Source of the DNA: Zygnema cylindricum
Taxonomy: Eukaryota > Streptophyta > Zygnematophyceae > Zygnematales > Zygnemataceae
Direction of reading: 5' to 3'
Assembly (NCBI GenBank): GCA_037447655.1
Contig: JBBHKE010001671.1
Coordinates: 186,001 to 250,000, forward strand
DNA: 64,000 nt
How positions within the stretch are numbered: the stretch's first letter is position 1; every line of letters begins with the position of its first letter. Positions 1 through 64,000 of the stretch are shown one piece after another. The notes beneath the pieces are model-generated. The model saw only the letters and a program-made list of their open reading frames with translations, was not told the DNA's origin and did no database searches. The position numbers and the translations under genes are program-made.

Positions 1-333
1 CTGCGATGTCTTGTACCGAATCATATCTAAGATAGGAGCAGCTGCGTTGTCTGTACGGATCATATCCAAAGTAACCGCAGCTGCGTTTGTACTGTCTGTG
101 TCGCAACGTCGCTGTTGCGCTGCTATGTTTGCATAGGAGCTGCGTTGCTCTATCTGTAAAGCAGCTGCGCTGCTCTGTCTGCACAGCAGCTACGTTGCTG
201 TGCTTTTATGTATGCATAGCAATTGCGTTGTTCTCAAGTGATGACGCATATCCTTATGAAACTTACGCTACAAATTACTACCTTTTTGTCGTCCTACTAA
301 TTTGATGAGACTGAAAGCTTTCCAAAAGCAACA
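1..333 (-). repeat. Family A 3' LTR, partial
   Basis: Base 1 aligns with about 4003 in the other LTR copy, and both copies end in a CAACA terminus (333 and 4344). The segment is rich in imperfect GCAGCTGCG repeats separated by TCTGTCTGCA-like spacers. Several differences from the 5' LTR are visible, so the insertion is not recent. Confidence 0.85.
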
Positions 334-350
334 CTCCCCTAAAGCTTTAG
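334..350 (-). promoter_or_regulatory. Polypurine tract of family A
   Basis: On the minus strand the sequence reads CTAAAGCTTTAGGGGAG and abuts the TGTTG start of the 3' LTR. This is the expected plus-strand primer position. The GGGGAG core recurs at the 3' LTR of every Copia family in the window. Confidence 0.75.
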
Positions 351-492
351 ACTTAGTATACAGACGGAGCTGCGATGAGAAACTAGCGGAGCATCGCAGC
401 ATACCAATATAGCAATTAGCAAGTCCCCAGTCCCAATATATCACAATGGTGGGCTTATCGCAGCGTGGCATTATAGCACTGCAGCAATTGAA

Positions 493-1611
493 CTATTCAC
501 TTAATCCCACTGCGTTGCTACAACACCTCTGCTTAGGAGCTGGGAGAGCTTTAGTGAGCATATCAGCAATCATTTTTGTATCTAGCAAATAACATAATTT
601 TATCACTTTAGAGAACACTTTTTCTCTTACATAGTGTAAACCTTCATCCATGTGCTTGCTTTTGAAGTGATGACTCGGGTTAGAAGCAATGGCAATGGCA
701 GCCTTGTTATCACACCAGATCACCTGTAGACCATCGTGCATGTATCCTAGTTCTTGTAACATGGATTTTACCCATAAGAGTTCTTTGAGGGCCGAGCTTG
801 CTACCATATATTTTGACTCCATTGCCGACTATGCTGTCACCTTTTGAAGTTTGCTGCTCCAGCAGCAAGTACTGTTCCCAATTTGTAGAACGAATCCCGT
901 GGTGGATTTCCGGCTTGGCATGTCGCCATAGCTTCCATCACTCCACGTTTGCAGTTTTACTTCTCCTCCCCCTAGTGTGAGTTTGAGGTCTTTGGTTTTG
1001 GCCAAATATCTTAAGACTCTCCTTGCTGCATCAAAGTCAGATTTTCTCGGATTCTCTAGACTCCTGCTCAATAACTGGACTGCTGCAGCAATGTCTAGAC
1101 GGTTACAATTCATGAAATATATTAAGCTTCCCACTATCTGTTTGTAAGGTTTTTGTGTCATAAAATCATTCTCCCCTGATTCTAAATACTCGGTAACAAT
1201 GACACCAGGTTTTGTCTCTTCTCCCTCTAACTTCTGCCGAAACTCCATTGAAGTTAGACTTCCTTTTGCCCACCTTAGTCCGTACTCATCTAACATGTTT
1301 CCAATAGCCTCCTTTTGAGTCAGTTTCATTTCTTTCTTATTTCTGTCCCTCTTTACCTGGATACCCAAAATATATTTTGCCTCTTTGAGGTCTTTCATCT
1401 TGAACCGTGAGTTTAGAGCAGTTTTGATTTTGTTAATTTCAGCCATTGATTTGCTTATTAATAGTAAATCATCTATACACACCGCTATATACACTATCCC
1501 ATTTTCACCCTTAAGAATGTAGACAAAGTGATCAGAACTTATCCTTTGAAATCTTAGGCTAGTTAGGAATTCATCTAGCTTCAGATTCCACTGTTTTCTT
1601 TGTATCCACAT
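493..1611 (-). pseudogene. Copia reverse transcriptase (C-terminal half) and RNase H, family A
   Basis: The reading frame enters RT at the QWNLKLDEFLTSL region, so the fingers and first catalytic Asp region are absent. The two-Asp active-site motif is present as CIDDLLLIS where YVDD is usual. The downstream KYILGIQV block, the RNase H start TWSDGSYGD and the later WCDNKAAIAIA and ADMLTKALP blocks are clear. An in-frame stop at about 827-829, just before the MESKYM block (a Gln-to-stop type change), splits the frame. The product would join polypurine-proximal RNase H to half an RT, so it is inactive. It represents the 3' end of the family A pol gene. Confidence 0.88.
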
Positions 1612-2502
1612 TTTTATCTGCGAGCATCGACTTAGAGCTCTCCGTGAGAGTTTTATATAGTCTTTCTGACACCCAATTTTGTTCCGGTAAATATGGAACA
1701 GTCAATAGATGACTAATACCTTCCTCGAGTAAAAAGGTTTCAAATTCTTTCGATGTATATTCACCACCATTGTCCGATCTGAGCTGCAAAATAGGCAAAT
1801 TATGAAGTTTTTCAACCCATGCTTTATAGTGTTTGAAGTGACCAAACACTTCACACTTTTCCTTCATGAAGTAAACTTTGGTAAACCTGGAGAAATCATC
1901 TATGAAGGTGACCATATATTTCATTCCCTCCGGCAGATGGAACCTTCGCAGGACCACAAACATCCGAGTGAATTTGTTGTAAAAGTATCGATGACCAATG
2001 CTCAAACTCTTTAGGAAATGGCAATCTGTGGATTTTTCCCAAAGCGCAACCATCACAAGTTTTGACCGGCTCATTTGTGATTGATACACCCTCTATTTTT
2101 CTAGCAAGGACCATTTTTCTCAAACTATCATAGTTTACATGACCTAATCTTTTATTCCACAACTCATCTGAGTGCAAAACACCGGAGTACAGAACATCAT
2201 TGTCCTTGGTATTAGCCATATCCATGTGGTACATCTTGCTACTATCTATAGTACCTATAACTGCAACCTTGCCATTTTTGCTAACAACCTGCCAACCATT
2301 TTTCAAATTAACCTCAAAGCCTTTACTCTCTACCAACGACGTAGAAAACAAATTTTTCTTAAAGTCAGGCACAAATAAGACATTGTGAAGAGTCCTTTCA
2401 ATTGTTTTTCCTTCTACATCAACTAGCAAGGACACATCACCCACAGCAGGAGTCTAGACACTCATTCCACAAGCATAATAAATATTTTTCTCCGACATTG
2501 CT
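1612..2502 (-). pseudogene. Copia protease tail, GAG-pre-integrase and integrase, family A
   Basis: Two overlapping frames cover the GAG-pre-integrase domain and the catalytic core. The zinc-binding block reads WNKRLGHVN...CDGCALGK, so the first His of the HHCC finger is replaced by Asn. Catalytic-core landmarks are HSDVCGP, RSDNGGEY and PEQNWVSERL, giving the D,D,E set. The frame runs from MLADKNVD straight into RT-derived sequence, marking the internal deletion at about 1612. A frameshift near 1900-2090 separates the two halves. The region just upstream (near 2510-2540) carries the protease site, with Asp-Ile-Gly followed by a frame change before SAHMC. Confidence 0.87.
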
Positions 2503-2503
2503 T

Positions 2504-3559
2504 TCAAATTTTTGAAGATGGCCTTGTTCCAACACATGTGGGCTGACGTCCTATATCCATTATCCATCCAGGGTCTTTTACGACCTCCATTGCTGCCGCC
2601 ATAGCGAATAGATCCATGTCGTCCTCCTCAGAAAAAGTCAGAGTCTTTTCTTGGAGTGATGAAGAGGCTGAAACCAATGCATTTCCACGAGGTGTAGGCC
2701 CCGTGAAGCTTTTGTAAAACTGACTTTGTTGCCATCCTGGCCTATATAAACCTGTATCGTTAGCATGTTTAAGTTTAGGACAAAATTTGTATCCATGACC
2801 TCTCTCACTACAATAAAAAAATGCATTGTTAGATTGTCTATTTCCACCCTGATTAAACTGTCTAAATTGGTTAAACTGATTACGTTGCTGATTAAACTGA
2901 CCTTTCTTCCCAAAGTCTGAATTAAAAGCCTCTACTTGCTCAACATTGGGAATATTAGATGTAGCTTCTTCCTCTAGTAAAATATTGATGGCTAACTGTA
3001 AAGTCCAGCTAGCTTTGTCTTTTTGTTTGAGCATGTCAAATGCTCCTTTCATACTACGAGGGAGACCCCTCATGAGCAAAGCTGCCTTTGGAAATGGAGG
3101 AAACACCCCAGCTGCACATGCATGTGCATTTACAAGAATGCAAAATTTGTTAGAATATTCAGCCATTGTACTGCTAGTGTACTTATAGTCCCAAATTTTT
3201 CCAGCGAATACAAGCTCTTCCTGAACATTAGCCTTTTCATAATCACTTTTAAGGGATTTCCAGATATCAATTGTTTTTTTCATTTTTATCCGAGACATAG
3301 CTAAGTCCTCAGTTATAAAAAAATTTAGAATAGAGCGAGCTTGCGTATTTTTCTTAGACCATGACGCATCAGATTCATCCAGCGAACCATCCAATATATC
3401 CAAAAGATTGACATTCTCAAAATGTGTCTCCACCATATCCGCCCAGTAAACATACTTTTCCTCAAAAAAGATAGGAATTCTTGAGGACAAGCCCTTAACC
3501 TGTTGATCTACAACCACCGGTGCAGGTGGAGGAGCAGCAGTAGTAGTAGAAGTAGACAT
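2504..3559 (-). CDS. Copia Gag (capsid and nucleocapsid), family A
   Basis: The open frame starts at the ATG at 3559, inside the 5' LTR. The N-terminus is Thr/Ala/Pro rich (MSTSTTTAAPPPAP), followed by the Gag entry block SSRIPIFFEEKYVYW. The capsid-like UBN2-type region follows, with IWKSLKSDYEK and LLMRGLPRSMK. A nucleocapsid knuckle is recognisable as FFYCSERGHGYKFC, but the first Cys of the CX2CX4HX4C pattern is Phe. The frame continues to a protease start (WIMD) and stops after a frameshift at about 2520. An upstream non-ATG extension to 3598 is possible but unnecessary. Gag would form the particle and bind RNA. Confidence 0.85.
   Translation of the reverse strand: MSTSTTTAAPPPAPVVVDQQVKGLSSRIPIFFEEKYVYWADMVETHFENVNLLDILDGSLDESDASWSKKNTQARSILNFFITEDLAMSRIKMKKTIDIWKSLKSDYEKANVQEELVFAGKIWDYKYTSSTMAEYSNKFCILVNAHACAAGVFPPFPKAALLMRGLPRSMKGAFDMLKQKDKASWTLQLAINILLEEEATSNIPNVEQVEAFNSDFGKKGQFNQQRNQFNQFRQFNQGGNRQSNNAFFYCSERGHGYKFCPKLKHANDTGLYRPGWQQSQFYKSFTGPTPRGNALVSASSSLQEKTLTFSEEDDMDLFAMAAAMEVVKDPGWIMDIGRQPTCVGTRPSSKI
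3486..3500 (-). promoter_or_regulatory. Degenerate primer-binding site, family A
   Basis: Immediately inside the 5' LTR the minus strand reads GGTTAAGGGCTTGTC. It aligns with the GGTTATGGGCCCACC site of the other Copia families at the same place relative to the LTR end and the gag frame, with several changes. It probably no longer pairs well with the tRNA. Confidence 0.55.
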
Positions 3560-4344
3560 GATGCACTCAGAAAAGCTATCAAGAATCCTACAAAACAATT
3601 GTTTTCAAGTGCTTACTAATTCTTACAAAAGCATTCAAACCTCACAAAACTCTATCAGAATATAGAGTAGGATAAACAATGACAACTCCCAAAGTTTCAA
3701 CACAATTGATCTGACAACACTCAGGATATAATACTCAAAAGTTTCCCAAAAAACTGTTTGCAGTTTTACTACTTCGAAGTCTGGATACAAGATGTATTCT
3801 GAGTTCTAAGTTTTATACTTGTGTTTTACTAGCAATACGAATGTACTTGAAAGGTACGTGAATCTACTAGGCTTACACTAATCTGTCAAGCTACCACTAA
3901 GCTAACAGTGAGCTACCATTGAGCTACCACTGAGCTACCAATATGCTACCACTAAGCTACCCACTAAGTTGAGGTTCGTTGACCTGATTCATATCAAACG
4001 CAGCTGCGGTGTCCTCTACGGAATCATATCCAAGATACGAGCAGCTTTATTGTTAGTATGGATCATATCCAAAGTAACTACAGCTGCGTTTGTCCTGTGT
4101 GTGTCGCACCTTCGCTGCTGCACTGCTCTGTCTGCATAGCAGCTGTGCTGCTACGCTGCTCTGTCTGTAAAGCACCTGCGGTGCTCTGTTTGCACACTTG
4201 CTACGTTGGTGTGCTACTCTGTATGCATAGTATCTGCGTTGTCCTCAAGTGATGACGCATATCCTTATGAAACTTACGCTACAAATTACTACCTTTCTAC
4301 CGTCCTACTAATTTGCTGAGACTGAAAGCTTTCCAAAAACAACA
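3501..4344 (-). repeat. Family A 5' LTR
   Basis: 844 bp, from TGTTGATC on the plus strand to ...AAAAACAACA. The inner end was placed by homology to the LTR/PBS junctions of the other families (CAACA followed by a GGTTA site). The last 59 bases on the minus strand encode the first residues of Gag. The segment from about 4000 carries GCAGCTGCG repeats and a GTATGGATCATATCC block shared with family D LTRs. Confidence 0.75.
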
Positions 4345-4784
4345 GTTCCCTCCTATATATCTTCGGAGAGTATTGGCAAAATTTTCTCTAATGTTATTAG
4401 CGTATAAAAACAAAATAAGCGGTACAACTTAGTACGGATAGGCGCGGATTTTTATAAACTACCCCACTTTTAGTCTGGTGGAACGCCACCCTAAGTTGTA
4501 ATATTATTTTTTATTAGATGTTTCGATATTTTCTTCATACTATATAGTCAAATTCAGTCAACGTATTTTATAAAGCTTTGAATTCTGTTTAATGCGCATA
4601 TTCGTTATTTTTTGGGCGTTTCATGCATGTGTTTTATGCGCATGAGACATCTATGTTTGATACGCACTAAGCACCTACTAATGAAACTACACCAATACAT
4701 AACACAACGAAGTACATGAAAGTACACTTCAAACATATTCAACTACACCATGTATCGGTATTAGCGTTAACAAATATTTCGCCA
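4345..4784. other. Unassigned DNA, no gene seen
   Basis: AT-rich sequence between the family A LTR and the MITE-like repeat. No convincing coding sequence or terminal repeat was found. Confidence 0.5.
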
Positions 4785-4923
4785 CTAAAAACATATTTTC
4801 TCCGTACGTATTTGTCAGATTGTGGATCTGACGGCCGCGATTGAAAAGTGGGTTTCTCAGCTTCCGATTGGCAATATCAAATTGGCAATCAGACAAGCGT
4901 GTACTAAGAAAATATGTTTTAAG
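4785..4923. mobile_element. MITE-like repeat with inverted ends
   Basis: About 139 bp. It is flanked by imperfect inverted repeats: AAAACATATTTTCT from 4788 and AGAAAATATGTTTT ending at 4920. The arms continue inward with matching GTAC and TTGTCwGATTG blocks, giving arms of roughly 37 bp. It has no coding capacity and the superfamily is unknown. The right end overlaps the 8-bp target used by the adjacent hAT-like element. Confidence 0.55.
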
Positions 4924-5289
4924 CATAGTTCAAAACTAGGCGTCTCTATAGTAGGTCTTTTGTCGGCACCTTCATCGTAAGTTGTGTTATGGGCTTTTCA
5001 TGTGATCGTCTTAAGTCGCTACTTTGATCAACGACCGACCGATTGTCCAAATCTCACAATGGTCCTATCGTAAGTTGTGTTATAGGCTTTTCATGTGATC
5101 TTCTTAGATCGCTACTATGATCTGCGACTGTCCGAACTTCAGAATTTGACGGTTTAAATAAAAAGTCGAAATAATTTTTTTTGTTCGTTTTTTTTTCAAA
5201 TTTAGTCATGACGTTTAATTCTCTTTCGATCCATGTACAACTCAACCCTGTTTCTATTTTATTTCATTTTGCGGCCAATACAATATGGG
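4924..5289. mobile_element. hAT-like non-autonomous element 1, left part
   Basis: It starts CATAGTTCAAAACTAGG and is preceded by GTTTTAAG (4916-4923). Its other end, at 44914, reads ...CCTACTTTTGAACTATG and is followed by GTTTTAGG, giving an 8-bp target duplication with one mismatch. The two pieces (366 and 76 bp) are contiguous once the Gypsy element is removed. The interior holds a roughly 94-bp tandem duplication (about 4975-5150). Element 2 at 44923-46291 contains the same sequence in the opposite orientation. The hAT assignment rests on the 8-bp duplication and the short inverted ends only. Confidence 0.6.
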
Positions 5290-6192
5290 TGTCGTGCATG
5301 AGGGAAAAGCAAGAGCGAACATGCATCCCAACCAGCAAAGTCATGCTCCAGATATATATACAAACGAAAATGAATGAGAAGGGAAAAATATATATACAAC
5401 ATGCAAAAGAATAAAGGTGAAGATGACCAAATGAATAAAAGGGAAGAATACTCCCCTAGCGTGAAGTGACCCCTATAATTCCTATACTCGGTCACAAGGT
5501 AGCCTCTAGGCTCTGGGGTCTTCTACGTATTCTTTACAAGAGTTATCTCATAAGAAAGCAACGAAGCAAAATAAATAATTCCAACCAAAAACAAGGAAAC
5601 CTCCAAATTCGGTCAAAATTCACCCTTCCATTCCCAACCGAAAATACAAACACCCAAACCGTTCAGCTATCCGTGGGAAGGGCAGCCGGATCCGGATACT
5701 TCTCCACACGAACTCCAATCCACCACTTCCCAAAAATGACACAAGTTGGAGGGAAACCTTCCGTACTTGGCTTTGAGCCGCGTGGATTAAAAGCGTGGGC
5801 AAAATTACAAGGGAGAATGTACGTAAACTATCTAGCTTCTACAACTAGTTAGCAAAAGTAAAGAAGAAACTTGAGCAATCGATGAGAGAGAGAGCAAGAG
5901 AAAAGCTCCACCGCCAAGAGAATATTCTTGTCCAAAAGCTAGAAATTCTAAGTCTGAAAATAGACTAAGTATTAGCTACGCTACGCCTACGCAAACCCTA
6001 ACCTCAGTCTAGGCTAGTTCACATGAACGAACTACTTAAGATGTTTGGCCAATAGGCGACCAACATCGTGTGCCCTACGCCTAACAAAATCCACCGTCCG
6101 AGGGTAAAAACCCTCGCTAACTACATGTACGAGCGAACCTACATGGGTTCGCGACTTAAATGTATAATGGTACATCGAAGCGTAGATGGTAC
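5290..6192 (-). repeat. Gypsy 3' LTR, distal part
   Basis: From about 5490 to 6192 it is closely similar to 43694-44430 in the 5' LTR. The terminal 193 bp (5290-5482) are not in the 5' LTR but recur at 13649-13841. The outermost end on the minus strand reads ...CATGCACGACA next to the TGGG duplication. The short ORFs here (for example 5466-5852) are not conserved genes. Confidence 0.75.
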
Positions 6193-7251
6193 TATAGAAA
6201 TTAATGGTCTTTTTAAATTATTTTCTAGGTTTGAATAGAAATAAGAAAGAAGCCGAGGCAGTCTATCTCTAACTTCTCTCTCCAACTTCTCAAACTTGTC
6301 GTAGTCATTGAGAAATTGGAGAAGGAGCTAGAGCCATGGCTACCTAGGCTATCCAGAGGTTTACGGGAAAATATATTTTAGTTAGGGGTTTAATTTACTA
6401 AAAGATATGTGCCGGCGACATGATTTGATCCTGGTACCTGCAGGCCGGCAGACAGCCCGTAGCCAGTAGCCTTAGCCGTTAAGTTCAGGAGTAGTGTTAT
6501 GAACTATATGGTTTGATAATTACTTAAACATTTATACGTAGGATAGTTTATTTAACTGTAACTGATTACAGGAGACATATATCCAGTAAATGTAAAAGTA
6601 CGGATTCCGGTATAGATAAGAAACCAATACCACGCATTTAATTCTTTAGCGAAACGAATACCGCGCATGTATTTATTACGGCTACGATTAAATGTGAATT
6701 TAATCAGACAGCCGAAATTAACGCCGAGATCGCGGAAGAGGATTTCGGCGGTTTGTGGTCATCGCCACATCGGATGACACGTGGCGGAATGACATTGGAT
6801 TGCGGCATCTCCGTGGATTAACGGAGCGAATCCGAACATACCACGTGTCGACATTTAGGCCATGTCGTACAATGGCCGTTCATAAAGTACACCGACAGCT
6901 GTACTTTTGTGTACGAAACTGAAATCTGATTGGCTCCATACATCAGTAGATAGAGTCTGTGAGAGATATAGGACTTAGAAAAATTAGAAGATAGGACCCC
7001 CTCTCCCAGAGAGCTTCTGTACAAAAGGTCAACTTTGACCCTCCATAACTTACTACTCTGGGGAGCAAATTCAGAAATTCTTTTTGCTATCGACTCAACG
7101 GAGTCTTCCCTTCACAGGGGTGAAGTTGGTCAGAGTTATTGTCTGCCAGGGTAGTAGTTGTTTTTTCTGAAATACAAAGGGGTAAAGGGTTATCCTAGAG
7201 GCTTCTTAGAAGCTGTCCACTCTGAAGACTTATGGAGGTCTCAGAGTTTCA
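6193..7251 (+). repeat. B1 5' LTR
   Basis: 1059 bp, ending ...CAGAGTTTCA. It contains a U3 hairpin near 6266-6332, a tRNA-like block near 6405-6485, repeated ACCGCGCAT-like motifs near 6630-6670, and two G-boxes (ACGTGGC at 6779-6785 and CACGTGTC at 6842-6849). The final 20 bases hold the gag start codon. Confidence 0.9.
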
Positions 7252-7864
7252 GGTTATGGGCCCACCCTCTAGGGTACCAATCTTCAATGGAATTGGCTTC
7301 ATATACTGGGAGAGTATGATGATAGGAGCTCTATGCGAAAAAAGGTTTTGGGGGATAGTAAGTGGACGATTGGGGCGTCCATCAAGTCTTGGAATTCCTC
7401 CAGGGTTTGGAGGAAGCAGATTCACCAGAAAAGAGGATCCACGTTCAACAGAGGAAATAAAAGAAGGAGAGGTGGTGGACAAAGGAAAGGAGAAGGAGGC
7501 GACCACACCACTAACAAGTGGTTCGACATTCATGTCACCTATTCCGAGGAACAAGGAGAATGATACCGAAACCTGCGACTTCAACAATATGGCGGCAAAG
7601 CACTTCATCCTACGCCATCTCACTCAAAGACTTGCATGTTCTCATTTGCAGGTAGAAAGGGCATCCGATCTTTGGATGGCTCTCATAGAGATGTACCGAA
7701 GTGGTACGATTCAGCAACAACAGTTGGCTGATCAGAAAGTTAAGGAGTATGTATACAAAAGGGGGAACATGTTGGATTTTTGCAATGAGCTTGCTACACT
7801 CTTCATGGAGCTCGAGAGTGCTGGAAAAGATTTTAGTGAAAAAAAAAGGTTAATTGTTTACTAA
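7232..7864 (+). CDS. Copia Gag N-terminal part, B1
   Basis: The frame begins at an ATG 20 bases inside the 5' LTR (MEVSEFQ) and reads through the primer-binding site as VMGPP. It continues into the Gag entry block SRVPIFNGIGFIYW and the UBN2-like helical region (AKHFILRHLTQRLA, ASDLWMALIEMY). A charged linker rich in Lys/Glu (GEVVDKGKEKE) occupies residues of about 75 to 95. A frameshift in an A-rich run near 7845 ends the frame before the LPDEFENIV block, which continues in another frame. Gag would assemble the particle; this copy is truncated. Confidence 0.85.
   Translation: MEVSEFQVMGPPSRVPIFNGIGFIYWESMMIGALCEKRFWGIVSGRLGRPSSLGIPPGFGGSRFTRKEDPRSTEEIKEGEVVDKGKEKEATTPLTSGSTFMSPIPRNKENDTETCDFNNMAAKHFILRHLTQRLACSHLQVERASDLWMALIEMYRSGTIQQQQLADQKVKEYVYKRGNMLDFCNELATLFMELESAGKDFSEKKRLIVY
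7252..7266 (+). promoter_or_regulatory. Primer-binding site for a half initiator tRNA-Met, B1
   Basis: GGTTATGGGCCCACC directly follows the LTR. It is the complement of GGUGGGCCCAUAACC, the anticodon arm of plant-type initiator tRNA-Met, rather than of the tRNA 3' end. Drosophila copia is the established precedent for priming by an initiator tRNA-Met fragment. All 15 bases match the tRNA as I know it. Confidence 0.8.
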
Positions 7865-8367
7865 TAAAGTTACCCGATGAGTTCGAGAACATAGTCAACC
7901 GTGTGCAAGACTTGCCGGACACAAGGTGGATATGGAACTCAGTGGTAGAGATGATTCTCGTTCGGGAGAATACGATTGAGATCTAAAGAGGAGGAAAGAG
8001 TGGACAAGCCTTCGCAACTACGACCGATTGGAGGAACAAGGATTCCCGGAAACCGGTCGGATATTATGGGGGGAGGGAGCAAAAAAATCAGACTGACGAG
8101 TTCGGACCAAGGGCTCCCAAAGGTTTATGTCATTTTTGTAAGAAACCTTGGCACTATATGGCACAATGCACTAAGCTAACCGAGCTTCGGTTAAAGGAGT
8201 GGCAGAACGGTGGTACCCCGAGAGGAATGAAAAAAGCACTTGTGACACAGGTACATGAGGCGGAATCCGAGGACGAGGACGATGAGCTCTTTTTAGATAA
8301 GGAGTTGAAGGCGAAAACGAGGTCGAAATTCCAGGAAGGGAGAAATGTGCTTACGGTGGATTGATGT
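7865..8367 (+). pseudogene. Copia Gag C-terminal part with CCHC knuckle, B1
   Basis: Continuation of Gag in shifted frames: LPDEFENIV near 7875, a basic Arg-rich stretch near 8000-8100, then a nucleocapsid knuckle CHFCKKPWHYMAQC at about 8130-8170, matching CX2CX4HX4C. An acidic tail (EAESEDEDDELF) follows. A stop near 7983 and further frameshifts interrupt it. Confidence 0.8.
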
Positions 8368-9620
8368 GAGCAGGCTGGATTGTAGATTCAAGTGCCTCCA
8401 TGCACATGTGTAAGGATAGGCACCTGTTCACTAAGATAAGAAATATTCCCACCGTAGAGATAGAGTACGGGGATGGGAGGATAGTCACCACTACTCTTGT
8501 AGGATCGGTAGATTTAAAAGTGTTAGTAGAAGGAAAGACATCCATAGTAACATTCTCCGATGTATTGTTTATTCCGGAGCTGAACAAAAACCTCATCTCT
8601 ACATCCGTATTAGATGATAAGGGTTTTTTTACTAGCACTAGGGAAGGAGTCTTTACTGTTAGTTTTGAGGAGGATGTCTATTTCATTGCTGAGAAAGGTA
8701 GCCATGGGATGTTTAGGCTAGTTTTAAGTAATGAAAAGAAGAAAATTTACTATGCTGGTGTTCATGATATTATGATGTGGCATAAGAGGCTTGGGCATGT
8801 GAATCTAGACAAGTTAAGAGAGATGAAAAAGATGGGAGTGGTGGAAGGGATTGAGTTTAGTGAGAATGATAATATAAGTGATTGTAGTGGATGTGCTCAA
8901 GGTAAAACACACAGATTACCCTTTCCTAAAATAGCCACCAATAAGGGAGAAAAAATTATCGATCTAGTACACACAGATATTTGGGGACCAGCTAAAGTGC
9001 CCTCACTGGGGGGCAAGAGATTTATGATGACTATCACTGATGATTGGTCTCGCTATTCCCAGTGTATTTTTTGAAAAACAAGTCCGAAGCTCAGGATTGT
9101 TTTAGACAATATAAAGAAAGGAGCAAAAAACTTCATGAAACTCCAAACAAAAGAATAAGGAGTGACAATGGTGGAGAGTATACTTCTAACAAGTTTGAGG
9201 ATTTTTTGAGGGAAGATGGGGTTCAACACCAAAAGACAGTTCCTCAAAACCCGGAACAGAATGGAGTAGCTGAAAGGTTAAATAGAACACTAAGTGATAG
9301 TGCTACAAGTATGTTGTCAGATAAGAAGATAGGAAAAAGGTTTTGGGCAGAAGCAATGAACTGTGCTAATTACCTCAAAAATAGAGTTCTTACTTCAGCT
9401 TTAAAAGATCAAACACCATATGAGAGATGGACAGGCTGGAAACCAGACTTATCTCACTTAAAGGTTTTTCGCCAGTCAAGTATTCAGTCTAGATACAGAT
9501 CGGTCTAATTGGAAGCTAGATCCTAAAGGAAAACCGGGATACTTATTAGGATATGATGAGGATGTTAAAGGATATAGAGTTTATGATCTAAAAAGAGAAG
9601 ATATAATCTTAGTAAAGCAT
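8368..9620 (+). pseudogene. Copia protease, GAG-pre-integrase and integrase, B1
   Basis: The protease active site near 8375-8400 reads WIVDSSASMHMC, with Ser where Asp-Ser/Thr-Gly is standard; the same change occurs in B2 and B3. GAG-pre-integrase follows, with the zinc finger HKRLGHVN...CSGCAQGK. The integrase core shows HTDIWGP, RSDNGGEY and PEQNGVAERLNR, supplying all three D,D,E residues. A frameshift near 9055 separates the first and second Asp, and another near 9470 ends the conserved KPDLSHLKVF block. A stop-rich stretch to 9620 covers the integrase C-terminus. Confidence 0.87.
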
Positions 9621-10205
9621 CTAGTAGTTATGGATGAAGGAAAGTTTGTGGATCCCTTCAAATATACAAAGTCAGTAAAAATCAGATTTGTGTCAAAAAA
9701 TTCCGATGACTTTGAGCTCCCTAACTATCCGGGTTTTAGAGAAGATGACATTCTTGCAGATACAAATCACACTGAAAAGGACTCGGCTGTGGAAACTCCA
9801 GTGATACCTCTACCCGAAGCGGAAGACGGGGTGGAGATTGATTCGAAATCAAGAGATAGGGGAGAAGCCGAGTTTGTTCTAAAGAATCCACGAGAACCAT
9901 CTATTCCGGCCTCAGATTTTGAGGGGGGAAGGAGAAGTAGCAAAAGACTACAATAAAAACAGGTTAGTAACAAGGTAACTAAACTATCTCATCAAGATGA
10001 ACCTCAAACTTATGGAGAGGCGATGACTTGTCCACCAAGAAACCGGTGGAAGACAGCCATCAATGAGGAGATGGCCTCAATTATGGCAGCCGATACTTGG
10101 GAGCTGGTGGATTGTCCACCTAACCGAAAACCAATCGGTTGTAAGTGGGTTTTCAAATTAAAACTGAACAGAAATAACACAATGGAGCGCTACAAGGCCT
10201 GATTA
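9621..10205 (+). pseudogene. Integrase C-terminal linker and RT N-terminus, B1
   Basis: The frame from 9630 encodes an acidic variable linker (MDEGKFVDPFKYTKS onward) ending at a stop near 9954. The RT N-terminal blocks then follow ([35 protein letters not shown]), interrupted by a TGA near 10200 where relatives have an Arg codon. Confidence 0.8.
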
Positions 10206-11653
10206 GTGGCAAAGGGATTTACACAAAAAGAGGGAATTGACTACGAGGAAACCTTTGCCCCGGTGGTCAGATTTCCCTCCGTCCGCATACTTTTCAGCTT
10301 GGCAGCAGCGGAACACATGGAAGTGCACCAGATGGACATGAAGACAGCCTTTTTGCATAGAGAATTGGAAGAGGAGATCTTCATGCGACAACCTGAAGGG
10401 TTTGTTGATGAAGGAGAGGAGAGTAAGGTATGCCGGCTGATTAAATCTCTTTATGGTTTGAAATTAGCGCTTCGACAGTGGAATAAGAAGCTTGATGAGT
10501 TTCTTACCGGTCTAAGATATATCCGGATCAGCTCAGATCACTCAATCTATGTTTTCGAAGATGAGGAAGGTTTTATATTTATTGCAATTTATGTTGATGA
10601 TTTGCTTGTCTTAAGTAAATCAATGGAAAAAATTAATCAACTGAAAACCGATCTTAAGGGGAGATTTGAAATGAAAGATATGGGGGGAGCAAAATATATT
10701 TTGGGAATTCAAGAAGAGAGAGACCGAAAAAGAAAAATTATAAGATTGACTCAAAAGGAAGCAATAGGGAACATGCTTGAAAAATTTCAAATGGATAAAA
10801 CTAATAGTTGTACAACTCCAATGGAGTTGAACAAGGGAAGTGAGGGGAGTGAGGAAGAAGGAGTCATAGTCTTAAACGAGGAATTATCTCTTGAAGAACA
10901 GAAGTTCATTCAAATGGACATCAAGACAGCCTTTTTGCAAGGAGAATAAGAAGAGGAGATCTTTAAGCGACAACCCGAAGGGTTTGTGGAGGAAGGAGAG
11001 GAGATCAAGGAATGCCGACTAATTAAATCTCTTTATGGTTTGAAACAGGCGCCTGACAGTGGAATATCAAACTTGATGAGTTTTTTACCGGTCTGGGATA
11101 TATCCTGATCAGCTCAGATCACTCAATCTATGTTTTCGAAGATGAGGAAGGTTTTATATTTATTGCAATTTATGTTGATGATTTGCTTATCTTAAGTAAA
11201 TCAATGGAAAAAATTAATAAACTGAAAACTGATCTTAAAGGGAGATTTGAAATGAAGGATATGGGGGAAGCAAAATATATTTTGGGAATTCAAGTAGAGA
11301 GAGACCGAAAAAGAAAAATTATAAGATTGACTCAAAAGAAAGCAATAGGGAACATGCTTGAAAATTTTCAAATGGATAAATCTAATAGTTGTACAACTCC
11401 AAGGGAGTTGAAGAAGGGAAGTGAGGGGAGTGAGGAAGAAGGAGTTATAGTCTTAAACGATGAATTATCTCCTGAAGAACAAAAGTTCATGCAGACTATT
11501 CGTTACAGGCAAGTAATGGGAAGTCGAATCTATTTTATGAATTGTACCCGGCCGGATTTAGCTGCAGCTGTAGGAGTGCTGAGTAGAAGTCTAAATGCTC
11601 CCACTAAGAGGGATTGGAAGGCAGCTAAGAGAGTCCTTGGATATTTGATATGA
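10206..11653 (+). pseudogene. Copia reverse transcriptase with a tandem duplication, B1
   Basis: The first RT copy includes the [16 protein letters not shown] and MDMKTAFLHREL blocks and the catalytic IYVDDLLVLS at about 10588. At about 10912 the sequence returns to the DIKTAFLQGE block and repeats to the EEQKFM block, so a second IYVDDLLILS occurs at about 11170. The repeated unit is about 580 bp (10330-10911 and 10912-11495), and the two copies differ by scattered substitutions and small indels. The second copy joins the normal RPDLAAAVGVLSRSL block. The duplication and stops make the enzyme inactive. Confidence 0.88.
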
Positions 11654-12166
11654 ACTAGGGATCTATGGTTGCATTTGGGTGGGGAGAATAATGACATCAC
11701 TACTTGGAGTGATGTTAGTTATGTTGATGCTCCGATGAGGAGATGCACTTCTGGATATGTATTATATGTGGGTGATGGGGCTTGCTGTTGTAGTAGCAAA
11801 CAGCAAAAAGTTATTGCTCAGTCCACCATGGAGGCTGAGTATATGGCCTCTTGCTCTGCTGTAAAAGAATTGATGTGGGTCAAGTCTTTGCTTGGTGAGC
11901 TTGGTCACCTTAAGAGTGGTGTGCAGAATTTTTTTTGTGATAATCAGGCAGCAATCGCTATTTCTGCCAATTCGAAACATCATTTTAAAGCTAAAAACAT
12001 GGATATTAGACTCAGCTTTGTTAGAAAGAAATTAGAAAACAAAATAATCAGCTTAGAGTACCGACCAGATAGTGAGATCGTGGCAGATATGATGACCAAA
12101 CTTGTGCCTTCCCCTAAGCTAATTTTTTGCAGGGAAAAGAGTGGTCTGAAATTAAAGATTGACTAG
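11654..12166 (+). pseudogene. Copia RNase H, B1
   Basis: After a stop at about 11651-11653, RNase H reads on to the natural end. Blocks seen: ITTWSDVSY (first Asp), STMEAEYMA (Glu), FFCDNQAAIAI (second Asp) and ADMMTKLVPSP. The stop codon lies 13 bases before the 3' LTR, with the polypurine tract AAAATAAGGGGAG (12167-12179) between them. The domain removes RNA from RNA-DNA hybrids during reverse transcription. Confidence 0.87.
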
Positions 12167-12179
12167 AAAATAAGGGGAG

Positions 12180-13237
12180 TGTAGAAATTAATGGTCTTTT
12201 TAAAGTATTTTCTAAGTCCGAATAGAAATAAGAAAGAAGCTGAGGCAGTCTCTCTCTAACTTCTCTCTCCAACTTCTCAAACTTGTCGCAGTCACTGAGA
12301 AATTAGAGAAGGAGCTAGAGCCATGGCTACTTAGGCTATCCAGAGGTTTACGGGAATATTTATTTTAGTTAAGGGTTTACTTTACTAAAAGATATGTTCC
12401 GGCGGGAGGATTTGATCCTGGTAACTGCCGTGCGGCAGACACCCAGTAGCCGGTAGCCTTAGCCGTTAAGTCTAGGAGTAGTGTTATGTACTATATGGTT
12501 TGATAATTACTTAAACATTTATACATAGGATAGTTCATTTATTTGTAACTCATTACGGGAAACATATATCCAGTAAATGTAAAAGTACAGATTCCGGTAC
12601 GGATAACAAACTAATACCGCGCATTTAAATCTTTAGTGAAACGAATACCGCGCATGTATTTATTACGGCTACGATTAAATGTGAATTAAATCGGACGGCC
12701 GGAATTAACGCCGAGATCGCGGAAGAGGATTTTGGCGGTTTGTGGTCATCACCACATCGGATGACAAGTGGCGGAATGACATTGGATCGCGGCATCTCCG
12801 AGGATTAAGGGAGCGAATCCGAACATACCACGTGTCGATATTTAGGCCATGTCGTACAATAGCCGTACATAAAGTACACCGGCAGCTGTACTTTTGTGTA
12901 CGAAACTGAAATCTGATTGGCTCCGTACATCAGTAGATAGAGGCTGTGAGAGAGATAGGACTTAGAAAAATTAGAAGATAGGACCCACTCTCCCAGAGAG
13001 CTTTTGTACAAAAGGTCAACTTTGACCCTCCATAACTTACTGCTCAGGGGAGCAAATTCAGAGATTCTTTTTGCTATCAGCTCAGGGGAGTCTTGTCTTC
13101 ACAGGGCTGAAGTTGGTAAGAGTTATTGTCTGCCAAGGTGGCAGTAATTTTTGCTGAAACACAAAGGGGTCAGGGTTATCCTAGAGGCTTCTTAGAAGCT
13201 GTCCACTCTGATGACTTATAGAAGTCTCAGAGTTTCA
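12180..13237 (+). repeat. B1 3' LTR
   Basis: 1058 bp, TGTAGAAATT...CAGAGTTTCA. It differs from the 5' LTR at scattered positions (several per 100 bp by eye), so the insertion is old. It carries the same hairpin and tRNA-like module; the upstream G-box core is changed (ACAAGTGGC) while CACGTGTC is kept. The adjacent Gypsy sequence resumes with TGTACTCCC. Confidence 0.9.
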
Positions 13238-13646
13238 TGTACTCCCATCTATCGCGTTACATCGCCAAATGATACTTCACGTATGTACTCCAAAATTGTG
13301 TACTTGCGCACGAAACGAAACAATAGTACGCACGCAATTAGTACATATACAAATAGAGGTGTACGCAAATCACGTACACGTCAACGATAAGTTAACCAAT
13401 GTGCCTTTGCATGTGCGAACAGAAATCATGCACGTGCGCAAAAATAATTGTGTGTGCGTGTATGATTTCGTTCAAGCGTGTTCAATATCGCGTGCGCGTG
13501 CACAATATTGTGCGTGGGTGCGAAATATCGTACACGCATGCAAAATATGGCTCGCGCGTGCACAATATCATGCGTGCGTGGGCAATATATCGTGCGCGCA
13601 TTCAAAATATCGTGCATGCCCACGACCGACACCGTGCGGCATGATA
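13238..13646 (-). repeat. Gypsy 3' LTR, proximal part with minisatellite
   Basis: Homologous to 44430-44834. The minus-strand LTR start reads TATCATGCCGC, against TGTCATGCCGC in the 5' LTR. Positions of about 13420-13620 form an irregular array of roughly 20-bp units alternating AATAT with GTGCGCGTGC-like runs, nearly pure purine/pyrimidine alternation. Overlapping short ORFs on both strands are by-products of this array. Confidence 0.75.
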
Positions 13647-13648
13647 GC

Positions 13649-13841
13649 TGTCGTGCATGAGGGAAAAGCAAGAGCAAACTTGCATCCAAACCAGCAAAGT
13701 CATGCTCCAGACATATATAGAAACGAAAATGAATGAAAAGGGAAAAATGTATATACAACATGCAAAAGAATAAAGGTGAAGATGACCCAAGGAATAAAAG
13801 GGAAAAATACTCCCCTAGCCTGAAGTGACCCCTATAATTCC
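13649..13841 (-). repeat. Extra copy of the Gypsy LTR tail abutting the 3' LTR
   Basis: 193 bp, closely similar to the LTR end at 5290-5482. It ends ...CATGCACGACA two bases (GC) before the TATCATGCC start of the 3' LTR, giving an LTR-end to LTR-start junction. It is followed on the pol side by a run of nine C (13840-13848). It is too short to be a full LTR. Confidence 0.7.
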
Positions 13842-13848
13842 CCCCCCC

Positions 13849-14079
13849 GCGGAACTCCTTAGCCTACAGAGGAGCTGGTCAAAATATCTCAATCGTACAG
13901 GGGCAAGCTTGACCCTTCCATCTGACGTGATTCCTACTAAGAATTCATACACATGGTCGGGAGCTAGTCAAAACCGTTGGCAGCTCACGACAACCATGGC
14001 AAAACCAATGGCCAGCTGGCACAGCTGTCAATGGAGGAACTAAGCACTCCATGTGTAGCCGTTGGTTACAATGATCGCA
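13849..14079. other. Gypsy 3' untranslated spacer
   Basis: About 230 bp between the poly-C run and the end of integrase. No conserved domain seen. A convincing Gypsy polypurine tract was not found here. Confidence 0.4.
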
Positions 14080-15290
14080 CTAGAGCATGGAAGTCTCGTT
14101 GTCTGCTTGCCTGCAAATGGTACATTCCGTCGCCTCTGTGATTGGCATCCTCAACGGATCCATATCCTGTGACAAATCCGATAAGTAACAAGGTGCACAG
14201 TTCTTCGAATGCTCCCGAATTATCCTTGTATCCGCACCTTGCAAACCCATCATCCCGTTAGCATACATTTCCACCACACGAAGAATGTGTGGTGAAACAT
14301 CTGTGTCCAAAGTATTGAACGACTGGCGTCGGAGGTACACGTAATCGACGACCCGGTAGGATTTCTGTTGTGGCTTGTAACTGCCACTCCGCGTGGTGGC
14401 GAACCTTAAAGTATCGTGATGCTGGACAATTTGCAAATTATCAAAAGCCATAGGCATCTCACGGGCGAAAAGCAAAGCACGACGAGTTAGTTCTTCCAAA
14501 AATATGGTGTGAAACATTAGAGGCAAAGGTAAACTTGCCGCTTTTTGAATATTCCGACCGAGTAAGGGTGCCTGACCGAAGAGAATATAGTACGGGCTGA
14601 AATTAGCCAAGCTAGCCTGTACGGACATCCGGTAGCTCATAGTGATATAACCCAATGATTCATCCCAGACAGAGATGTGTTTCTCTAAACAATGCTTTCG
14701 GAGAGCCCGCTTAAAAGTTTGGACAGCTCGTTTTGCCAAGCCATCGGCTTGTGGGTGATCACGACTCGTCCGGCGATGATCAATTAAAGCTTTATCCAAC
14801 ATCTCTTGAAATTCCCAGCGGAACTCCGTACCCTGGTCCGTGAGAACCTCCGCAGGAGCTCTATAACGCATGAGAACGTGCTCTTTAAAAGCAACGGTGA
14901 TCAATTTAACAGTCTTGTGGGGAAGAGCAACCACCTCTACCCACTTGCTAAAATTTTAAATCATTATCATGATGTATTGTTTCCCCTTTCGAGATAAGGG
15001 AAACAGTCCAGCCAGATCGACGGACCAGCGATAAAACAATCCTCTGATGGGCAATGGCTGTAGTGACACCTGCCGATTAGAGAAAGAGGTGCGTAGCCGG
15101 TCGCATGTGGCGCATTTGTGGAGAATGGCCGCCACATCCGCTTGCATTCCGGACCACCAATAGCGTGCCTCTACAAGGCTCAAAGTACGCTTGGTCCCAT
15201 AATGGCCAAGCTCGGTATGTATCTGCTCAATCAAGGACAAGCGTTCGGTTAGACAGGGGACATATCGATGACTGTTGTCTGGGAGCCATC
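14080..15290 (-). pseudogene. Gypsy integrase
   Basis: The zinc finger is readable as HTELGHYGTKRT...CATCDR (HHCC type) near 15080-15215. The core continues with SVDLAGLFP (first Asp), LTDQGTEF (second Asp) and HPQADGLAKRAVQTFK. In the last block the catalytic Glu of the usual AER triplet is Lys. A frameshift near 14935-14960 splits the core. The C-terminal part includes YRVVDYVYLRRQS and ends with a Cys pair (CAPCY and CTICR). No chromodomain was recognised. The enzyme would insert cDNA; the Glu-to-Lys change and the frameshift make it inactive. Confidence 0.85.
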
Positions 15291-16809
15291 GAACTAAAGA
15301 TCCGCCGAGCCACAGATAATTTTTGGCTTGTTTCTTTACTTGGTCTTCCTTCTCGGCGGTAGTACCGAGCCGAAAGGTTTGAAAGGAAAGGAAGAGGATT
15401 AATGGGCCGTCGCGCCACGGATCTGTGGCCGGCCGAGGGTGAGGCATAGAAGAGAGACAGTAAGTGATATAGGAACCTGCCGACATGGCCGGTACCTCGT
15501 CCTCGTCGAAATTTTGCCGGAAACCGTTATCGGTGGTCCGAGGTAGTGGGTTCCGAGATATCGCGTCGGCGTTCAAGCTTAACAAACCGGGCTGATGGAT
15601 GATCTCAACGTCGTACTCTTGTAAAATTAAAGCCCATCGGGCAAGCTTCCGTGAAAGCTTATTGTTGGTCATCAACCAATGAAGGGGTTGATGGTCAATT
15701 AGGAGCGTGAATGGCTTGCCGTACACATAATGTCGAAAATGAACAATACCCCATACCGCAGCGAGGCATTCACCCTCGTAACTACTGTAATTAGATTCAG
15801 CTCGGTTATTGCTCCGGCTAACGTATGCCACTATGTATTCCTCTCCATTCAATTCTCTTTGCGTTAAAATAGCCGCAATGCCTGGCTTCCCGAAATCGGT
15901 TTTTAGGCAAAATGGAAGCTTGTGGTTAGGAGGTCGCAGAATGGGAGCGCTGGAAAGGGCGGTTTTCAGTTTTTGAAACGCTTCTACTTGGGCGGGTCCC
16001 CAAACAAAAGGCACTTCTTTTTTGAGAAGGTCATTAAGGGGAGAAGCAATCGTACTAAAATTCAGTACAAATCGACAGTAATAATTGGCTAATCCGAGAA
16101 AAGCCCTCAGACTAGTGAGATCTGTAGGGGCCGGTGGTTTAGTGATAGCCTCTACCTTAGCTTCCAAGGGAGTGATGCCCTCAGCTGAAATAAAATGGCC
16201 GAGATAGGGCATTCCCTTTGCACCGAAAGTACACTTGGATGGGTGACACTTCAGCCCCACTTTCTTTAACTCGATGAGAACCCACTCAATATGGCGGGCG
16301 TGCTCTTCAACCGTGGCGGAAGCGATTATCAAGTCATCGATGTAGCACCGGGCAAATTTACATCCACCCAGCACCGAATCCATGACTTTTTGAAACACGG
16401 CGGGTGCGTTCTTAAGACCGAAAGGCATGACTGCCCATTCCCACCGACCATCACTGCCCCAAAATGCAATTTTATGCCGATCTCTTTCCTCGATTTCAAT
16501 CTGGTTAAACCCTTGACGCAAGTCAAGAATGTTAAAGAACTTTGCACCACCTACATGGTCAGATATTTCCTCCGCTAGAGGCATAGGGTGGCGGTCTTGA
16601 ACGGTCCGGTCATTGAGCTCTCGGTAGTCCCCACACATTCTTCGCTCAGTAAAATTTCAGTCCGAATCTTTCTTCCTAGGCATGACTGTGGGGGCGGCAA
16701 AGGTGGAATCCGACCGATAGATTAGACCGGCTTCTTCCAATTCTGCGCACCTTTTGTCCACCATCTCCCTTTCCATTTCGGAGAGACGGTGTTTCAGCTT
16801 AAAGATAGG
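15291..16809 (-). pseudogene. Gypsy reverse transcriptase and RNase H
   Basis: Conserved RT blocks: CGDYRELNDRTVQDRHPMP, FNILDLRQGFNQIEI, FGLKNAPAVFQKVMD and the active site CYIDDLIIAS, then YLGHFISAEGI and LRAFLGLANYYCRFV. RNase H follows with LKTDFGKPG, SSYEGECLAAVW, LLIDHQPLHWL and SLNADAISR, so the Asp/Glu/Asp/Asp set is recognisable. From the CGDYREL block the frame is open for about 560 codons into the integrase zinc finger. The extreme RT N-terminus (16640-16809) has one stop near 16660 and another at about 16808. This is the best preserved part of the Gypsy pol. Confidence 0.92.
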
Positions 16810-17379
16810 TCAATCGTCTTCAAGGTCGATTGATATGTTGTAAGTAGAATGACGTCCAAGGTCATTCATAGAGAAAGAAAACGCATCAATATGACGGGTG
16901 ACTGTGTCACTTAATAGTGCATGTTTCGCCTTTGTGAGACTGGAACCCAACTTCCACTTGGGCGTCTCGGGACTCTTGATAGTGAAAGCTTCCATGGCCT
17001 GAGCAAATGCAATTTGCTCATCGGCGTTGAGTGAGTGGTCTAACTCGTATTTTACCGGAGTGTGCTGCAAGCAGTTCACCCAGTGGTGCCAGCTACGCGT
17101 CGGAAATGCAGCTGTCCAGTGTGGTGCCGGACCCGGAAACGATGAAATTGTGGATTGATTGGCTGTATAGGCCCGGATTTCCCAAGACATATGACTGGGG
17201 TTGAGGAAATCATAGATGGAGATGTCTTTAACCGTAGGTGTGAAAGAAGGGAAGAGAAAAAACTGTAATGGATTTCCTTTGAGACTAAGAGAGGTGCGAT
17301 AGGAAACAAGACGTGAAAGAGCCGTCGTATTCCCCCTCCCAGCTGATTCGACGGGGTGATTCTGTGTGTAGCGACCAGC
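16810..17379 (-). pseudogene. Gypsy linker between methyltransferase and reverse transcriptase
   Basis: About 190 codons in one open frame without a domain I can name. It begins after the methyltransferase motif X and runs to a stop at 16810, just before the KLKHRLSEMEREMVDK-like entry to RT. It contains ISIYDFLNPS, a Pro/Trp-rich stretch and LNADEQIAFAQAMEAF. The stretch could be a methyltransferase C-terminal extension or an RT-proximal linker. Confidence 0.6.
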
Positions 17380-18370
17380 TACAAGGTCGAGACCTAAGAC
17401 AAATGATAAAGACTGAGGGTCCATGACCCTACCCAACAAAGTACAACGCTGTCTTTCTGTAAGGCCGGGGACCACAGTAGTGCCTGGAATAAAATGCATG
17501 AGATGCTCCCGTTTGTGGCCGTAGGCTCCTCTAACTCTCTAGTGACATTATTCGAGAGCATGCCTAGAACGTTATGAGAGTATGCATGGGAATAAGTGTA
17601 AGACACTAAAGTAGGAAGGACCTTGAGGGGCTGGCTAGGTACATTAATGCTGTAATTCGGAGGGTAGTCAGATTAGACACATGATTGGACTTGGTGGAGG
17701 GGAAGTAAATGTTGTTGTATGTTAAATGGAGGATGCATTTCAAATGATTGTTCATTGGCCTAGCTTCGCTTAGCTTCTTGCATGATAGTTTGGGTTGCTT
17801 CTGCGGTCTATTTTAGACCAAAGAACAACACTAAGGACCCATGCTGAGCGGCATCAATAATTAGCGGGGGTCCAACAAGGTGTTCTATGCGCTTATAGTC
17901 AGCCAAAACTGTAGGCGGAGGATCATTATAAGCTGCGACGTTCTCTAAAATGTATCCGACAGGCTTTGCCATGTTTTGAAGAAAATGAATGACCCTCAAA
18001 ATCTCAAAAAACAATTTGGTACAAGGATCCCCCAAACCAAGACCTTTGCCAGCCCGAGACATGCCTTGACACTCCCACCCCCCGAAAACAAGGTCTATCG
18101 GTTCGACATCCCGTAGATGATGATTACTAAGGATGCGGATGTCTTGAGGAAGAGCAGTATGTATGTGTAGAAAGGCTGACTGTGAAAACAACTATGGATA
18201 TTGTGAATGCAGGAGATTACAGTGGTGCAATTGTGCTTTTCTAGCTAATGCATCAATTTCTACTGCATAGTAGTAACGCATGAGGAGACCATTTCGTAAA
18301 CATGAAAATAGTGAATTTTCGATCCCAACGAATAGATGTAAAATAATGACCCCGTCCGTATGAGGACTCA
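17380..18370 (-). pseudogene. C5-cytosine DNA methyltransferase domain within Gypsy Pol
   Basis: The domain transfers a methyl group from S-adenosylmethionine to cytosine C5 in DNA. Motif I reads LHLFVGIENSL (about 18310-18340), then an AVEIDALARKA motif II-like block. Motif IV reads DLVFGGWECQGMSRAG, with the candidate catalytic Cys codon at 18069-18071; Glu precedes Cys where Pro is usual. Motif VI is YILENVAAYN (Glu at about 17945). DAAQHGS near 17835-17850 resembles the start of motif VIII. LEEPTA (about 17540), then MHFIPGTTVVPGLTERQR and LLGRVMDPQSL (about 17390-17500) match motifs IX and X. One in-frame stop at 18192-18194 and apparent frameshifts near 17800 and 17505 inactivate this copy. 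It lies between protease and RT in the same orientation and chain of frames, so it belongs to the polyprotein and is not a neighbouring gene. Confidence 0.85.
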
Positions 18371-19384
18371 GCTGTACGGGCTTCCAACTGATAGGCAGGA
18401 AACCCAAAGGATCGGTTGCAACAGTAGGTATAGGAGGGATAGTTGTTAATGGAATATATAATGTGGACTTATAAATGTTGTCAAATGTGTGAGAATTGAT
18501 AATAAAACCTGGTTCTGCAAAGAGCTCGGATAAGGGGGAACTATCCGGTATAATTTCTTCGGCCGTAAGAGAGTGGAAAATTTCCTCCCCAACGGAGTTC
18601 CCTAAAAATGCGAGAAGAGCCGTAGCTGAGTGAGCCATAGTGGGCAAAGGTTGGCGGGCTGAAATGAGAGGGAGGCAGATTTTGCGCTCCGGAAAGTGTG
18701 TCGGTCGGTAAGAAAATGTTTGGTGATGCATATCCACGCTACCGCCAATTCGGAATATAACATGTTGGCCCACCAAACACTCATAATCGTCACATTTAGT
18801 GACCAATACACTGACGGCAATTTCAACGAACTCATTTTCGGTTCCTGTCTGAAACCGAAAGATGAGCGGGTCTTTTATGATTCGGAGGACCGGCTCCGAG
18901 GTTCCAGCCGAAGTAAGAAGGCGGGTAGTGGTTGCTTGAAGCTTGTTTGCTGTCAGACCAAGCTTGAGCGCAAATTCGGATCCGAGGATCACGGGTTTGG
19001 CCCCGGTGTCGATGAGAGGAAGAGTGGGGTGAACACCGTTCACTAAGAATGATCCACGAGAGTTATTAAGGAAACTGATATGGGGATCGAGATTACGACG
19101 CTCTTCCGTAGTAACCGGTTGAACCGCTGAAAGACTGCGGTTTAACAGCAGAGCCGTCAAAGCAGATGTTGCTGCAATCTCATCAACGAGGGGAAGGGCT
19201 TTCAGTACATCCTCCAACATCGCTGAAAGAATACTTAATCGATCCTTCAACCGATGAGCCTCATGAATAGTGCCATCCAATATGGTTAGTGCCTCTACGG
19301 CGATGGCAGGAGCGGTTTCTGGTAGAGAAGGCAGAGGCTCTTTTGCAAATGAGAGTGGGACACGAGAATTTTGTAATTTGCCCA
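18371..19384 (-). pseudogene. Gypsy protease and flanking Pol N-terminus
   Basis: The open frame contains a retropepsin site, LPLIDTGAKPVILG, with the Asp codon at 19008-19010, followed by SEFALKLGL. Upstream is an Ala/Leu-rich helical stretch (EALTILDGTIHEAHRLKDRL). Downstream are about 150 residues with CDDYECLVGQHVIFRIGG, typical of the second half of a retroviral-type protease. The frame extends rightward past 19384 only into Copia B2 LTR sequence, so codons beyond 19384 are not Gypsy. The natural upstream continuation is the gag end at 40801, in a compatible frame. The protease would process the polyprotein. Confidence 0.85.
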
Positions 19385-20440
19385 TGTAGAAATTAATTGT
19401 CCATTTAAAGTATTTTCTAGGTCTAAATAGAAATATAGAAAGAAGCCGAGGCAGTCTACCTCTAACTTCTCTCTCCAACTCTCAAACTTGTTGCAGTCAC
19501 TGCGAAATTGGAGAGGGAGCGAGAGCCATGGCTACCTAGGCTATCCAAAAGTTTACGGGGATAATATATTAGTTAGGGGTTTATTTACTAAAAGGAAAGT
19601 GCCGGATACAGGATTTGATCCTGGTACCTACCGACCGGCAGAGAGCAGGTAGCCGGTAGCCTTAACCGTTAAGTCTTTATCGAGTGTTACGTAATATAGG
19701 GTTTGATATTTAATTAAATATTATCAAAGTAGGAAAATTCATTTAACTATAAGTGTTTACGGGAGACATAGATCGATAATTGTAAAAGTACGGATTGCAA
19801 TACGGATAAGAAACCAATACCGCGCATTTGTTTCTTTAAAGAAAAGAATACCGCACATGTAATTATTACGGCTATGATTAAATATGAATTAAATCAGACA
19901 GCCAGAATTAACGCCGAGATCGCGGAAGAGGATTTTGGCGGTTTGTGGTCATCGCCACATCGGATGACACGTGGCAGAATTACATTGGATCGCGGCATCT
20001 CCGAGGATTACGGGAGCGAATCCGAACATACCATGCGTCGACATTTAGGCCATGTCGTACAGTGTTGGTACAGAAAGTACACCGGCAGCTATACTTTTGT
20101 GTACGGAACTGCATTTTGATTGGCTCCCTACATCAGTAGATAGAGTGTGTGAGAGAGATAGGACTTAGAAAAATTAGGAGATATGACCCTCTCTCCCAGA
20201 GAGCTTCTGTACAAAAGGTCAATTTTGACCCTCCATAACTTACTGCTCAAGGGAGCAAATTCAGAGATTCTTTTTGCTATCGACTCACGGGAGTCTTGCT
20301 TTCACAGGGAAGAAGTTGGTCAGAGTTATTGTCTGCCAGGGTGGTAGTTGTTTTTTCTGAAACACAAAGGGGTCAGGGTTATCCTAGAGGCTTCTTGGAA
20401 GCTGTCCACTCTCAGGAATTATGGAGGTCTCAAAGTTTCA
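19385..20440 (+). repeat. B2 5' LTR
   Basis: 1056 bp, TGTAGAAATT...CAAAGTTTCA. It has the U3 hairpin near 19460-19530, a tRNA-like block near 19600-19675, and a G-box at about 19968; the second G-box is mutated to CATGCGTC. Confidence 0.88.
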
Positions 20441-20449
20441 GGTTATAGG
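20441..20449 (+). promoter_or_regulatory. B2 primer-binding site, cut by the D1 insertion
   Basis: GGTTATAGG follows the LTR directly; the rest (ATGGGCCCACC) is at 25483-25493. The family D solo LTR inserted inside the site and duplicated five bases (ATAGG and ATGGG). Confidence 0.8.
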
Positions 20450-21212
20450 TGTTGTCCATAGCCTATTTCAGCCATGGATTACTCACGGAAACACCCATAG
20501 ACTACCTCAAAAACAGTTGTGTTTCAGACAGCACAGATTACTCCAAACTGAACAGAATCACCTCAAACTGTACCAATAAGCATTATACCATATACACTAT
20601 TAACTCCCAAAGTTACAGCTAAATCCATTAAGGCATCTAGAAGATATAGGCTCCAGAGTTTCACAAAAACAGCTGACAAAATCACAAACTAACCACTTAC
20701 ACTGCTCAAAGAATCTTACAGAGATTCTTGAATACAATGAAACTTCACACACATCCATATTCTATATCATTGAATAACTCCTAAAAGTTTCACATGAAAG
20801 CACCAAACAAAATGATCACACCAACAGGTCAAAGATGCAGAAAACAGTTTGTCATTGCTTTGATAAACTTGACTACGATGCATAAAATAATCTAAGTCCT
20901 GCAAGTTATACTCACTCTACGGAGGCATACCATCCGTACTGTATCACTCTAATAAACTAATTAGTCAAAAGGACAAACCTCTGTTTTACAGAATATTTAC
21001 ACCGCACTCTTCGTATGTCAGAAACCAAGCTACTACTAAGCAACTACTAAGCTACCACTACCGTACAATCATCATTACTCGAAATCTATCCTAGTCATAT
21101 TATCTGCAGCTGCGCTAGCTGCGCTGGCTGCGCTTGTCCGTACGGATCATACAAATAGCCGCAGCTATGTGACTTAACTACATCGCAGCTCCGCCGTAAC
21201 GCCGGCGCTTAT

Positions 21213-22403
21213 TGTTGAAATTTAAGTATTTGCTAGGTCTAGAGTTTGTAAATATAAAAGGCAAAAAGGGGACAGTGAGAGCCTGCCTCTAACTCTTCAC
21301 TCAAGTCCCCACACTTGTCGCAGTCACTGAAGACTTGAGGAGGAGTTGGATCCATGGATGCCTAGGCTGTCCAAAGAGGACAGGAAGGCCAATCTTGATG
21401 GAGTCATCTAAAATATTGACGGATCCAGGATTTGATCCTGGTACCTTTGTTCCGTCCAACTGGCCGTTAGCTTTAACCAATATGACTAGAGCCAGTGCTA
21501 AAGTATATTAGGTATTACAGATATTTATATTATTACACGTAGACTAGTTCGTATAACGGGAAATAGATACGCACTACATAGATACAGTTTTGTATAGTAC
21601 GGAGTACGATTTAATGTATTTTATGAAACGGATACCGCGCATTTGTTTCGAACGCGAAACAAATATCGCGCGCGTATTTTCAACGACTAAAATTGTATCC
21701 GGTTTGATCGGACGGCCACGATAGGTGCCGCGATCACGGAACATGTACTTTTGGCGTTTTTCATCCATCGCCACGTCATATGACACGTGGCGAGACAATG
21801 TTGGATTGCGGCGACTCCAGAGATTGCGGAAACAAATCCGGCTATGACACGTGTCGACAATTTACCCATGTTGTACAATGGCCGTACATGAAGTACACCG
21901 GCACCTGTACTTTTCTGTACGACACAGTAATTTGATTGGTGCCGTACTTCAGTAGATAGAGTTTTAGAGGGGGAATAGGACTTAGAAAATTTTGGGTAGA
22001 TAGCTGTCTCTCCCAGAGAGCACCTTGTATAAATGGCAAACTTTGATCAGCCATAACTATCAATTTACTTGACCATTTTCAGTGATTCTTTTTGCTGCGC
22101 ACTCAAGGGAGTCCAAGCTACACAGGGGTGTAGTCGGTCAGAGTTTTTGTCTTCCAGGGTGGCTACATTTTAAAGGGAAAGTCAAAGTGGGTGAATGTGT
22201 CCAAATCTCATATTCTAACTTTGCATTCTGTGGTGGAACTGACCACACAGAAAGTGTTATTTCACAAGGGTGAATCTATATTGGGGTTTTGATTGTAAAG
22301 GGGTCAGTCACTTGGGTTTATATTAACTTGGAGTCGGCACTATCTAGATTAGCTTCTTTTGGATCTGCATACTCTGAGGGCCAATGGAGGTCTCAGAGTT
22401 TAA
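21213..22403 (+). repeat. E1 5' LTR
   Basis: 1191 bp, TGTTGAAATTTAAG...CAGAGTTTAA. It carries a hairpin (21289-21349), a tRNA T-arm-like block (near 21428-21450), two G-boxes about 60 bp apart (near 21784 and 21847) and a TATAAAT box at 22028-22034. The closing bases hold the gag ATG. Confidence 0.9.
22028..22034 (+). promoter_or_regulatory. TATA box in family E LTR
   Basis: TATAAAT in the context CACCTTGTATAAATGGC, conserved at 24907-24913 and, on the minus strand, at 26354-26360 and 29602-29608. It lies about 370 bp before the LTR end. The homologous place in B LTRs reads GTACAAAAGG, so B copies may have lost this box. Confidence 0.65.
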
Positions 22404-22702
22404 GGTTATGGGCCCACCATCTAGGGACACCTATGGTGAGGGGAGCTAGGCTCTCAGCTATGGTACCACATGTAGGGATTAAAACTGAAGAAAATGACAC
22501 AAAAATATGGGAATACAAAAACACTATAGCAAAACATCTCATACTTAGATATGTGTCTAAGTCGATAGCTATCACTCTTTTAAGTCTAACCAAAGCTTCA
22601 GATATATGGGAAGCACTAATTCAGATTTATAAGAGTGAGACTATTCAGAGGCAGCAATTAGTAAAACAGGAAATAGATGCCTACGTTTATAAAGGCGGGT
22701 AG
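22384..22702 (+). pseudogene. Gag N-terminal part, E1
   Basis: It starts at an LTR ATG and reads through the PBS. Compared with E2, about 240 bp are deleted right after the first Gag block (junction near 22425-22430), shifting the frame. The UBN2-like region (AKHLILRYVSKSIAITLL, DIWEALIQIYKS) is intact in the next frame. An extra G in a G-run near 22695 (GGCGGG against GGCGG in E2) shifts the frame again. Confidence 0.8.
22404..22418 (+). promoter_or_regulatory. E1 primer-binding site
   Basis: GGTTATGGGCCCACC immediately after the 5' LTR, identical to the B1 site. Confidence 0.8.
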
Positions 22703-24053
22703 CATGATAGAGTTTTGCAATGATATTGCTGCGTTATACGTTGAGCTTACTAGTGCGGGATATGTAGAATCTGAGGAGAGTAAGATTAATACACTACTTA
22801 TGAAACTCCCAGATGAGTACGAAAACATCATTTGTCGTATGCAGGCAATAGATGGCTCCTCATGGACTTGGAGCTTTACCATGGGGATAATTCTTGTGAG
22901 GGAAAGCACTTTGGAGCTTCGTAGGGGAAAGGACAGGGTCAATGCATTTTCAGCTGGTGGTGATTGGCGGAAGCGTGATGAGAGGAACGGCGGTCACGAG
23001 CGGAAGCGTGATGAGAGGAACGGTGGTGACGAGCGGAAGCGTGATGAGAGAAAGAAAGACAAAGGTAAACCTTATCGGAACTTTGGTGGAAAGAGAGGGA
23101 GAGGAAAAGGCACGGGAGCTTTGAAAAAAGGGGTTTGCTTCTTTTGTAGGGAACCTGGTCATTATATGGAGGAATGCCCTTGTTTGGAAAAACTTAGAAG
23201 TAGGAATGTGGATGAGGAGGACGAAGAGGAAGAGGAGAAAGAGGATGAAGAAAAATTGGAGCTTTTTCACATTGGTAGAATGGGGAAGAGAGAAAAGTAC
23301 ACAGAAATTGGACGAAGGCAACAATGTGCTTTTGGAGGTATAAGGGAAGTAAAGAGAGAGGAGATACTTGAGGAAGTTCAAAATATTGAGGATAGTTTCA
23401 TAAATATTTTGGAAACAGAAAACTGGTCGGAAAGGGAGACTTCAACGGATTCCGAGGAAAGGGGAGAATTAATTCTAGAGGGGGTTTTAAAGGATAGGGG
23501 AGAAGAGAAATATTTGACTAAAGGTTTAGGGGAGAAAAAATATTTATTGGGAATTAAAATAGAAAGTGATAGTGGAAAGAATTCCATGGGAGACAGTGAG
23601 GGAAGTTCAGAAAATGGGGTAATTATCATGGATAAAAATATGAGTACGGAAGATGTAGATCTTATGAGGAACTTAGTGGGGACTAGTGGTTTTTGGGAAT
23701 ATTTGGAGGTGGATGGATTTGACATCACTACTTGGTGTGATGTCTCTTGTGAAGATGTGCCTGTAAAAGGGTTATCATCCGGGTATGTGTTGCAGGTTGG
23801 GGATGGGGCTGATTGTTGGAAATGCAAAATAGAAAGTAGATTTTGGTTGGATGAAAAGGGAAGGAGGTGGATAAAATCTTTGATCGAATTTTTGAAAAGT
23901 GGCATGCAAAATAAAATGTATGATCGACAAGATGAAATTATTTTTGGTCATCTAATACACTTTCTTAAATATAAAAATATTCGCTTGAAGCTTCATGAAG
24001 GAAAAAGGAAAAAGGAAAGAAAAATATATTATATATGTATTTGTTGTTTTTGA
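22703..24053 (+). CDS. Gag C-terminus, CCHC knuckle and collapsed Pol remnant, E1
   Basis: An open frame of about 450 codons. It holds the end of the capsid-like region (SMIEFCNDIAALYVELTSAG, LPDEYENIICR), a 33-bp tandem repeat encoding (D/H)ERKRDERNGG three times, a knuckle CFFCREPGHYMEEC and an acidic run. It then resumes matches to B pol in order: QQCAFGG (just before protease), GEKKYLLGIKIE (end of RT), ITTWCDVSCEDVP and GYVLQVGDG (RNase H start), WIKSLIEFLKSGMQNK and KNIRLKLHEGK. Protease, integrase and the RT catalytic core are gone, and the RNase H Glu block is lost. The frame remains open, which suggests selection on Gag or recent decay only. Confidence 0.85.
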
Positions 24054-24079
24054 TGGGAGTTGAAAGTAAGTGGACTAGA

Positions 24080-24091
24080 AAATAAGGGGAG
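24080..24091 (+). promoter_or_regulatory. E1 polypurine tract
   Basis: AAATAAGGGGAG abuts the 3' LTR. It is identical to the tract in B2, consistent with mobilisation by B-type reverse transcriptase. Confidence 0.75.
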
Positions 24092-25282
24092 TGTTGAAAT
24101 TTAAGTATTTGTTAGGTCTAGAGTTTGTAAATATAAAAGGCAAAAAGGGGACAGTGAGAGCCTGCCTCTAACTCTTCACTCAAGTCCCCACACTTGTCAC
24201 AGTCACTGAAGACTTGAGGAGGAGTTGGATCCATGGATGCCTAGGCTGTCCAAAGAGGACAGGAAGGCCAATCTTGATGGAGTTATCTAAAATATTGACG
24301 GATCCAGGATTTGATCCTGGTACCTTTGTTCCGTCTAACTGGCCGTTAGCTTTAACCAATATGACTAGAGCCAGTGCTAAAGTATATTAGGTATTACATA
24401 TATTTATATTATTACACATAGAGTAGTTCGTATAACGGGAAATAGATACGCACTACATAGATACAGTTTTGTATAGTACGGAGTACGATTTAATGTATTT
24501 TATGAAACGGATACCGCGCATTTGTTTCGAACGCGAAACAAATATCGCGCGCGTATTTTCAACGACTAAAATTGTATCCAGTTTGATCGGACGGCCACGA
24601 TAGGTGCCGCGATCACGGAACATGTACTTTTGGCGTTTTTCATCCATCGCCACGTCATATGACACGTGGCGAGACAATGTTGGATTGCGGCGACTCCAGA
24701 GATTGCGGAAACAAATCCGGCTATGACACGTGTCGACAATTTACCCATGTTGTACAATGGCCGTACAGAAAGTACACCGGCACCTGTACTTTTCTGTACG
24801 ACACAGTAATTTGATTGGTGCCGTACTTCAGTAGATAGAGTTTTAGACGGGGAATAGGACTTAGAAAATTTTGGGTAGATAGCTGTCTCTCCCAGAGAGC
24901 ACCTTGTATAAATGGCAAACTTTGATCAGCCATAACTATCAATTTACTTGACCATTTTCAGTGATTCTTTTTGCTACCGACTCAAGGGAGTCCACGCTAC
25001 ATAGGGGTGTAGTCGGTCAGAGTTTTTGTCTGCCAGGGTGGCTGCATTTCAAAAGGAAAGTCAAAGTGGGTGAATGTGTCCAAATCTCATATTCTAACTT
25101 TGCATTCTGTGGTGGAACTGACCACACAGAAAGTGTTATTTCACAGGGGTGAATCTATATTGGGGTTCTGACTGTAAAGGGGTCAGTCATTTGGGTTTAT
25201 ATTAACTTGGAGTCGGCACTATCTACATTAGCTTCTTTTGGATCTGCATACTCTGAGGGCCAATGGAGGTCTCAGAGTTTCA
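24092..25282 (+). repeat. E1 3' LTR
   Basis: 1191 bp, the same length as the 5' LTR, with only scattered single-base differences seen (for example GTCGCAG against GTCACAG in the hairpin loop). Confidence 0.9.
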
Positions 25283-25482
25283 CTTATTCCAACATTCCGT
25301 TTATTTTACATCGGATCCCTTCGCGATCCGCCATCCATTCGTCACAACTTTTTCACACCACTCAATTATATCAATCCGTTCGCTCCCCCAATTCGTAAAT
25401 CTATTCAAACCTCCATATTAAATCTAATTAGCAGTTACGGGCAAACTGTCTCGTACACACGAAACTGACTTTCAAAACAACA

Positions 25483-25979
25483 ATGGGCCCACCCTCTAAG
25501 GTACCAATCATTAATGGAATTGGCTTCATATACTGGGAAAGTATGATCATAGGAGCTCTATGCGAAAAAAGGTTTTGGGGATAGTGAGTGGACGGTTGGG
25601 GCGTCCATCAAGTCTTGGAATTCCTCCAGGGTTTGGAGGAAGCACATTCACCACGAAAGAGGATCCACCTTCAAAAGAGGAAACAAAACAACGAGAGGTG
25701 GTGGACAAAGGAAAGGAGAAGGAGGCGACCACACCAATAGCAACTGGTTCGGCATTCATGTCACCTATTCCGAGGAACGAGGAGAATGATACTAAAACCT
25801 GGGACTTCAACAATATGGCGGCAAAGCACTTCATCCTACGCCATCTCACTCAAGGACTTGCATGTCCTCATTTGCAGGTACAAAGGGCATCCGATCTTTG
25901 GATGGCTCTCATAGAGATGTACAGAAGTGGTACGATTCAGCAACAATAGTTGGCTGATCACAAAGTTAAGGAGTATATA
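25483..25979 (+). pseudogene. B2 Gag, first segment
   Basis: It begins at the PBS remnant with MGPPSKVPIINGIGFIYW and continues through the Lys/Glu linker to the KVKEYIYN region, where E2 inserted. Stops near 25590 and 25947 and a frameshift near 25570 interrupt it. The sequence closely follows B1 gag. Confidence 0.82.
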
Positions 25980-26941
25980 TACAATGAAACTCTGAGACCT
26001 CCATTGGCCCTCAGAGTATGCAGATCCAAAAGAAGCTAACCTAGATAGTGCCGACTCCAAGTTGATATAAACCCAAATGACTGACCCCTTGACAGTCAAA
26101 ACCCCAATATAGATTCACCCCTGTGAAATAACACTTCCTGTGTGCTCAGTTCCACCACAGAATGCAAAGTTAGAATATGAGATTTGGACACATTCACCCA
26201 CTTTGACTTTCCCTTAGAAATACAGCCACCTTGGCAGACAAAAAATCTGACCGACTACACCCTTGTGTAGCCTGGACTCCCCTCAGTCCGCAGCAAAAAG
26301 AATCACTGTAAATGGTCAAGTTAATTGATAGTTATGGCTGCCCAAAGTTCGCCATTTATACAGGGTGCTCTCTGGGAGAGGCAGCTGCCTACCCAAATTT
26401 TTTCTAAGTCCTATTCCATCTCTAAAACTCTATCTACTAAAGTACGGCACCAATCAAATTACTGTGTTGTATAGAAAAGTACAGGTGCCGGTGTACTTTA
26501 TGTACGGCCATTGTACGACATGGCCAAAATGTCGACACGTGTCATATCCGGATTTTTTCCCGTAATCTCCGGAGTTGCCGCAATCCAATGTAGTGTTACC
26601 ACGTGTCACTCAATGTGGCGGTGATCGCAAACCGCCAAAATCGTACGCCGCGATCTCGGCATCTTTCGCGGCCGTCCGATCAATTTTGGATTTCAATCGT
26701 GGCCGTCATAAATACCTGCGCGGTATTCTTTCCGGCATCAAACAAACTGCGCGGTATTTATTTCGTATACGTACCGTACGTCGTACTTTACACAACTGTT
26801 TCTATGGATTATGCATATAGTTCTAGTTTAATGAATTAGTGTTATTGTCACAGTTTAAATAAATATCATACCCGTCAATTTGTAATACAATTTAGACTAT
26901 CTGGATATGACTACCGGCTACTGCGGTTGTGACACATGGGA

Positions 26942-26970
26942 GGTACCAGGATCAAATCCTGGCTCTGTCA
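26942..26970 (+). other. Initiator-tRNA-like T-arm in the E2 LTR
   Basis: GGTACCAGGATCAAATCCTG continuing GCTCTGTCA. It forms a CCAGG/CCTGG stem with a 7-base ATCAAAT loop, close to the initiator tRNA-Met T-arm (loop AUCGAAA, then CUCUGAU). The second E2 LTR has it at 30190-30218. Confidence 0.55.
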
Positions 26971-27041
26971 AAACTACTTTTAGAGAAAACCCCCTATAAA
27001 AAAACTGTGTGTCTCCCTCTAGACAGCACAGGCAGCCATGC

Positions 27042-27101
27042 CTAACTCCTCCTCAAGTCTTCAGTGACTGCGACAAGTGTGGGGACTTGAGGAGGAGTTA
27101 G
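27042..27101. other. Perfect 18-bp hairpin in the family E U3
   Basis: Arms 27042-27059 and 27084-27101 (CTAACTCCTCCTCAAGTC and its complement) around a 24-base loop containing the sequence read on the minus strand as CACTTGTCGCAGTCACTGA. It is repeated at 30290-30349; imperfect versions are in E1 and in B LTRs. Confidence 0.75.
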
Positions 27102-27194
27102 AGGCAGGCTGTCAATATCTACTATTTTGCTTTTTATTTTGCAATCTCTAAACCTAGAAAATACTTGAATTCCAACACTCCCCTTATTATCTAG

Positions 27195-27226
27195 TCTATA
27201 TATATATATATATATATATATATTTT
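27195..27226. repeat. TA microsatellite in E2
   Basis: An uninterrupted (TA)n tract near the 3' end of the E2 interior, followed by a T/A-rich stretch. Confidence 0.8.
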
Positions 27227-27229
27227 ATT

Positions 27230-28156
27230 TTATTTTTTCAACTTCCACAAACAAGTAAACAAACATCCCCTCCCCTTTTTCCTTTTCTTTTTCCTTTTTC
27301 CTTTTCCTTTCATAAAACTGAAGTATTTAACACAGTGCATTAAATTAACTGAAATAATAGTTGCATCACACATTTTATTTAACATCCCATTTTTCATAAA
27401 TTCGAGCAAAGATTTTATCCACTTCATCACTTTTTTATCCACACACCAACAGATTTCCCTCTTGCGATCCAAACAGCCAGCCCCATCCCCAATCTGCAAC
27501 ATACACCCAGATGCTAACCCTTTTACAGGCACATCTTCACAAGTGACATCACACCAAGTAGTGATGTCAAATCCATCCACCCCCAAATATTCCCAAAAAA
27601 CACTAGTCCCCACTAAGTTCCTTATAAGATCTACATCTTTCGTACTCATATTTTTATCCATGATAGTTACCCTATTTTCTGAACTTCCCTCACTTTCTCC
27701 CATGGAATTCTTTCCACTATTACTTTCTAATTTAATTCCCAATAAATATTTCTTCTCCCCTAAACCTTTAATCAAATATTTCTCTTCTCCCCTATTCTTT
27801 GAAACCTCTTCGAGTTTCACTTCTCCCCTTTCCTCGGAATTCGTTGAAGTCTCCCTTTCCGACCAGTTTTCTGGTTCCCTATTATCTATAAAGTTATCTT
27901 GATTAATTTTATCTTTCCCGTTTTCACTTATGGATCCTAGAATTGACTTTCTCATTTCTAAGGCATACACTCTACACTCCTCGACATCCTCAAGTACCTC
28001 GTCTCTCTTTACTTCCCTTATACCTCCAAAAGCACACTGTTGCCTTCGTGCAATTACTGTGTGTTTTTCTTTCTTCCCCATACTACTAATCCGGAGAAGC
28101 TCTAAAATATCTTCATGCTCTTTCTCCTCTTCCCCTTCTTCCTCCTCATCCACATT
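27230..28156 (-). pseudogene. Collapsed Pol remnant, E2
   Basis: About 308 codons after a stop (28157-28159) where E1 has Arg. It shows the same ordered remnants as E1 (QQCAFGG, GEKKYLLGIKLE, ITTWCDVTCEDVP, WIKSLLEFMKNGM) plus an extra segment (EECRVYALEMRKSILG...) absent from E1. The start codon assigned to such a frame would be non-ATG, so it is best read as a continuation of Gag. Confidence 0.82.
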
Positions 28157-28523
28157 TCAACTTCTAAGTTTTTCCAAATAAGGGCATTCCTCCATATAAT
28201 GACCCGGTTCCCTACAAAAGAAGCAAACCCACTTTTTCAAAGCTCCCCTTTCTTTTCCTCTCCCTCTCTTTCCACCAAAGTTCCGATAAGGTTTACCTTT
28301 GTCTTTCTTTCTCTCATCACGCTTCCGCTCGTCACCACCGTTCCTCTCATCACGCTTCCGCTCATCACCACCGTTCCTCTCATCACGCTTCCGCTCGTCA
28401 CCGCCGTTCCTCTCATCACGCTTCCGCCAATCACCACCAGCTGAAAAATGCATTGACCCTGTCCCTTCCCCTACGAAGCTCCAAAGTGCTTTCCCTCACA
28501 AGAATTATCCCCATGGTAAAGCT
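28157..28523 (-). pseudogene. Gag nucleocapsid region with Arg-rich repeats, E2
   Basis: Four copies of the 33-bp unit encoding (D)ERKRDERNGG (E1 has three), then a basic KPYRNFGGKRGRGK tract and the knuckle CFFCREPGHYMEEC. A frameshift near 28450 separates it from the upstream Gag frame. Confidence 0.85.
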
Positions 28524-29252
28524 CTAAGTCCATGAGGAGCCATCCATTGCCTGCATACGACAAATTATGTTTTCGTACTCATCTGGGAGTTTCATAATTA
28601 GTGTATTAATCTTACTCTCCTCAAATTCTACATATCCCGCACTAGTAAGCTCAACATATAACGCAGCAATATCATTGCAAAACTCTATCATGCTACCGCC
28701 TTTATAAACGTAGGCATCTATTTTCTGTTTTACTAATTGCTGCCTCTGAATAGTCTCACTCTTATAAATCTGAGTTAGTGCTTCCCATATCTCTGAAGAC
28801 TTGGTTAGACTTAAAAGAGTGATAGCTATCGACTTAGACACATATCTAAGTATGAGATGTTTTGCTATAGTGTTTTTGTATTCCCATATTTTCCTGTCAT
28901 TTTCTTCAGTTTTAATCCCTATATGTGGTACCATAGCTGAGAGCCTAGCTCCCCTCACCATAGGTGTCCCTTTTTCCTTCTCCCCTATTTCCCCATCCAC
29001 GGAAAGGTTTTTCCCTTCACCTTCCGTTGCATCTGAACTCTGGATGATATTCTGGACAGTCTCAGATGATTCTCCATAGTAAGCTCCTCCAAAGCTAGTT
29101 GGCGGACATCTCACTTGTCCCGCAACAATTCCCCATAAGTGCTTCTCGAAAAGCAATCCCTCCATTGTAAACGCCCAATACGTGAAGCCTGTTCCATCAA
29201 ACATAGGCACCCTAGATGGTGGGCCCATAACGTGAAACTCTGAGACCTCCAT
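28524..29252 (-). CDS. Gag N-terminal and capsid-like part, E2
   Basis: 242 codons from an ATG 20 bases inside the 5' LTR (MEVSEFHVMGPPSRVP). It contains the Gag entry block MFDGTGFTYWAF, an acidic linker, HLILRYVSKSIAITLL, EIWEALTQIYKS and LPDEYENIICRMQAMDGSSWT. It ends at a TAG that is TGG in E1, so the natural frame went on. This is the most complete Gag N-terminus of family E. Confidence 0.88.
   Translation of the reverse strand: MEVSEFHVMGPPSRVPMFDGTGFTYWAFTMEGLLFEKHLWGIVAGQVRCPPTSFGGAYYGESSETVQNIIQSSDATEGEGKNLSVDGEIGEKEKGTPMVRGARLSAMVPHIGIKTEENDRKIWEYKNTIAKHLILRYVSKSIAITLLSLTKSSEIWEALTQIYKSETIQRQQLVKQKIDAYVYKGGSMIEFCNDIAALYVELTSAGYVEFEESKINTLIMKLPDEYENIICRMQAMDGSSWT
29218..29232 (-). 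promoter_or_regulatory. E2 primer-binding site
   Basis: Minus strand CGTTATGGGCCCACC, one mismatch (first base) from the B1 and E1 site. Confidence 0.75.
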
Positions 29253-30425
29253 TGGCCCTCAGAGTATGCGTATCCAAAAGAAGCTAATCTAGATAGTGCC
29301 GACTCCAAGTTGATATAAACCCAAATGACTGACCCTTTGACAGTCAAAACCCCAATATAGATTCACCCTTGTGAAATAACACTTCTTGTGTGCTCAGTTC
29401 CACCACAGAATGCAAAGTTAGAATATGAGATTTGGACACATTCACCCACTTTGACTTTCCCTTTAAAATGTAGCCACCCTGGAAGACAAAAACTCTGACC
29501 GACTACACCCCTGTGTAGCGTGGACTCCCCTGAGTCCGCAGCAAAAAGAATCACTGTAAATGGTCAAGTAAATTGATAGTTATGGCTGCCCAAAGTTTGC
29601 CATTTATACAGGGTGCTCTCTGGGAGAGGCAACTGCCTACCCAAAATTTATCTAAGTCCTATTCCCTCTCTAAAACTCTATCTATTGAAGTACGGCACCA
29701 ATCAAATTACTATGTCGTACAGAAAAGTACAGGTGCCGGTGTACTTCATGTACGGCCATTGTACGACATGGCCAAAATGTCGACACGTGTCATATCCGGA
29801 TTTGTTCCCGTAATCTCCGGAGTTGCCGCAATCCAATGTAGTGTTACCACGTGTCACTCAATGTGGCGGTGATCGCAAACCGCCAAAATCGTACACCGCA
29901 ATCTCGGCATCTTTCGCGGCCGTCCGATCAATTTTGGATTTCAATCGTGGCCGTCATAAATACATGCGCGGTATTCTTTCCGGCGTCAAACAAACTGCGC
30001 GGTATTTATTTCGTATACGTACCGTACGTCGTACTTTACACAACTGTTTCTATGGAGTATGCATATAGTTTTAGTTTAATGAATTAGTGTTATTGTAACA
30101 GTTTAAATAAATATCATACCCGTCAATTTGTAATACAATTTAGACTATCTAGATAAGACTACCGGCTACTGCGGTTGTGACACATGGGAGGTACCAGGAT
30201 CAAATCCTGGCTCTGTCAAAACTACTTTTAGAGAAAACCCCCTATAAAACAACTGTCTGTCTCCCTCTAGACAGCACAGGCAGCCATGCCTAACTCCTCC
30301 TCAAGTCTTCAGTGACTGCGACAAGTGTGGGGACTTGAGGAGGAGTTAGAGGCAGGCTGTCAATATCTACTATTTTGCTTTTTATTTTGCAATCTCTAGA
30401 CCTAGAAAATACTTGAATTCCAACA
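29233..30425 (-). repeat. E2 5' LTR
   Basis: 1193 bp. Hairpin arms at 30290-30307 and 30332-30349; T-arm-like block at 30190-30218; TATA box (minus strand) at 29602-29608. It differs from the 3' LTR at scattered positions. Confidence 0.9.
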
Positions 30426-31693
30426 TACAAAGGGGGGAAGATGTTGGATTTTTGCAATGAGCTTGCTACAATCTTCATAGAGATAGAGAGTGTGGGAAAA
30501 GATTTTAGTGAAAAAGAAAAGGTTAACTGTTAACTGATGAAGTTACCCGATGAGTTCGAGAACATAGTCAACCAAGTGCAGGACTTGCTAGACTCAAGGT
30601 GGATATGGAACTCAGTGGTAGGGATGATTCTTGTTCGGGAGAATACGATTGAGATCCGAAGGGGAGGAAAGAGTGGCCAAGCCTTGGCAACTGCGACCGA
30701 TTGGAGGAACAAGGATTCTCGGAAACCGGTCGGAAACTATGGGGGGAGGGAGCAAAAAAATCAGACCAACGAGTTCCGACCAAGGGCTCCCAAAGGTTTA
30801 TGTCATTTTTGTAAGAAACATGGGCACTATATGGCAGAGTGCACTAACCTAACCAAGCTTCGGTTAAAGGAGGGGCTGACCGGTGGTACCTCGAGAGGAA
30901 AGAAAAAGGCCCTTGTGACACAGGTACATGAGGCAGAATCCGAGGACGAGGACGATGAACTCCTTTTACATGGGGAGTTGGAGGCGAAAAACAAGGTCGA
31001 AATTCCACAAAGGCAGAAATGTGCTTACGGTGGATTGAAAGGTGAAACAGGCTGGATTGTAGATTCAAGTGCCTCCATGCACATGTGTAAAGATAGACAC
31101 TTGTTCACTAAGATAAGAAAGATGCCCAACGTAGAGATAGAGTACGGGGATGGGAGGATAGTTACCACTACTCTTGTAGGATCGGTAGATTTGAAAGTGT
31201 TAGTAGAAGGAAAGACATCCATAGTAACATTCTTTGATATATTGTTTATTCGAGAGCTGAACAAAAACCTCATCTCTACATCTGTATTACATGATAAGGG
31301 TTTTATTACTAGCACTAGGGAAGGAGTCTTTACTGCTAGTTTTGAGGAGGATGTCTATTTCATTGCTGAGAAAGGTAGCCATGGGATGTTTAGGCTAGTT
31401 TTAAGTAATGAAACGAAGAAACTTTATTATGCTAGTGTTCATGATATTATGATGTGGCATAAAAGGCTTGGGCATGTGAATCTAGACGATGGGAGTGGTG
31501 GAAGGGATTAAGTTCAGTGAGAGTGATAATATAAGTGATGGTAGTGGATTTGCTCAAGGTTAAACACAGATTACCCTTTCCTAAAACAGCCACCTATAAG
31601 GGAGAAAAAATTCTAGATCTAGTACACACAGATATTTGGGGACCGGCTAAAGTAACCTCACCGGGGGGGAAGAGATTTATGATGACTATAATT
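30426..31693 (+). pseudogene. B2 Gag end, protease and GAG-pre-integrase
   Basis: From about 30537 to 31511 a 324-residue frame covers LPDEFENIV, a basic linker, the knuckle CHFCKKHGHYMAEC, the acidic EAESEDEDDELL tail, the protease site WIVDSSASMHMC (Ser in place of Gly) and GAG-pre-integrase to WHKRLGHVN. A small deletion near 31485 and later stops disrupt the zinc-finger region (CSGCAQG is degraded). Family C inserted at 31693, just before the first integrase Asp region ends. Confidence 0.85.
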
Positions 31694-32383
31694 TGTTGAA
31701 GGTCATGGGCATTAAGACTCGGATGTGATCCACTCCCACTAGGAGCCACACTTGCACCAGCAGGAGCAGATGGAGCACTAGGGCTAATAGGAGCACTTGC
31801 AATAGGAGCTGAGCCATTATCAAACATGTTAGCGGAAGCAAACCCAAAGAGAAATGCCTAAAAGACTTGATCTATAGTGTAAGATATGTAACTCCAAACG
31901 AAAGAGGTATTTCAACCAAACAAACATGTACTACAAGCAAATTATAGACAATAGAGCATAAAACACCTTAAACTGCACTCAGTGCTCTCATTTCCTTAAT
32001 TCTTGTGTAGAATGTACATTCTGTATTGAATTGATCAATCCTAATTGAACTGAATACTCAAAAGATCTAGAAAACATCTAAAATATCTAGAAAACATCTA
32101 AAACGTATGTACATGGTTCACCAGACACTCTACTGACAAAAATCTTAGTGTTTGGACCAGAATTGTCCACTAAAAATATCTATACCCTAAAAATCCGGGT
32201 GATTTTTATCACGTCTACATTCATTGGCGGCCCTACACACTAATTAACTTAAAGATATCAATTCGTGTAGATACTACAAAAAATCCACACTAAATTTGGT
32301 CAATATTGAACAGTTCGTATTCCAAAAATATTCTAAGTTTTAGACTCAAATTTATAAGGCTTACTAAAGCTTACTTTTCAATA
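31694..32383 (-). repeat. Family C 3' LTR
   Basis: 690 bp, TGTTGAAGGTC on the plus strand to ...TTTTCAATA. By eye about 20 positions differ from the 5' LTR. It still carries the ATG and about 44 codons of the Gag N-terminus (from 31827 on the minus strand), which then run into flanking DNA. The polypurine tract CTAAAGCCTAAGGGGAG is at 32384-32400. Confidence 0.9.
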
Positions 32384-32405
32384 CTCCCCTTAGGCTTTAG
32401 AAGGC

Positions 32406-34556
32406 TTACTCACTTATACCACATGCTTTTCTGCAGTACTCCAATTTAGGAGCGGGAAGGGCTTTTGTCAACATGTCCGCAACCATTTTCTCATCAGGCA
32501 AATAACAAAGTTTTACCACATTTGCAAAGACTTTCTCACGTACCAAATGTAGCCGAATGTCCATATGTTTACTCTTGAAATGGTGACTTGGGTTTGTAGC
32601 CACAGAAATGGCTGCTTGATTGTCGCACCACATTATTTGTGTCCCGTGTTGCGTAAAACCCAATTCTTGAAGAAATGCCTTAATCCATAGCAACTCTTTC
32701 AATGCTGCGCTCGCAACCATGTATTCAGCTTCCATCGTAGATTGAGTCGTGACCTTTTGAAGTTTACTACTCCAACTACAAGTACCACTTCCAATCTGAA
32801 TGACATACCCAGTTGTAGACTTCCTACTAGGCACATCACCATAGCTAGCATCACTCCAAGTATTAATGCTAACCTTGTCCCCTCCCAAAGTAAGCCAAAG
32901 ATTTCTAGCCCCAACAAGATACCTTAACACCCTTTTTGTAGCCTCCCAATCTCTCTTTCGTGGATTTTGCAGACTTCTGCTCAATACACCAACAGCTGCA
33001 GCTATATCGGGCCTAGTACAATTCATGAAGTAAATTAGACTTCCTACTACTTGTCTGTAGGGTACTTGGGACATAAATTTTTGCTCTTCTGCACTGAGTT
33101 CCTCATCTATTATGACTGCAAACTCATGCTCCATTCCTTCAAGTTTTTGCTTATACTCCATAGGAGTTGCACAACCTTTGGCATCAGCCAAGCCAAATTT
33201 TTCCAACAAGTTTCCTATCGCTTCTTTTTGAGTTAGTCTAATTATTTTCTTTTCTCTATCTCTTTCAACTTGTATTCCAAGGATATATTTTGTCTCACCC
33301 AAATCCTTCATTTCAAATTTTGAATTAAGAGCCTGTTTTACCCTAGCAATTCCCTCTTTGTTCCTACTAATTAGCAGCAAATCATCAACATACACGGCAA
33401 TGAATATCACCTCATCACGATTATCACCACACATCACATATACTGAATGATCTGAGCTAATTCTAGTAAATCCTAATCCTGTCAAGAACTCATCTAACTT
33501 TCGGTTCCACTGTCTAGGGGCCTGTTTTAGGCCATACAAAGATTTTAAAAGTTTGCAAACAAGATTTTCTTTTCCTGCTTCCTCATAACCCTCTGGTTGC
33601 TTCATATAGATGACCTCATTTAAATCACCATGCAAAAATGCAGTTTTGACATTCATTTGGTGGATGTCAAAATCCTCTATAGCAGCTAATGTAAGTAGGA
33701 TGCAGACAAATGGAAACCTTACAACCGGTGAAAAAGTTTCTTCATAATCTATCCCCTCCTTTTGATTATATCCCTTAGCAACCAAGCGAGCCTTATACAT
33801 GTCTATGGTATTATCTGGGTTCAATTTTAATTTAAACACCCATTTACTTCCAATAGCCTTTCTTCCTGGAGGAAGTTCCACCAGATCCCATGTTGGGGCC
33901 TCCATGATGGACTTCATTTCCTCATTGACGGCTTCCACCAAATGTTCCCTTTCATTACTCGAAAAAGCTTCTTTCAATGTTAAAGGCTCTTCTACGTGTG
34001 CAGAATGAGCAAAGGCTGCACTTTCTCCCCTGAGTCGTGCACTTCGCCTAACTCCACCTAGAAATTCTGTCGCTAGTATAGATGGTTGGTTCCTCCTCCT
34101 CGATACATGTGATTTTTTTTGTAATTCAGTTTCGGCTTGAGGTAGAGGAGAGTCTACAATTCTTTCAGGCATGACACTTCCTCTTTCTGGTGGAGAAGAT
34201 GATTCTAAGTCATTTTGAGTTAAACTAGATGCATTTTCTACATTTTTCTTGAAAAACATAGAATTTTCCACTAAAAAGATATAATCAACACTTCTATCTT
34301 TCTTTTCATCTGTATGCTGACTAAATACATCTATTCCTTTTCCCTCATCCTTCACTATGATGTTTTTGGCTACCACAACTCTATTTCTCATAATGTCATA
34401 AACTTTATAACCCTTGGCATGATCATCATACCCTAAAAATATGCCTGGTATGCCTTTTGGCTCTAATTTCCATTTTTTTGGATCATTATCTAGCATAAAT
34501 ATCTTACTTCCAAAAACTTTGAAAAAACGTACATCTGGTTTTTGTCCTGTCCACAT
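32406..34556 (-). CDS. Copia integrase C-terminus, reverse transcriptase and RNase H, family C
   Basis: 716 codons without a stop. It starts in the integrase C-terminal block (KPDVRFFKVFGSK, GIFLGYDDHAKGYKVYD), passes an acidic linker, then RT with [64 protein letters not shown] and the active site FIAVYVDDLLLIS, then KYILGIQVERDREKK. RNase H follows with NTWSDASYGD, STMEAEYMVA, IMWCDNQAAISV and ADMLTKALPAP. The natural stop is six bases before the polypurine tract. All catalytic residues expected for RT (YVDD) and RNase H are present, so the domain looks potentially functional. The upstream end connects to integrase through a frameshift at 34556-34570. Confidence 0.93.
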   Translation of the reverse strand: MWTGQKPDVRFFKVFGSKIFMLDNDPKKWKLEPKGIPGIFLGYDDHAKGYKVYDIMRNRVVVAKNIIVKDEGKGIDVFSQHTDEKKDRSVDYIFLVENSMFFKKNVENASSLTQNDLESSSPPERGSVMPERIVDSPLPQAETELQKKSHVSRRRNQPSILATEFLGGVRRSARLRGESAAFAHSAHVEEPLTLKEAFSSNEREHLVEAVNEEMKSIMEAPTWDLVELPPGRKAIGSKWVFKLKLNPDNTIDMYKARLVAKGYNQKEGIDYEETFSPVVRFPFVCILLTLAAIEDFDIHQMNVKTAFLHGDLNEVIYMKQPEGYEEAGKENLVCKLLKSLYGLKQAPRQWNRKLDEFLTGLGFTRISSDHSVYVMCGDNRDEVIFIAVYVDDLLLISRNKEGIARVKQALNSKFEMKDLGETKYILGIQVERDREKKIIRLTQKEAIGNLLEKFGLADAKGCATPMEYKQKLEGMEHEFAVIIDEELSAEEQKFMSQVPYRQVVGSLIYFMNCTRPDIAAAVGVLSRSLQNPRKRDWEATKRVLRYLVGARNLWLTLGGDKVSINTWSDASYGDVPSRKSTTGYVIQIGSGTCSWSSKLQKVTTQSTMEAEYMVASAALKELLWIKAFLQELGFTQHGTQIMWCDNQAAISVATNPSHHFKSKHMDIRLHLVREKVFANVVKLCYLPDEKMVADMLTKALPAPKLEYCRKACGISE

Positions 34557-34569
34557 TTCGTAAGGTGTT

Positions 34570-35289
34570 TTATCCTTTACTGCCCTTGTTTTCTAGCCTG
34601 TTTCTCACATAAGCTGCACAATTCATGGCCTCTGCCCAAAACTTGTAATCTATGTCCATATCAGCCATCATTGTCCTAGCACACTCTGATATGGTCCTAT
34701 TCATCCTCTGTGAAACACCATTTTGTTCCGGAGAATAGGGAACGGTTAGCTGACGTGAGATTCCATGCAATTTTAGGAATTCTGCAAATTCATTAGAAAT
34801 GTACTCCCCTCCATTATCAGATCTGAATCCCCTTATCTTTCTCTCATGCAGGTTTTCAACCCAAGCCTTATACTCCTTAAATTTTGAAAAAACTTCATCC
34901 TTACTCTTTAAAAAAAAAATTGTAGTAAATCAACTATAGTCATCAGTAAAGGTAAGCATAAACTTAGCACCTCCCACAGATGGATACCTAGATGGCCCCC
35001 ATACATCTGAATAAATTAGTTCTAGCATCCTGCTACTTCTATGATCAGTTTGCAAAGGGAAAGGCAACTTATGAATTTTTCCCATTGCACAACCATCACA
35101 TACATTTGATGCTGGTTTTTGACTAATTTTTACACCTTCCACCATTTTTTGATTTACCATCTTTTCTAATCTATCATAATTCAGATGTCCTAAACGTTTG
35201 TGCCATAAATCACAATCACTGATTACACTTCAGTACATAACATCATTGTCATTATCATTTGCAAGACTCAACCGATACAAATTGTTTTC
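34570..35289 (-). pseudogene. Copia integrase, family C
   Basis: Two frames. 34930-35160 carries the second half of the zinc finger (CDGCAMGKIHKLPFP) and the first catalytic Asp (LIYSDVWGP); 34570-34770 carries VPYSPEQNGVSQRMNRT (Glu region) and WAEAMNCAAYVRNR. Between them the second Asp block is readable (RSDNGGEY, near 34815) in an interrupted frame. A TGA near 34927, next to an A-run of ten, breaks the core. Confidence 0.85.
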
Positions 35290-35778
35290 TCAAGCAAATC
35301 CTTCTGCAAATATTTTCCCACTCTTACTCACTGTTTTCTTTCCATTCTCAGATATAGTTTTAAAACCTTTCTTTTCTACCACTGACGTAGAGAAAAAGTT
35401 TCTTTTAAAAGCTGGGACATGCAACACATCTTCCAAAACCCTTTTCACAGGTTTTCCCTCTACGTTCAACATAAGTGACACCCTCCCCTTTGCTTTTGAC
35501 TCAACAAAGGTATCATCACTAAAATAAATTTTGATGGGTGAAATAGATTGAATACTCTCATATAGATGGCGATTGCGGCACATGTGGGCAGATGCACCGG
35601 AGTCCATTATCCATTCGTCTTCCTCCACGCCTTCCGTTGCTTGTGCCATCGCAAAGTATTTTTTTTTTCGCTGTTGATGGGATAGCTGGTCACATCCTCT
35701 TCCTTTAGTTCGTTGAATAGGGAGGTTGGCCGTCCACCATATTGAGAAGGAACCCGGCTTTCGTCCCAACCAGAGCAA
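35290..35778 (-). CDS. Protease and GAG-pre-integrase start, family C
   Basis: The frame holds a canonical site WIMDSGASAHMCRNRHLY, with Asp-Ser-Gly as usual for Copia proteases, then VLHVPAFKRNFFSTS of the pre-integrase region. The first part of the frame overlaps the Gag end in another frame. Confidence 0.82.
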   Translation of the reverse strand: MLWLGRKPGSFSIWWTANLPIQRTKGRGCDQLSHQQRKKKYFAMAQATEGVEEDEWIMDSGASAHMCRNRHLYESIQSISPIKIYFSDDTFVESKAKGRVSLMLNVEGKPVKRVLEDVLHVPAFKRNFFSTSVVEKKGFKTISENGKKTVSKSGKIFAEGFA

Positions 35779-36646
35779 AAATTTCCTGTAGCTTTCGCTC
35801 TCTTGTAGGCATTACACAACCTGAAAACATGGCCTTTTTCATCACAATAATAGCATGTCAAAGGTGTCCTTCTAAGACCACTACCTCTGCCACTGCCATT
35901 GCCAATCTTAGAGTCTGAAAACTGGTTAGCTAGTGCCTGAACAGACTTACTACTACCTTTTTGTGACATTTGGTTAGCTTCTTCACTCAAAATAAGTTGA
36001 ATTGCTAATGCTATGTTCCATTGACGCTGTGGAATAGCCCTAAGCCTATCCATGGCTCCCTTATATTCATCGGGCAAAGTTCTCATCAATAACATAGCTG
36101 CTGAGGTGGTGAAAAGTCCCCACCTGCACTAGTACTCTGAAGAAACAACCTTTTCATAGCATGACAATGATCTGACATACTACCTCCAGAATACTTAAAT
36201 TCAAAAATCTGAGTGGCTATGTTAGTCTGGACGGTAACATCTAGCTGAACATACATAGCACGTACACTAAACCAAACATCAGATGCTTTCTTCATCTCAA
36301 GATACGACATTACTAAATCTTTTGTCATAGACTGCTTCAAGACGTTGAGGCAATGGAGATTCTTCTTTCTCCAATCCGGCGCAGTCACATCCGCTGTTCC
36401 TTCCACAATGGGTGACAAGTCCCTCTCCTCGAAATATGAGCTCAACATCTCTTCCCAGTATAAGTAGTCAGTTCCATCAAAAATAGGCAATTTGGGCGGT
36501 GGGCCCATAACTTGTTGAAGGTCATGGGCATTAAGACTCGGCTGTGATCCACTCCCACTAGGAGCCACACTTGCACCAGCAGGAGCAGATGGAGCACTAG
36601 GGCTAATAGGAGCACTTGCAATAGGAGCTGAGCCATTATCAAACAT
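35607..36646 (-). pseudogene. Copia Gag, family C
   Basis: The ATG at 36644-36646 lies 134 bases inside the 5' LTR, so the Ala/Ser/Pro-rich N-terminus (about 44 residues) is LTR-encoded. The frame reads through the PBS (QQVMGPPPKLPIFDG) into the capsid-like region (DLVMSYLEMKKASDVWFSV, SMSDHCHAMKRLF). A frameshift near 36090 leads to a second frame with LLMRTLPDEYKGAMDRL, a basic Ser/Gly-rich stretch and the knuckle CYYCDEKGHVFRLC. One frameshift inactivates an otherwise good gene. Confidence 0.88.
36498..36512 (-). promoter_or_regulatory. Family C primer-binding site
   Basis: Minus strand AGTTATGGGCCCACC, 14 of 15 bases identical to the B1 site, directly inside the 5' LTR. Confidence 0.75.
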
Positions 36647-37202
36647 GTTAGCGGAAGCAAACCCAAAAAGAAATGCCTAAAAGCCTAGATCTATAGTGTA
36701 AGATATGTAACTCCAAACGAAAGAGGTATTTCAACCGAACAAACATGTACTACAAACAAATTATAGACAATAGAGCATAAAACACCTTAAACTGCACTCA
36801 GTGCTCTCATTTCCTTAATTCTAGTGTAGAATGTACATTCTGTATTAAATTGATCAATCCTAATTGAATTAAATACTCAAAAGATCTAGAAAACATCTAA
36901 AATATCTAGAAAACATCTAAAACGTATGTACATGGTTCACAAGACACTCTACTAACAAAAATCTAAGTGTTTGGACCAGAATTGTCCACTAACAATATCT
37001 ATACCCTAAAAATCCGCGTGATTCTTATCACGTCTACATTCATTGGCGGCCCTTCACACTAATTAACTTAAAGATATCAATTCGTGTAGATACTACAAAA
37101 AATCCACACTAAATTTGGTCAATATTGAACAGTTGGTATTCCAAAAATATTCTAAGTTCTAGACTCAAATTTCTAAGGCTTACTAAAGCTTACTTTTCAA
37201 TA
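36513..37202 (-). repeat. Family C 5' LTR
   Basis: 690 bp, the same length as the 3' LTR. It encodes the Gag N-terminus at its inner end. The minus-strand start is TATTGAAAAG where a TG dinucleotide would be typical; both LTR copies share this. Confidence 0.9.
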
Positions 37203-37207
37203 CAATT

Positions 37208-38491
37208 GATGATTGGTGTCGGTATTCCCGAGTGTATTTTTTGAAAAACAAGTCCGAAGCTCAGGATTGTTTAAGACAATATAAAGCATGGAGCGAAAAA
37301 CTCCAATCAAGAGAATACGGAGTGACAATGGTGGAGAGTATACTTCTAACGTGTTTGAGGATTTTCTGAGGGAATATGGGGTTCAACACCAAAAGACAGT
37401 TCAAAAAAAACCCTGAACAGAATGGGGTAGCTGAAAAGTTAAATAGAACACTAAGTGATAGTGCTAGAAGTATGTTGTCAGATAAAAAGTTAGGAAAAAG
37501 GTTTTGGGCAGAAGCAATGAACTGTGCTAATTACCTCAAAAATAGAGTTCTTATTTCAGTTATAAAAGATCAAACACCTTATAAGAGATGGACAGGTCAG
37601 AAACCAGACATATCTCACTTAAAGGTTTTCGGCAGTCAAGTATTTAGTCTAGATACAGATCAGTCTAATTGAAAGCTAGGTCCTAAAGGAAAACCGTGAT
37701 ACTTATTAGGATATGATGAGGATGTTAAAGGATATAGAGTTTATGATCTAAAAAGGGAAGATATAATCTTAGTAAAGCATCTAGTAGTTATGGATGAAGG
37801 AAAGTGTGTGGATCCCTTCAAATATTCAAAGTCAGTAAAAATCAGATTTGAGTCAGAAAATTCCGATGACTTTGAGCTTCCTAACTATCCTGGTTTTAGA
37901 GAAGATGACATTCTTGCAGGTACAAATCAGACCGAAAAGGACTCGGTTGTGGAAACTCGAGTGACAACTCTACCCGAAGCGGAAGCAGTGGTGGAAATTG
38001 ATTCGAAATCAAGGGATAGGGGAGAAGCCGAGTTTGTTCGAAAGAATTTAGGAGAACCATCTATTTCGGCCTCAGATTTTGAGGGGGGAAGGAGAAGTAG
38101 CAAAAGACTAAAAGAAAAACAGGTTAATAACAAGGTAACTAAACTATCTCATCAAGATGAACCTCAAACTTATGGAGAGGCGATGACTTGTCTAGAAAGA
38201 AACCGGTGGAAGACAACCATCAATGAGGAGATGGCATCAATTATGGCAGCCAATACTTGGGAGCTGGTGGATTGTCCACCTAACAGAAAACCAATCGGTT
38301 GTAAGTGGATTTTCAAATTAAAACTGAACCGAAATAATACAATCGAGCGCTACAAGGCCCGACTAGTGGCAAAGGGATTTACACAAAAGAAGGGAATTGA
38401 CTACGAGGAAACCTTTGCCCCAGTGGTCAGATTTCCCTCTATTCGCATACTTCTCAGCCTAGCAGCAGCGGAAGACATGGAAGAGCACTAG
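37208..38491 (+). pseudogene. B2 integrase and RT N-terminus
   Basis: It resumes at the WCRYSRVYFLKNKSEAQ block. Readable pieces are RSDNGGEYTSN, NPEQNGVAEKLNRT (Glu present), KPDISHLKVFGSQVF, the acidic linker from [10 protein letters not shown] and RT to MEEH at 38491. Frameshifts near 37300 and 37408 and stops near 37671 and 38489 break it. No RT duplication is present here, unlike B1. Confidence 0.85.
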
Positions 38492-39729
38492 ATGGACATC
38501 AAGACAGCCTTTTTGCATGGAGAATTGGAAGAGGAGATCTTCATGCGACAACCCAAAGGGTTTGTGGAGGAATGAGAGGAGAGTAAGGTATGCCGCCTGA
38601 TTAAATCTCTTTATGGTTTGAAATTAGCACCTCGACAGTGGAATAAGAAGCTTGATGAGTTTCTTACCAGTCTGGGATATATCCGGATCAGCTCAGATCA
38701 CTCAATCTATGTTTTCGAAGATGAGGAAGGTTTTATATTTATTGCAATTTATGTTGATGATTTGCTTGTTTTAAGCAAGTCAATGGAAAAAATTAATAAA
38801 CTGAAAACCGATCTTAAAGGGAGATTTGAAATGAAGGATATGGGGGAAGCAAAATATATTTTGGGAATTCAAGTAGAGAGAAACCGAAAAAGAAAAATTA
38901 TAAGATTGACTCAAAAGGAAGCAATAGGGAACATGCTTGAAAATTTTCAAATGGATAAAGCTAATAGTTGTACAACTCCAATAGGGTTGAAGAAGGGAAG
39001 TGAGGGGAGTGAGGAAGAAGGAGTCATAGTCTTAGACGAGAAATTATCTCCTAAAGAAGTTTTCCTTACAGGCAAGTAGTGGGAAGTCTAATCTATTTTA
39101 TGAATTATACCCGGCCGAATTTAGCTGCAGCTGTAGGAGTGCTGAGTAGAAGTCTAAATGCTCCCACTAAGAGGGATTAGCAAGCAGCTAAGAGAGTCCT
39201 TAGATATTTGATAGGAACTAGGGATCTATGGTTGCATTTCGGTGAGGAGAATACTGACATCACTACTTGGAGTGATGTTAGTTATGTTGATGCTCCGATG
39301 AGGAGATGCACTTCTGGATATGTATTATATGTGGGTGATGGGGCTTGCTGTTGGAGTAGCAAACAGCAAAAAGTTATTGCTCAGTCCACCATGGAGGCTG
39401 AGTATATGGCCTCTTCCTCTGCTGTAAAAGAATTGATGTGGGTCAAGTCTTTGCTTGGTGAGCTTGGTCACCTTAAGAGTGGTGTGCAGAATTTTTTTTG
39501 TGATAATCAAGCAGCAATCGCTATTTCTGCCAAACCCAAACATCATTTTAAAGCACACCACATGGACATCAGACTTAGCTTTATTAGAGAGAAAGTAGAA
39601 AACAAAATAATCAGTTTAGAGTACCGACCACATAGTGAGATGGTAGTAGATATGATGACCAAACCTGTGCCTTCCCCTAAGCTAATTTTCTGCAGGGAGA
39701 AGTGTGGTCTGAAATTAAAGATTGACTAG
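38492..39729 (+). pseudogene. B2 reverse transcriptase and RNase H
   Basis: RT blocks MDIKTAFLHGELEEEIFMRQP, LAPRQWNKKLDEF, IYVDDLLVLS and KYILGIQVERNRKRK are present. A frameshift plus small deletion near 39060 removes part of the EEQKFM region, and a TAG near 39178 replaces a Trp codon. RNase H (TWSDVSY, STMEAEYMA, FFCDNQAAIAI, DMMTKPVPSP) is open from 39208 to 39729. The polypurine tract is at 39731-39742. Confidence 0.86.
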
Positions 39730-39742
39730 AAAATAAGGGGAG

Positions 39743-40795
39743 TGTAGAAATAAAATGTACATTTAAAATATTTTCTAGGTCTAAATAGAAAGATAGAAAG
39801 AAGCCAAGGCAGTCTACCTCTAACTTCTCTCTCCAACTCTCAAACTTGTCGCATTCACGAAGAAATTGGAGAGGGAGCTAGAACCATGGCTACCTAGGCT
39901 ATCCAAAAGTTTACGGGGATTATATATTAGTTAGGGGTTTATTTACTAAAAGGAAAGTGCCAGCTACAGGATTTGATCTTGGTACCTCCAGGCCGGCAGA
40001 TAGCCAGTAGCCGGTAGCCGTAGCCGATAAGTATTTATCGAGTTTTACGTAATATAGGGTTTGATATTTAGTTAAATATTATCAAGTAGGATTCTTCATT
40101 TAACTATAACTGTTTACGGGAGACATAGATCCATAATTGTAAAATTACGGATTGGGGTACGGATAAGAAACAAATACCGCGCATTTGTTTCTTTAAAGAA
40201 AAGAATACTGCACATGTATTTATTACGGCTACAATTAAATATGAATTTAATCGAACGGCCAAAATTAACGCCGAGATGGCGGAAGAGGATTTCAACGGTT
40301 TGTGGTCATCGCCACATCGGATGACACGTGGCGGACTTACATTGGATCGCGGCATCTCTGAGGATTACGGGAGGGAATCTGGACATACCACGTGTCGACA
40401 TTTAGGCCATGTCGTACAGTGTTCGTACAGAAAGTACACCGGCAGCTGTACTTTTGTGTACGCAACAGCATTTGATTCGCTCCCTACATCAGTAGATAGA
40501 GTGTGTGAGAGAGATAGGACTTAGGAAAATTAGGAGATAGGACCCTCTCTTCAAAGAGCTTCTGTACAAAAGGTCAACTTTGACCCTCCATAACTTACTA
40601 CTCAGGGGAGCAAATTCAGAGATTCTTTTTGCTATCGACTGAGGGGAGTCTTTCCTTCACAGGGGAAAAGTTGGTCAGAGTTATTGTCTTCCAAGGTTGT
40701 AGTTGTTTTTGTTGAAACACAAAGGGGTCAGGGTTATCCTAGAGGCTTCTTGGAAGCTGTCCACTCTAAGGACTTATGGAGGTCTCAAAGTTTCA
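39743..40795 (+). repeat. B2 3' LTR
   Basis: 1053 bp, ending ...CAAAGTTTCA before the GCCCA duplication. Many differences from the 5' LTR are visible in the first 100 bp, consistent with an old insertion. Confidence 0.88.
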
Positions 40796-40800
40796 GCCCA

Positions 40801-42450
40801 CTCGGTTATAGCCTGCTGAGCCCTTTTCAAATGTGGCTACCCGTTGTTGGATAGTGGAATCCCGAAGGGTTCGCCCGGTCAACGGCGACATGTGGACAAC
40901 GGTCTTAGCCATCCAAGTAAATTGGATTTTCATTTCCCCCATGAAAGCTGCAAATTGCTCTTTCATCATAGCTGCCATCATGGCTTGAAGCTCGGCCTTT
41001 TCTCTCTCTCTACGAGAAATCTAAGGAGGAGCTTGCTCTTTCCTGGTCTCCTTAGGCGGAGTGATTGGTTTTGCGGAACGGGCCGGAATTCCGCCATTTT
41101 TTATCTGATTTTGATAAGTGAAATTAGGGTCCTTGATGTGGCATTAATGGACATAATGTCCCTTTTGGTGGCAATGAGTGCAAGTGGCCGCCTTCTCTGG
41201 ACACATGCGGGCATCGTGCTAGGTTGTTCCACATCGGAAACACATACGGTTTCCGATACTAACAGGTGGAGTTCCCATGGCTGGCGTCTTTTGGGGCTTA
41301 TTGGGAGCCCATGGGTTTTTAGTTGAGGAGGAGATAGATTAACCGGTTCTGTATGAGGAGCTTTGGAACGCTCATGGGCGTCCCACCATGATGTTTGCAT
41401 CTCATACTTTATCGCGTATTGAGCCACTTCCTCAAAGGTGAATTTCAGTCCATACATGTGGCTGAGGTGGTTTTGGATAAACCTCTTTGATGGACCTGGA
41501 AATTGTCCCACAAATTTTTGGACAGCCTTTGCATCGGACATGAGGTCCGGTAATGCCTCTCGCAAAGTTTCCATCCGATCTTGCAAGGCACGAGCAATTT
41601 CACCTGGCCTACACTCGAAGTTCATTAACTCTTTGATTCTATCCGGATTTTGCATCCGGTACTCCTCTTAGAGGATGTCAAACATGATGTTGAGAGGGTC
41701 ACGTAAAGGAATGGTTCCCCCGGCTCTAGCTAAGACCGCTGCTCGGGCAACCACTACATACTAACGAGGAACCTCGGAGATAGCTGGATACAACTCATCC
41801 CCATTAGCATCTAATACCGCTGGTCATGGTGCCTAATATGGGATATCCACTTGGCCTAGGACTTCTGGTAACCCCGCAAAGGGAGCCACGTACTCTGTCA
41901 TCGCAAGCACATCCTCGTACTTGCGAGTGTAGAGTGTGAGGGCCGTACCACGGAGGTATCAACCGAGAAGGAAAAAAGCGACACAAAGGTCAAACCTATC
42001 CTGATATCTAAATGGTAAATCCCTCATTTCCGTATATTATAACATACGGAAATGCGATAAAGACATGGTGTCCTTTAATCCAAAAAAGCAAATTTGCATC
42101 CTTCCCATGGATCCCTTTGAAGAGGAAGTCATGTTGAAAAGGGGAAGATGGGCCGGTTGTGCCAAAGCTGGGCTGTCAGGGAACCTACGAGTGCGAGGAG
42201 TAGGAAAGGTTTCCTCCGGGAAGTCTTCTTCGGTCCCCTCTAGGTATGACCTAGATGAAACCGAGGACAACGATGACGTAGATGTGAGACCAAACTGCAC
42301 TGACGGTGATCTGCCATCCGCAATTGGATCGGATGTGGTCCACGATTCGGGAAAATCCGAAGGATTAACCTGCGGACGACGATACAGTGTACCACCTCGG
42401 GTGGACCCGGATAAATAAGGAAGGTTATCCAAATCTGTGGGCATAAACAA
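40801..42450 (-). pseudogene. Gypsy Gag
   Basis: Four frames on the minus strand. 42037-42450 is a Ser/Thr/Pro-rich N-terminus of unknown function. 41101-41655 shows a retrotransposon Gag core (FVGQFPGPSKRFIQNHLSHMY, FTFEEVAQYAIKYEM). Two CX2CX4HX4C knuckles are readable at about 41140-41225 (CFRCGTT... and CTHCHQKGH...), each with one stop codon inside. A Met/Gln-rich helical tail (MMAAMMKEQFAAFMGEM) follows at 40793-40981 and is cut by Copia B2 at 40800. The frame is compatible with the protease segment at 19384. It would bind and package the Gypsy RNA. Confidence 0.8.
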
Positions 42451-43693
42451 AGCGGAAAACCCTAACTACAATAATGAAATATTTTGCACGACCTAACCGA
42501 GATGCAACACGTGTCAGACCAATCCACTCGTCCAGTCAACACACTCAGTCACTATAAAGACCCGATGGTCATATCTAGCAAGAAGCCGGTTTACCAAAAC
42601 CTCTACCCTGGAAACAGTTGGCAAGGCCAAAGGGCCTGATCTATAAAAATAAAAAAGTTGCTATCCAAGAACCTTAGGGTGCAGATCTACAACAACATAG
42701 CCGGGAAAAGGTCTACACATTGCCACCCAGGACAAGATCTAGCAAGGAATCCCACTCCAGATTGTCACACGAAAATCCAATGCCACTTAGGGCCAGATAG
42801 CATGCAGGGAAAGCATGGAAATGCAAATGCTCAATAAGAAAGGTTCACGATGGAACCACTCCACACCGATCCCCTACACGAGTGTCCACACTAAATCGGA
42901 ACGCTCCTGCACCCGCAAGGCATCGGCTACTTACAGGCAATGCATCGGCTACCTACAAGCACCTTTAGTACTCTGGTGAGCACTAAGGGTGAACCGAACT
43001 TGTTCGAAGCAAGTCGGATTTTGCAGAGCTCCGTGGGATAAAATTTGCTCCAAGAAATTTGCTCTGAGCAACGTCTCCAAAATAACACTCCGCGAGACCC
43101 TCTGTACCGTGAAGATGTACGCCGTGGAATGTTAGGGAACCTATGGAAGGAAAAGACGAAAGCGTTCGGTGGAAGAAAAATAACCAATAAGACACACAAA
43201 TGCGATAAATAGGAAAAGTGTGTTAGAATATAGTCGGAGGCCGCTCAAACTCCTGATATACAGCATAACTTGTGACCACAATAATCCAAAGCCCGCAGCC
43301 AACCCTAATTCCACTTGTAAAACCATAATTCCAAAGCCAAACCCTAATTCTAGATGGCCAAGAATCCAAATCTGCAGCCAAAGAATAGAAGGATACCGAC
43401 CTACGGACTAGAATAAAAAGGAATAAACCCTAAATCTGCTGCAACCCTAATTCTGCAGCCAAAACCCTAATTCTGTCTCCAACCCTAATTCTGCAGATTA
43501 ACCCTAATTCTGCAGATTAACCCTAAAATTGATACAAAAATTAGGTTTAACACTAAAGCTAAGAAATATAGTGGCAGCAAAATAAGAGACAAAGGTTGAA
43601 AGAAATAAATAGCAGAAAACAAAAACAAAATGTTTTTTATATATATAATAAAATTTATATTTTTAATAGATTTTTTTTTTAAATATATCTTTT
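42451..43693 (-). other. Gypsy 5' leader
   Basis: About 1.2 kb between Gag and the recognisable 5' LTR, without a conserved gene. It contains a cluster of ACCCTAATTCTGCAG-type units at about 43430-43540 and a very AT-rich stretch at 43615-43690. Part of it may be diverged LTR, because the LTR tail present at 5290-5482 is missing from the 5' copy. No convincing PBS was identified. Confidence 0.5.
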
Positions 43694-44834
43694 GGACAAG
43701 AATACTCAGCCACAAGGTAGCCAATAGGATCTTGGGTCTTCTACGTATTCTTTACAAGAGTTATCTCATAAGAAAGCAAAGAAGTAAAATAAATAATTCC
43801 AACCAAAAACAAGGAAACCTCCAAATTTGGCCAAAATTCACCCTTCCATTCCCAACCGAAAATAAAAACAACACAAATACAAACACCCAAACTGTTTAGC
43901 TGTCCATGGGAAGGGCAGCCGGATCCGGATGCTTCTCCACACGAACTTCAATCCACCACTTCCCAAAATTAACACAAGTTGGAGGGAAACCTTCCGGACT
44001 TGGCTTTGAGCCGCGTGGATTAAAAGCATGGGCAAAATTACAAGGGAGAATGTACGTAAACTATCTAGCCTCTACAACTAGTTAGCAAAAGAAAAGAAGA
44101 AACTTGAGCAATCGATGAGAGAGAGAGCAAGAGAAAAGCTCCGCCGCCAAGAGAAAATTCTTGTCCAAAAGCTAGAAATTATAAGTCTGAAAATAGACTA
44201 AGTATTAGCTACGCTACGCCTACGCAAACCCTAACCTAAGTCTGGGCTAGTTCACATGAACAAACTACTTAAGATGTTTGGCCAATAGGCGACCAACATT
44301 GTCTGCCGTACGCCTAACAAAATCCACCATCCGAGGGTAAAAACCCTCCCTAACTTCATGTAAACGCGAACCTACATGGGTTCGCGACTTAAATATATAA
44401 TGGTACATCGAAGCGTCGATGCTACTCCCAGATATCGCGCTGCATCGCCAAACGATACTTCACGTATGTACTCCAAAATTGTGTACTTGCGCACGAAACG
44501 AAACAATAGTACGCACTCAATTAGTACATATACAAATAGACATGTACGTGAATCGCGTACACGTCAAAGATAAGTTAACCAATGTGCCTTTGCACGTGCG
44601 AACAGAAATCATGCACGCGCGCAAAAAAAATTGTGCGTGCGTGTATGATTTCGTTCGTGCGTGTTGAATATCGCGTGCGCGTGCACAATATCGTGCGTGT
44701 GTGCGAAATATCGTGCACGCATGCAAAAAAAAATATGGCTGGCGCGTGCACAATATCATGCGTGCGTGCGCAATATATCGGGCGCACATGCAAAATATCG
44801 TGCATGCCCGCGACCGACACCATGCGGCATGACA
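43694..44834 (-). repeat. Gypsy 5' LTR
   Basis: Closely similar to 5490-6192 plus 13238-13646, uninterrupted here. The minus-strand start is TGTCATGCCGC beside TGGG. The minisatellite occupies about 44600-44815. The inner end looks truncated by a deletion between two GAGTAT motifs (near 43700). The site at 44400-44440 corresponds to the B1 insertion point and is empty. Confidence 0.8.
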
Positions 44835-44914
44835 TGGGTCTTAAGGGTATATTTTATTTTTTGCGTACAATAGGCATATTGTATGGGTGTACTTTCACCT
44901 ACTTTTGAACTATG
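44835..44914. mobile_element. hAT-like element 1, right part
   Basis: After the TGGG duplication, 76 bp remain, ending ...CCTACTTTTGAACTATG, then GTTTTAGG (44915-44922). They complete the element begun at 4924. Confidence 0.6.
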
Positions 44915-44922
44915 GTTTTAGG

Positions 44923-46291
44923 CATAGTTCAAAAGTAGGTGACGGTACGCCCATACAATATGCCTATTGTATGCAAAACATACAATATGCCCTTAAGACC
45001 TATATTGTATTGGCCAAAAAATGAAATAAAATAGGAACAGGGTTGAGTTGCACATTGATCGATAGAGAATTAAACGACATGTCTAAATTTTGAAAAAAAT
45101 TCGGACAAAAAAAAAATTTATGTGAGTTTTGAGGGACTTTTTATTTAAACCGTCAGATTTAGACAATCGGACGGTCTCTGATCAAAGTAGGCGATTTAAA
45201 AAGATCACATGAAAAGCCCATAACACAACTTACGAAAGGACAATCTGTCATATTAGTGTTTGCAATTTGGAGGCCACACTAAATAAAGCCTCAAATTGAC
45301 CAACCAGGCAGTATGGGACGATAAAAAAAATAAAATACCTCACTGCCAAAAAAATTACCATAACCTACGGACCAACCCCATTGGTGGTTGCAAAACAACT
45401 TTCCGAAAAAGCTATGAACAGTCCGTAAAAAAAATGTCAGTTGCAAAAATGCTTACACTAATATAGGTCACCGTACAAAATCTGACAAATTGTAGTCGGT
45501 CGCAAACATGCTTACATTAATAAAGGTATCCGTACAAAGTCTGACAAATCGTACACAAATCGTACATTCACACAGTCAAAACGCGGCTGTCGGACGAATA
45601 TGTGCGAGCGGGATTTTTTATGACCTGGTTTTTTTTCCTTTTTAGAACGCACATTCTCATGCGTCCGCGATTACCAAAACTAATTTATTGTACTTTTTAA
45701 CATAAAAATGTACATTTATGTACGGTCTGACACCGACCGTACACCACTCTATTTAAGAGACAACATACTGAAAATAACCCTAAATAGAATAAAGAAAAAA
45801 ATAGAATGAACTACACTAATGGAGAATAAAAAAAAAAAAGCGGGACGGAATTAGCGTACACAACGCTAATAACGATTGGCGGTGTAGAGAACCGCATATA
45901 GTGTTTCCTTACATTTTATGCAATGTTGGGATGTTGCGTTAACTGTATTCCTTTCTTTGGCAGTTTTTAGTTTGTGGCCGGTTTCCTGGATCTGTAATTT
46001 ACTTTTTTTTTTCCAGTGGTTCATTCACGGTAGAAATTTTGTTAAGTTGCCCATCCGCATTTTTTTTTTTCCCAATTTTTTTTGCCACGGAATGTCATCT
46101 TACGCTGTGTCAGTTCGCTAAAAAAAAACGTCCGGCAACGTGCGCTGTACTTTGATCTTACGTCAGATTCGGACTATCGTACAGGAGTGTGCACGACGCA
46201 CACATACAGTATGCCTGCGTTGCGCGAGTTTTGTGCAAAGTTTTGTGCGCCTACCAAAGGCCACCATAAAAAAGCCTACTTTTGAACTATA
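44923..46291. mobile_element. hAT-like non-autonomous element 2
   Basis: 1369 bp between CATAGTTCAAAAGTAGG and ...CCTACTTTTGAACTATA, flanked by a perfect 8-bp GTTTTAGG (44915-44922 and 46292-46299). The first 320 bp match element 1 in inverted orientation. The interior holds a 59-bp tandem duplication (about 45436-45553), a GTACGGTC/GACCGTAC inverted repeat near 45725 and a CTATTTAA box near 45749. No transposase frame was found, so it would depend on another element. Confidence 0.6.
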
Positions 46292-47413
46292 GTTTTAGGT
46301 GAGAAAAAAGAACGTTAACACCAATAGCGTTTCACGGTGTAATGTAGACTTGACCGACGCCAAACAGTATCTGAATAAGTACCACGACGACAAACACAAT
46401 CTCCGAAAGAATCACGTGCGCAGATCCGGTCAAAAAACAAACGTATAAGTAATCCCACGAATAAAGTACATAGTATCTTCGAAATATCATTGTTCTCCGT
46501 ACACGATCAAAGGAAAGTACGCGAACGTCAAAAGAAAAACTCCACCAACAAAGTGAAACGATATCGCTGTACAAAATGTACGCCGCAACCCAAAAACCAT
46601 AGAGGTACCAAACATCGAATTTTCACTTTTTTACGAAAATGCATTTAATTTTTAAGATTCTGAAATTTTCGTAAAATTCGTAGCTTTCGTGTACGGATTT
46701 AATGTACGAACAAAATGTACGGAATTATCAGAAAAAAGGATAAAAGTACACCGTGAATCGCTATTAAAGTTAAGGAATCGATACATGTTCCCATGTTTTC
46801 AGGGTAGCCGCGATACTCTGTGTTCACATATTCGACGCCTGAACATGTGAGAACAGGTCAGCGCAATTTTCTTTCATCTTTATGACTTTAAATCAAATAT
46901 GAGTACGATTTTTTGCGCGACGCACTCAATCTTCCCGGTCGACGCGTTAATCTGACAAATATTTTGAACATCTGTACGAAATAATGAGAAATTATAGTAC
47001 GGACTGACACATTTCGTACATTACACTACCTAAAAATATTCGCCATCAGAGTAAATAACGCTAGTTTAAACAGTTCCAATATTAACGTAATTTTTTTTTT
47101 GAGTTAGGGTGAAGTTACATTTAGGTTTGAAATTTGAAAATGTGGTTATTTACTGCCGGACGTTCTGTTTCAGACAATGCCGTACCAATTTTTTTTTCTG
47201 TCAACAAAACTAAGGGTAACCTTACATCAAGCAAAAAGTGGGGTTATTTACTGGAGAAAGTACCTTGCCGTACTAAGCCGTACGGTTTTTTTTTTTTTTA
47301 ACAAAAGATGTTTACTAAAAAGTCGTTGAGATTCTCCAGACTTCTTGGCGAAATTTACCACCGTCCGATTTTCAATTTTCGACGCAAACGTCCCTTGTTT
47401 CCAATACCTGGCC

Positions 47414-47474
47414 AGTCTCCTCTAACTGTCCTAAGAGGACACTAGTCTCCTCTGACTGTCCTCAGGAGGACACT
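47414..47474. repeat. Tandem duplication, about 30 bp x 2
   Basis: Two units beginning AGTCTCCTCTrACTGTCCT, each containing a small GTCCT/AGGAC inverted repeat. Confidence 0.75.
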
Positions 47475-47919
47475 TAGCGCTTACTGGACGCGTGTATTGG
47501 TCCACTTGTAAAATGAGTGTCAATTCACGACGGACGTGAAGTTATAAAGTTACATGTGGCAAATGGCTTGTACCTTCTGACATCAAAGACACCCTGTTCG
47601 AGGACAAAAAAAACTTGGTTGTAGGACATCACGCCACCTTTATAAATGTGCGATACATCGATAAAACATTCACGTACAAATGGTACATTCTTGGATATTT
47701 GTAGAAACTTTAATTTTGCAACGATTTTCTTGGCCGTTGGTACAACAACAACCCTAAAAACGTTCAGATTGTTTATTAGCGTGACGCTTCTAGATATTTT
47801 AATTGGTGTTTGCGTGTACACATATGCAGCTACGATTTTGTCATTTTTGAAATGACGATGCTCAACATAATCCTACGTGGTACCAATCGCAATCTAACAC
47901 CTCATTCACTGGCACGACC

Positions 47920-47984
47920 TAATGGAAGGGTGTTACAAATATTACTGCCAGTAAATGGAAGGGTGTTACAAATATTACTGCTAG
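47920..47984. repeat. Tandem duplication, about 32 bp x 2
   Basis: Two near-identical units starting with AATGGAAGGGTGTTACAAAT. Confidence 0.8.
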
Positions 47985-48670
47985 TAAACGTGTTCTTACG
48001 ATTACTGGGAATTCTTGATGGAAGGTTACCCTAAGTTACTGGATGACCAATTTCATTCTCCAAGGTTACGGGCATAAACCTTGTCCATCGGATGCAGAAT
48101 CGGATACGCCGTCGGTAAAGCCTTTGAGCTTGCAACAATTGGCCAAAAAGTCCAATTTTAGGAGCCTGGACGTATAACATTGCGTCTTGTCGAAAAGTAA
48201 ATATATATCCGCGAGAAACACGCGATTGTGTGGCAACACGTGGCAGAGGCCATGTGCCTTTCACCAGCGTGGATGCAAAGCCAGAGGAAGCCGCGGGAAA
48301 ATCTTTGACGGAAGATATACTAAAAAATCGGTACTTTTATACATGGGCACATACTTTTAGTTGTAGTAGTACTTTTGATTAAATATTTTTTATTTTATAT
48401 TTTATTATGAAGTCAAAGCCGGTCAACGCATTAAAAAAAAATTGCATGTGTTCCGTGCGCATATATCATTATTTTTTCAACGTTTCATGCGTGCGTTTAA
48501 AACGCTTGGTACCTGTAAGCCAAAAACAAATCTCAACATCAAACCGAAATATAATCGTACGTTGCGATGCGAAACATCGTCAATTCCGTGGACGCATGAT
48601 TCACTCAAATGAAACTTGAAGACCTCACATAAACCAACAAGTACCTAAGTACAACTCAACCAATAAAACG

Positions 48671-48691
48671 CGGCGCGCAAATTGCGCGCCG
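48671..48691. other. GC-rich perfect palindrome
   Basis: Ten-base arms CGGCGCGCAA and TTGCGCGCCG around a single A, in otherwise AT-rich DNA. Confidence 0.8.
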
Positions 48692-49404
48692 GCAACGTAC
48701 AAAGACAAAGTACTAGCTCACAACAAAGACCACTACAATCACCACAACGTGGTTCACACCGGAAAAATGGGAAAACAATGTCATAAATTTTGGGATCCGT
48801 ACGCCGAATTTCATTAAATGACAAAAAACGTGGCGGTGACGGTTTGGGAGGTTGGTTTCGATCATTTTGGAGTGAAGCGGCGGACAAAAGATGTATTTCT
48901 ATGCTTCTAAACTCGACAGTTGCCCAAATCAAACGGCAACTGACATCCGCCATCGGACATCATGTTCGGAATGCACTTTTTCGTTTTTGAAAAATTTTGA
49001 AAACGAAGCGCACGGATGTGAACCGTACAAGAATTCATTCCGTCGCAAACTTATGAACAAACTAGGGGAACCAATCACATAAGAGAACACGTAATGGTAA
49101 AAAAAAAAACAAACATTGATGGAAAAAAAGGGCATGTCTTAAGTTCCCTCGAGGTTATTTTCCGTCTGTACAAACGCTTGCGTGGTAATACATTTTGGTT
49201 TGGAAGGATTCGTACATATCATGCCCGCAAAGCGTTTCCTTTTCGTACGGACAAGTGGCTTGTATCACCACACGCTAGTTGACGTAGGTTAGCGTCACAT
49301 GCCAGTTCATGGCTGACAAAAAAATGTACCGTTTTGATACCATACCGTTTTCCCCTTTTTCAAGTGTGAACCACGCATATGATACATAACCGTACTGTTA
49401 CCTA

Positions 49405-50526
49405 TGTTGTCCATAGCCTATTTAAGCCATGGACTACACTCGGAAGCACCACAGACTACCCTTCAAACAGCTGTGTTTGAGACAGCACAGATTACTCCTC
49501 AATGAATAAAATCCCCTCAAACTGCATCAATAGGCAGTATACTATAGACACTAGAAGCTCCCAAATTTACAGTCAAATCCACAAAGGAATCTAGAAGATA
49601 TAAGCTCCACAGTTTCACAAAAATAGTTGACACCTTTACAATCTAACCACTTAGACCTCTCACAAAATCTTACAGTAATAACAAAATAAAATGAAACTGC
49701 ACCCACATATAGATTCTATATCATAAAATAACTTCACAAAGTTTCACATGAAAACACCAAACACGGTGATCACACCAACAGGTCAAAGATGCAGAAAACA
49801 ATATGCCATTGCATTGAAAGACTTGACTGTGATAATCAAAATATTATAAGTCCTACAAGTTATACTCAGAGAGGTCACTTCTAAATGTACGGAGGCATAC
49901 CAGCCGTACAGTACTTACCATCTACCTAAACTATTGTAAGTATACCTGAATAGCTCGAGGTATGTCAAACTGAACAAGTCTACACTAATAAACTAAGTAG
50001 CAAAAAGACAAACCTATGTTGTATAGAATATTTATACCGATATCTCAACAATCTTTGTACGTCAAAAACAAAGCTACCAGTAAGCAACCACTAAACAAAT
50101 ATCATCACTCAGAGCCTATACTATTCATATTATCTGCAGCTGCGACATCTGCTTTGTCCGTACGGATCATATCAAATTATCCGCAGCTGCGTTGACTTGT
50201 CTGCATCGCAGTTGCTCCATAACGGTGGCGCATATTTATCCAAAATAACAGCAGCTGCAATGTCTTTTTTGCGTCGTTGCTGCGCCGTACCGGCGATGCC
50301 TATTTCAAAGTTTCGTTTACTCCATATCGGATCACTTTGCGATCCGCCTTGTCAATGCTTGTTCACGCCACTTAATGAGTCATCTACATCAATTAAATTA
50401 TATGCGTTCATTCGCTCCCCGAACCATGAATCCATTCGAACCTCGAAATAAAATTCCATTGCGCACGAACTATCACAAGCACACAAAATGTCTCGTACGC
50501 ACGAAACGAACTTTTCAAAAACAACA
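49405..50526 (-). repeat. D2 3' LTR
   Basis: 1122 bp, TGTTGTCCATAGCC to ...CAAAAACAACA on the plus strand. It includes GCAGCTGCG motifs near 50145-50240 shared with family A. The Gag start codon embedded here is followed at once by a stop (GCT then TAA). Confidence 0.85.
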
Positions 50527-51537
50527 CTCCCCCGAAAATTTAGTTTCGTGCACTGGAATAAAATTTGCAGTGTTTCAAGTTTCAAACGCCAACACTGTTT
50601 CCGGTGCGTTGCTATACTTCGTTGTTGCGTTGCTATGTTGCGTTGCTACGTTGCAACGCAAACTGCTTCGGCTAATTCACCATTGCTTCCGCTGCGTTGC
50701 TATGCTGCTTTGCGATACAAACTGCTTGTGCTGATTCACCACTGCTTCCGCTGCGTTCCTGTCATGTCTTCCAAACTTCCCCTTGTTGACAACTGCCTCT
50801 TTGCCGAGTTAATTATTTAATATTCAAACACTCTTTGTCTTCTACGAAAAACTTTAACAACCATTTCCTTAATTTCTATGAATTTTACAGACTAACAGAT
50901 TTGAATATCGTCCCGTAACAGCTCCCCCTATGCCATAAACGTCAAATTGCCATTTCAATAATGATATAACACACTCTACTGACTCTGAATTCCACTCATA
51001 ATTGTCACTTCATCATATGATCAGTATTTGTCAAAAATATCTATCTTCTACCCACTTTCATCAAACAACTTTTGTACCACTTCCTGTATCAAATACTTCC
51101 ACGTCATCCGCAGCGCTGCTATGGTGCTTCGCGATGTGAACTGCTTCAGATGTTTCAACATTGCTTTGGCTACCTCCTTCGTTTTCAAAAATACATAAAT
51201 AACACTTTTTGTTTCTTTCAACTAACAAGGAATAACATTAAATCTAGAATCCTTCCAAAATATTAAATGTAAAAAGGAGTTTGTCTTTATAAGACATGCC
51301 TGGAATATAAGTTTTTCCAAAATTAAGATTTCTCTAAATTCATGATCTCCAAAAAATCACTTCTCCCGCTCTCTTGTCTTAATCACTTTCTGAGCATGCT
51401 TTCTTCTGCCCTTAATCCGTTGAATATTGCATCTTCTCTTTGTTTTCTTCATTATCTTTTGTCTTTTCTGAAATTTTCATTTCTGTCACAGTTTTCTACT
51501 CGTTAAATGTGAAAAATATTAATTTTATGTTTTACCT
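50527..51537 (-). other. D2 3' untranslated region with repeats
   Basis: The polypurine tract TAAATTTTCGGGGGAG is at 50527-50542. Then about 50590-50770 is a low-order repeat of GCTGCGTTGCTATGCTG-like units with a period near 80 bp, echoed at 51105-51180 and in D3 at 58385-58530. No coding frame was recognised to 51537. Confidence 0.6.
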
Positions 51538-52011
51538 CTATGTTTTTCTTCGTAGATTTCTATCCCCATTAACTTCATTCATGTGAGAAATTTTAATTTT
51601 GAATCTTCTTCTTTTCAGCTGCACTCTTTTCTTCCTATTTTCTTTTCCTATATTTCTAACGTTTGCATTTCTATTACATTTTTCACTCCCACAAACTTCT
51701 TTTCTCAATCCAATTTTTTGAACAGTTTTTATTTGTTCTTTTCCTAGTTCACCAATTTCCACATCCACCTTATTTCTAGTTTTATCTTCTAAGTGTCCAT
51801 CTCTTCCTTCAACTCCTCCTGCTTCAGTTAACAAACTTTCTTGTAGGCAATTTTCACTCACCGATTTGTCATCCGATAAGGTCACAAAAATTGTGTCCTT
51901 CTCTCTTTCGTCAATTTTCCGTACTTCAATAAACTCTTCCTCCTGTAACTCTTTGGTACTCACCAATCTGTTGTCGCGAAAAGGGACAGACACGAAATCC
52001 TTTTGTGTCAC
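51538..52011 (-). CDS. Charged ORF downstream of Gag, D2
   Basis: 157 codons, Glu/Asp-rich in the first half and Lys/Arg-rich at the end (RKKRVQLKRRRFKIKIS). The first codon is not ATG and an in-frame stop lies directly upstream, so it probably continued from Gag. No domain is recognised. It occupies the place of pol. A diverged counterpart is at 58527-59115 in D3, so it is a family trait. Confidence 0.55.
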   Translation of the reverse strand: MTQKDFVSVPFRDNRLVSTKELQEEEFIEVRKIDEREKDTIFVTLSDDKSVSENCLQESLLTEAGGVEGRDGHLEDKTRNKVDVEIGELGKEQIKTVQKIGLRKEVCGSEKCNRNANVRNIGKENRKKRVQLKRRRFKIKISHMNEVNGDRNLRRKT

Positions 52012-52917
52012 CTACTTCTCCTCATTCCGAACAACATAGAAGGTCGGTAGGTAAATAAATTAGTCAACACACTGTGTATGTCTTTTGTCATCAGTTGAGT
52101 CTTGTCTCTCACTCACGAAAGAACTTGATTCTCTTCTTGTTGATGGTCGAACTAGGTTGTTGTCCCATCCATCTCTGAAATTCCCTGTAACACATGCACT
52201 TTTATATGACGGACATACCCTGAAGGTATGTCCCAAATCATTACAATAAAAACAATTCTTTTGCCGATCTCCAAACTCGCTATTATTTTTAATTTTCTGA
52301 AATTGAGACTTAGATTCCTTTATATTCCTCTTAATTGATTAAATCTTTCTATTAGCCTCTTCATCTAGAACAACACGTCTTGCTAGAGTTAAGCTCCAAT
52401 CCCTTTTATCAATTAAAGTCAATCGATCTAAAGCACTCTTATATTCTTTAGGTAGATTTCTCATTAATAATATAGTTTGTTGGGCATTTGTAAAGTTTCC
52501 TCCTACCACATCATTTTCTGCAAATAAAACTTGTAAGTCAATGCAGTGTTTCTCCATACTACCTCCTACATACTTGAATTCAACTATTTTGGTAACATTG
52601 CTAAGCCAATGATATAAAGAAGTCTTTGCATACATATATTCTAAGCACTTCCATAATTCAGACGCACTTTTAAAACTTAAGTATGACATTACCAAATCCT
52701 CAGTCAAGGAGTTCTTGATAACCGTTAGACACTCATGATTTTTCCTTTTCCATCCATTTGATGTTACGGCCAAGGTACCGTCCACCACATCCATATGCTC
52801 CATCATCTCGAAGTAGCTCTCGAGTGCATCCTTCCAGTAGTGAAATTTTTATCCATCAAATATGGGTAGCCATGGGTGTGGGCCCATAACCTGTTGTCCA
52901 TAGCCTATTTCAGCCAT
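52012..52917 (-). pseudogene. Gag, D2
   Basis: The ATG at 52917, inside the 5' LTR, reads MAEIGYGQQ and then VMGPHPWLPIFDG through the PBS. A TAA near 52850 stops that frame. The capsid-like region is open at 52339-52806 (DLVMSYLSFKSASELWKCLEYMY, NLPKEYKSALDRL). A knuckle CFYCNDLGHTFRVC follows at about 52205-52250. Stops near 52340 and 52065 interrupt the rest. Confidence 0.82.
52877..52891 (-). promoter_or_regulatory. D2 primer-binding site
   Basis: Minus strand GGTTATGGGCCCACA, 14 of 15 bases as in B1. Confidence 0.75.
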
Positions 52918-54002
52918 GGATTACTCACAGAAGCACCACAAACTACCATTGAAAGAGCTGTGTTTGCGACAGCACAGATTACTCCACAAAAAACAAAATC
53001 ACCTTAAACTGCACCAATAGGCATTATACTATAGACACTGTAAGCTTCCAAAGTTACAGCCAAATCCACCAAGGAATCTAGAAGATATAAGCTCCAGAGT
53101 TCCACAAAAACAGCTACAGCTTCACAAACTAACCACTTAGACGGCTCACGGAATCTTACACAGATTCTTGAATGGTATGAAACTCTACACACACATATAT
53201 TCTATATCATAGAATATCCCCACAAAGATTTACATGAATGCACCAAATAGAGTGATCACACCAACAGGTGAAAGAAGCAGAAAACAGTTTGCCATTGCTT
53301 TGATTAAACTTGACTATGATACTCAAAATATTCTAAGTCGTACAAGTTATACTCAGAGAGTTCTCTACTGAATGTACGGAGGCATACCAGCTGTACGGTA
53401 TCTACCATCTACCTAAACTATTGTAAGTATACTGGAATAGTTCGAGGTATGTCAGACCGAACAAGTCTACACTAATAAACTAAGTAGCAAAAAGACAAAC
53501 CTATGTTGTATAGAATATTTACACCGATATCTCCACAATCTTTGAACGTCAAAAACCAAGCTACCACTAAGCAACCACTAAACAAATATCATCACTCAGA
53601 ATTCTATACTATTCATATTATCTGCAGCTGCGTCAGCTGCTTTGTCCGTGCGGATCACATCAAGGTAACCGCACCTGCGTTGACTTGTCTGCGTTGAAGC
53701 TACTCCGTACCGGCAGCGCATATTCATCCAAAATAACCGCAGTTGCGTTGTCCTGTTTGCGTCGCAACTGTGCCGTACTGGCGGTGCCTGTTTCAATATT
53801 TCGTTTATTCCACATCGGATCGCTTCGCGATCCGCCGTCCATTTGTCAATGCTTGTACACGCCACTCAGTGAGTCTTTTACATCACTTAAGTTATATCCG
53901 TTTGTTCGCTCCCCCAATCCATGAATCTTTTCGAACCTCCACATTAAATTCCATAGCCCACGAACCAGCGCGTATGCATGAAACAAACTTTTCAAAACAA
54001 CA
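52892..54002 (-). repeat. D2 5' LTR
   Basis: 1111 bp, 11 bp shorter than the 3' LTR and visibly diverged. GCAGCTGCG motifs near 53620-53760. It ends ...CTTTTCAAAACAACA. Confidence 0.85.
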
Positions 54003-54819
54003 GTAAAGAACTCAAGAGAATTGAGTGATAAGACCTCAACTTATAAGACCTCAATTGCAGCTGCAGAAAAGAAAGGGGTAGACAAGCCACCCTAATTGAT
54101 ATTTGCAAAAGAAAGGCTTAGAGGGGACTCAAATAGATGCAATCATACAAGGGTTGAGGAAAGTAAAGAATGTTTACCTCACCGAATTTAGAAGAAAGAG
54201 AAACATCAAGGAGAGCCGCGGATTAGAAGGTTCCAGGCAAGATTTACAACAAGATTTATAGTAGAAGACATGGCTGATCAAAAAGAAGAGTTAGCTTTAG
54301 ACGCCATTACTGCAGAGGAAACCCTAAGTCTTAGTCTCCTAGAAGACACGTTAAAGATGACAACACTAAGTCTTAGTCTCCTCTAAGACACGTTAAGAAC
54401 ATGTGATTGAAAGTACTAACAATTTCATGTTTGTAAAAAGTACAAGATGTACCTTTGTGGACGTGCGACGAAGGCGCGAAGCATCTTTGGAGTCGTACAT
54501 TGGGAAATGCCGAAATCTCATCGCCGCCGCGAACGAAACAATCGAATGGACGAAATTCATGAAATCGCACACATGACAACTAGAAATTTGTGCGATGAAA
54601 CACACGCTACCAATTAAATGTTCGGCGATTAAAATCCATGTTTAAGGATAAACGAATCATTATGCGCCTTGTATAACGAGAATAAAGAACAAGTCATGTA
54701 GTCCTATAATTGATCTGTTGGCATTTGCAAGAAGAGCTAGCGACGCAGTAACCTTAGGCGCTTCACGCGCCCCAATTAGTCATATTGTGCTCCCCAATTG
54801 GTCATAATGTTATGACAGG

Positions 54820-54883
54820 TCAACATTAGACCATAGGTGGTCCCTAGAGGATCAACATTAGACCATAGGTGGTCCCTAGAGGA
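54820..54883. repeat. Perfect 32-bp tandem duplication
   Basis: Units 54820-54851 and 54852-54883, each starting TCAACATTAGACCATAGG, are identical. Confidence 0.85.
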
Positions 54884-56620
54884 TCATATTTTAAACAAAG
54901 CCTGTTCCATTTCAGTTCAACAGAGCGACAAAATATGTTGACTCCAAATGGCCTTAAGTGAACGGCGACCAATTTTTATATCGAGAAAACTGTGAGTTTT
55001 TTTATTTTTACGAAAATCATTAGGGACGATATTGTATCGAATGTATCGCGTAAAGCTTGAGTGGGAGTGTGAGTTTTGGACGATTTTCAATGATCCATCA
55101 ATTTTGACGAAAGTACCGATTTAGACAAGTGCGACGTGACGTGACGCAACAAATCGGAATGGACGGAATTGTAACAAAGGTTTAAATGTTTGATTTTTTG
55201 CTTGTGAACGAAATTGCTTGAACAGACGTGGGACAATTCTTGGTGGAAACTTCATATGTACATAGGATATGATTGGACCACATTAGGTGTGCATTTAGTG
55301 TAGATCTTTTTGTGATAGAATACATATATCATTGCAGAAAAGATAGAAGATAACCCTTTATCTATCAATTTAGCAAGACAAAGATTAGAATAATTTGGCT
55401 TTATTATAAAGTCCACATTGTAACAAATTCTCCCAAAAGGACCATTAATGAAAGCTATGGCTATTCCTGAGATTATATTTTGTGTATGATATCTACTTGC
55501 TACATATTCCTTCGTACTTTAAATCCATCTTATCTCTATTTTTTTTTGTGACTCTATAAGCCTCTTTGAGTGTTTGATATGTGGTCGGTCCAAGCTGTTT
55601 GTGGTTAAGCATATTTCTTCTCGTTAGCTCGGATGATCGACCAAGCGCGATAGAGTGAATGTCAATTCATACTATGAATTTGCGGCGTGTTTGTCGTCAT
55701 GTGAATGCATTTTGGCGTTTTCCCTTTTTCGACCCCCGGGCAAGAGAATCCAACCCAAAAATAAACTTTATCCAAAATCACCTCGAGGGGGTGCTTTTAG
55801 TTGAAGTACTGCCCAAACAAGGAATGAAAAACGAAGCACGCACGCGCCACAAGAGTGGGAAAATTTTAGGACGAGGGAAAGTCCTTGCTATTTTTCTCCG
55901 TGCTCGTCATGTGCATGTACGGAAAAAAAATTGCAAGGGTCTCAGATCTCCACTTTCACTCATAGGGTTTTTTGCAAAATTTTGCGCCTTCGTCGCCTCT
56001 CCCATCTCCCTCGCACATGATCGCTTTTGTATCACACTTTTTAGAATGAGAGACGACAATATTGGTATAAAATGAAAGATCTTTTAAAAATATTATTTTT
56101 GACAATTTTTAGGTTTTTTGTTAATTGGAAGTCGAGCTAGAAAAGTAGAAAAAACTAAATCACATTACCATGGCAGAAAGTTATTGAACCAGTGACGTCG
56201 ACGTTGTCACAAATGAGCGTGACGCCACATTATCACCAAACCCTAAACATCTAAGATTTCACAAAAATCTAGATGTTTACATTTGTCATTGTTTTTGTTG
56301 GCATCACTTATCGTCGAAAGTTTCGTAATGGTCTTCAATGATCACAGGTTGTACCTACGTCTATAACCGTCATATTTCAAAGTTCCGATTTCATTTTGGC
56401 ACATAGGGATGCTTTTCAAAGTAGTTCAAAGAATCCTTACTACAGTCCAAAAAACTTTATCAAAGTACCGATTACATGGGGACTTTACTCTTAGTTTGTG
56501 CGCTGTATGCTACGAAACTTTGAACAATTCATTTCGTGCGCCGTATGCCAAGATACTTCAAATTTCAAACAAAAAATTTCGTGCGTCTTGCGCGCACCAA
56601 ACGCCTAACGTACATAACCA

Positions 56621-56694
56621 AATTGTATGGTACAGTACATACTCCAATCGTATGGTACACTACATACTCCAATCGTATGGTACTACCGTTGACA
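56621..56694. repeat. 25-bp tandem repeat
   Basis: Nearly three units built on CATACTCCAATCGTATGGTA. Confidence 0.8.
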
Positions 56695-57159
56695 TCCGTA
56701 CTTAAACCAAATCGTCAAGGCAAACTAAAAAGTACTTAAGTATCTCAAATTAATGCGACGTCAACATAAATCGTGTAACCATACATGAAAGCGTATCGCA
56801 CCAAGCGAATCAACATATAGCGCGCGCTCGATTTTTGATATTGTTTCCTAACACATAAGACAACAAAAAGTCTTCGCTGAAGGATATTCTGTCACGCTCT
56901 TTAGGTACCTCGTTAAACTTAATGGTTTTCACGCGCTTGGAGTTTTCGTAGTGTCGAAGAGGACACCACGCACACACTGAGGCCTCTCTTCCATTAGGCG
57001 GTCCCAGCAAACCTAAGGAAACATCTGTAAGGACAAGTCTTCTGACATGGTCTTCGAGGACGGGCCAGGAAATTTAGCAATATTATTCAGGCCTTTATTC
57101 CATTATGCGATCCCACTAAACATAAATAGAGTCTATTTGTAGTGCTTAATGGCATGGCA

Positions 57160-58315
57160 TGTTTTCCAAAGCCTATTTAAGCCATGGATTACTCTCGAAA
57201 GCACCACAGACATTTCCCAAAGTAGCTGTGTTTCTGACAACACATATTACTCCACAATGAAAAAAACCACTTTAAACTGCACGAATATGCAGTATTTCTT
57301 AGACACTATAACTTCCTAAAGTAACCGCCAAATCTACGAAGGCATCCAAAAGATATTAGCTGTAAAGTTTCCCAAAAACATTTGACAACTCAGCAAACTT
57401 ACTAGGTAGACTCCTAACAGAATTCTACAAAAAGAACAGATTAGACTCAAACTTCACACACATACAGTTTCTAGATCAAAAAATATATCCACAAAGTGTT
57501 ACATTAAAATAACGACCTGAGTGATCACATTAACAAGTCAAAGTTGAAGAAAAACAGTCTGCCATGACTTTGATTAAGTTAGTTGTGATGATTAAAATCA
57601 TCTAAGTCCTACATGTTATACCCAAATAGTTCACTATTGAATGTATGGGTGTATACCAACCGTATTTTATCTACTAGCTACCTCAATTAAAGTAAGTATA
57701 CCTGAATAATGTGATGTATGTCATAATGAAATAATCTACTCTAATAAACAAATTAACAAAAGGACAAACCACTGTTCAACCTAATATGTACACCGACGCG
57801 TCTACAATTCCGCGTCATAAGTAACAACTTGCTTATTCACTTAATGATTAGTCCATGCAGCAACCGGACATCACATACGTACGGCCCACTTGATAATACA
57901 TCCTCAAAGATAATGTGAACCATCAAAATAGGGGCGGACGCCGTCCACCTTCGAAGTTGAACAAAATCCATTCTTGAAAAGATATCGTACCATTCAAATA
58001 CTGTCCGTACCGAAACGGTATCCTTTGCAATAAATGCGCTTGTCGCATTATGTTTTGTACGGCCGTTGTACATTTTTCAAACTCTTCGAATGTTTCAAAT
58101 CGGATCGCTTTGCGATACGCTGGTCATTTCAATTTGGCATCCGCGCCACTTAATTTCTATTTCATATGTCCCAAAACAATATATCCATACGTTCACTCCC
58201 CCAATCCGCGAATCCATTCGAACCTCTACAGCAAATTAATTTAATAAAATACACACGAAACGTCGCGTGCGCACAAAATGTGGCGTATGCACGAAACTAA
58301 TTTTTAAAAACAACA
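57160..58315 (-). repeat. D3 3' LTR
   Basis: 1156 bp, TGTTTTCCAAAGCC to ...TTAAAAACAACA; more diverged from D2 than the D2 LTRs are from each other. The embedded Gag ATG is followed by a stop. Confidence 0.82.
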
Positions 58316-59157
58316 CTCCCCCAAAAATTTAATTTTGTGCATCCGAAATAAAATATGGAGCGTGTCAAGTGTAAAACGTCACATGTGCTTCCGTTGCGTT
58401 GGTATGATGCGTTGCTGCGTTGAGAAGCAAACTAATTTCACTGATCACCACTGCTCCAGGTGCGTTGCTATGCTGGGTTGCGACGCAAACAGCTTCCGCT
58501 GATTCACTAATGCTCTAGCTGCGTTGCTATTTCACCCGTTTAGACAATGTTTTTTCCAATTGAAGGTGTCGGTTTTTTTTGTTTTTTTTTCCACCCCAAA
58601 AATGACTTTTCTTGTCTTTTGTGTGGTTGACTTCGGAGCTGGTTTCCTCTCCAACTGGTCTTCCTAAATCTTTATCTTCTTCTTGTTCTCTTACTACATT
58701 GTGGTCTGCTGATAGACATTGTACCTTTTCCATGGGTTGCCTCCCCATAACTTCTATAAAGTGTTATTTTTCTCACTAATTTTTGGTCTTTTTCCGTAGT
58801 TTTACCACTCTAACTTAGAGTTATTATCCTAAAATTTTCCATTTTCATTCCTTTGCTCTTCAATGACACTATTCTTTTTCTATAATCTTTTTTTGTTTTT
58901 TCATTTTGTGCCAATCCACCATTTTCTTTCTCATCATCCTGTTCCCTTACTCTAATTTTCTTCTCATCTTCTCTCATCGCTTCTCTTAGTTTTTTTTTCA
59001 ATTCAGTAAGTTTTATATCTAAAGTATATTCTGCATCCAATTTAAAGTGGACTTCACTTCCTTTTTCTTCCCTTTCGTCAAGAATCTCATCCCCTTGTAA
59101 GTCAATACCACACACTAATCTATCTTAAAAAAGTGTCACAAAAACCGAGTCTTTTTC
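58316..59157 (-). pseudogene. Charged ORF remnants, D3
   Basis: Two frames (58810-59115 and 58527-58748) rich in Lys, Glu and Asp, such as ELKKKLREAMREDEKKIR, corresponding to the D2 charged ORF. Polypurine tract at 58316-58330. GCGTTGCTATG-like repeats at 58385-58530. Confidence 0.55.
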
Positions 59158-60401
59158 AAGACTATGACTCCTTCTTCCTCACTCCCCTCACTTCCCTCCT
59201 TCAACTCCATTGGAGTTGTAAAACTATTAGCTTTATCCATTTAAAATTTTTCAAGCATGTTCCATATTGCTTCTTTTTGAGTCAATCTTATAATTTTTCT
59301 TTTTCGGTCTCTCTCTACTTCAATTCCCAAAATATATTTTGCTTCCCCCATATCCTTCATTTTAAATCTCCCCTTAAGATCGATTTTCAGTTTATTAATT
59401 TTTTCCATTGATTTACTTAAAACAAGCAAATCATCAACATAAATTGCAATAAATATAAAACCTTCCTCATCTTCGAAAACATAGATTGAGTGATCTGAGC
59501 TGATCCGGATATATCCCAAACCGGTAATAAACTCATCAAGCTTCTTATTCCACTGTCGAGGCGCCTGTTTCAAACCATAAAGAGATTTAATCAGCCAGCA
59601 TACCTTACTCTCCTCTCCTTCCTCCACAAACCCTTCGGGTTGTCGCATGAAGATCTCCTCTTCCAATTCTCCATGCAAAAAGGCTGTCTTGATGTCCATC
59701 TAGTGCACTTCCATGTCTTTCGCTGCTGCCAGGCTGAGAAGTATGCGGACGGAGGGAAATCTGACCACTAGGGCAAAGGTTTCCTCGTTGTCAATTCCCT
59801 CCTTTTGTGTAAATCCCTTTGCCACTAGTCGGGCCTTGTAGCGCTCGATTGTGTTATATGGGTTCAGTTTTAATTTGAAAACTAACTTACAACCGATTAG
59901 TTTTCGGTTAGGTGGACAATCCACCAGCTCCCAAGTATCGGCAGTCATAATTGAGGCCATCTCCTCATTGATGGCTGTCTTCCACCGATTTCTTTCTGGA
60001 CAAGTCATCGCCTCTCCATAAGTGTAAGGTTCATCTTGATGAGATAGTTTAGTTACCTTGTTATTAACCTGTTTTTCTTGCAGTCTTTTGCTACTTCTCC
60101 TTCCCCCCTCAAAATATGAGGTCAGAATAGATGGTTCTTGTGGATTCTTTCGAACAAACTCGGCTTCTCTTCTATCCCTTGAATCCGAATCAATTTCCAC
60201 CACGTCTTCCGCTTCGCTTAAAGTTCTCACTGGAGTTTCCACTGCCGATTTCTTTTCGGTCTGATTTGTACCTGCAAGAATGTCATCTTCTCTAAAACCT
60301 GGATAGTTAGGAAACTCAAAGTCATCGGAATTTTCTGACTCAAATCTGATTTTTACTGACTTTGTATATTTGAAGGGATCCACAGACTTTCCTTCATCCA
60401 T
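59158..60401 (-). pseudogene. B3 integrase linker and reverse transcriptase
   Basis: 60401-59700 carries the acidic linker (MDEGKSVDPFKYTKS) and RT N-terminal blocks ([29 protein letters not shown]). After a TAG near 59700, 59699-59241 carries MDIKTAFLHGELEEEIF, SLYGLKQAPRQWNKKLDEF, IYVDDLLVLS and KYILGIEVERDRKRK. No duplication is seen. It ends at the truncation. Confidence 0.87.
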
Positions 60402-61006
60402 AACTACTAGATGTTTTACTAAGATTATATCTTCCCTTTTTAGATCATAAACTCTATATCCTTTAACATCCTCATCATATCCTAATAAGTATCCCGGTTT
60501 TCCTTTAGGATCTAGCTTCTAATTAGACCGATCTGTATCTAGACTGAATACTTGACTGCCGAAAACCTTTAAGTGAGGTATGTTTGGTTTCCGGCCTGTC
60601 CATCTCTCATAAGGTGTTTGAACTTTTATAGCTTAAGTAAGAACTATATTTTTTAGAAAATTAGCATAGTTCATTGCTTTTGCCCAAAACCTTTTTCCTA
60701 TTTTCTTAACTGACAACATATTCTAGCACTATCACTTAGTGTTCTATTTAACCGTTCAGCTACCCCGTTCTGTTCCGGGTTTTCTGGAACTGTCTTTTGG
60801 TGTTGGACCCCATCTTCCCTCAAAAAATCCTCAAACTGGTTAGAAGTATACTCTCCACCATTGTCACTCCTTATTCTCTTGATTGGAGTTTCATGGAGTT
60901 TTTCGCTCCATGCTTTATATTGTCTAAAACAATCCTGAGCTTCTGACTTGTTTTTCAAAAAATACACTCGGGAATACCGAGACCAGTCATCGGTGATGGT
61001 CATCAT
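60402..61006 (-). pseudogene. B3 integrase core
   Basis: 61006-60698 holds DDWSRYSRVYFLKNKSEAQ, RSDNGGEYTSN and NPEQNGVAERLNRT, so the second Asp and the Glu are intact. The C-terminal part to 60402 is degraded by stops and a frameshift after SDSAR. Confidence 0.85.
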
Positions 61007-61670
61007 AAATCTCTTCCCCTCGGTGAGGGCACTTTAGCTGGTCCCCAAATATTTGTGTGTACTAGATCTAGTAATTTTTCTCCCTTATAGGTGGCTGTTT
61101 TAGGAAAGGGTAATCTGTGTGTTTTACCTTGAGCACATCCACTACAATCACTTATATTATTATTCATACTGAACTTAATCCCTTCCACCACTCCCATCTT
61201 TTTCATCTCTCTTAACTTTTCTAGATTCACATGCCCAAGACTCTTATGCCTTATCATAAAATCATGAACACCAGCATAATAAAGTTTCTTCTTTTCATTA
61301 CTTAAAACCAGCCTAAACATCCCATGACTACCTTTCTCAACAATGAAATACACATCCTCCTCAAAACTAGCAGTAAAGACTCCTTCCCTAGTGCTAGTAA
61401 AAAAACCCTTATCATCTAATACGGATGTAGAGATGAGGTTTTTGTTCAGCTTCGCAATAAAAAATACATCAGAGAATGTTATTATGGATGTCTTTCCTTC
61501 TACTAACACTTTCAAATCTACCGATCCTACAAGAGTAGTGGTGACTATCCTCCCATCCCCGTACTCTATCTCTACGGTGGGAATATTTCTTATCTTAGTG
61601 AACAGGTGCCTATCCTTACACATGTGCATGGAGGCACTTGAATCTACAATCCAGCCTGCTCACATCAATC
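61007..61670 (-). pseudogene. B3 protease, GAG-pre-integrase and integrase start
   Basis: The protease site again reads VDSSASMHMC (Ser in place of Gly). Pre-integrase then runs to HKSLGHVN...CSGCAQGK (zinc finger kept) and HTNIWGP, where the first catalytic Asp is Asn. A frameshift occurs at about 61010. Confidence 0.85.
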
Positions 61671-62795
61671 CACCGTAAGCACATTTCTCCCTTCCTGGAA
61701 TTTCGACCTCGTTTTCGCCTTCAACTCCTTATCTAAAAAGAGCTCATCGTCCTCGTCCTCGGATTCCGCCTCATGTACTTGTGTCACAAGTGCTTTTTTC
61801 ATTCCTCTTGGGGTACCACCGTTCTGCCACTCCTTTAACCGAAGCTCGGTTAGCTTAGTGCATTGTGCCATATAGTGCCAAGGTTTCTTACAAAAATGAC
61901 ATAAACCTGTGGGAGCCCTTGGTCCGAACTCGTCAGTCTGATTTTTCTGCTCCCTCCCCCCATAATATCCGACCGGTTTCCGGGAATCCTTGTTCCTCCA
62001 ATCGGTCGTAGTTGCCAAGGCTTGTCCACTCTTTCCTCCTCTTCAAATCTCAATCGTATTCTCCCGAACGAGAATCATCTCTACCACTGAGTTCCATATC
62101 CACGTTGTGTCCGGCAAGTCCTGCACACGGTTGACTATGTTCTCGAACTCATCGGGTAACTTTATTAGTAAACAATTAACCTTTTTTTTTCACTAAAATC
62201 TTTTCCAGCACTCTCGAGCTCCATGAAGAGTGTAGCAAGCTCATTGCAAAAATCCAACATTTCCCCCTTTGTATACATACTCCTTAACTTTCTGATCAGC
62301 CAACTGTTGTTGCTGAATCGTACCACTTCGGTACATCTCTATGAGAGCCATCCAAAGATCGGATGCCCTTTCTACCTGCAAATGAGAACATGCAAGTCCT
62401 TGAGTGAGATGGCGTAGGATGAAGTGCTTTGTTGCCATATTGTTCAAGTCCCAGGTTTCAATATCATTCTCCTTTTTCCTCGGAATAAGTGACATGAATG
62501 TCGAACCAGTTGCTATTGGTGTGGTCACCTCCTTCTCCTTTCATTTGTCCACCACCTCTCCTTCTTTTTTTTCCTCCGTTGATGGTGGATCCTCTTTCCT
62601 AGTGAATCTGCTTCCTCCAAACCCTGGAGGAATGCCAAGACTTGATGGACGCCCCAACCGTCCACTCACTATCCCCCAAAACCTTTTTTCGCATAGAGCT
62701 CCTATCATCATACTTTCCTAGTATATGAAGCCAGTTCCATTAAAGATTGGTACCCTAGAGAGTGGGCCCATAACCTGAAACTCTGAGACCTCCAT
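61671..62795 (-). pseudogene. B3 Gag
   Basis: The ATG at 62795, inside the LTR, reads MEVSEFQVMGP. Stops near 62720 and 62545 and frameshifts near 62250 and 62040 break the frame. Readable blocks: AKHFILRHLTQ-like (TKHFILRHLTQGLA), SDLWMALIEMYRSG, a basic linker, the knuckle CHFCKKPWHYMAQC and the acidic EAESEDEDDELF tail. Confidence 0.85.
62761..62775 (-). promoter_or_regulatory. B3 primer-binding site
   Basis: Minus strand GGTTATGGGCCCACT, 14 of 15 bases as in B1. Confidence 0.75.
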
Positions 62796-63830
62796 AAGTC
62801 CTCAGAGTGGACAACTTCCAAAAAGCCTCTAGGATAACCCTAACCCGTTTGTGTTTCAGCAAAAATAACTGCCACCCTGGCAGACAAAAACTCTGACCAA
62901 GTTCACCCCTGTGAAGAGAAGACTCCCCTGAGTCGATAACAAAAAGAATCTCTGAATTTGCTCCCCTGAGCAGTAAGTTATGGAGGGTCAAAGTTGACCT
63001 TTTGTACAGAAGCTCTCTGAAGAGAGGGTCCTATCTTCTAATTTTTCTAAGTCTTATCTCTCTCAAAGACTCTATCTACTGATGTACGGAGCCAATCAGA
63101 TCACAGTTCCATACACAAAAGTACAACTGCGGGTGTACTTTATGTACGGACATTGTACGACTTGGTCTAAATGTCGACACATGTCATATCCGGATTCGGT
63201 GCCGTAATCTCCAGAGATACCACGATCCAATGTAATTTCGCCACGTGACATCCGACGTGGAGATGACCACAAACCGCCGAAATCTTATTTCGCGATCTCG
63301 GGGCTAATTCTGGCCGTACGATTAAATTCACATTTAATCGTAGCCGTAATAAATACATGCGCGGTATTCGTTTCGCTAAAGAAATAAATTCGCGGCATTG
63401 ATTTCTTATCTGTACCATAATCTGTACTTTTACATTACCGGATCTATGTATCCCGTAAACAATTACAGTTAAATGAATTATCCTACGTGGAAAAGTTTAA
63501 TTAAATATCAAACCATATAGTACGTAACACCAGGTCTAGGCTTAACGGCTAAGGCTACCAGCTACCAGCTGTTTGCCGGCCGGCAGGTACCATGATCAAA
63601 TCCTATGGTCGGCACATACCTTTTAGTAAATAAAACCCCTAACTAATGTATATTTTTCGTAAACCTCTGGATAGCCTAGGTAGCCATGGCTATAGCTCCC
63701 TCTCCTATTTCTCAGTGACTGCGACAAGTTTGAGAGTTGGAGAAAGAAGTTAGAGGTAGACTGCCTCGGCTTCTTTCTATACTTCTATTTAGACCTAGAA
63801 AATACTTAAAATGGAGCATTAATTTCTACA
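62776..63830 (-). repeat. B3 5' LTR
   Basis: 1055 bp, plus-strand ends TGAAACTC and ...AATTTCTACA. It carries the tRNA-like module (about 63532-63615) and the hairpin (about 63690-63760); both G-box cores are altered (near 63178 and 63241). Confidence 0.9.
63532..63615 (+). other. tRNA-like module in the B3 LTR
   Basis: The plus strand shows GGCTTAACGGCTAAGGC (A-box/D-arm-like), a GCCGGCCGGC variable-arm-like hairpin and CATGATCAAATCCTATG (B-box/T-arm-like). Homologous blocks are in all B LTRs on the opposite strand of the element. The acceptor arms do not pair well, so it is not called as a functional tRNA gene. Confidence 0.5.
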
Positions 63831-64000
63831 GTTGTCCCATCCATTTCTGAAATATCTTGTAAAACATGTATTTTTATAGGATAGACATACCAATACCCTA
63901 AAGGTATGTTCTAAATCATTAAAGTAAAAACAATTCTTAGGTCGATCTCTGAACTCACCATTACTCTTAATTTTCTGAAATTGAGACTTAGATTCTTTCA
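63831..64000 (-). pseudogene. D3 Gag nucleocapsid fragment
   Basis: It aligns with D2 52155-52325. The knuckle is damaged: the second Cys is Phe (CFYF) and the Cys-terminal part is shifted by a short duplication. The element continues beyond the window. Confidence 0.75.

Follow-up and report, generated by a model that had tools for sequence, protein, structure and literature searches.

Can a Ty3/Gypsy retrotransposon carry a cytosine DNA methyltransferase as a working part of its polyprotein, and what would the enzyme do for the element? The question is raised by a 64,000-nucleotide stretch of the Zygnema cylindricum genome (the window), in which a preliminary description made from the sequence alone had placed a C5-cytosine methyltransferase (MT) within a Gypsy polyprotein. 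That proposal is supported by a Pfam match of the domain and by copies elsewhere in the genome that carry it. Elements equipped with just the kind of enzyme by which they are silenced are informative about the co-evolution of host methylation and transposons.

Retrotransposon-borne MTs had been mentioned in the preliminary description as reported from some algal and dinoflagellate lineages, and this kind has indeed been described, as KnitGypsy-Dnmt3 of Klebsormidium nitens (de Mendoza et al., 2018; PMC5890265). From the available part of that paper, such elements were already known from a green alga; the present results show that the MT is long conserved and occurs in distant green algae, within an element whose end repeats hint at an unusual mode of insertion.

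The interrupted element in the window

A degraded Gypsy pol lies on the minus strand at 19370-13960. The gag remnants at 42492-40745 belong to the same family, so that some 21 kb of Copia-rich sequence (approximately 40744-19385) divides the Gypsy element in two. The chain of protease, MT and reverse transcriptase (RT) first noted therefore stands, within an element larger than was noted, which adds the gag remnants, the Copia block and a PHD finger after the integrase. The features are as follows:

43971..44353, minus: remnants of the 5' A repeat (43971-44022 and 44333-44353), by comparison
41284..42492, minus: gag, N-terminal part, with 7 stops, by alignment
40745..41320, minus: gag, C-terminal part, with 5 stops, by alignment
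19385..40744, no strand: nested block with Copia elements and LTRs between gag and pol, by repeat comparison and alignment
18876..19043, minus: retropepsin-like aspartic protease (DTGA), PF13650, by Pfam, at the cut-off
17395..18377, minus: DNMT3-class C5 cytosine MT domain, full length, dead, aligned to the open copy L031
18069..18074, minus: Glu-Cys of motif IV (GGWECQG), Cys codon 18071-18069, from the sequence and alignments
17937..17951, minus: motif VI (ILENV), read in the sequence
15613..16638, minus: RT and RNase H (PF00078, PF17917), by Pfam
14160..15270 (ends approximate), minus: integrase, H2C2 zinc binding and rve DDE core, by alignment to L031
13990..14124, minus: PHD finger at the C-terminus of pol, with one stop (14082), by alignment to L031
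13836..13881, minus: end of pol and start of a purine-rich tract, matching L031, by alignment

Aligned to L031, the window MT spans all 321 residues of the domain (18377-17395). Motifs I, IV, VI and IX/X lie where they had first been read, with Glu before the catalytic Cys, and motif VIII is not readable. The damage had been put at one stop and two frameshifts; it consists of four stops (18194, 17810, 17762 and 17675) and one frame break near 17515. The profile search proposed at the outset matched PF00145 to the stop-free piece 18191-17808 (1.2e-9, 38.5 bits, cut-off 22). Pfam also found the H2C2 zinc-binding domain, and the rve core scored under its cut-off (8.7e-05, 23.2 bits). As read from these domains, the window almost certainly holds a dead, Copia-interrupted Ty3/Gypsy copy of the KnitGypsy-Dnmt3 kind, with the MT between protease and RT and the PHD finger after a DDE integrase.

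The repeats at 12180-13250 and 19385-20450 were considered as the Gypsy element's own LTRs and rejected, as both are Copia LTRs. Further Copia LTR copies lie at 21213-22400 and 24092-25291, these two being 99% identical over 300 nt, and a layered nest of Copia elements surrounds and fills the Gypsy element. Just past the 3' end of the Gypsy remnant, at 13447-13606, there is an array of a 20-bp unit (six overlapping 60-nt matches).

The intact form is given by L031 (C1344), in which 2395 codons are open in a single frame with all domains, namely gag with a zinc knuckle, protease, MT, RT, RNase H, integrase and PHD finger (PF00628, 1.5e-9); the zinc knuckle and protease score under their cut-offs. 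The genome holds at least three MT families, A (that of the window), B and C, and the MTs of the first two share 42% identity across 322 residues.

Class, active site and role of the methyltransferase

In a profile search of the PDB, the MT matched DNMT3A at 1.4e-20, HaeIII/HhaI at 1e-8, DRM2 at 3e-7 and DNMT1 at 0.01. These other classes, about 12 or more orders of magnitude weaker than DNMT3A, were rejected, and no chromomethylase chain was found among the best 60 of 79 matches. A structure predicted from 26 rows reached a pLDDT of 93.6 and supersedes an earlier model from 11 close rows (58.6); in fold comparison of the model (VIA), the first 35 of 50 rows were DNMT3 chains. Motif order in the aligned copies is linear (I-IV-VI-VIII-X) and not rearranged as in DRM. 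Animal DNMT3A/3B, the best PDB match by both sequence and fold, share the catalytic fold and motif order, but identity in fold alignments is only 20-26%, no PWWP or ADD domain was found in the element MT, and its motif IV reads W-E/P-C-Q against S-P-C-N. Phage C5 MTs matched the window piece at 2e-10 at best, and a scan of IMG/VR found no relative of the element. Judged by sequence and predicted fold, the domain is of DNMT3 class with an unusual active site, which is an assignment to a class and not proof of a DNMT3 enzyme.

Pro is the usual residue before the catalytic Cys. This Pro-Cys pair of the DNMT3 family is present in families B and C and replaced by Glu-Cys in family A. The Glu, singled out early as distinctive, is not private to the window copy, occurring in all seven family A copies (two of them near-identical) and in 19 of 36 aligned MTs, one further MT having Ser. 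The substitution could alter or abolish activity; on the MT tree, however, Glu and Pro interchange five times, which suggests that both forms work. The Cys, the EN pair of motif VI, the R-x-R and residues in the end motif are invariant across 11 aligned copies. For DNMT3 enzymology, these elements offer natural Glu and Pro variants at the position before the catalytic Cys.

Constraint on the MT was gauged between two family A subfamilies, represented by L031 and L038, for which silent sites are saturated (pS 0.82) and dN/dS can thus only be bounded. Non-synonymous differences (pN) are 0.062 in RT, 0.091 in integrase, 0.133 in MT, 0.146 in PHD, 0.192 in gag, 0.241 in protease and 0.260 in the linker, so that by this measure the MT is held more strongly than gag and protease and less strongly than RT and integrase. 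The dN/dS proposed in the preliminary description, computed with copies containing stops included, has a median of 0.109 across three family A pairs, of which two are near-duplicates, and of 0.221 across 106 pairs from families B and C (range 0.082-0.779). After prior removal of four duplicate loci, pairs outside dS 0.05-2 or with fewer than 150 codons were left out, which kept 3 of 21 pairs in family A and 106 of 253 in families B and C. As judged from these substitution patterns, the MT has evidently been under long-term purifying selection.

The young copies C1063 and C2234, with A repeats 99.6% and 99.1% identical, have frame breaks in the MT. A broken MT among near-identical young copies counts against its being required in each of them, and may mean that the enzyme is unneeded in cis, is supplied in trans, or was broken after insertion. 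The loci L070, L071 and L072 (upstream of RT in C2495, C1063 and C2234, respectively), three young family A copies, have single-base frame breaks around MT motif IV, which differ yet cluster, and their remaining gag-pol is mostly open where read; a hotspot, misassembly or selection disfavouring the MT could each account for the clustering. L088, L090 and L091 are other young copies, with breaks elsewhere.

Overall, the observations are probably best explained by an element of the KnitGypsy-Dnmt3 kind with a self-methylating MT and a tethering PHD finger. The MT would be packaged together with RT and integrase and would methylate the element's own cDNA, or the freshly inserted copy. New copies would arrive already methylated, as host DNA is, and so would not be recognised as foreign, while the PHD finger would tether the integration complex to some histone H3 state. 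The methylation step taken alone is a serious candidate, at somewhat less than even odds. In the available part of the source, de novo CG methylation was shown for the MTs of SymbioDIRS-Dnmt3, whose authors suggested cDNA self-methylation, and the K. nitens MT gave no methylation in yeast, a result that the authors call inconclusive (PMC5890265).

That inactivity in yeast would also fit an MT that does not act on element DNA at all, being either a weak or altered Glu enzyme working on RNA or a structural or DNA-binding part of Pol; an RNA substrate was raised by de Mendoza et al. for a LINE version (PMC5890265, available part). The frequent absence of the usual Pro points the same way. We nevertheless regard this as unlikely, as the catalytic Cys and the other motif residues listed above are invariant, the repeated interchange of Glu and Pro suggests that both work, and constraint on the MT lies between that on integrase and that on protease.

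A similarly doubtful alternative is that the MT acts on the host: it would mark the site of insertion or chromatin close by, the PHD finger serving as reader, and would thereby silence the new copy or its rivals and limit damage to the host. The PHD finger in the same Pol speaks for it. Among database relatives, 21 MT-bearing proteins have an integrase match and 17 of them carry the finger, against none of 13 proteins without MT (it is missing in P0003, P0011, P0012 and P0013, of which at least P0012 ends early). Its PDB matches include PHF12, BAZ2B, KDM5, PHF21A and ATXR5, several of which we take to be readers of unmodified H3 tails. One would, however, expect a domain of the polyprotein to act within the particle or the integration complex.

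Relatives and copies

Protein searches with the degraded window piece as query gave no match; with open copies as queries, 43 proteins were found, 30 of which have an MT of the element kind by BLAST. MT-bearing proteins include those of Closterium sp. NIES-53/54, K. nitens and Haematococcus lacustris. A protein labelled Mesvir1, taken as Mesostigma viride, has the MT alone, with no element shown, and a Haematococcus protein (P0021) combines RT and PHD with an MT in which no motif IV is aligned. Two domain orders occur. The MT precedes RT in the Zygnema genome, in Closterium and in P0001 and P0003, and lies between RNase H and integrase in, for example, P0004-P0010 and P0021. For P0014, P0016, P0017, P0018, P0020 and P0023, the order was labelled by hand as MT after RNase H; in P0014, P0017, P0018 and P0020 the RT match is confined to the segment that follows RNase H.

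The MT tree separates the two domain orders with 100/100 support, with 4 of its 36 rows of no known order, and the RT tree has the same deep split. In the latter, all 18 rows with an MT fall into a single clade (99), apart from the 12 Gypsy rows that lack one; these 12 stem from the same open-copy search and do not sample Gypsy fairly. The clade is split again by order (99 and 81). In the integrase tree, rows with MT before RT form one clade (99) and the other order forms a grade, with P0004 beside that clade and P0023 outside. P0021 (motif IV unaligned) and P0002 (too short) were left out of the MT tree and P0043 out of the integrase tree. K. nitens P0036 groups with the MT-before-RT rows (100/100); its stem is long and attaches next to families B and C with 94/87 support.

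The simplest reading of these trees would be one old capture of a DNMT3 and a PHD finger by a Gypsy lineage, followed by one move of the MT within Pol. As the trees hold no cellular DNMT3 rows, the donor is not placed, and two captures or horizontal spread would be alternatives. It is rather improbable that the two orders stem from separate DNMT3 captures by sister Gypsy lineages; the exact split of the MT tree by order would be expected in that case too, and an MT tree with no cellular DNMT3 row leaves room for it, but the single RT clade of MT-bearing rows, the W before the motif IV pair and the PTL-like target-recognition stretch that both orders mostly share, and the PHD finger in both all favour a single capture. 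On these data, what had been described as acquired within the Klebsormidium lineage appears to be an ancient lineage in which two domain orders and a histone reader occur.

The available part of the KnitGypsy-Dnmt3 description (PMC5890265) agrees with the present elements in a DNMT3-class MT within the Pol ORF of an LTR Gypsy element, without introns and under purifying selection, and in a DIRS-like repeat arrangement with Gypsy domain content (Fig. 4 legend); P0036, a partial protein, also belongs to the same MT clade. The K. nitens row has Pro in motif IV, in contrast to the Glu of family A, and the three or more MT families, target duplications and primer site are found here in addition. 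The main text of PMC5890265 does not mention a PHD finger. Within a limited literature search, neither the PHD finger nor the permuted integration was found in print; the Glu, how widely the elements are spread and the mechanics of their repeats also go beyond the portion of that description available. Some DNMT3s in LTR Copia and DIRS elements have also been reported from streptophytes and dinoflagellates (PMC12344493, seen in part).

Copies with the same domain order, for which the preliminary description had recommended a search, were sought in the 352.8-Mb assembly (2689 contigs). PF00145 gave at least 123 scored places among 782 candidates, the L031 MT at least 124 among 1847 and the L031 RT at least 104 among 4385; these lists overlap and contain decayed pieces, and their sizes are lower bounds for matches rather than counts of whole elements. 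An MT match of any length lies within 4 kb upstream in 45 of the 104 RT places (paired using the L031-MT list and 11 of the 123 rows of the PF00145 list). Reading 18 of the remaining 59 revealed at least 312 of the 321 MT residues in 12, 257 in one and at most 81 in five, which are truncations or deletions. The MT is thus matched at 58 of the 63 RT places checked (of 104 listed) and mostly or wholly missing at five.

Among 30 PF00145 loci, the MT stands before RT in 24 and after it in none, which makes the order the same in all 24 whose stretch holds both; five stretches have no RT match, and L007 has no MT of the element kind but a host chromomethylase-like exon. MTs in many same-order copies, open ones such as L031 included, together with relatives elsewhere and the PF00145 match, rule out a chance match or copy-specific insertion, and leave a host gene capture or chance insertion private to the window copy, which has nothing in its favour beyond the lone window copy, with practically no credibility.

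Three pairs of loci on different contigs (L008/L009, L019/L020 and L022/L023) have equal MT identity scores and are perhaps uncollapsed haplotypes, which would inflate copy counts. The L007 exon is nearest to 9mvy, 7ubu and 4fsx in the PDB (8e-28, against 7e-12 for the next, DNMT1 chains); 4fsx is presumably maize ZMET2. A RuBisCO large subunit was not found in the assembly. Chlorophyll a/b-binding proteins gave 88 matches in the genome, with arrays on both strands in C519 and C2590. The best of those searched (L044) matched 9vfj_2 (LHCI-2, two stretches), then 7xqp, 8htu and 8c29, then flowering-plant LHCII, all before 6kac; we take 7xqp and 8htu to be moss, 8c29 spruce, the chains that follow flowering plants and 6kac Chlamydomonas. 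Together with the chromomethylase-like exon, these matches make a streptophyte host likely.

Terminal repeats and integration

L031 has the arrangement A (931 bp), coding region, B (242 bp), A, B, in which the A copies are 100% and the B copies 99.6% identical. Of ten family A copies with 3' ends read, six have B-A-B (L031, L032, C561, C449, C2234 and C1063), four of these with a whole 5' A; neither repeat was found in C2577 and C750, and only parts in C744 and C1042. No B-A-B was found in the stretches read of the family B copies L033 and L034. Element ends are TGTC..GACA, flanked by 4-bp target duplications in L031 (TTGG), C1063 (TTGT) and C2234 (TAGA), and in C449 three of four letters agree.

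These ends (TG..CA, with a target duplication in three of four copies), the order of protease, RT, RNase H and integrase, and the DDE integrase are those of Ty3/Gypsy. A DIRS/PAT element is ruled out by the rve integrase, by the target duplications, and by the lack of any PF00589 (tyrosine recombinase) match in the pol ORFs of L031, L033 and L034. SymbioDIRS-Dnmt3 of Symbiodinium resembles the present elements in a DNMT3 beside RT in Pol and in A-coding-B-A-B repeats, but has a tyrosine recombinase in place of the DDE integrase and 4-bp target duplications found here (PMC5890265, available part).

In five copies GACA-GC-TGTC links the first B to the second A, this joint being one base shorter in C561, and a G-rich (purine) tract precedes the first B. 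Directly after the first A, four of five copies carry a segment complementary to a portion of A, 18 nt long in L031 and C561 and 14-15 nt in C1063 and C449; none was found in C2234. The 18-nt stretches of L031 and C561 differ by one letter, and each pairs with its own A. From the purine tract before the first B and the primer site after the first A, the LTR expected from reverse transcription is B-GC-A. The joint of the last A and B contains two or three G in L031, C561 and C2234, lacks them in C1063 and C449, and carries a deletion in L032; this variation could come from slippage in the G run or from later deletions.

Integration through the circle junction is a route long set aside for retroviruses. 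The repeat structure suggests that a DDE integrase is able to work from a circular intermediate. The provirus may be a circular permutation, in which the integrase would open a circle with two LTRs at the palindrome (GACA-GC-TGTC) within one of them and so leave an A-coding-B-A-B copy; the last A/B junction would then be the LTR-LTR joint of the circle, variable between copies. The whole picture, of a self-primed, circle-integrating and self-methylating element with a PHD reader, in a lineage older than the split between Haematococcus-type and streptophyte-type elements, is put forward tentatively, as less likely than not; horizontal spread between the two types would also be compatible with the data.

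Gypsy elements of the Tf1/sushi type are self-primed. The present elements resemble them in a primer site just after the 5' repeat, complementary within the repeat over 14-18 nt, and differ in the permuted repeats, the MT and the PHD finger; this complementarity makes self-priming a candidate here. In L033, two weak matches (67-70%, about 450 nt) link the 5' and 3' regions, and in C449 the A copies align at 80% only, the B copies being 96% alike.
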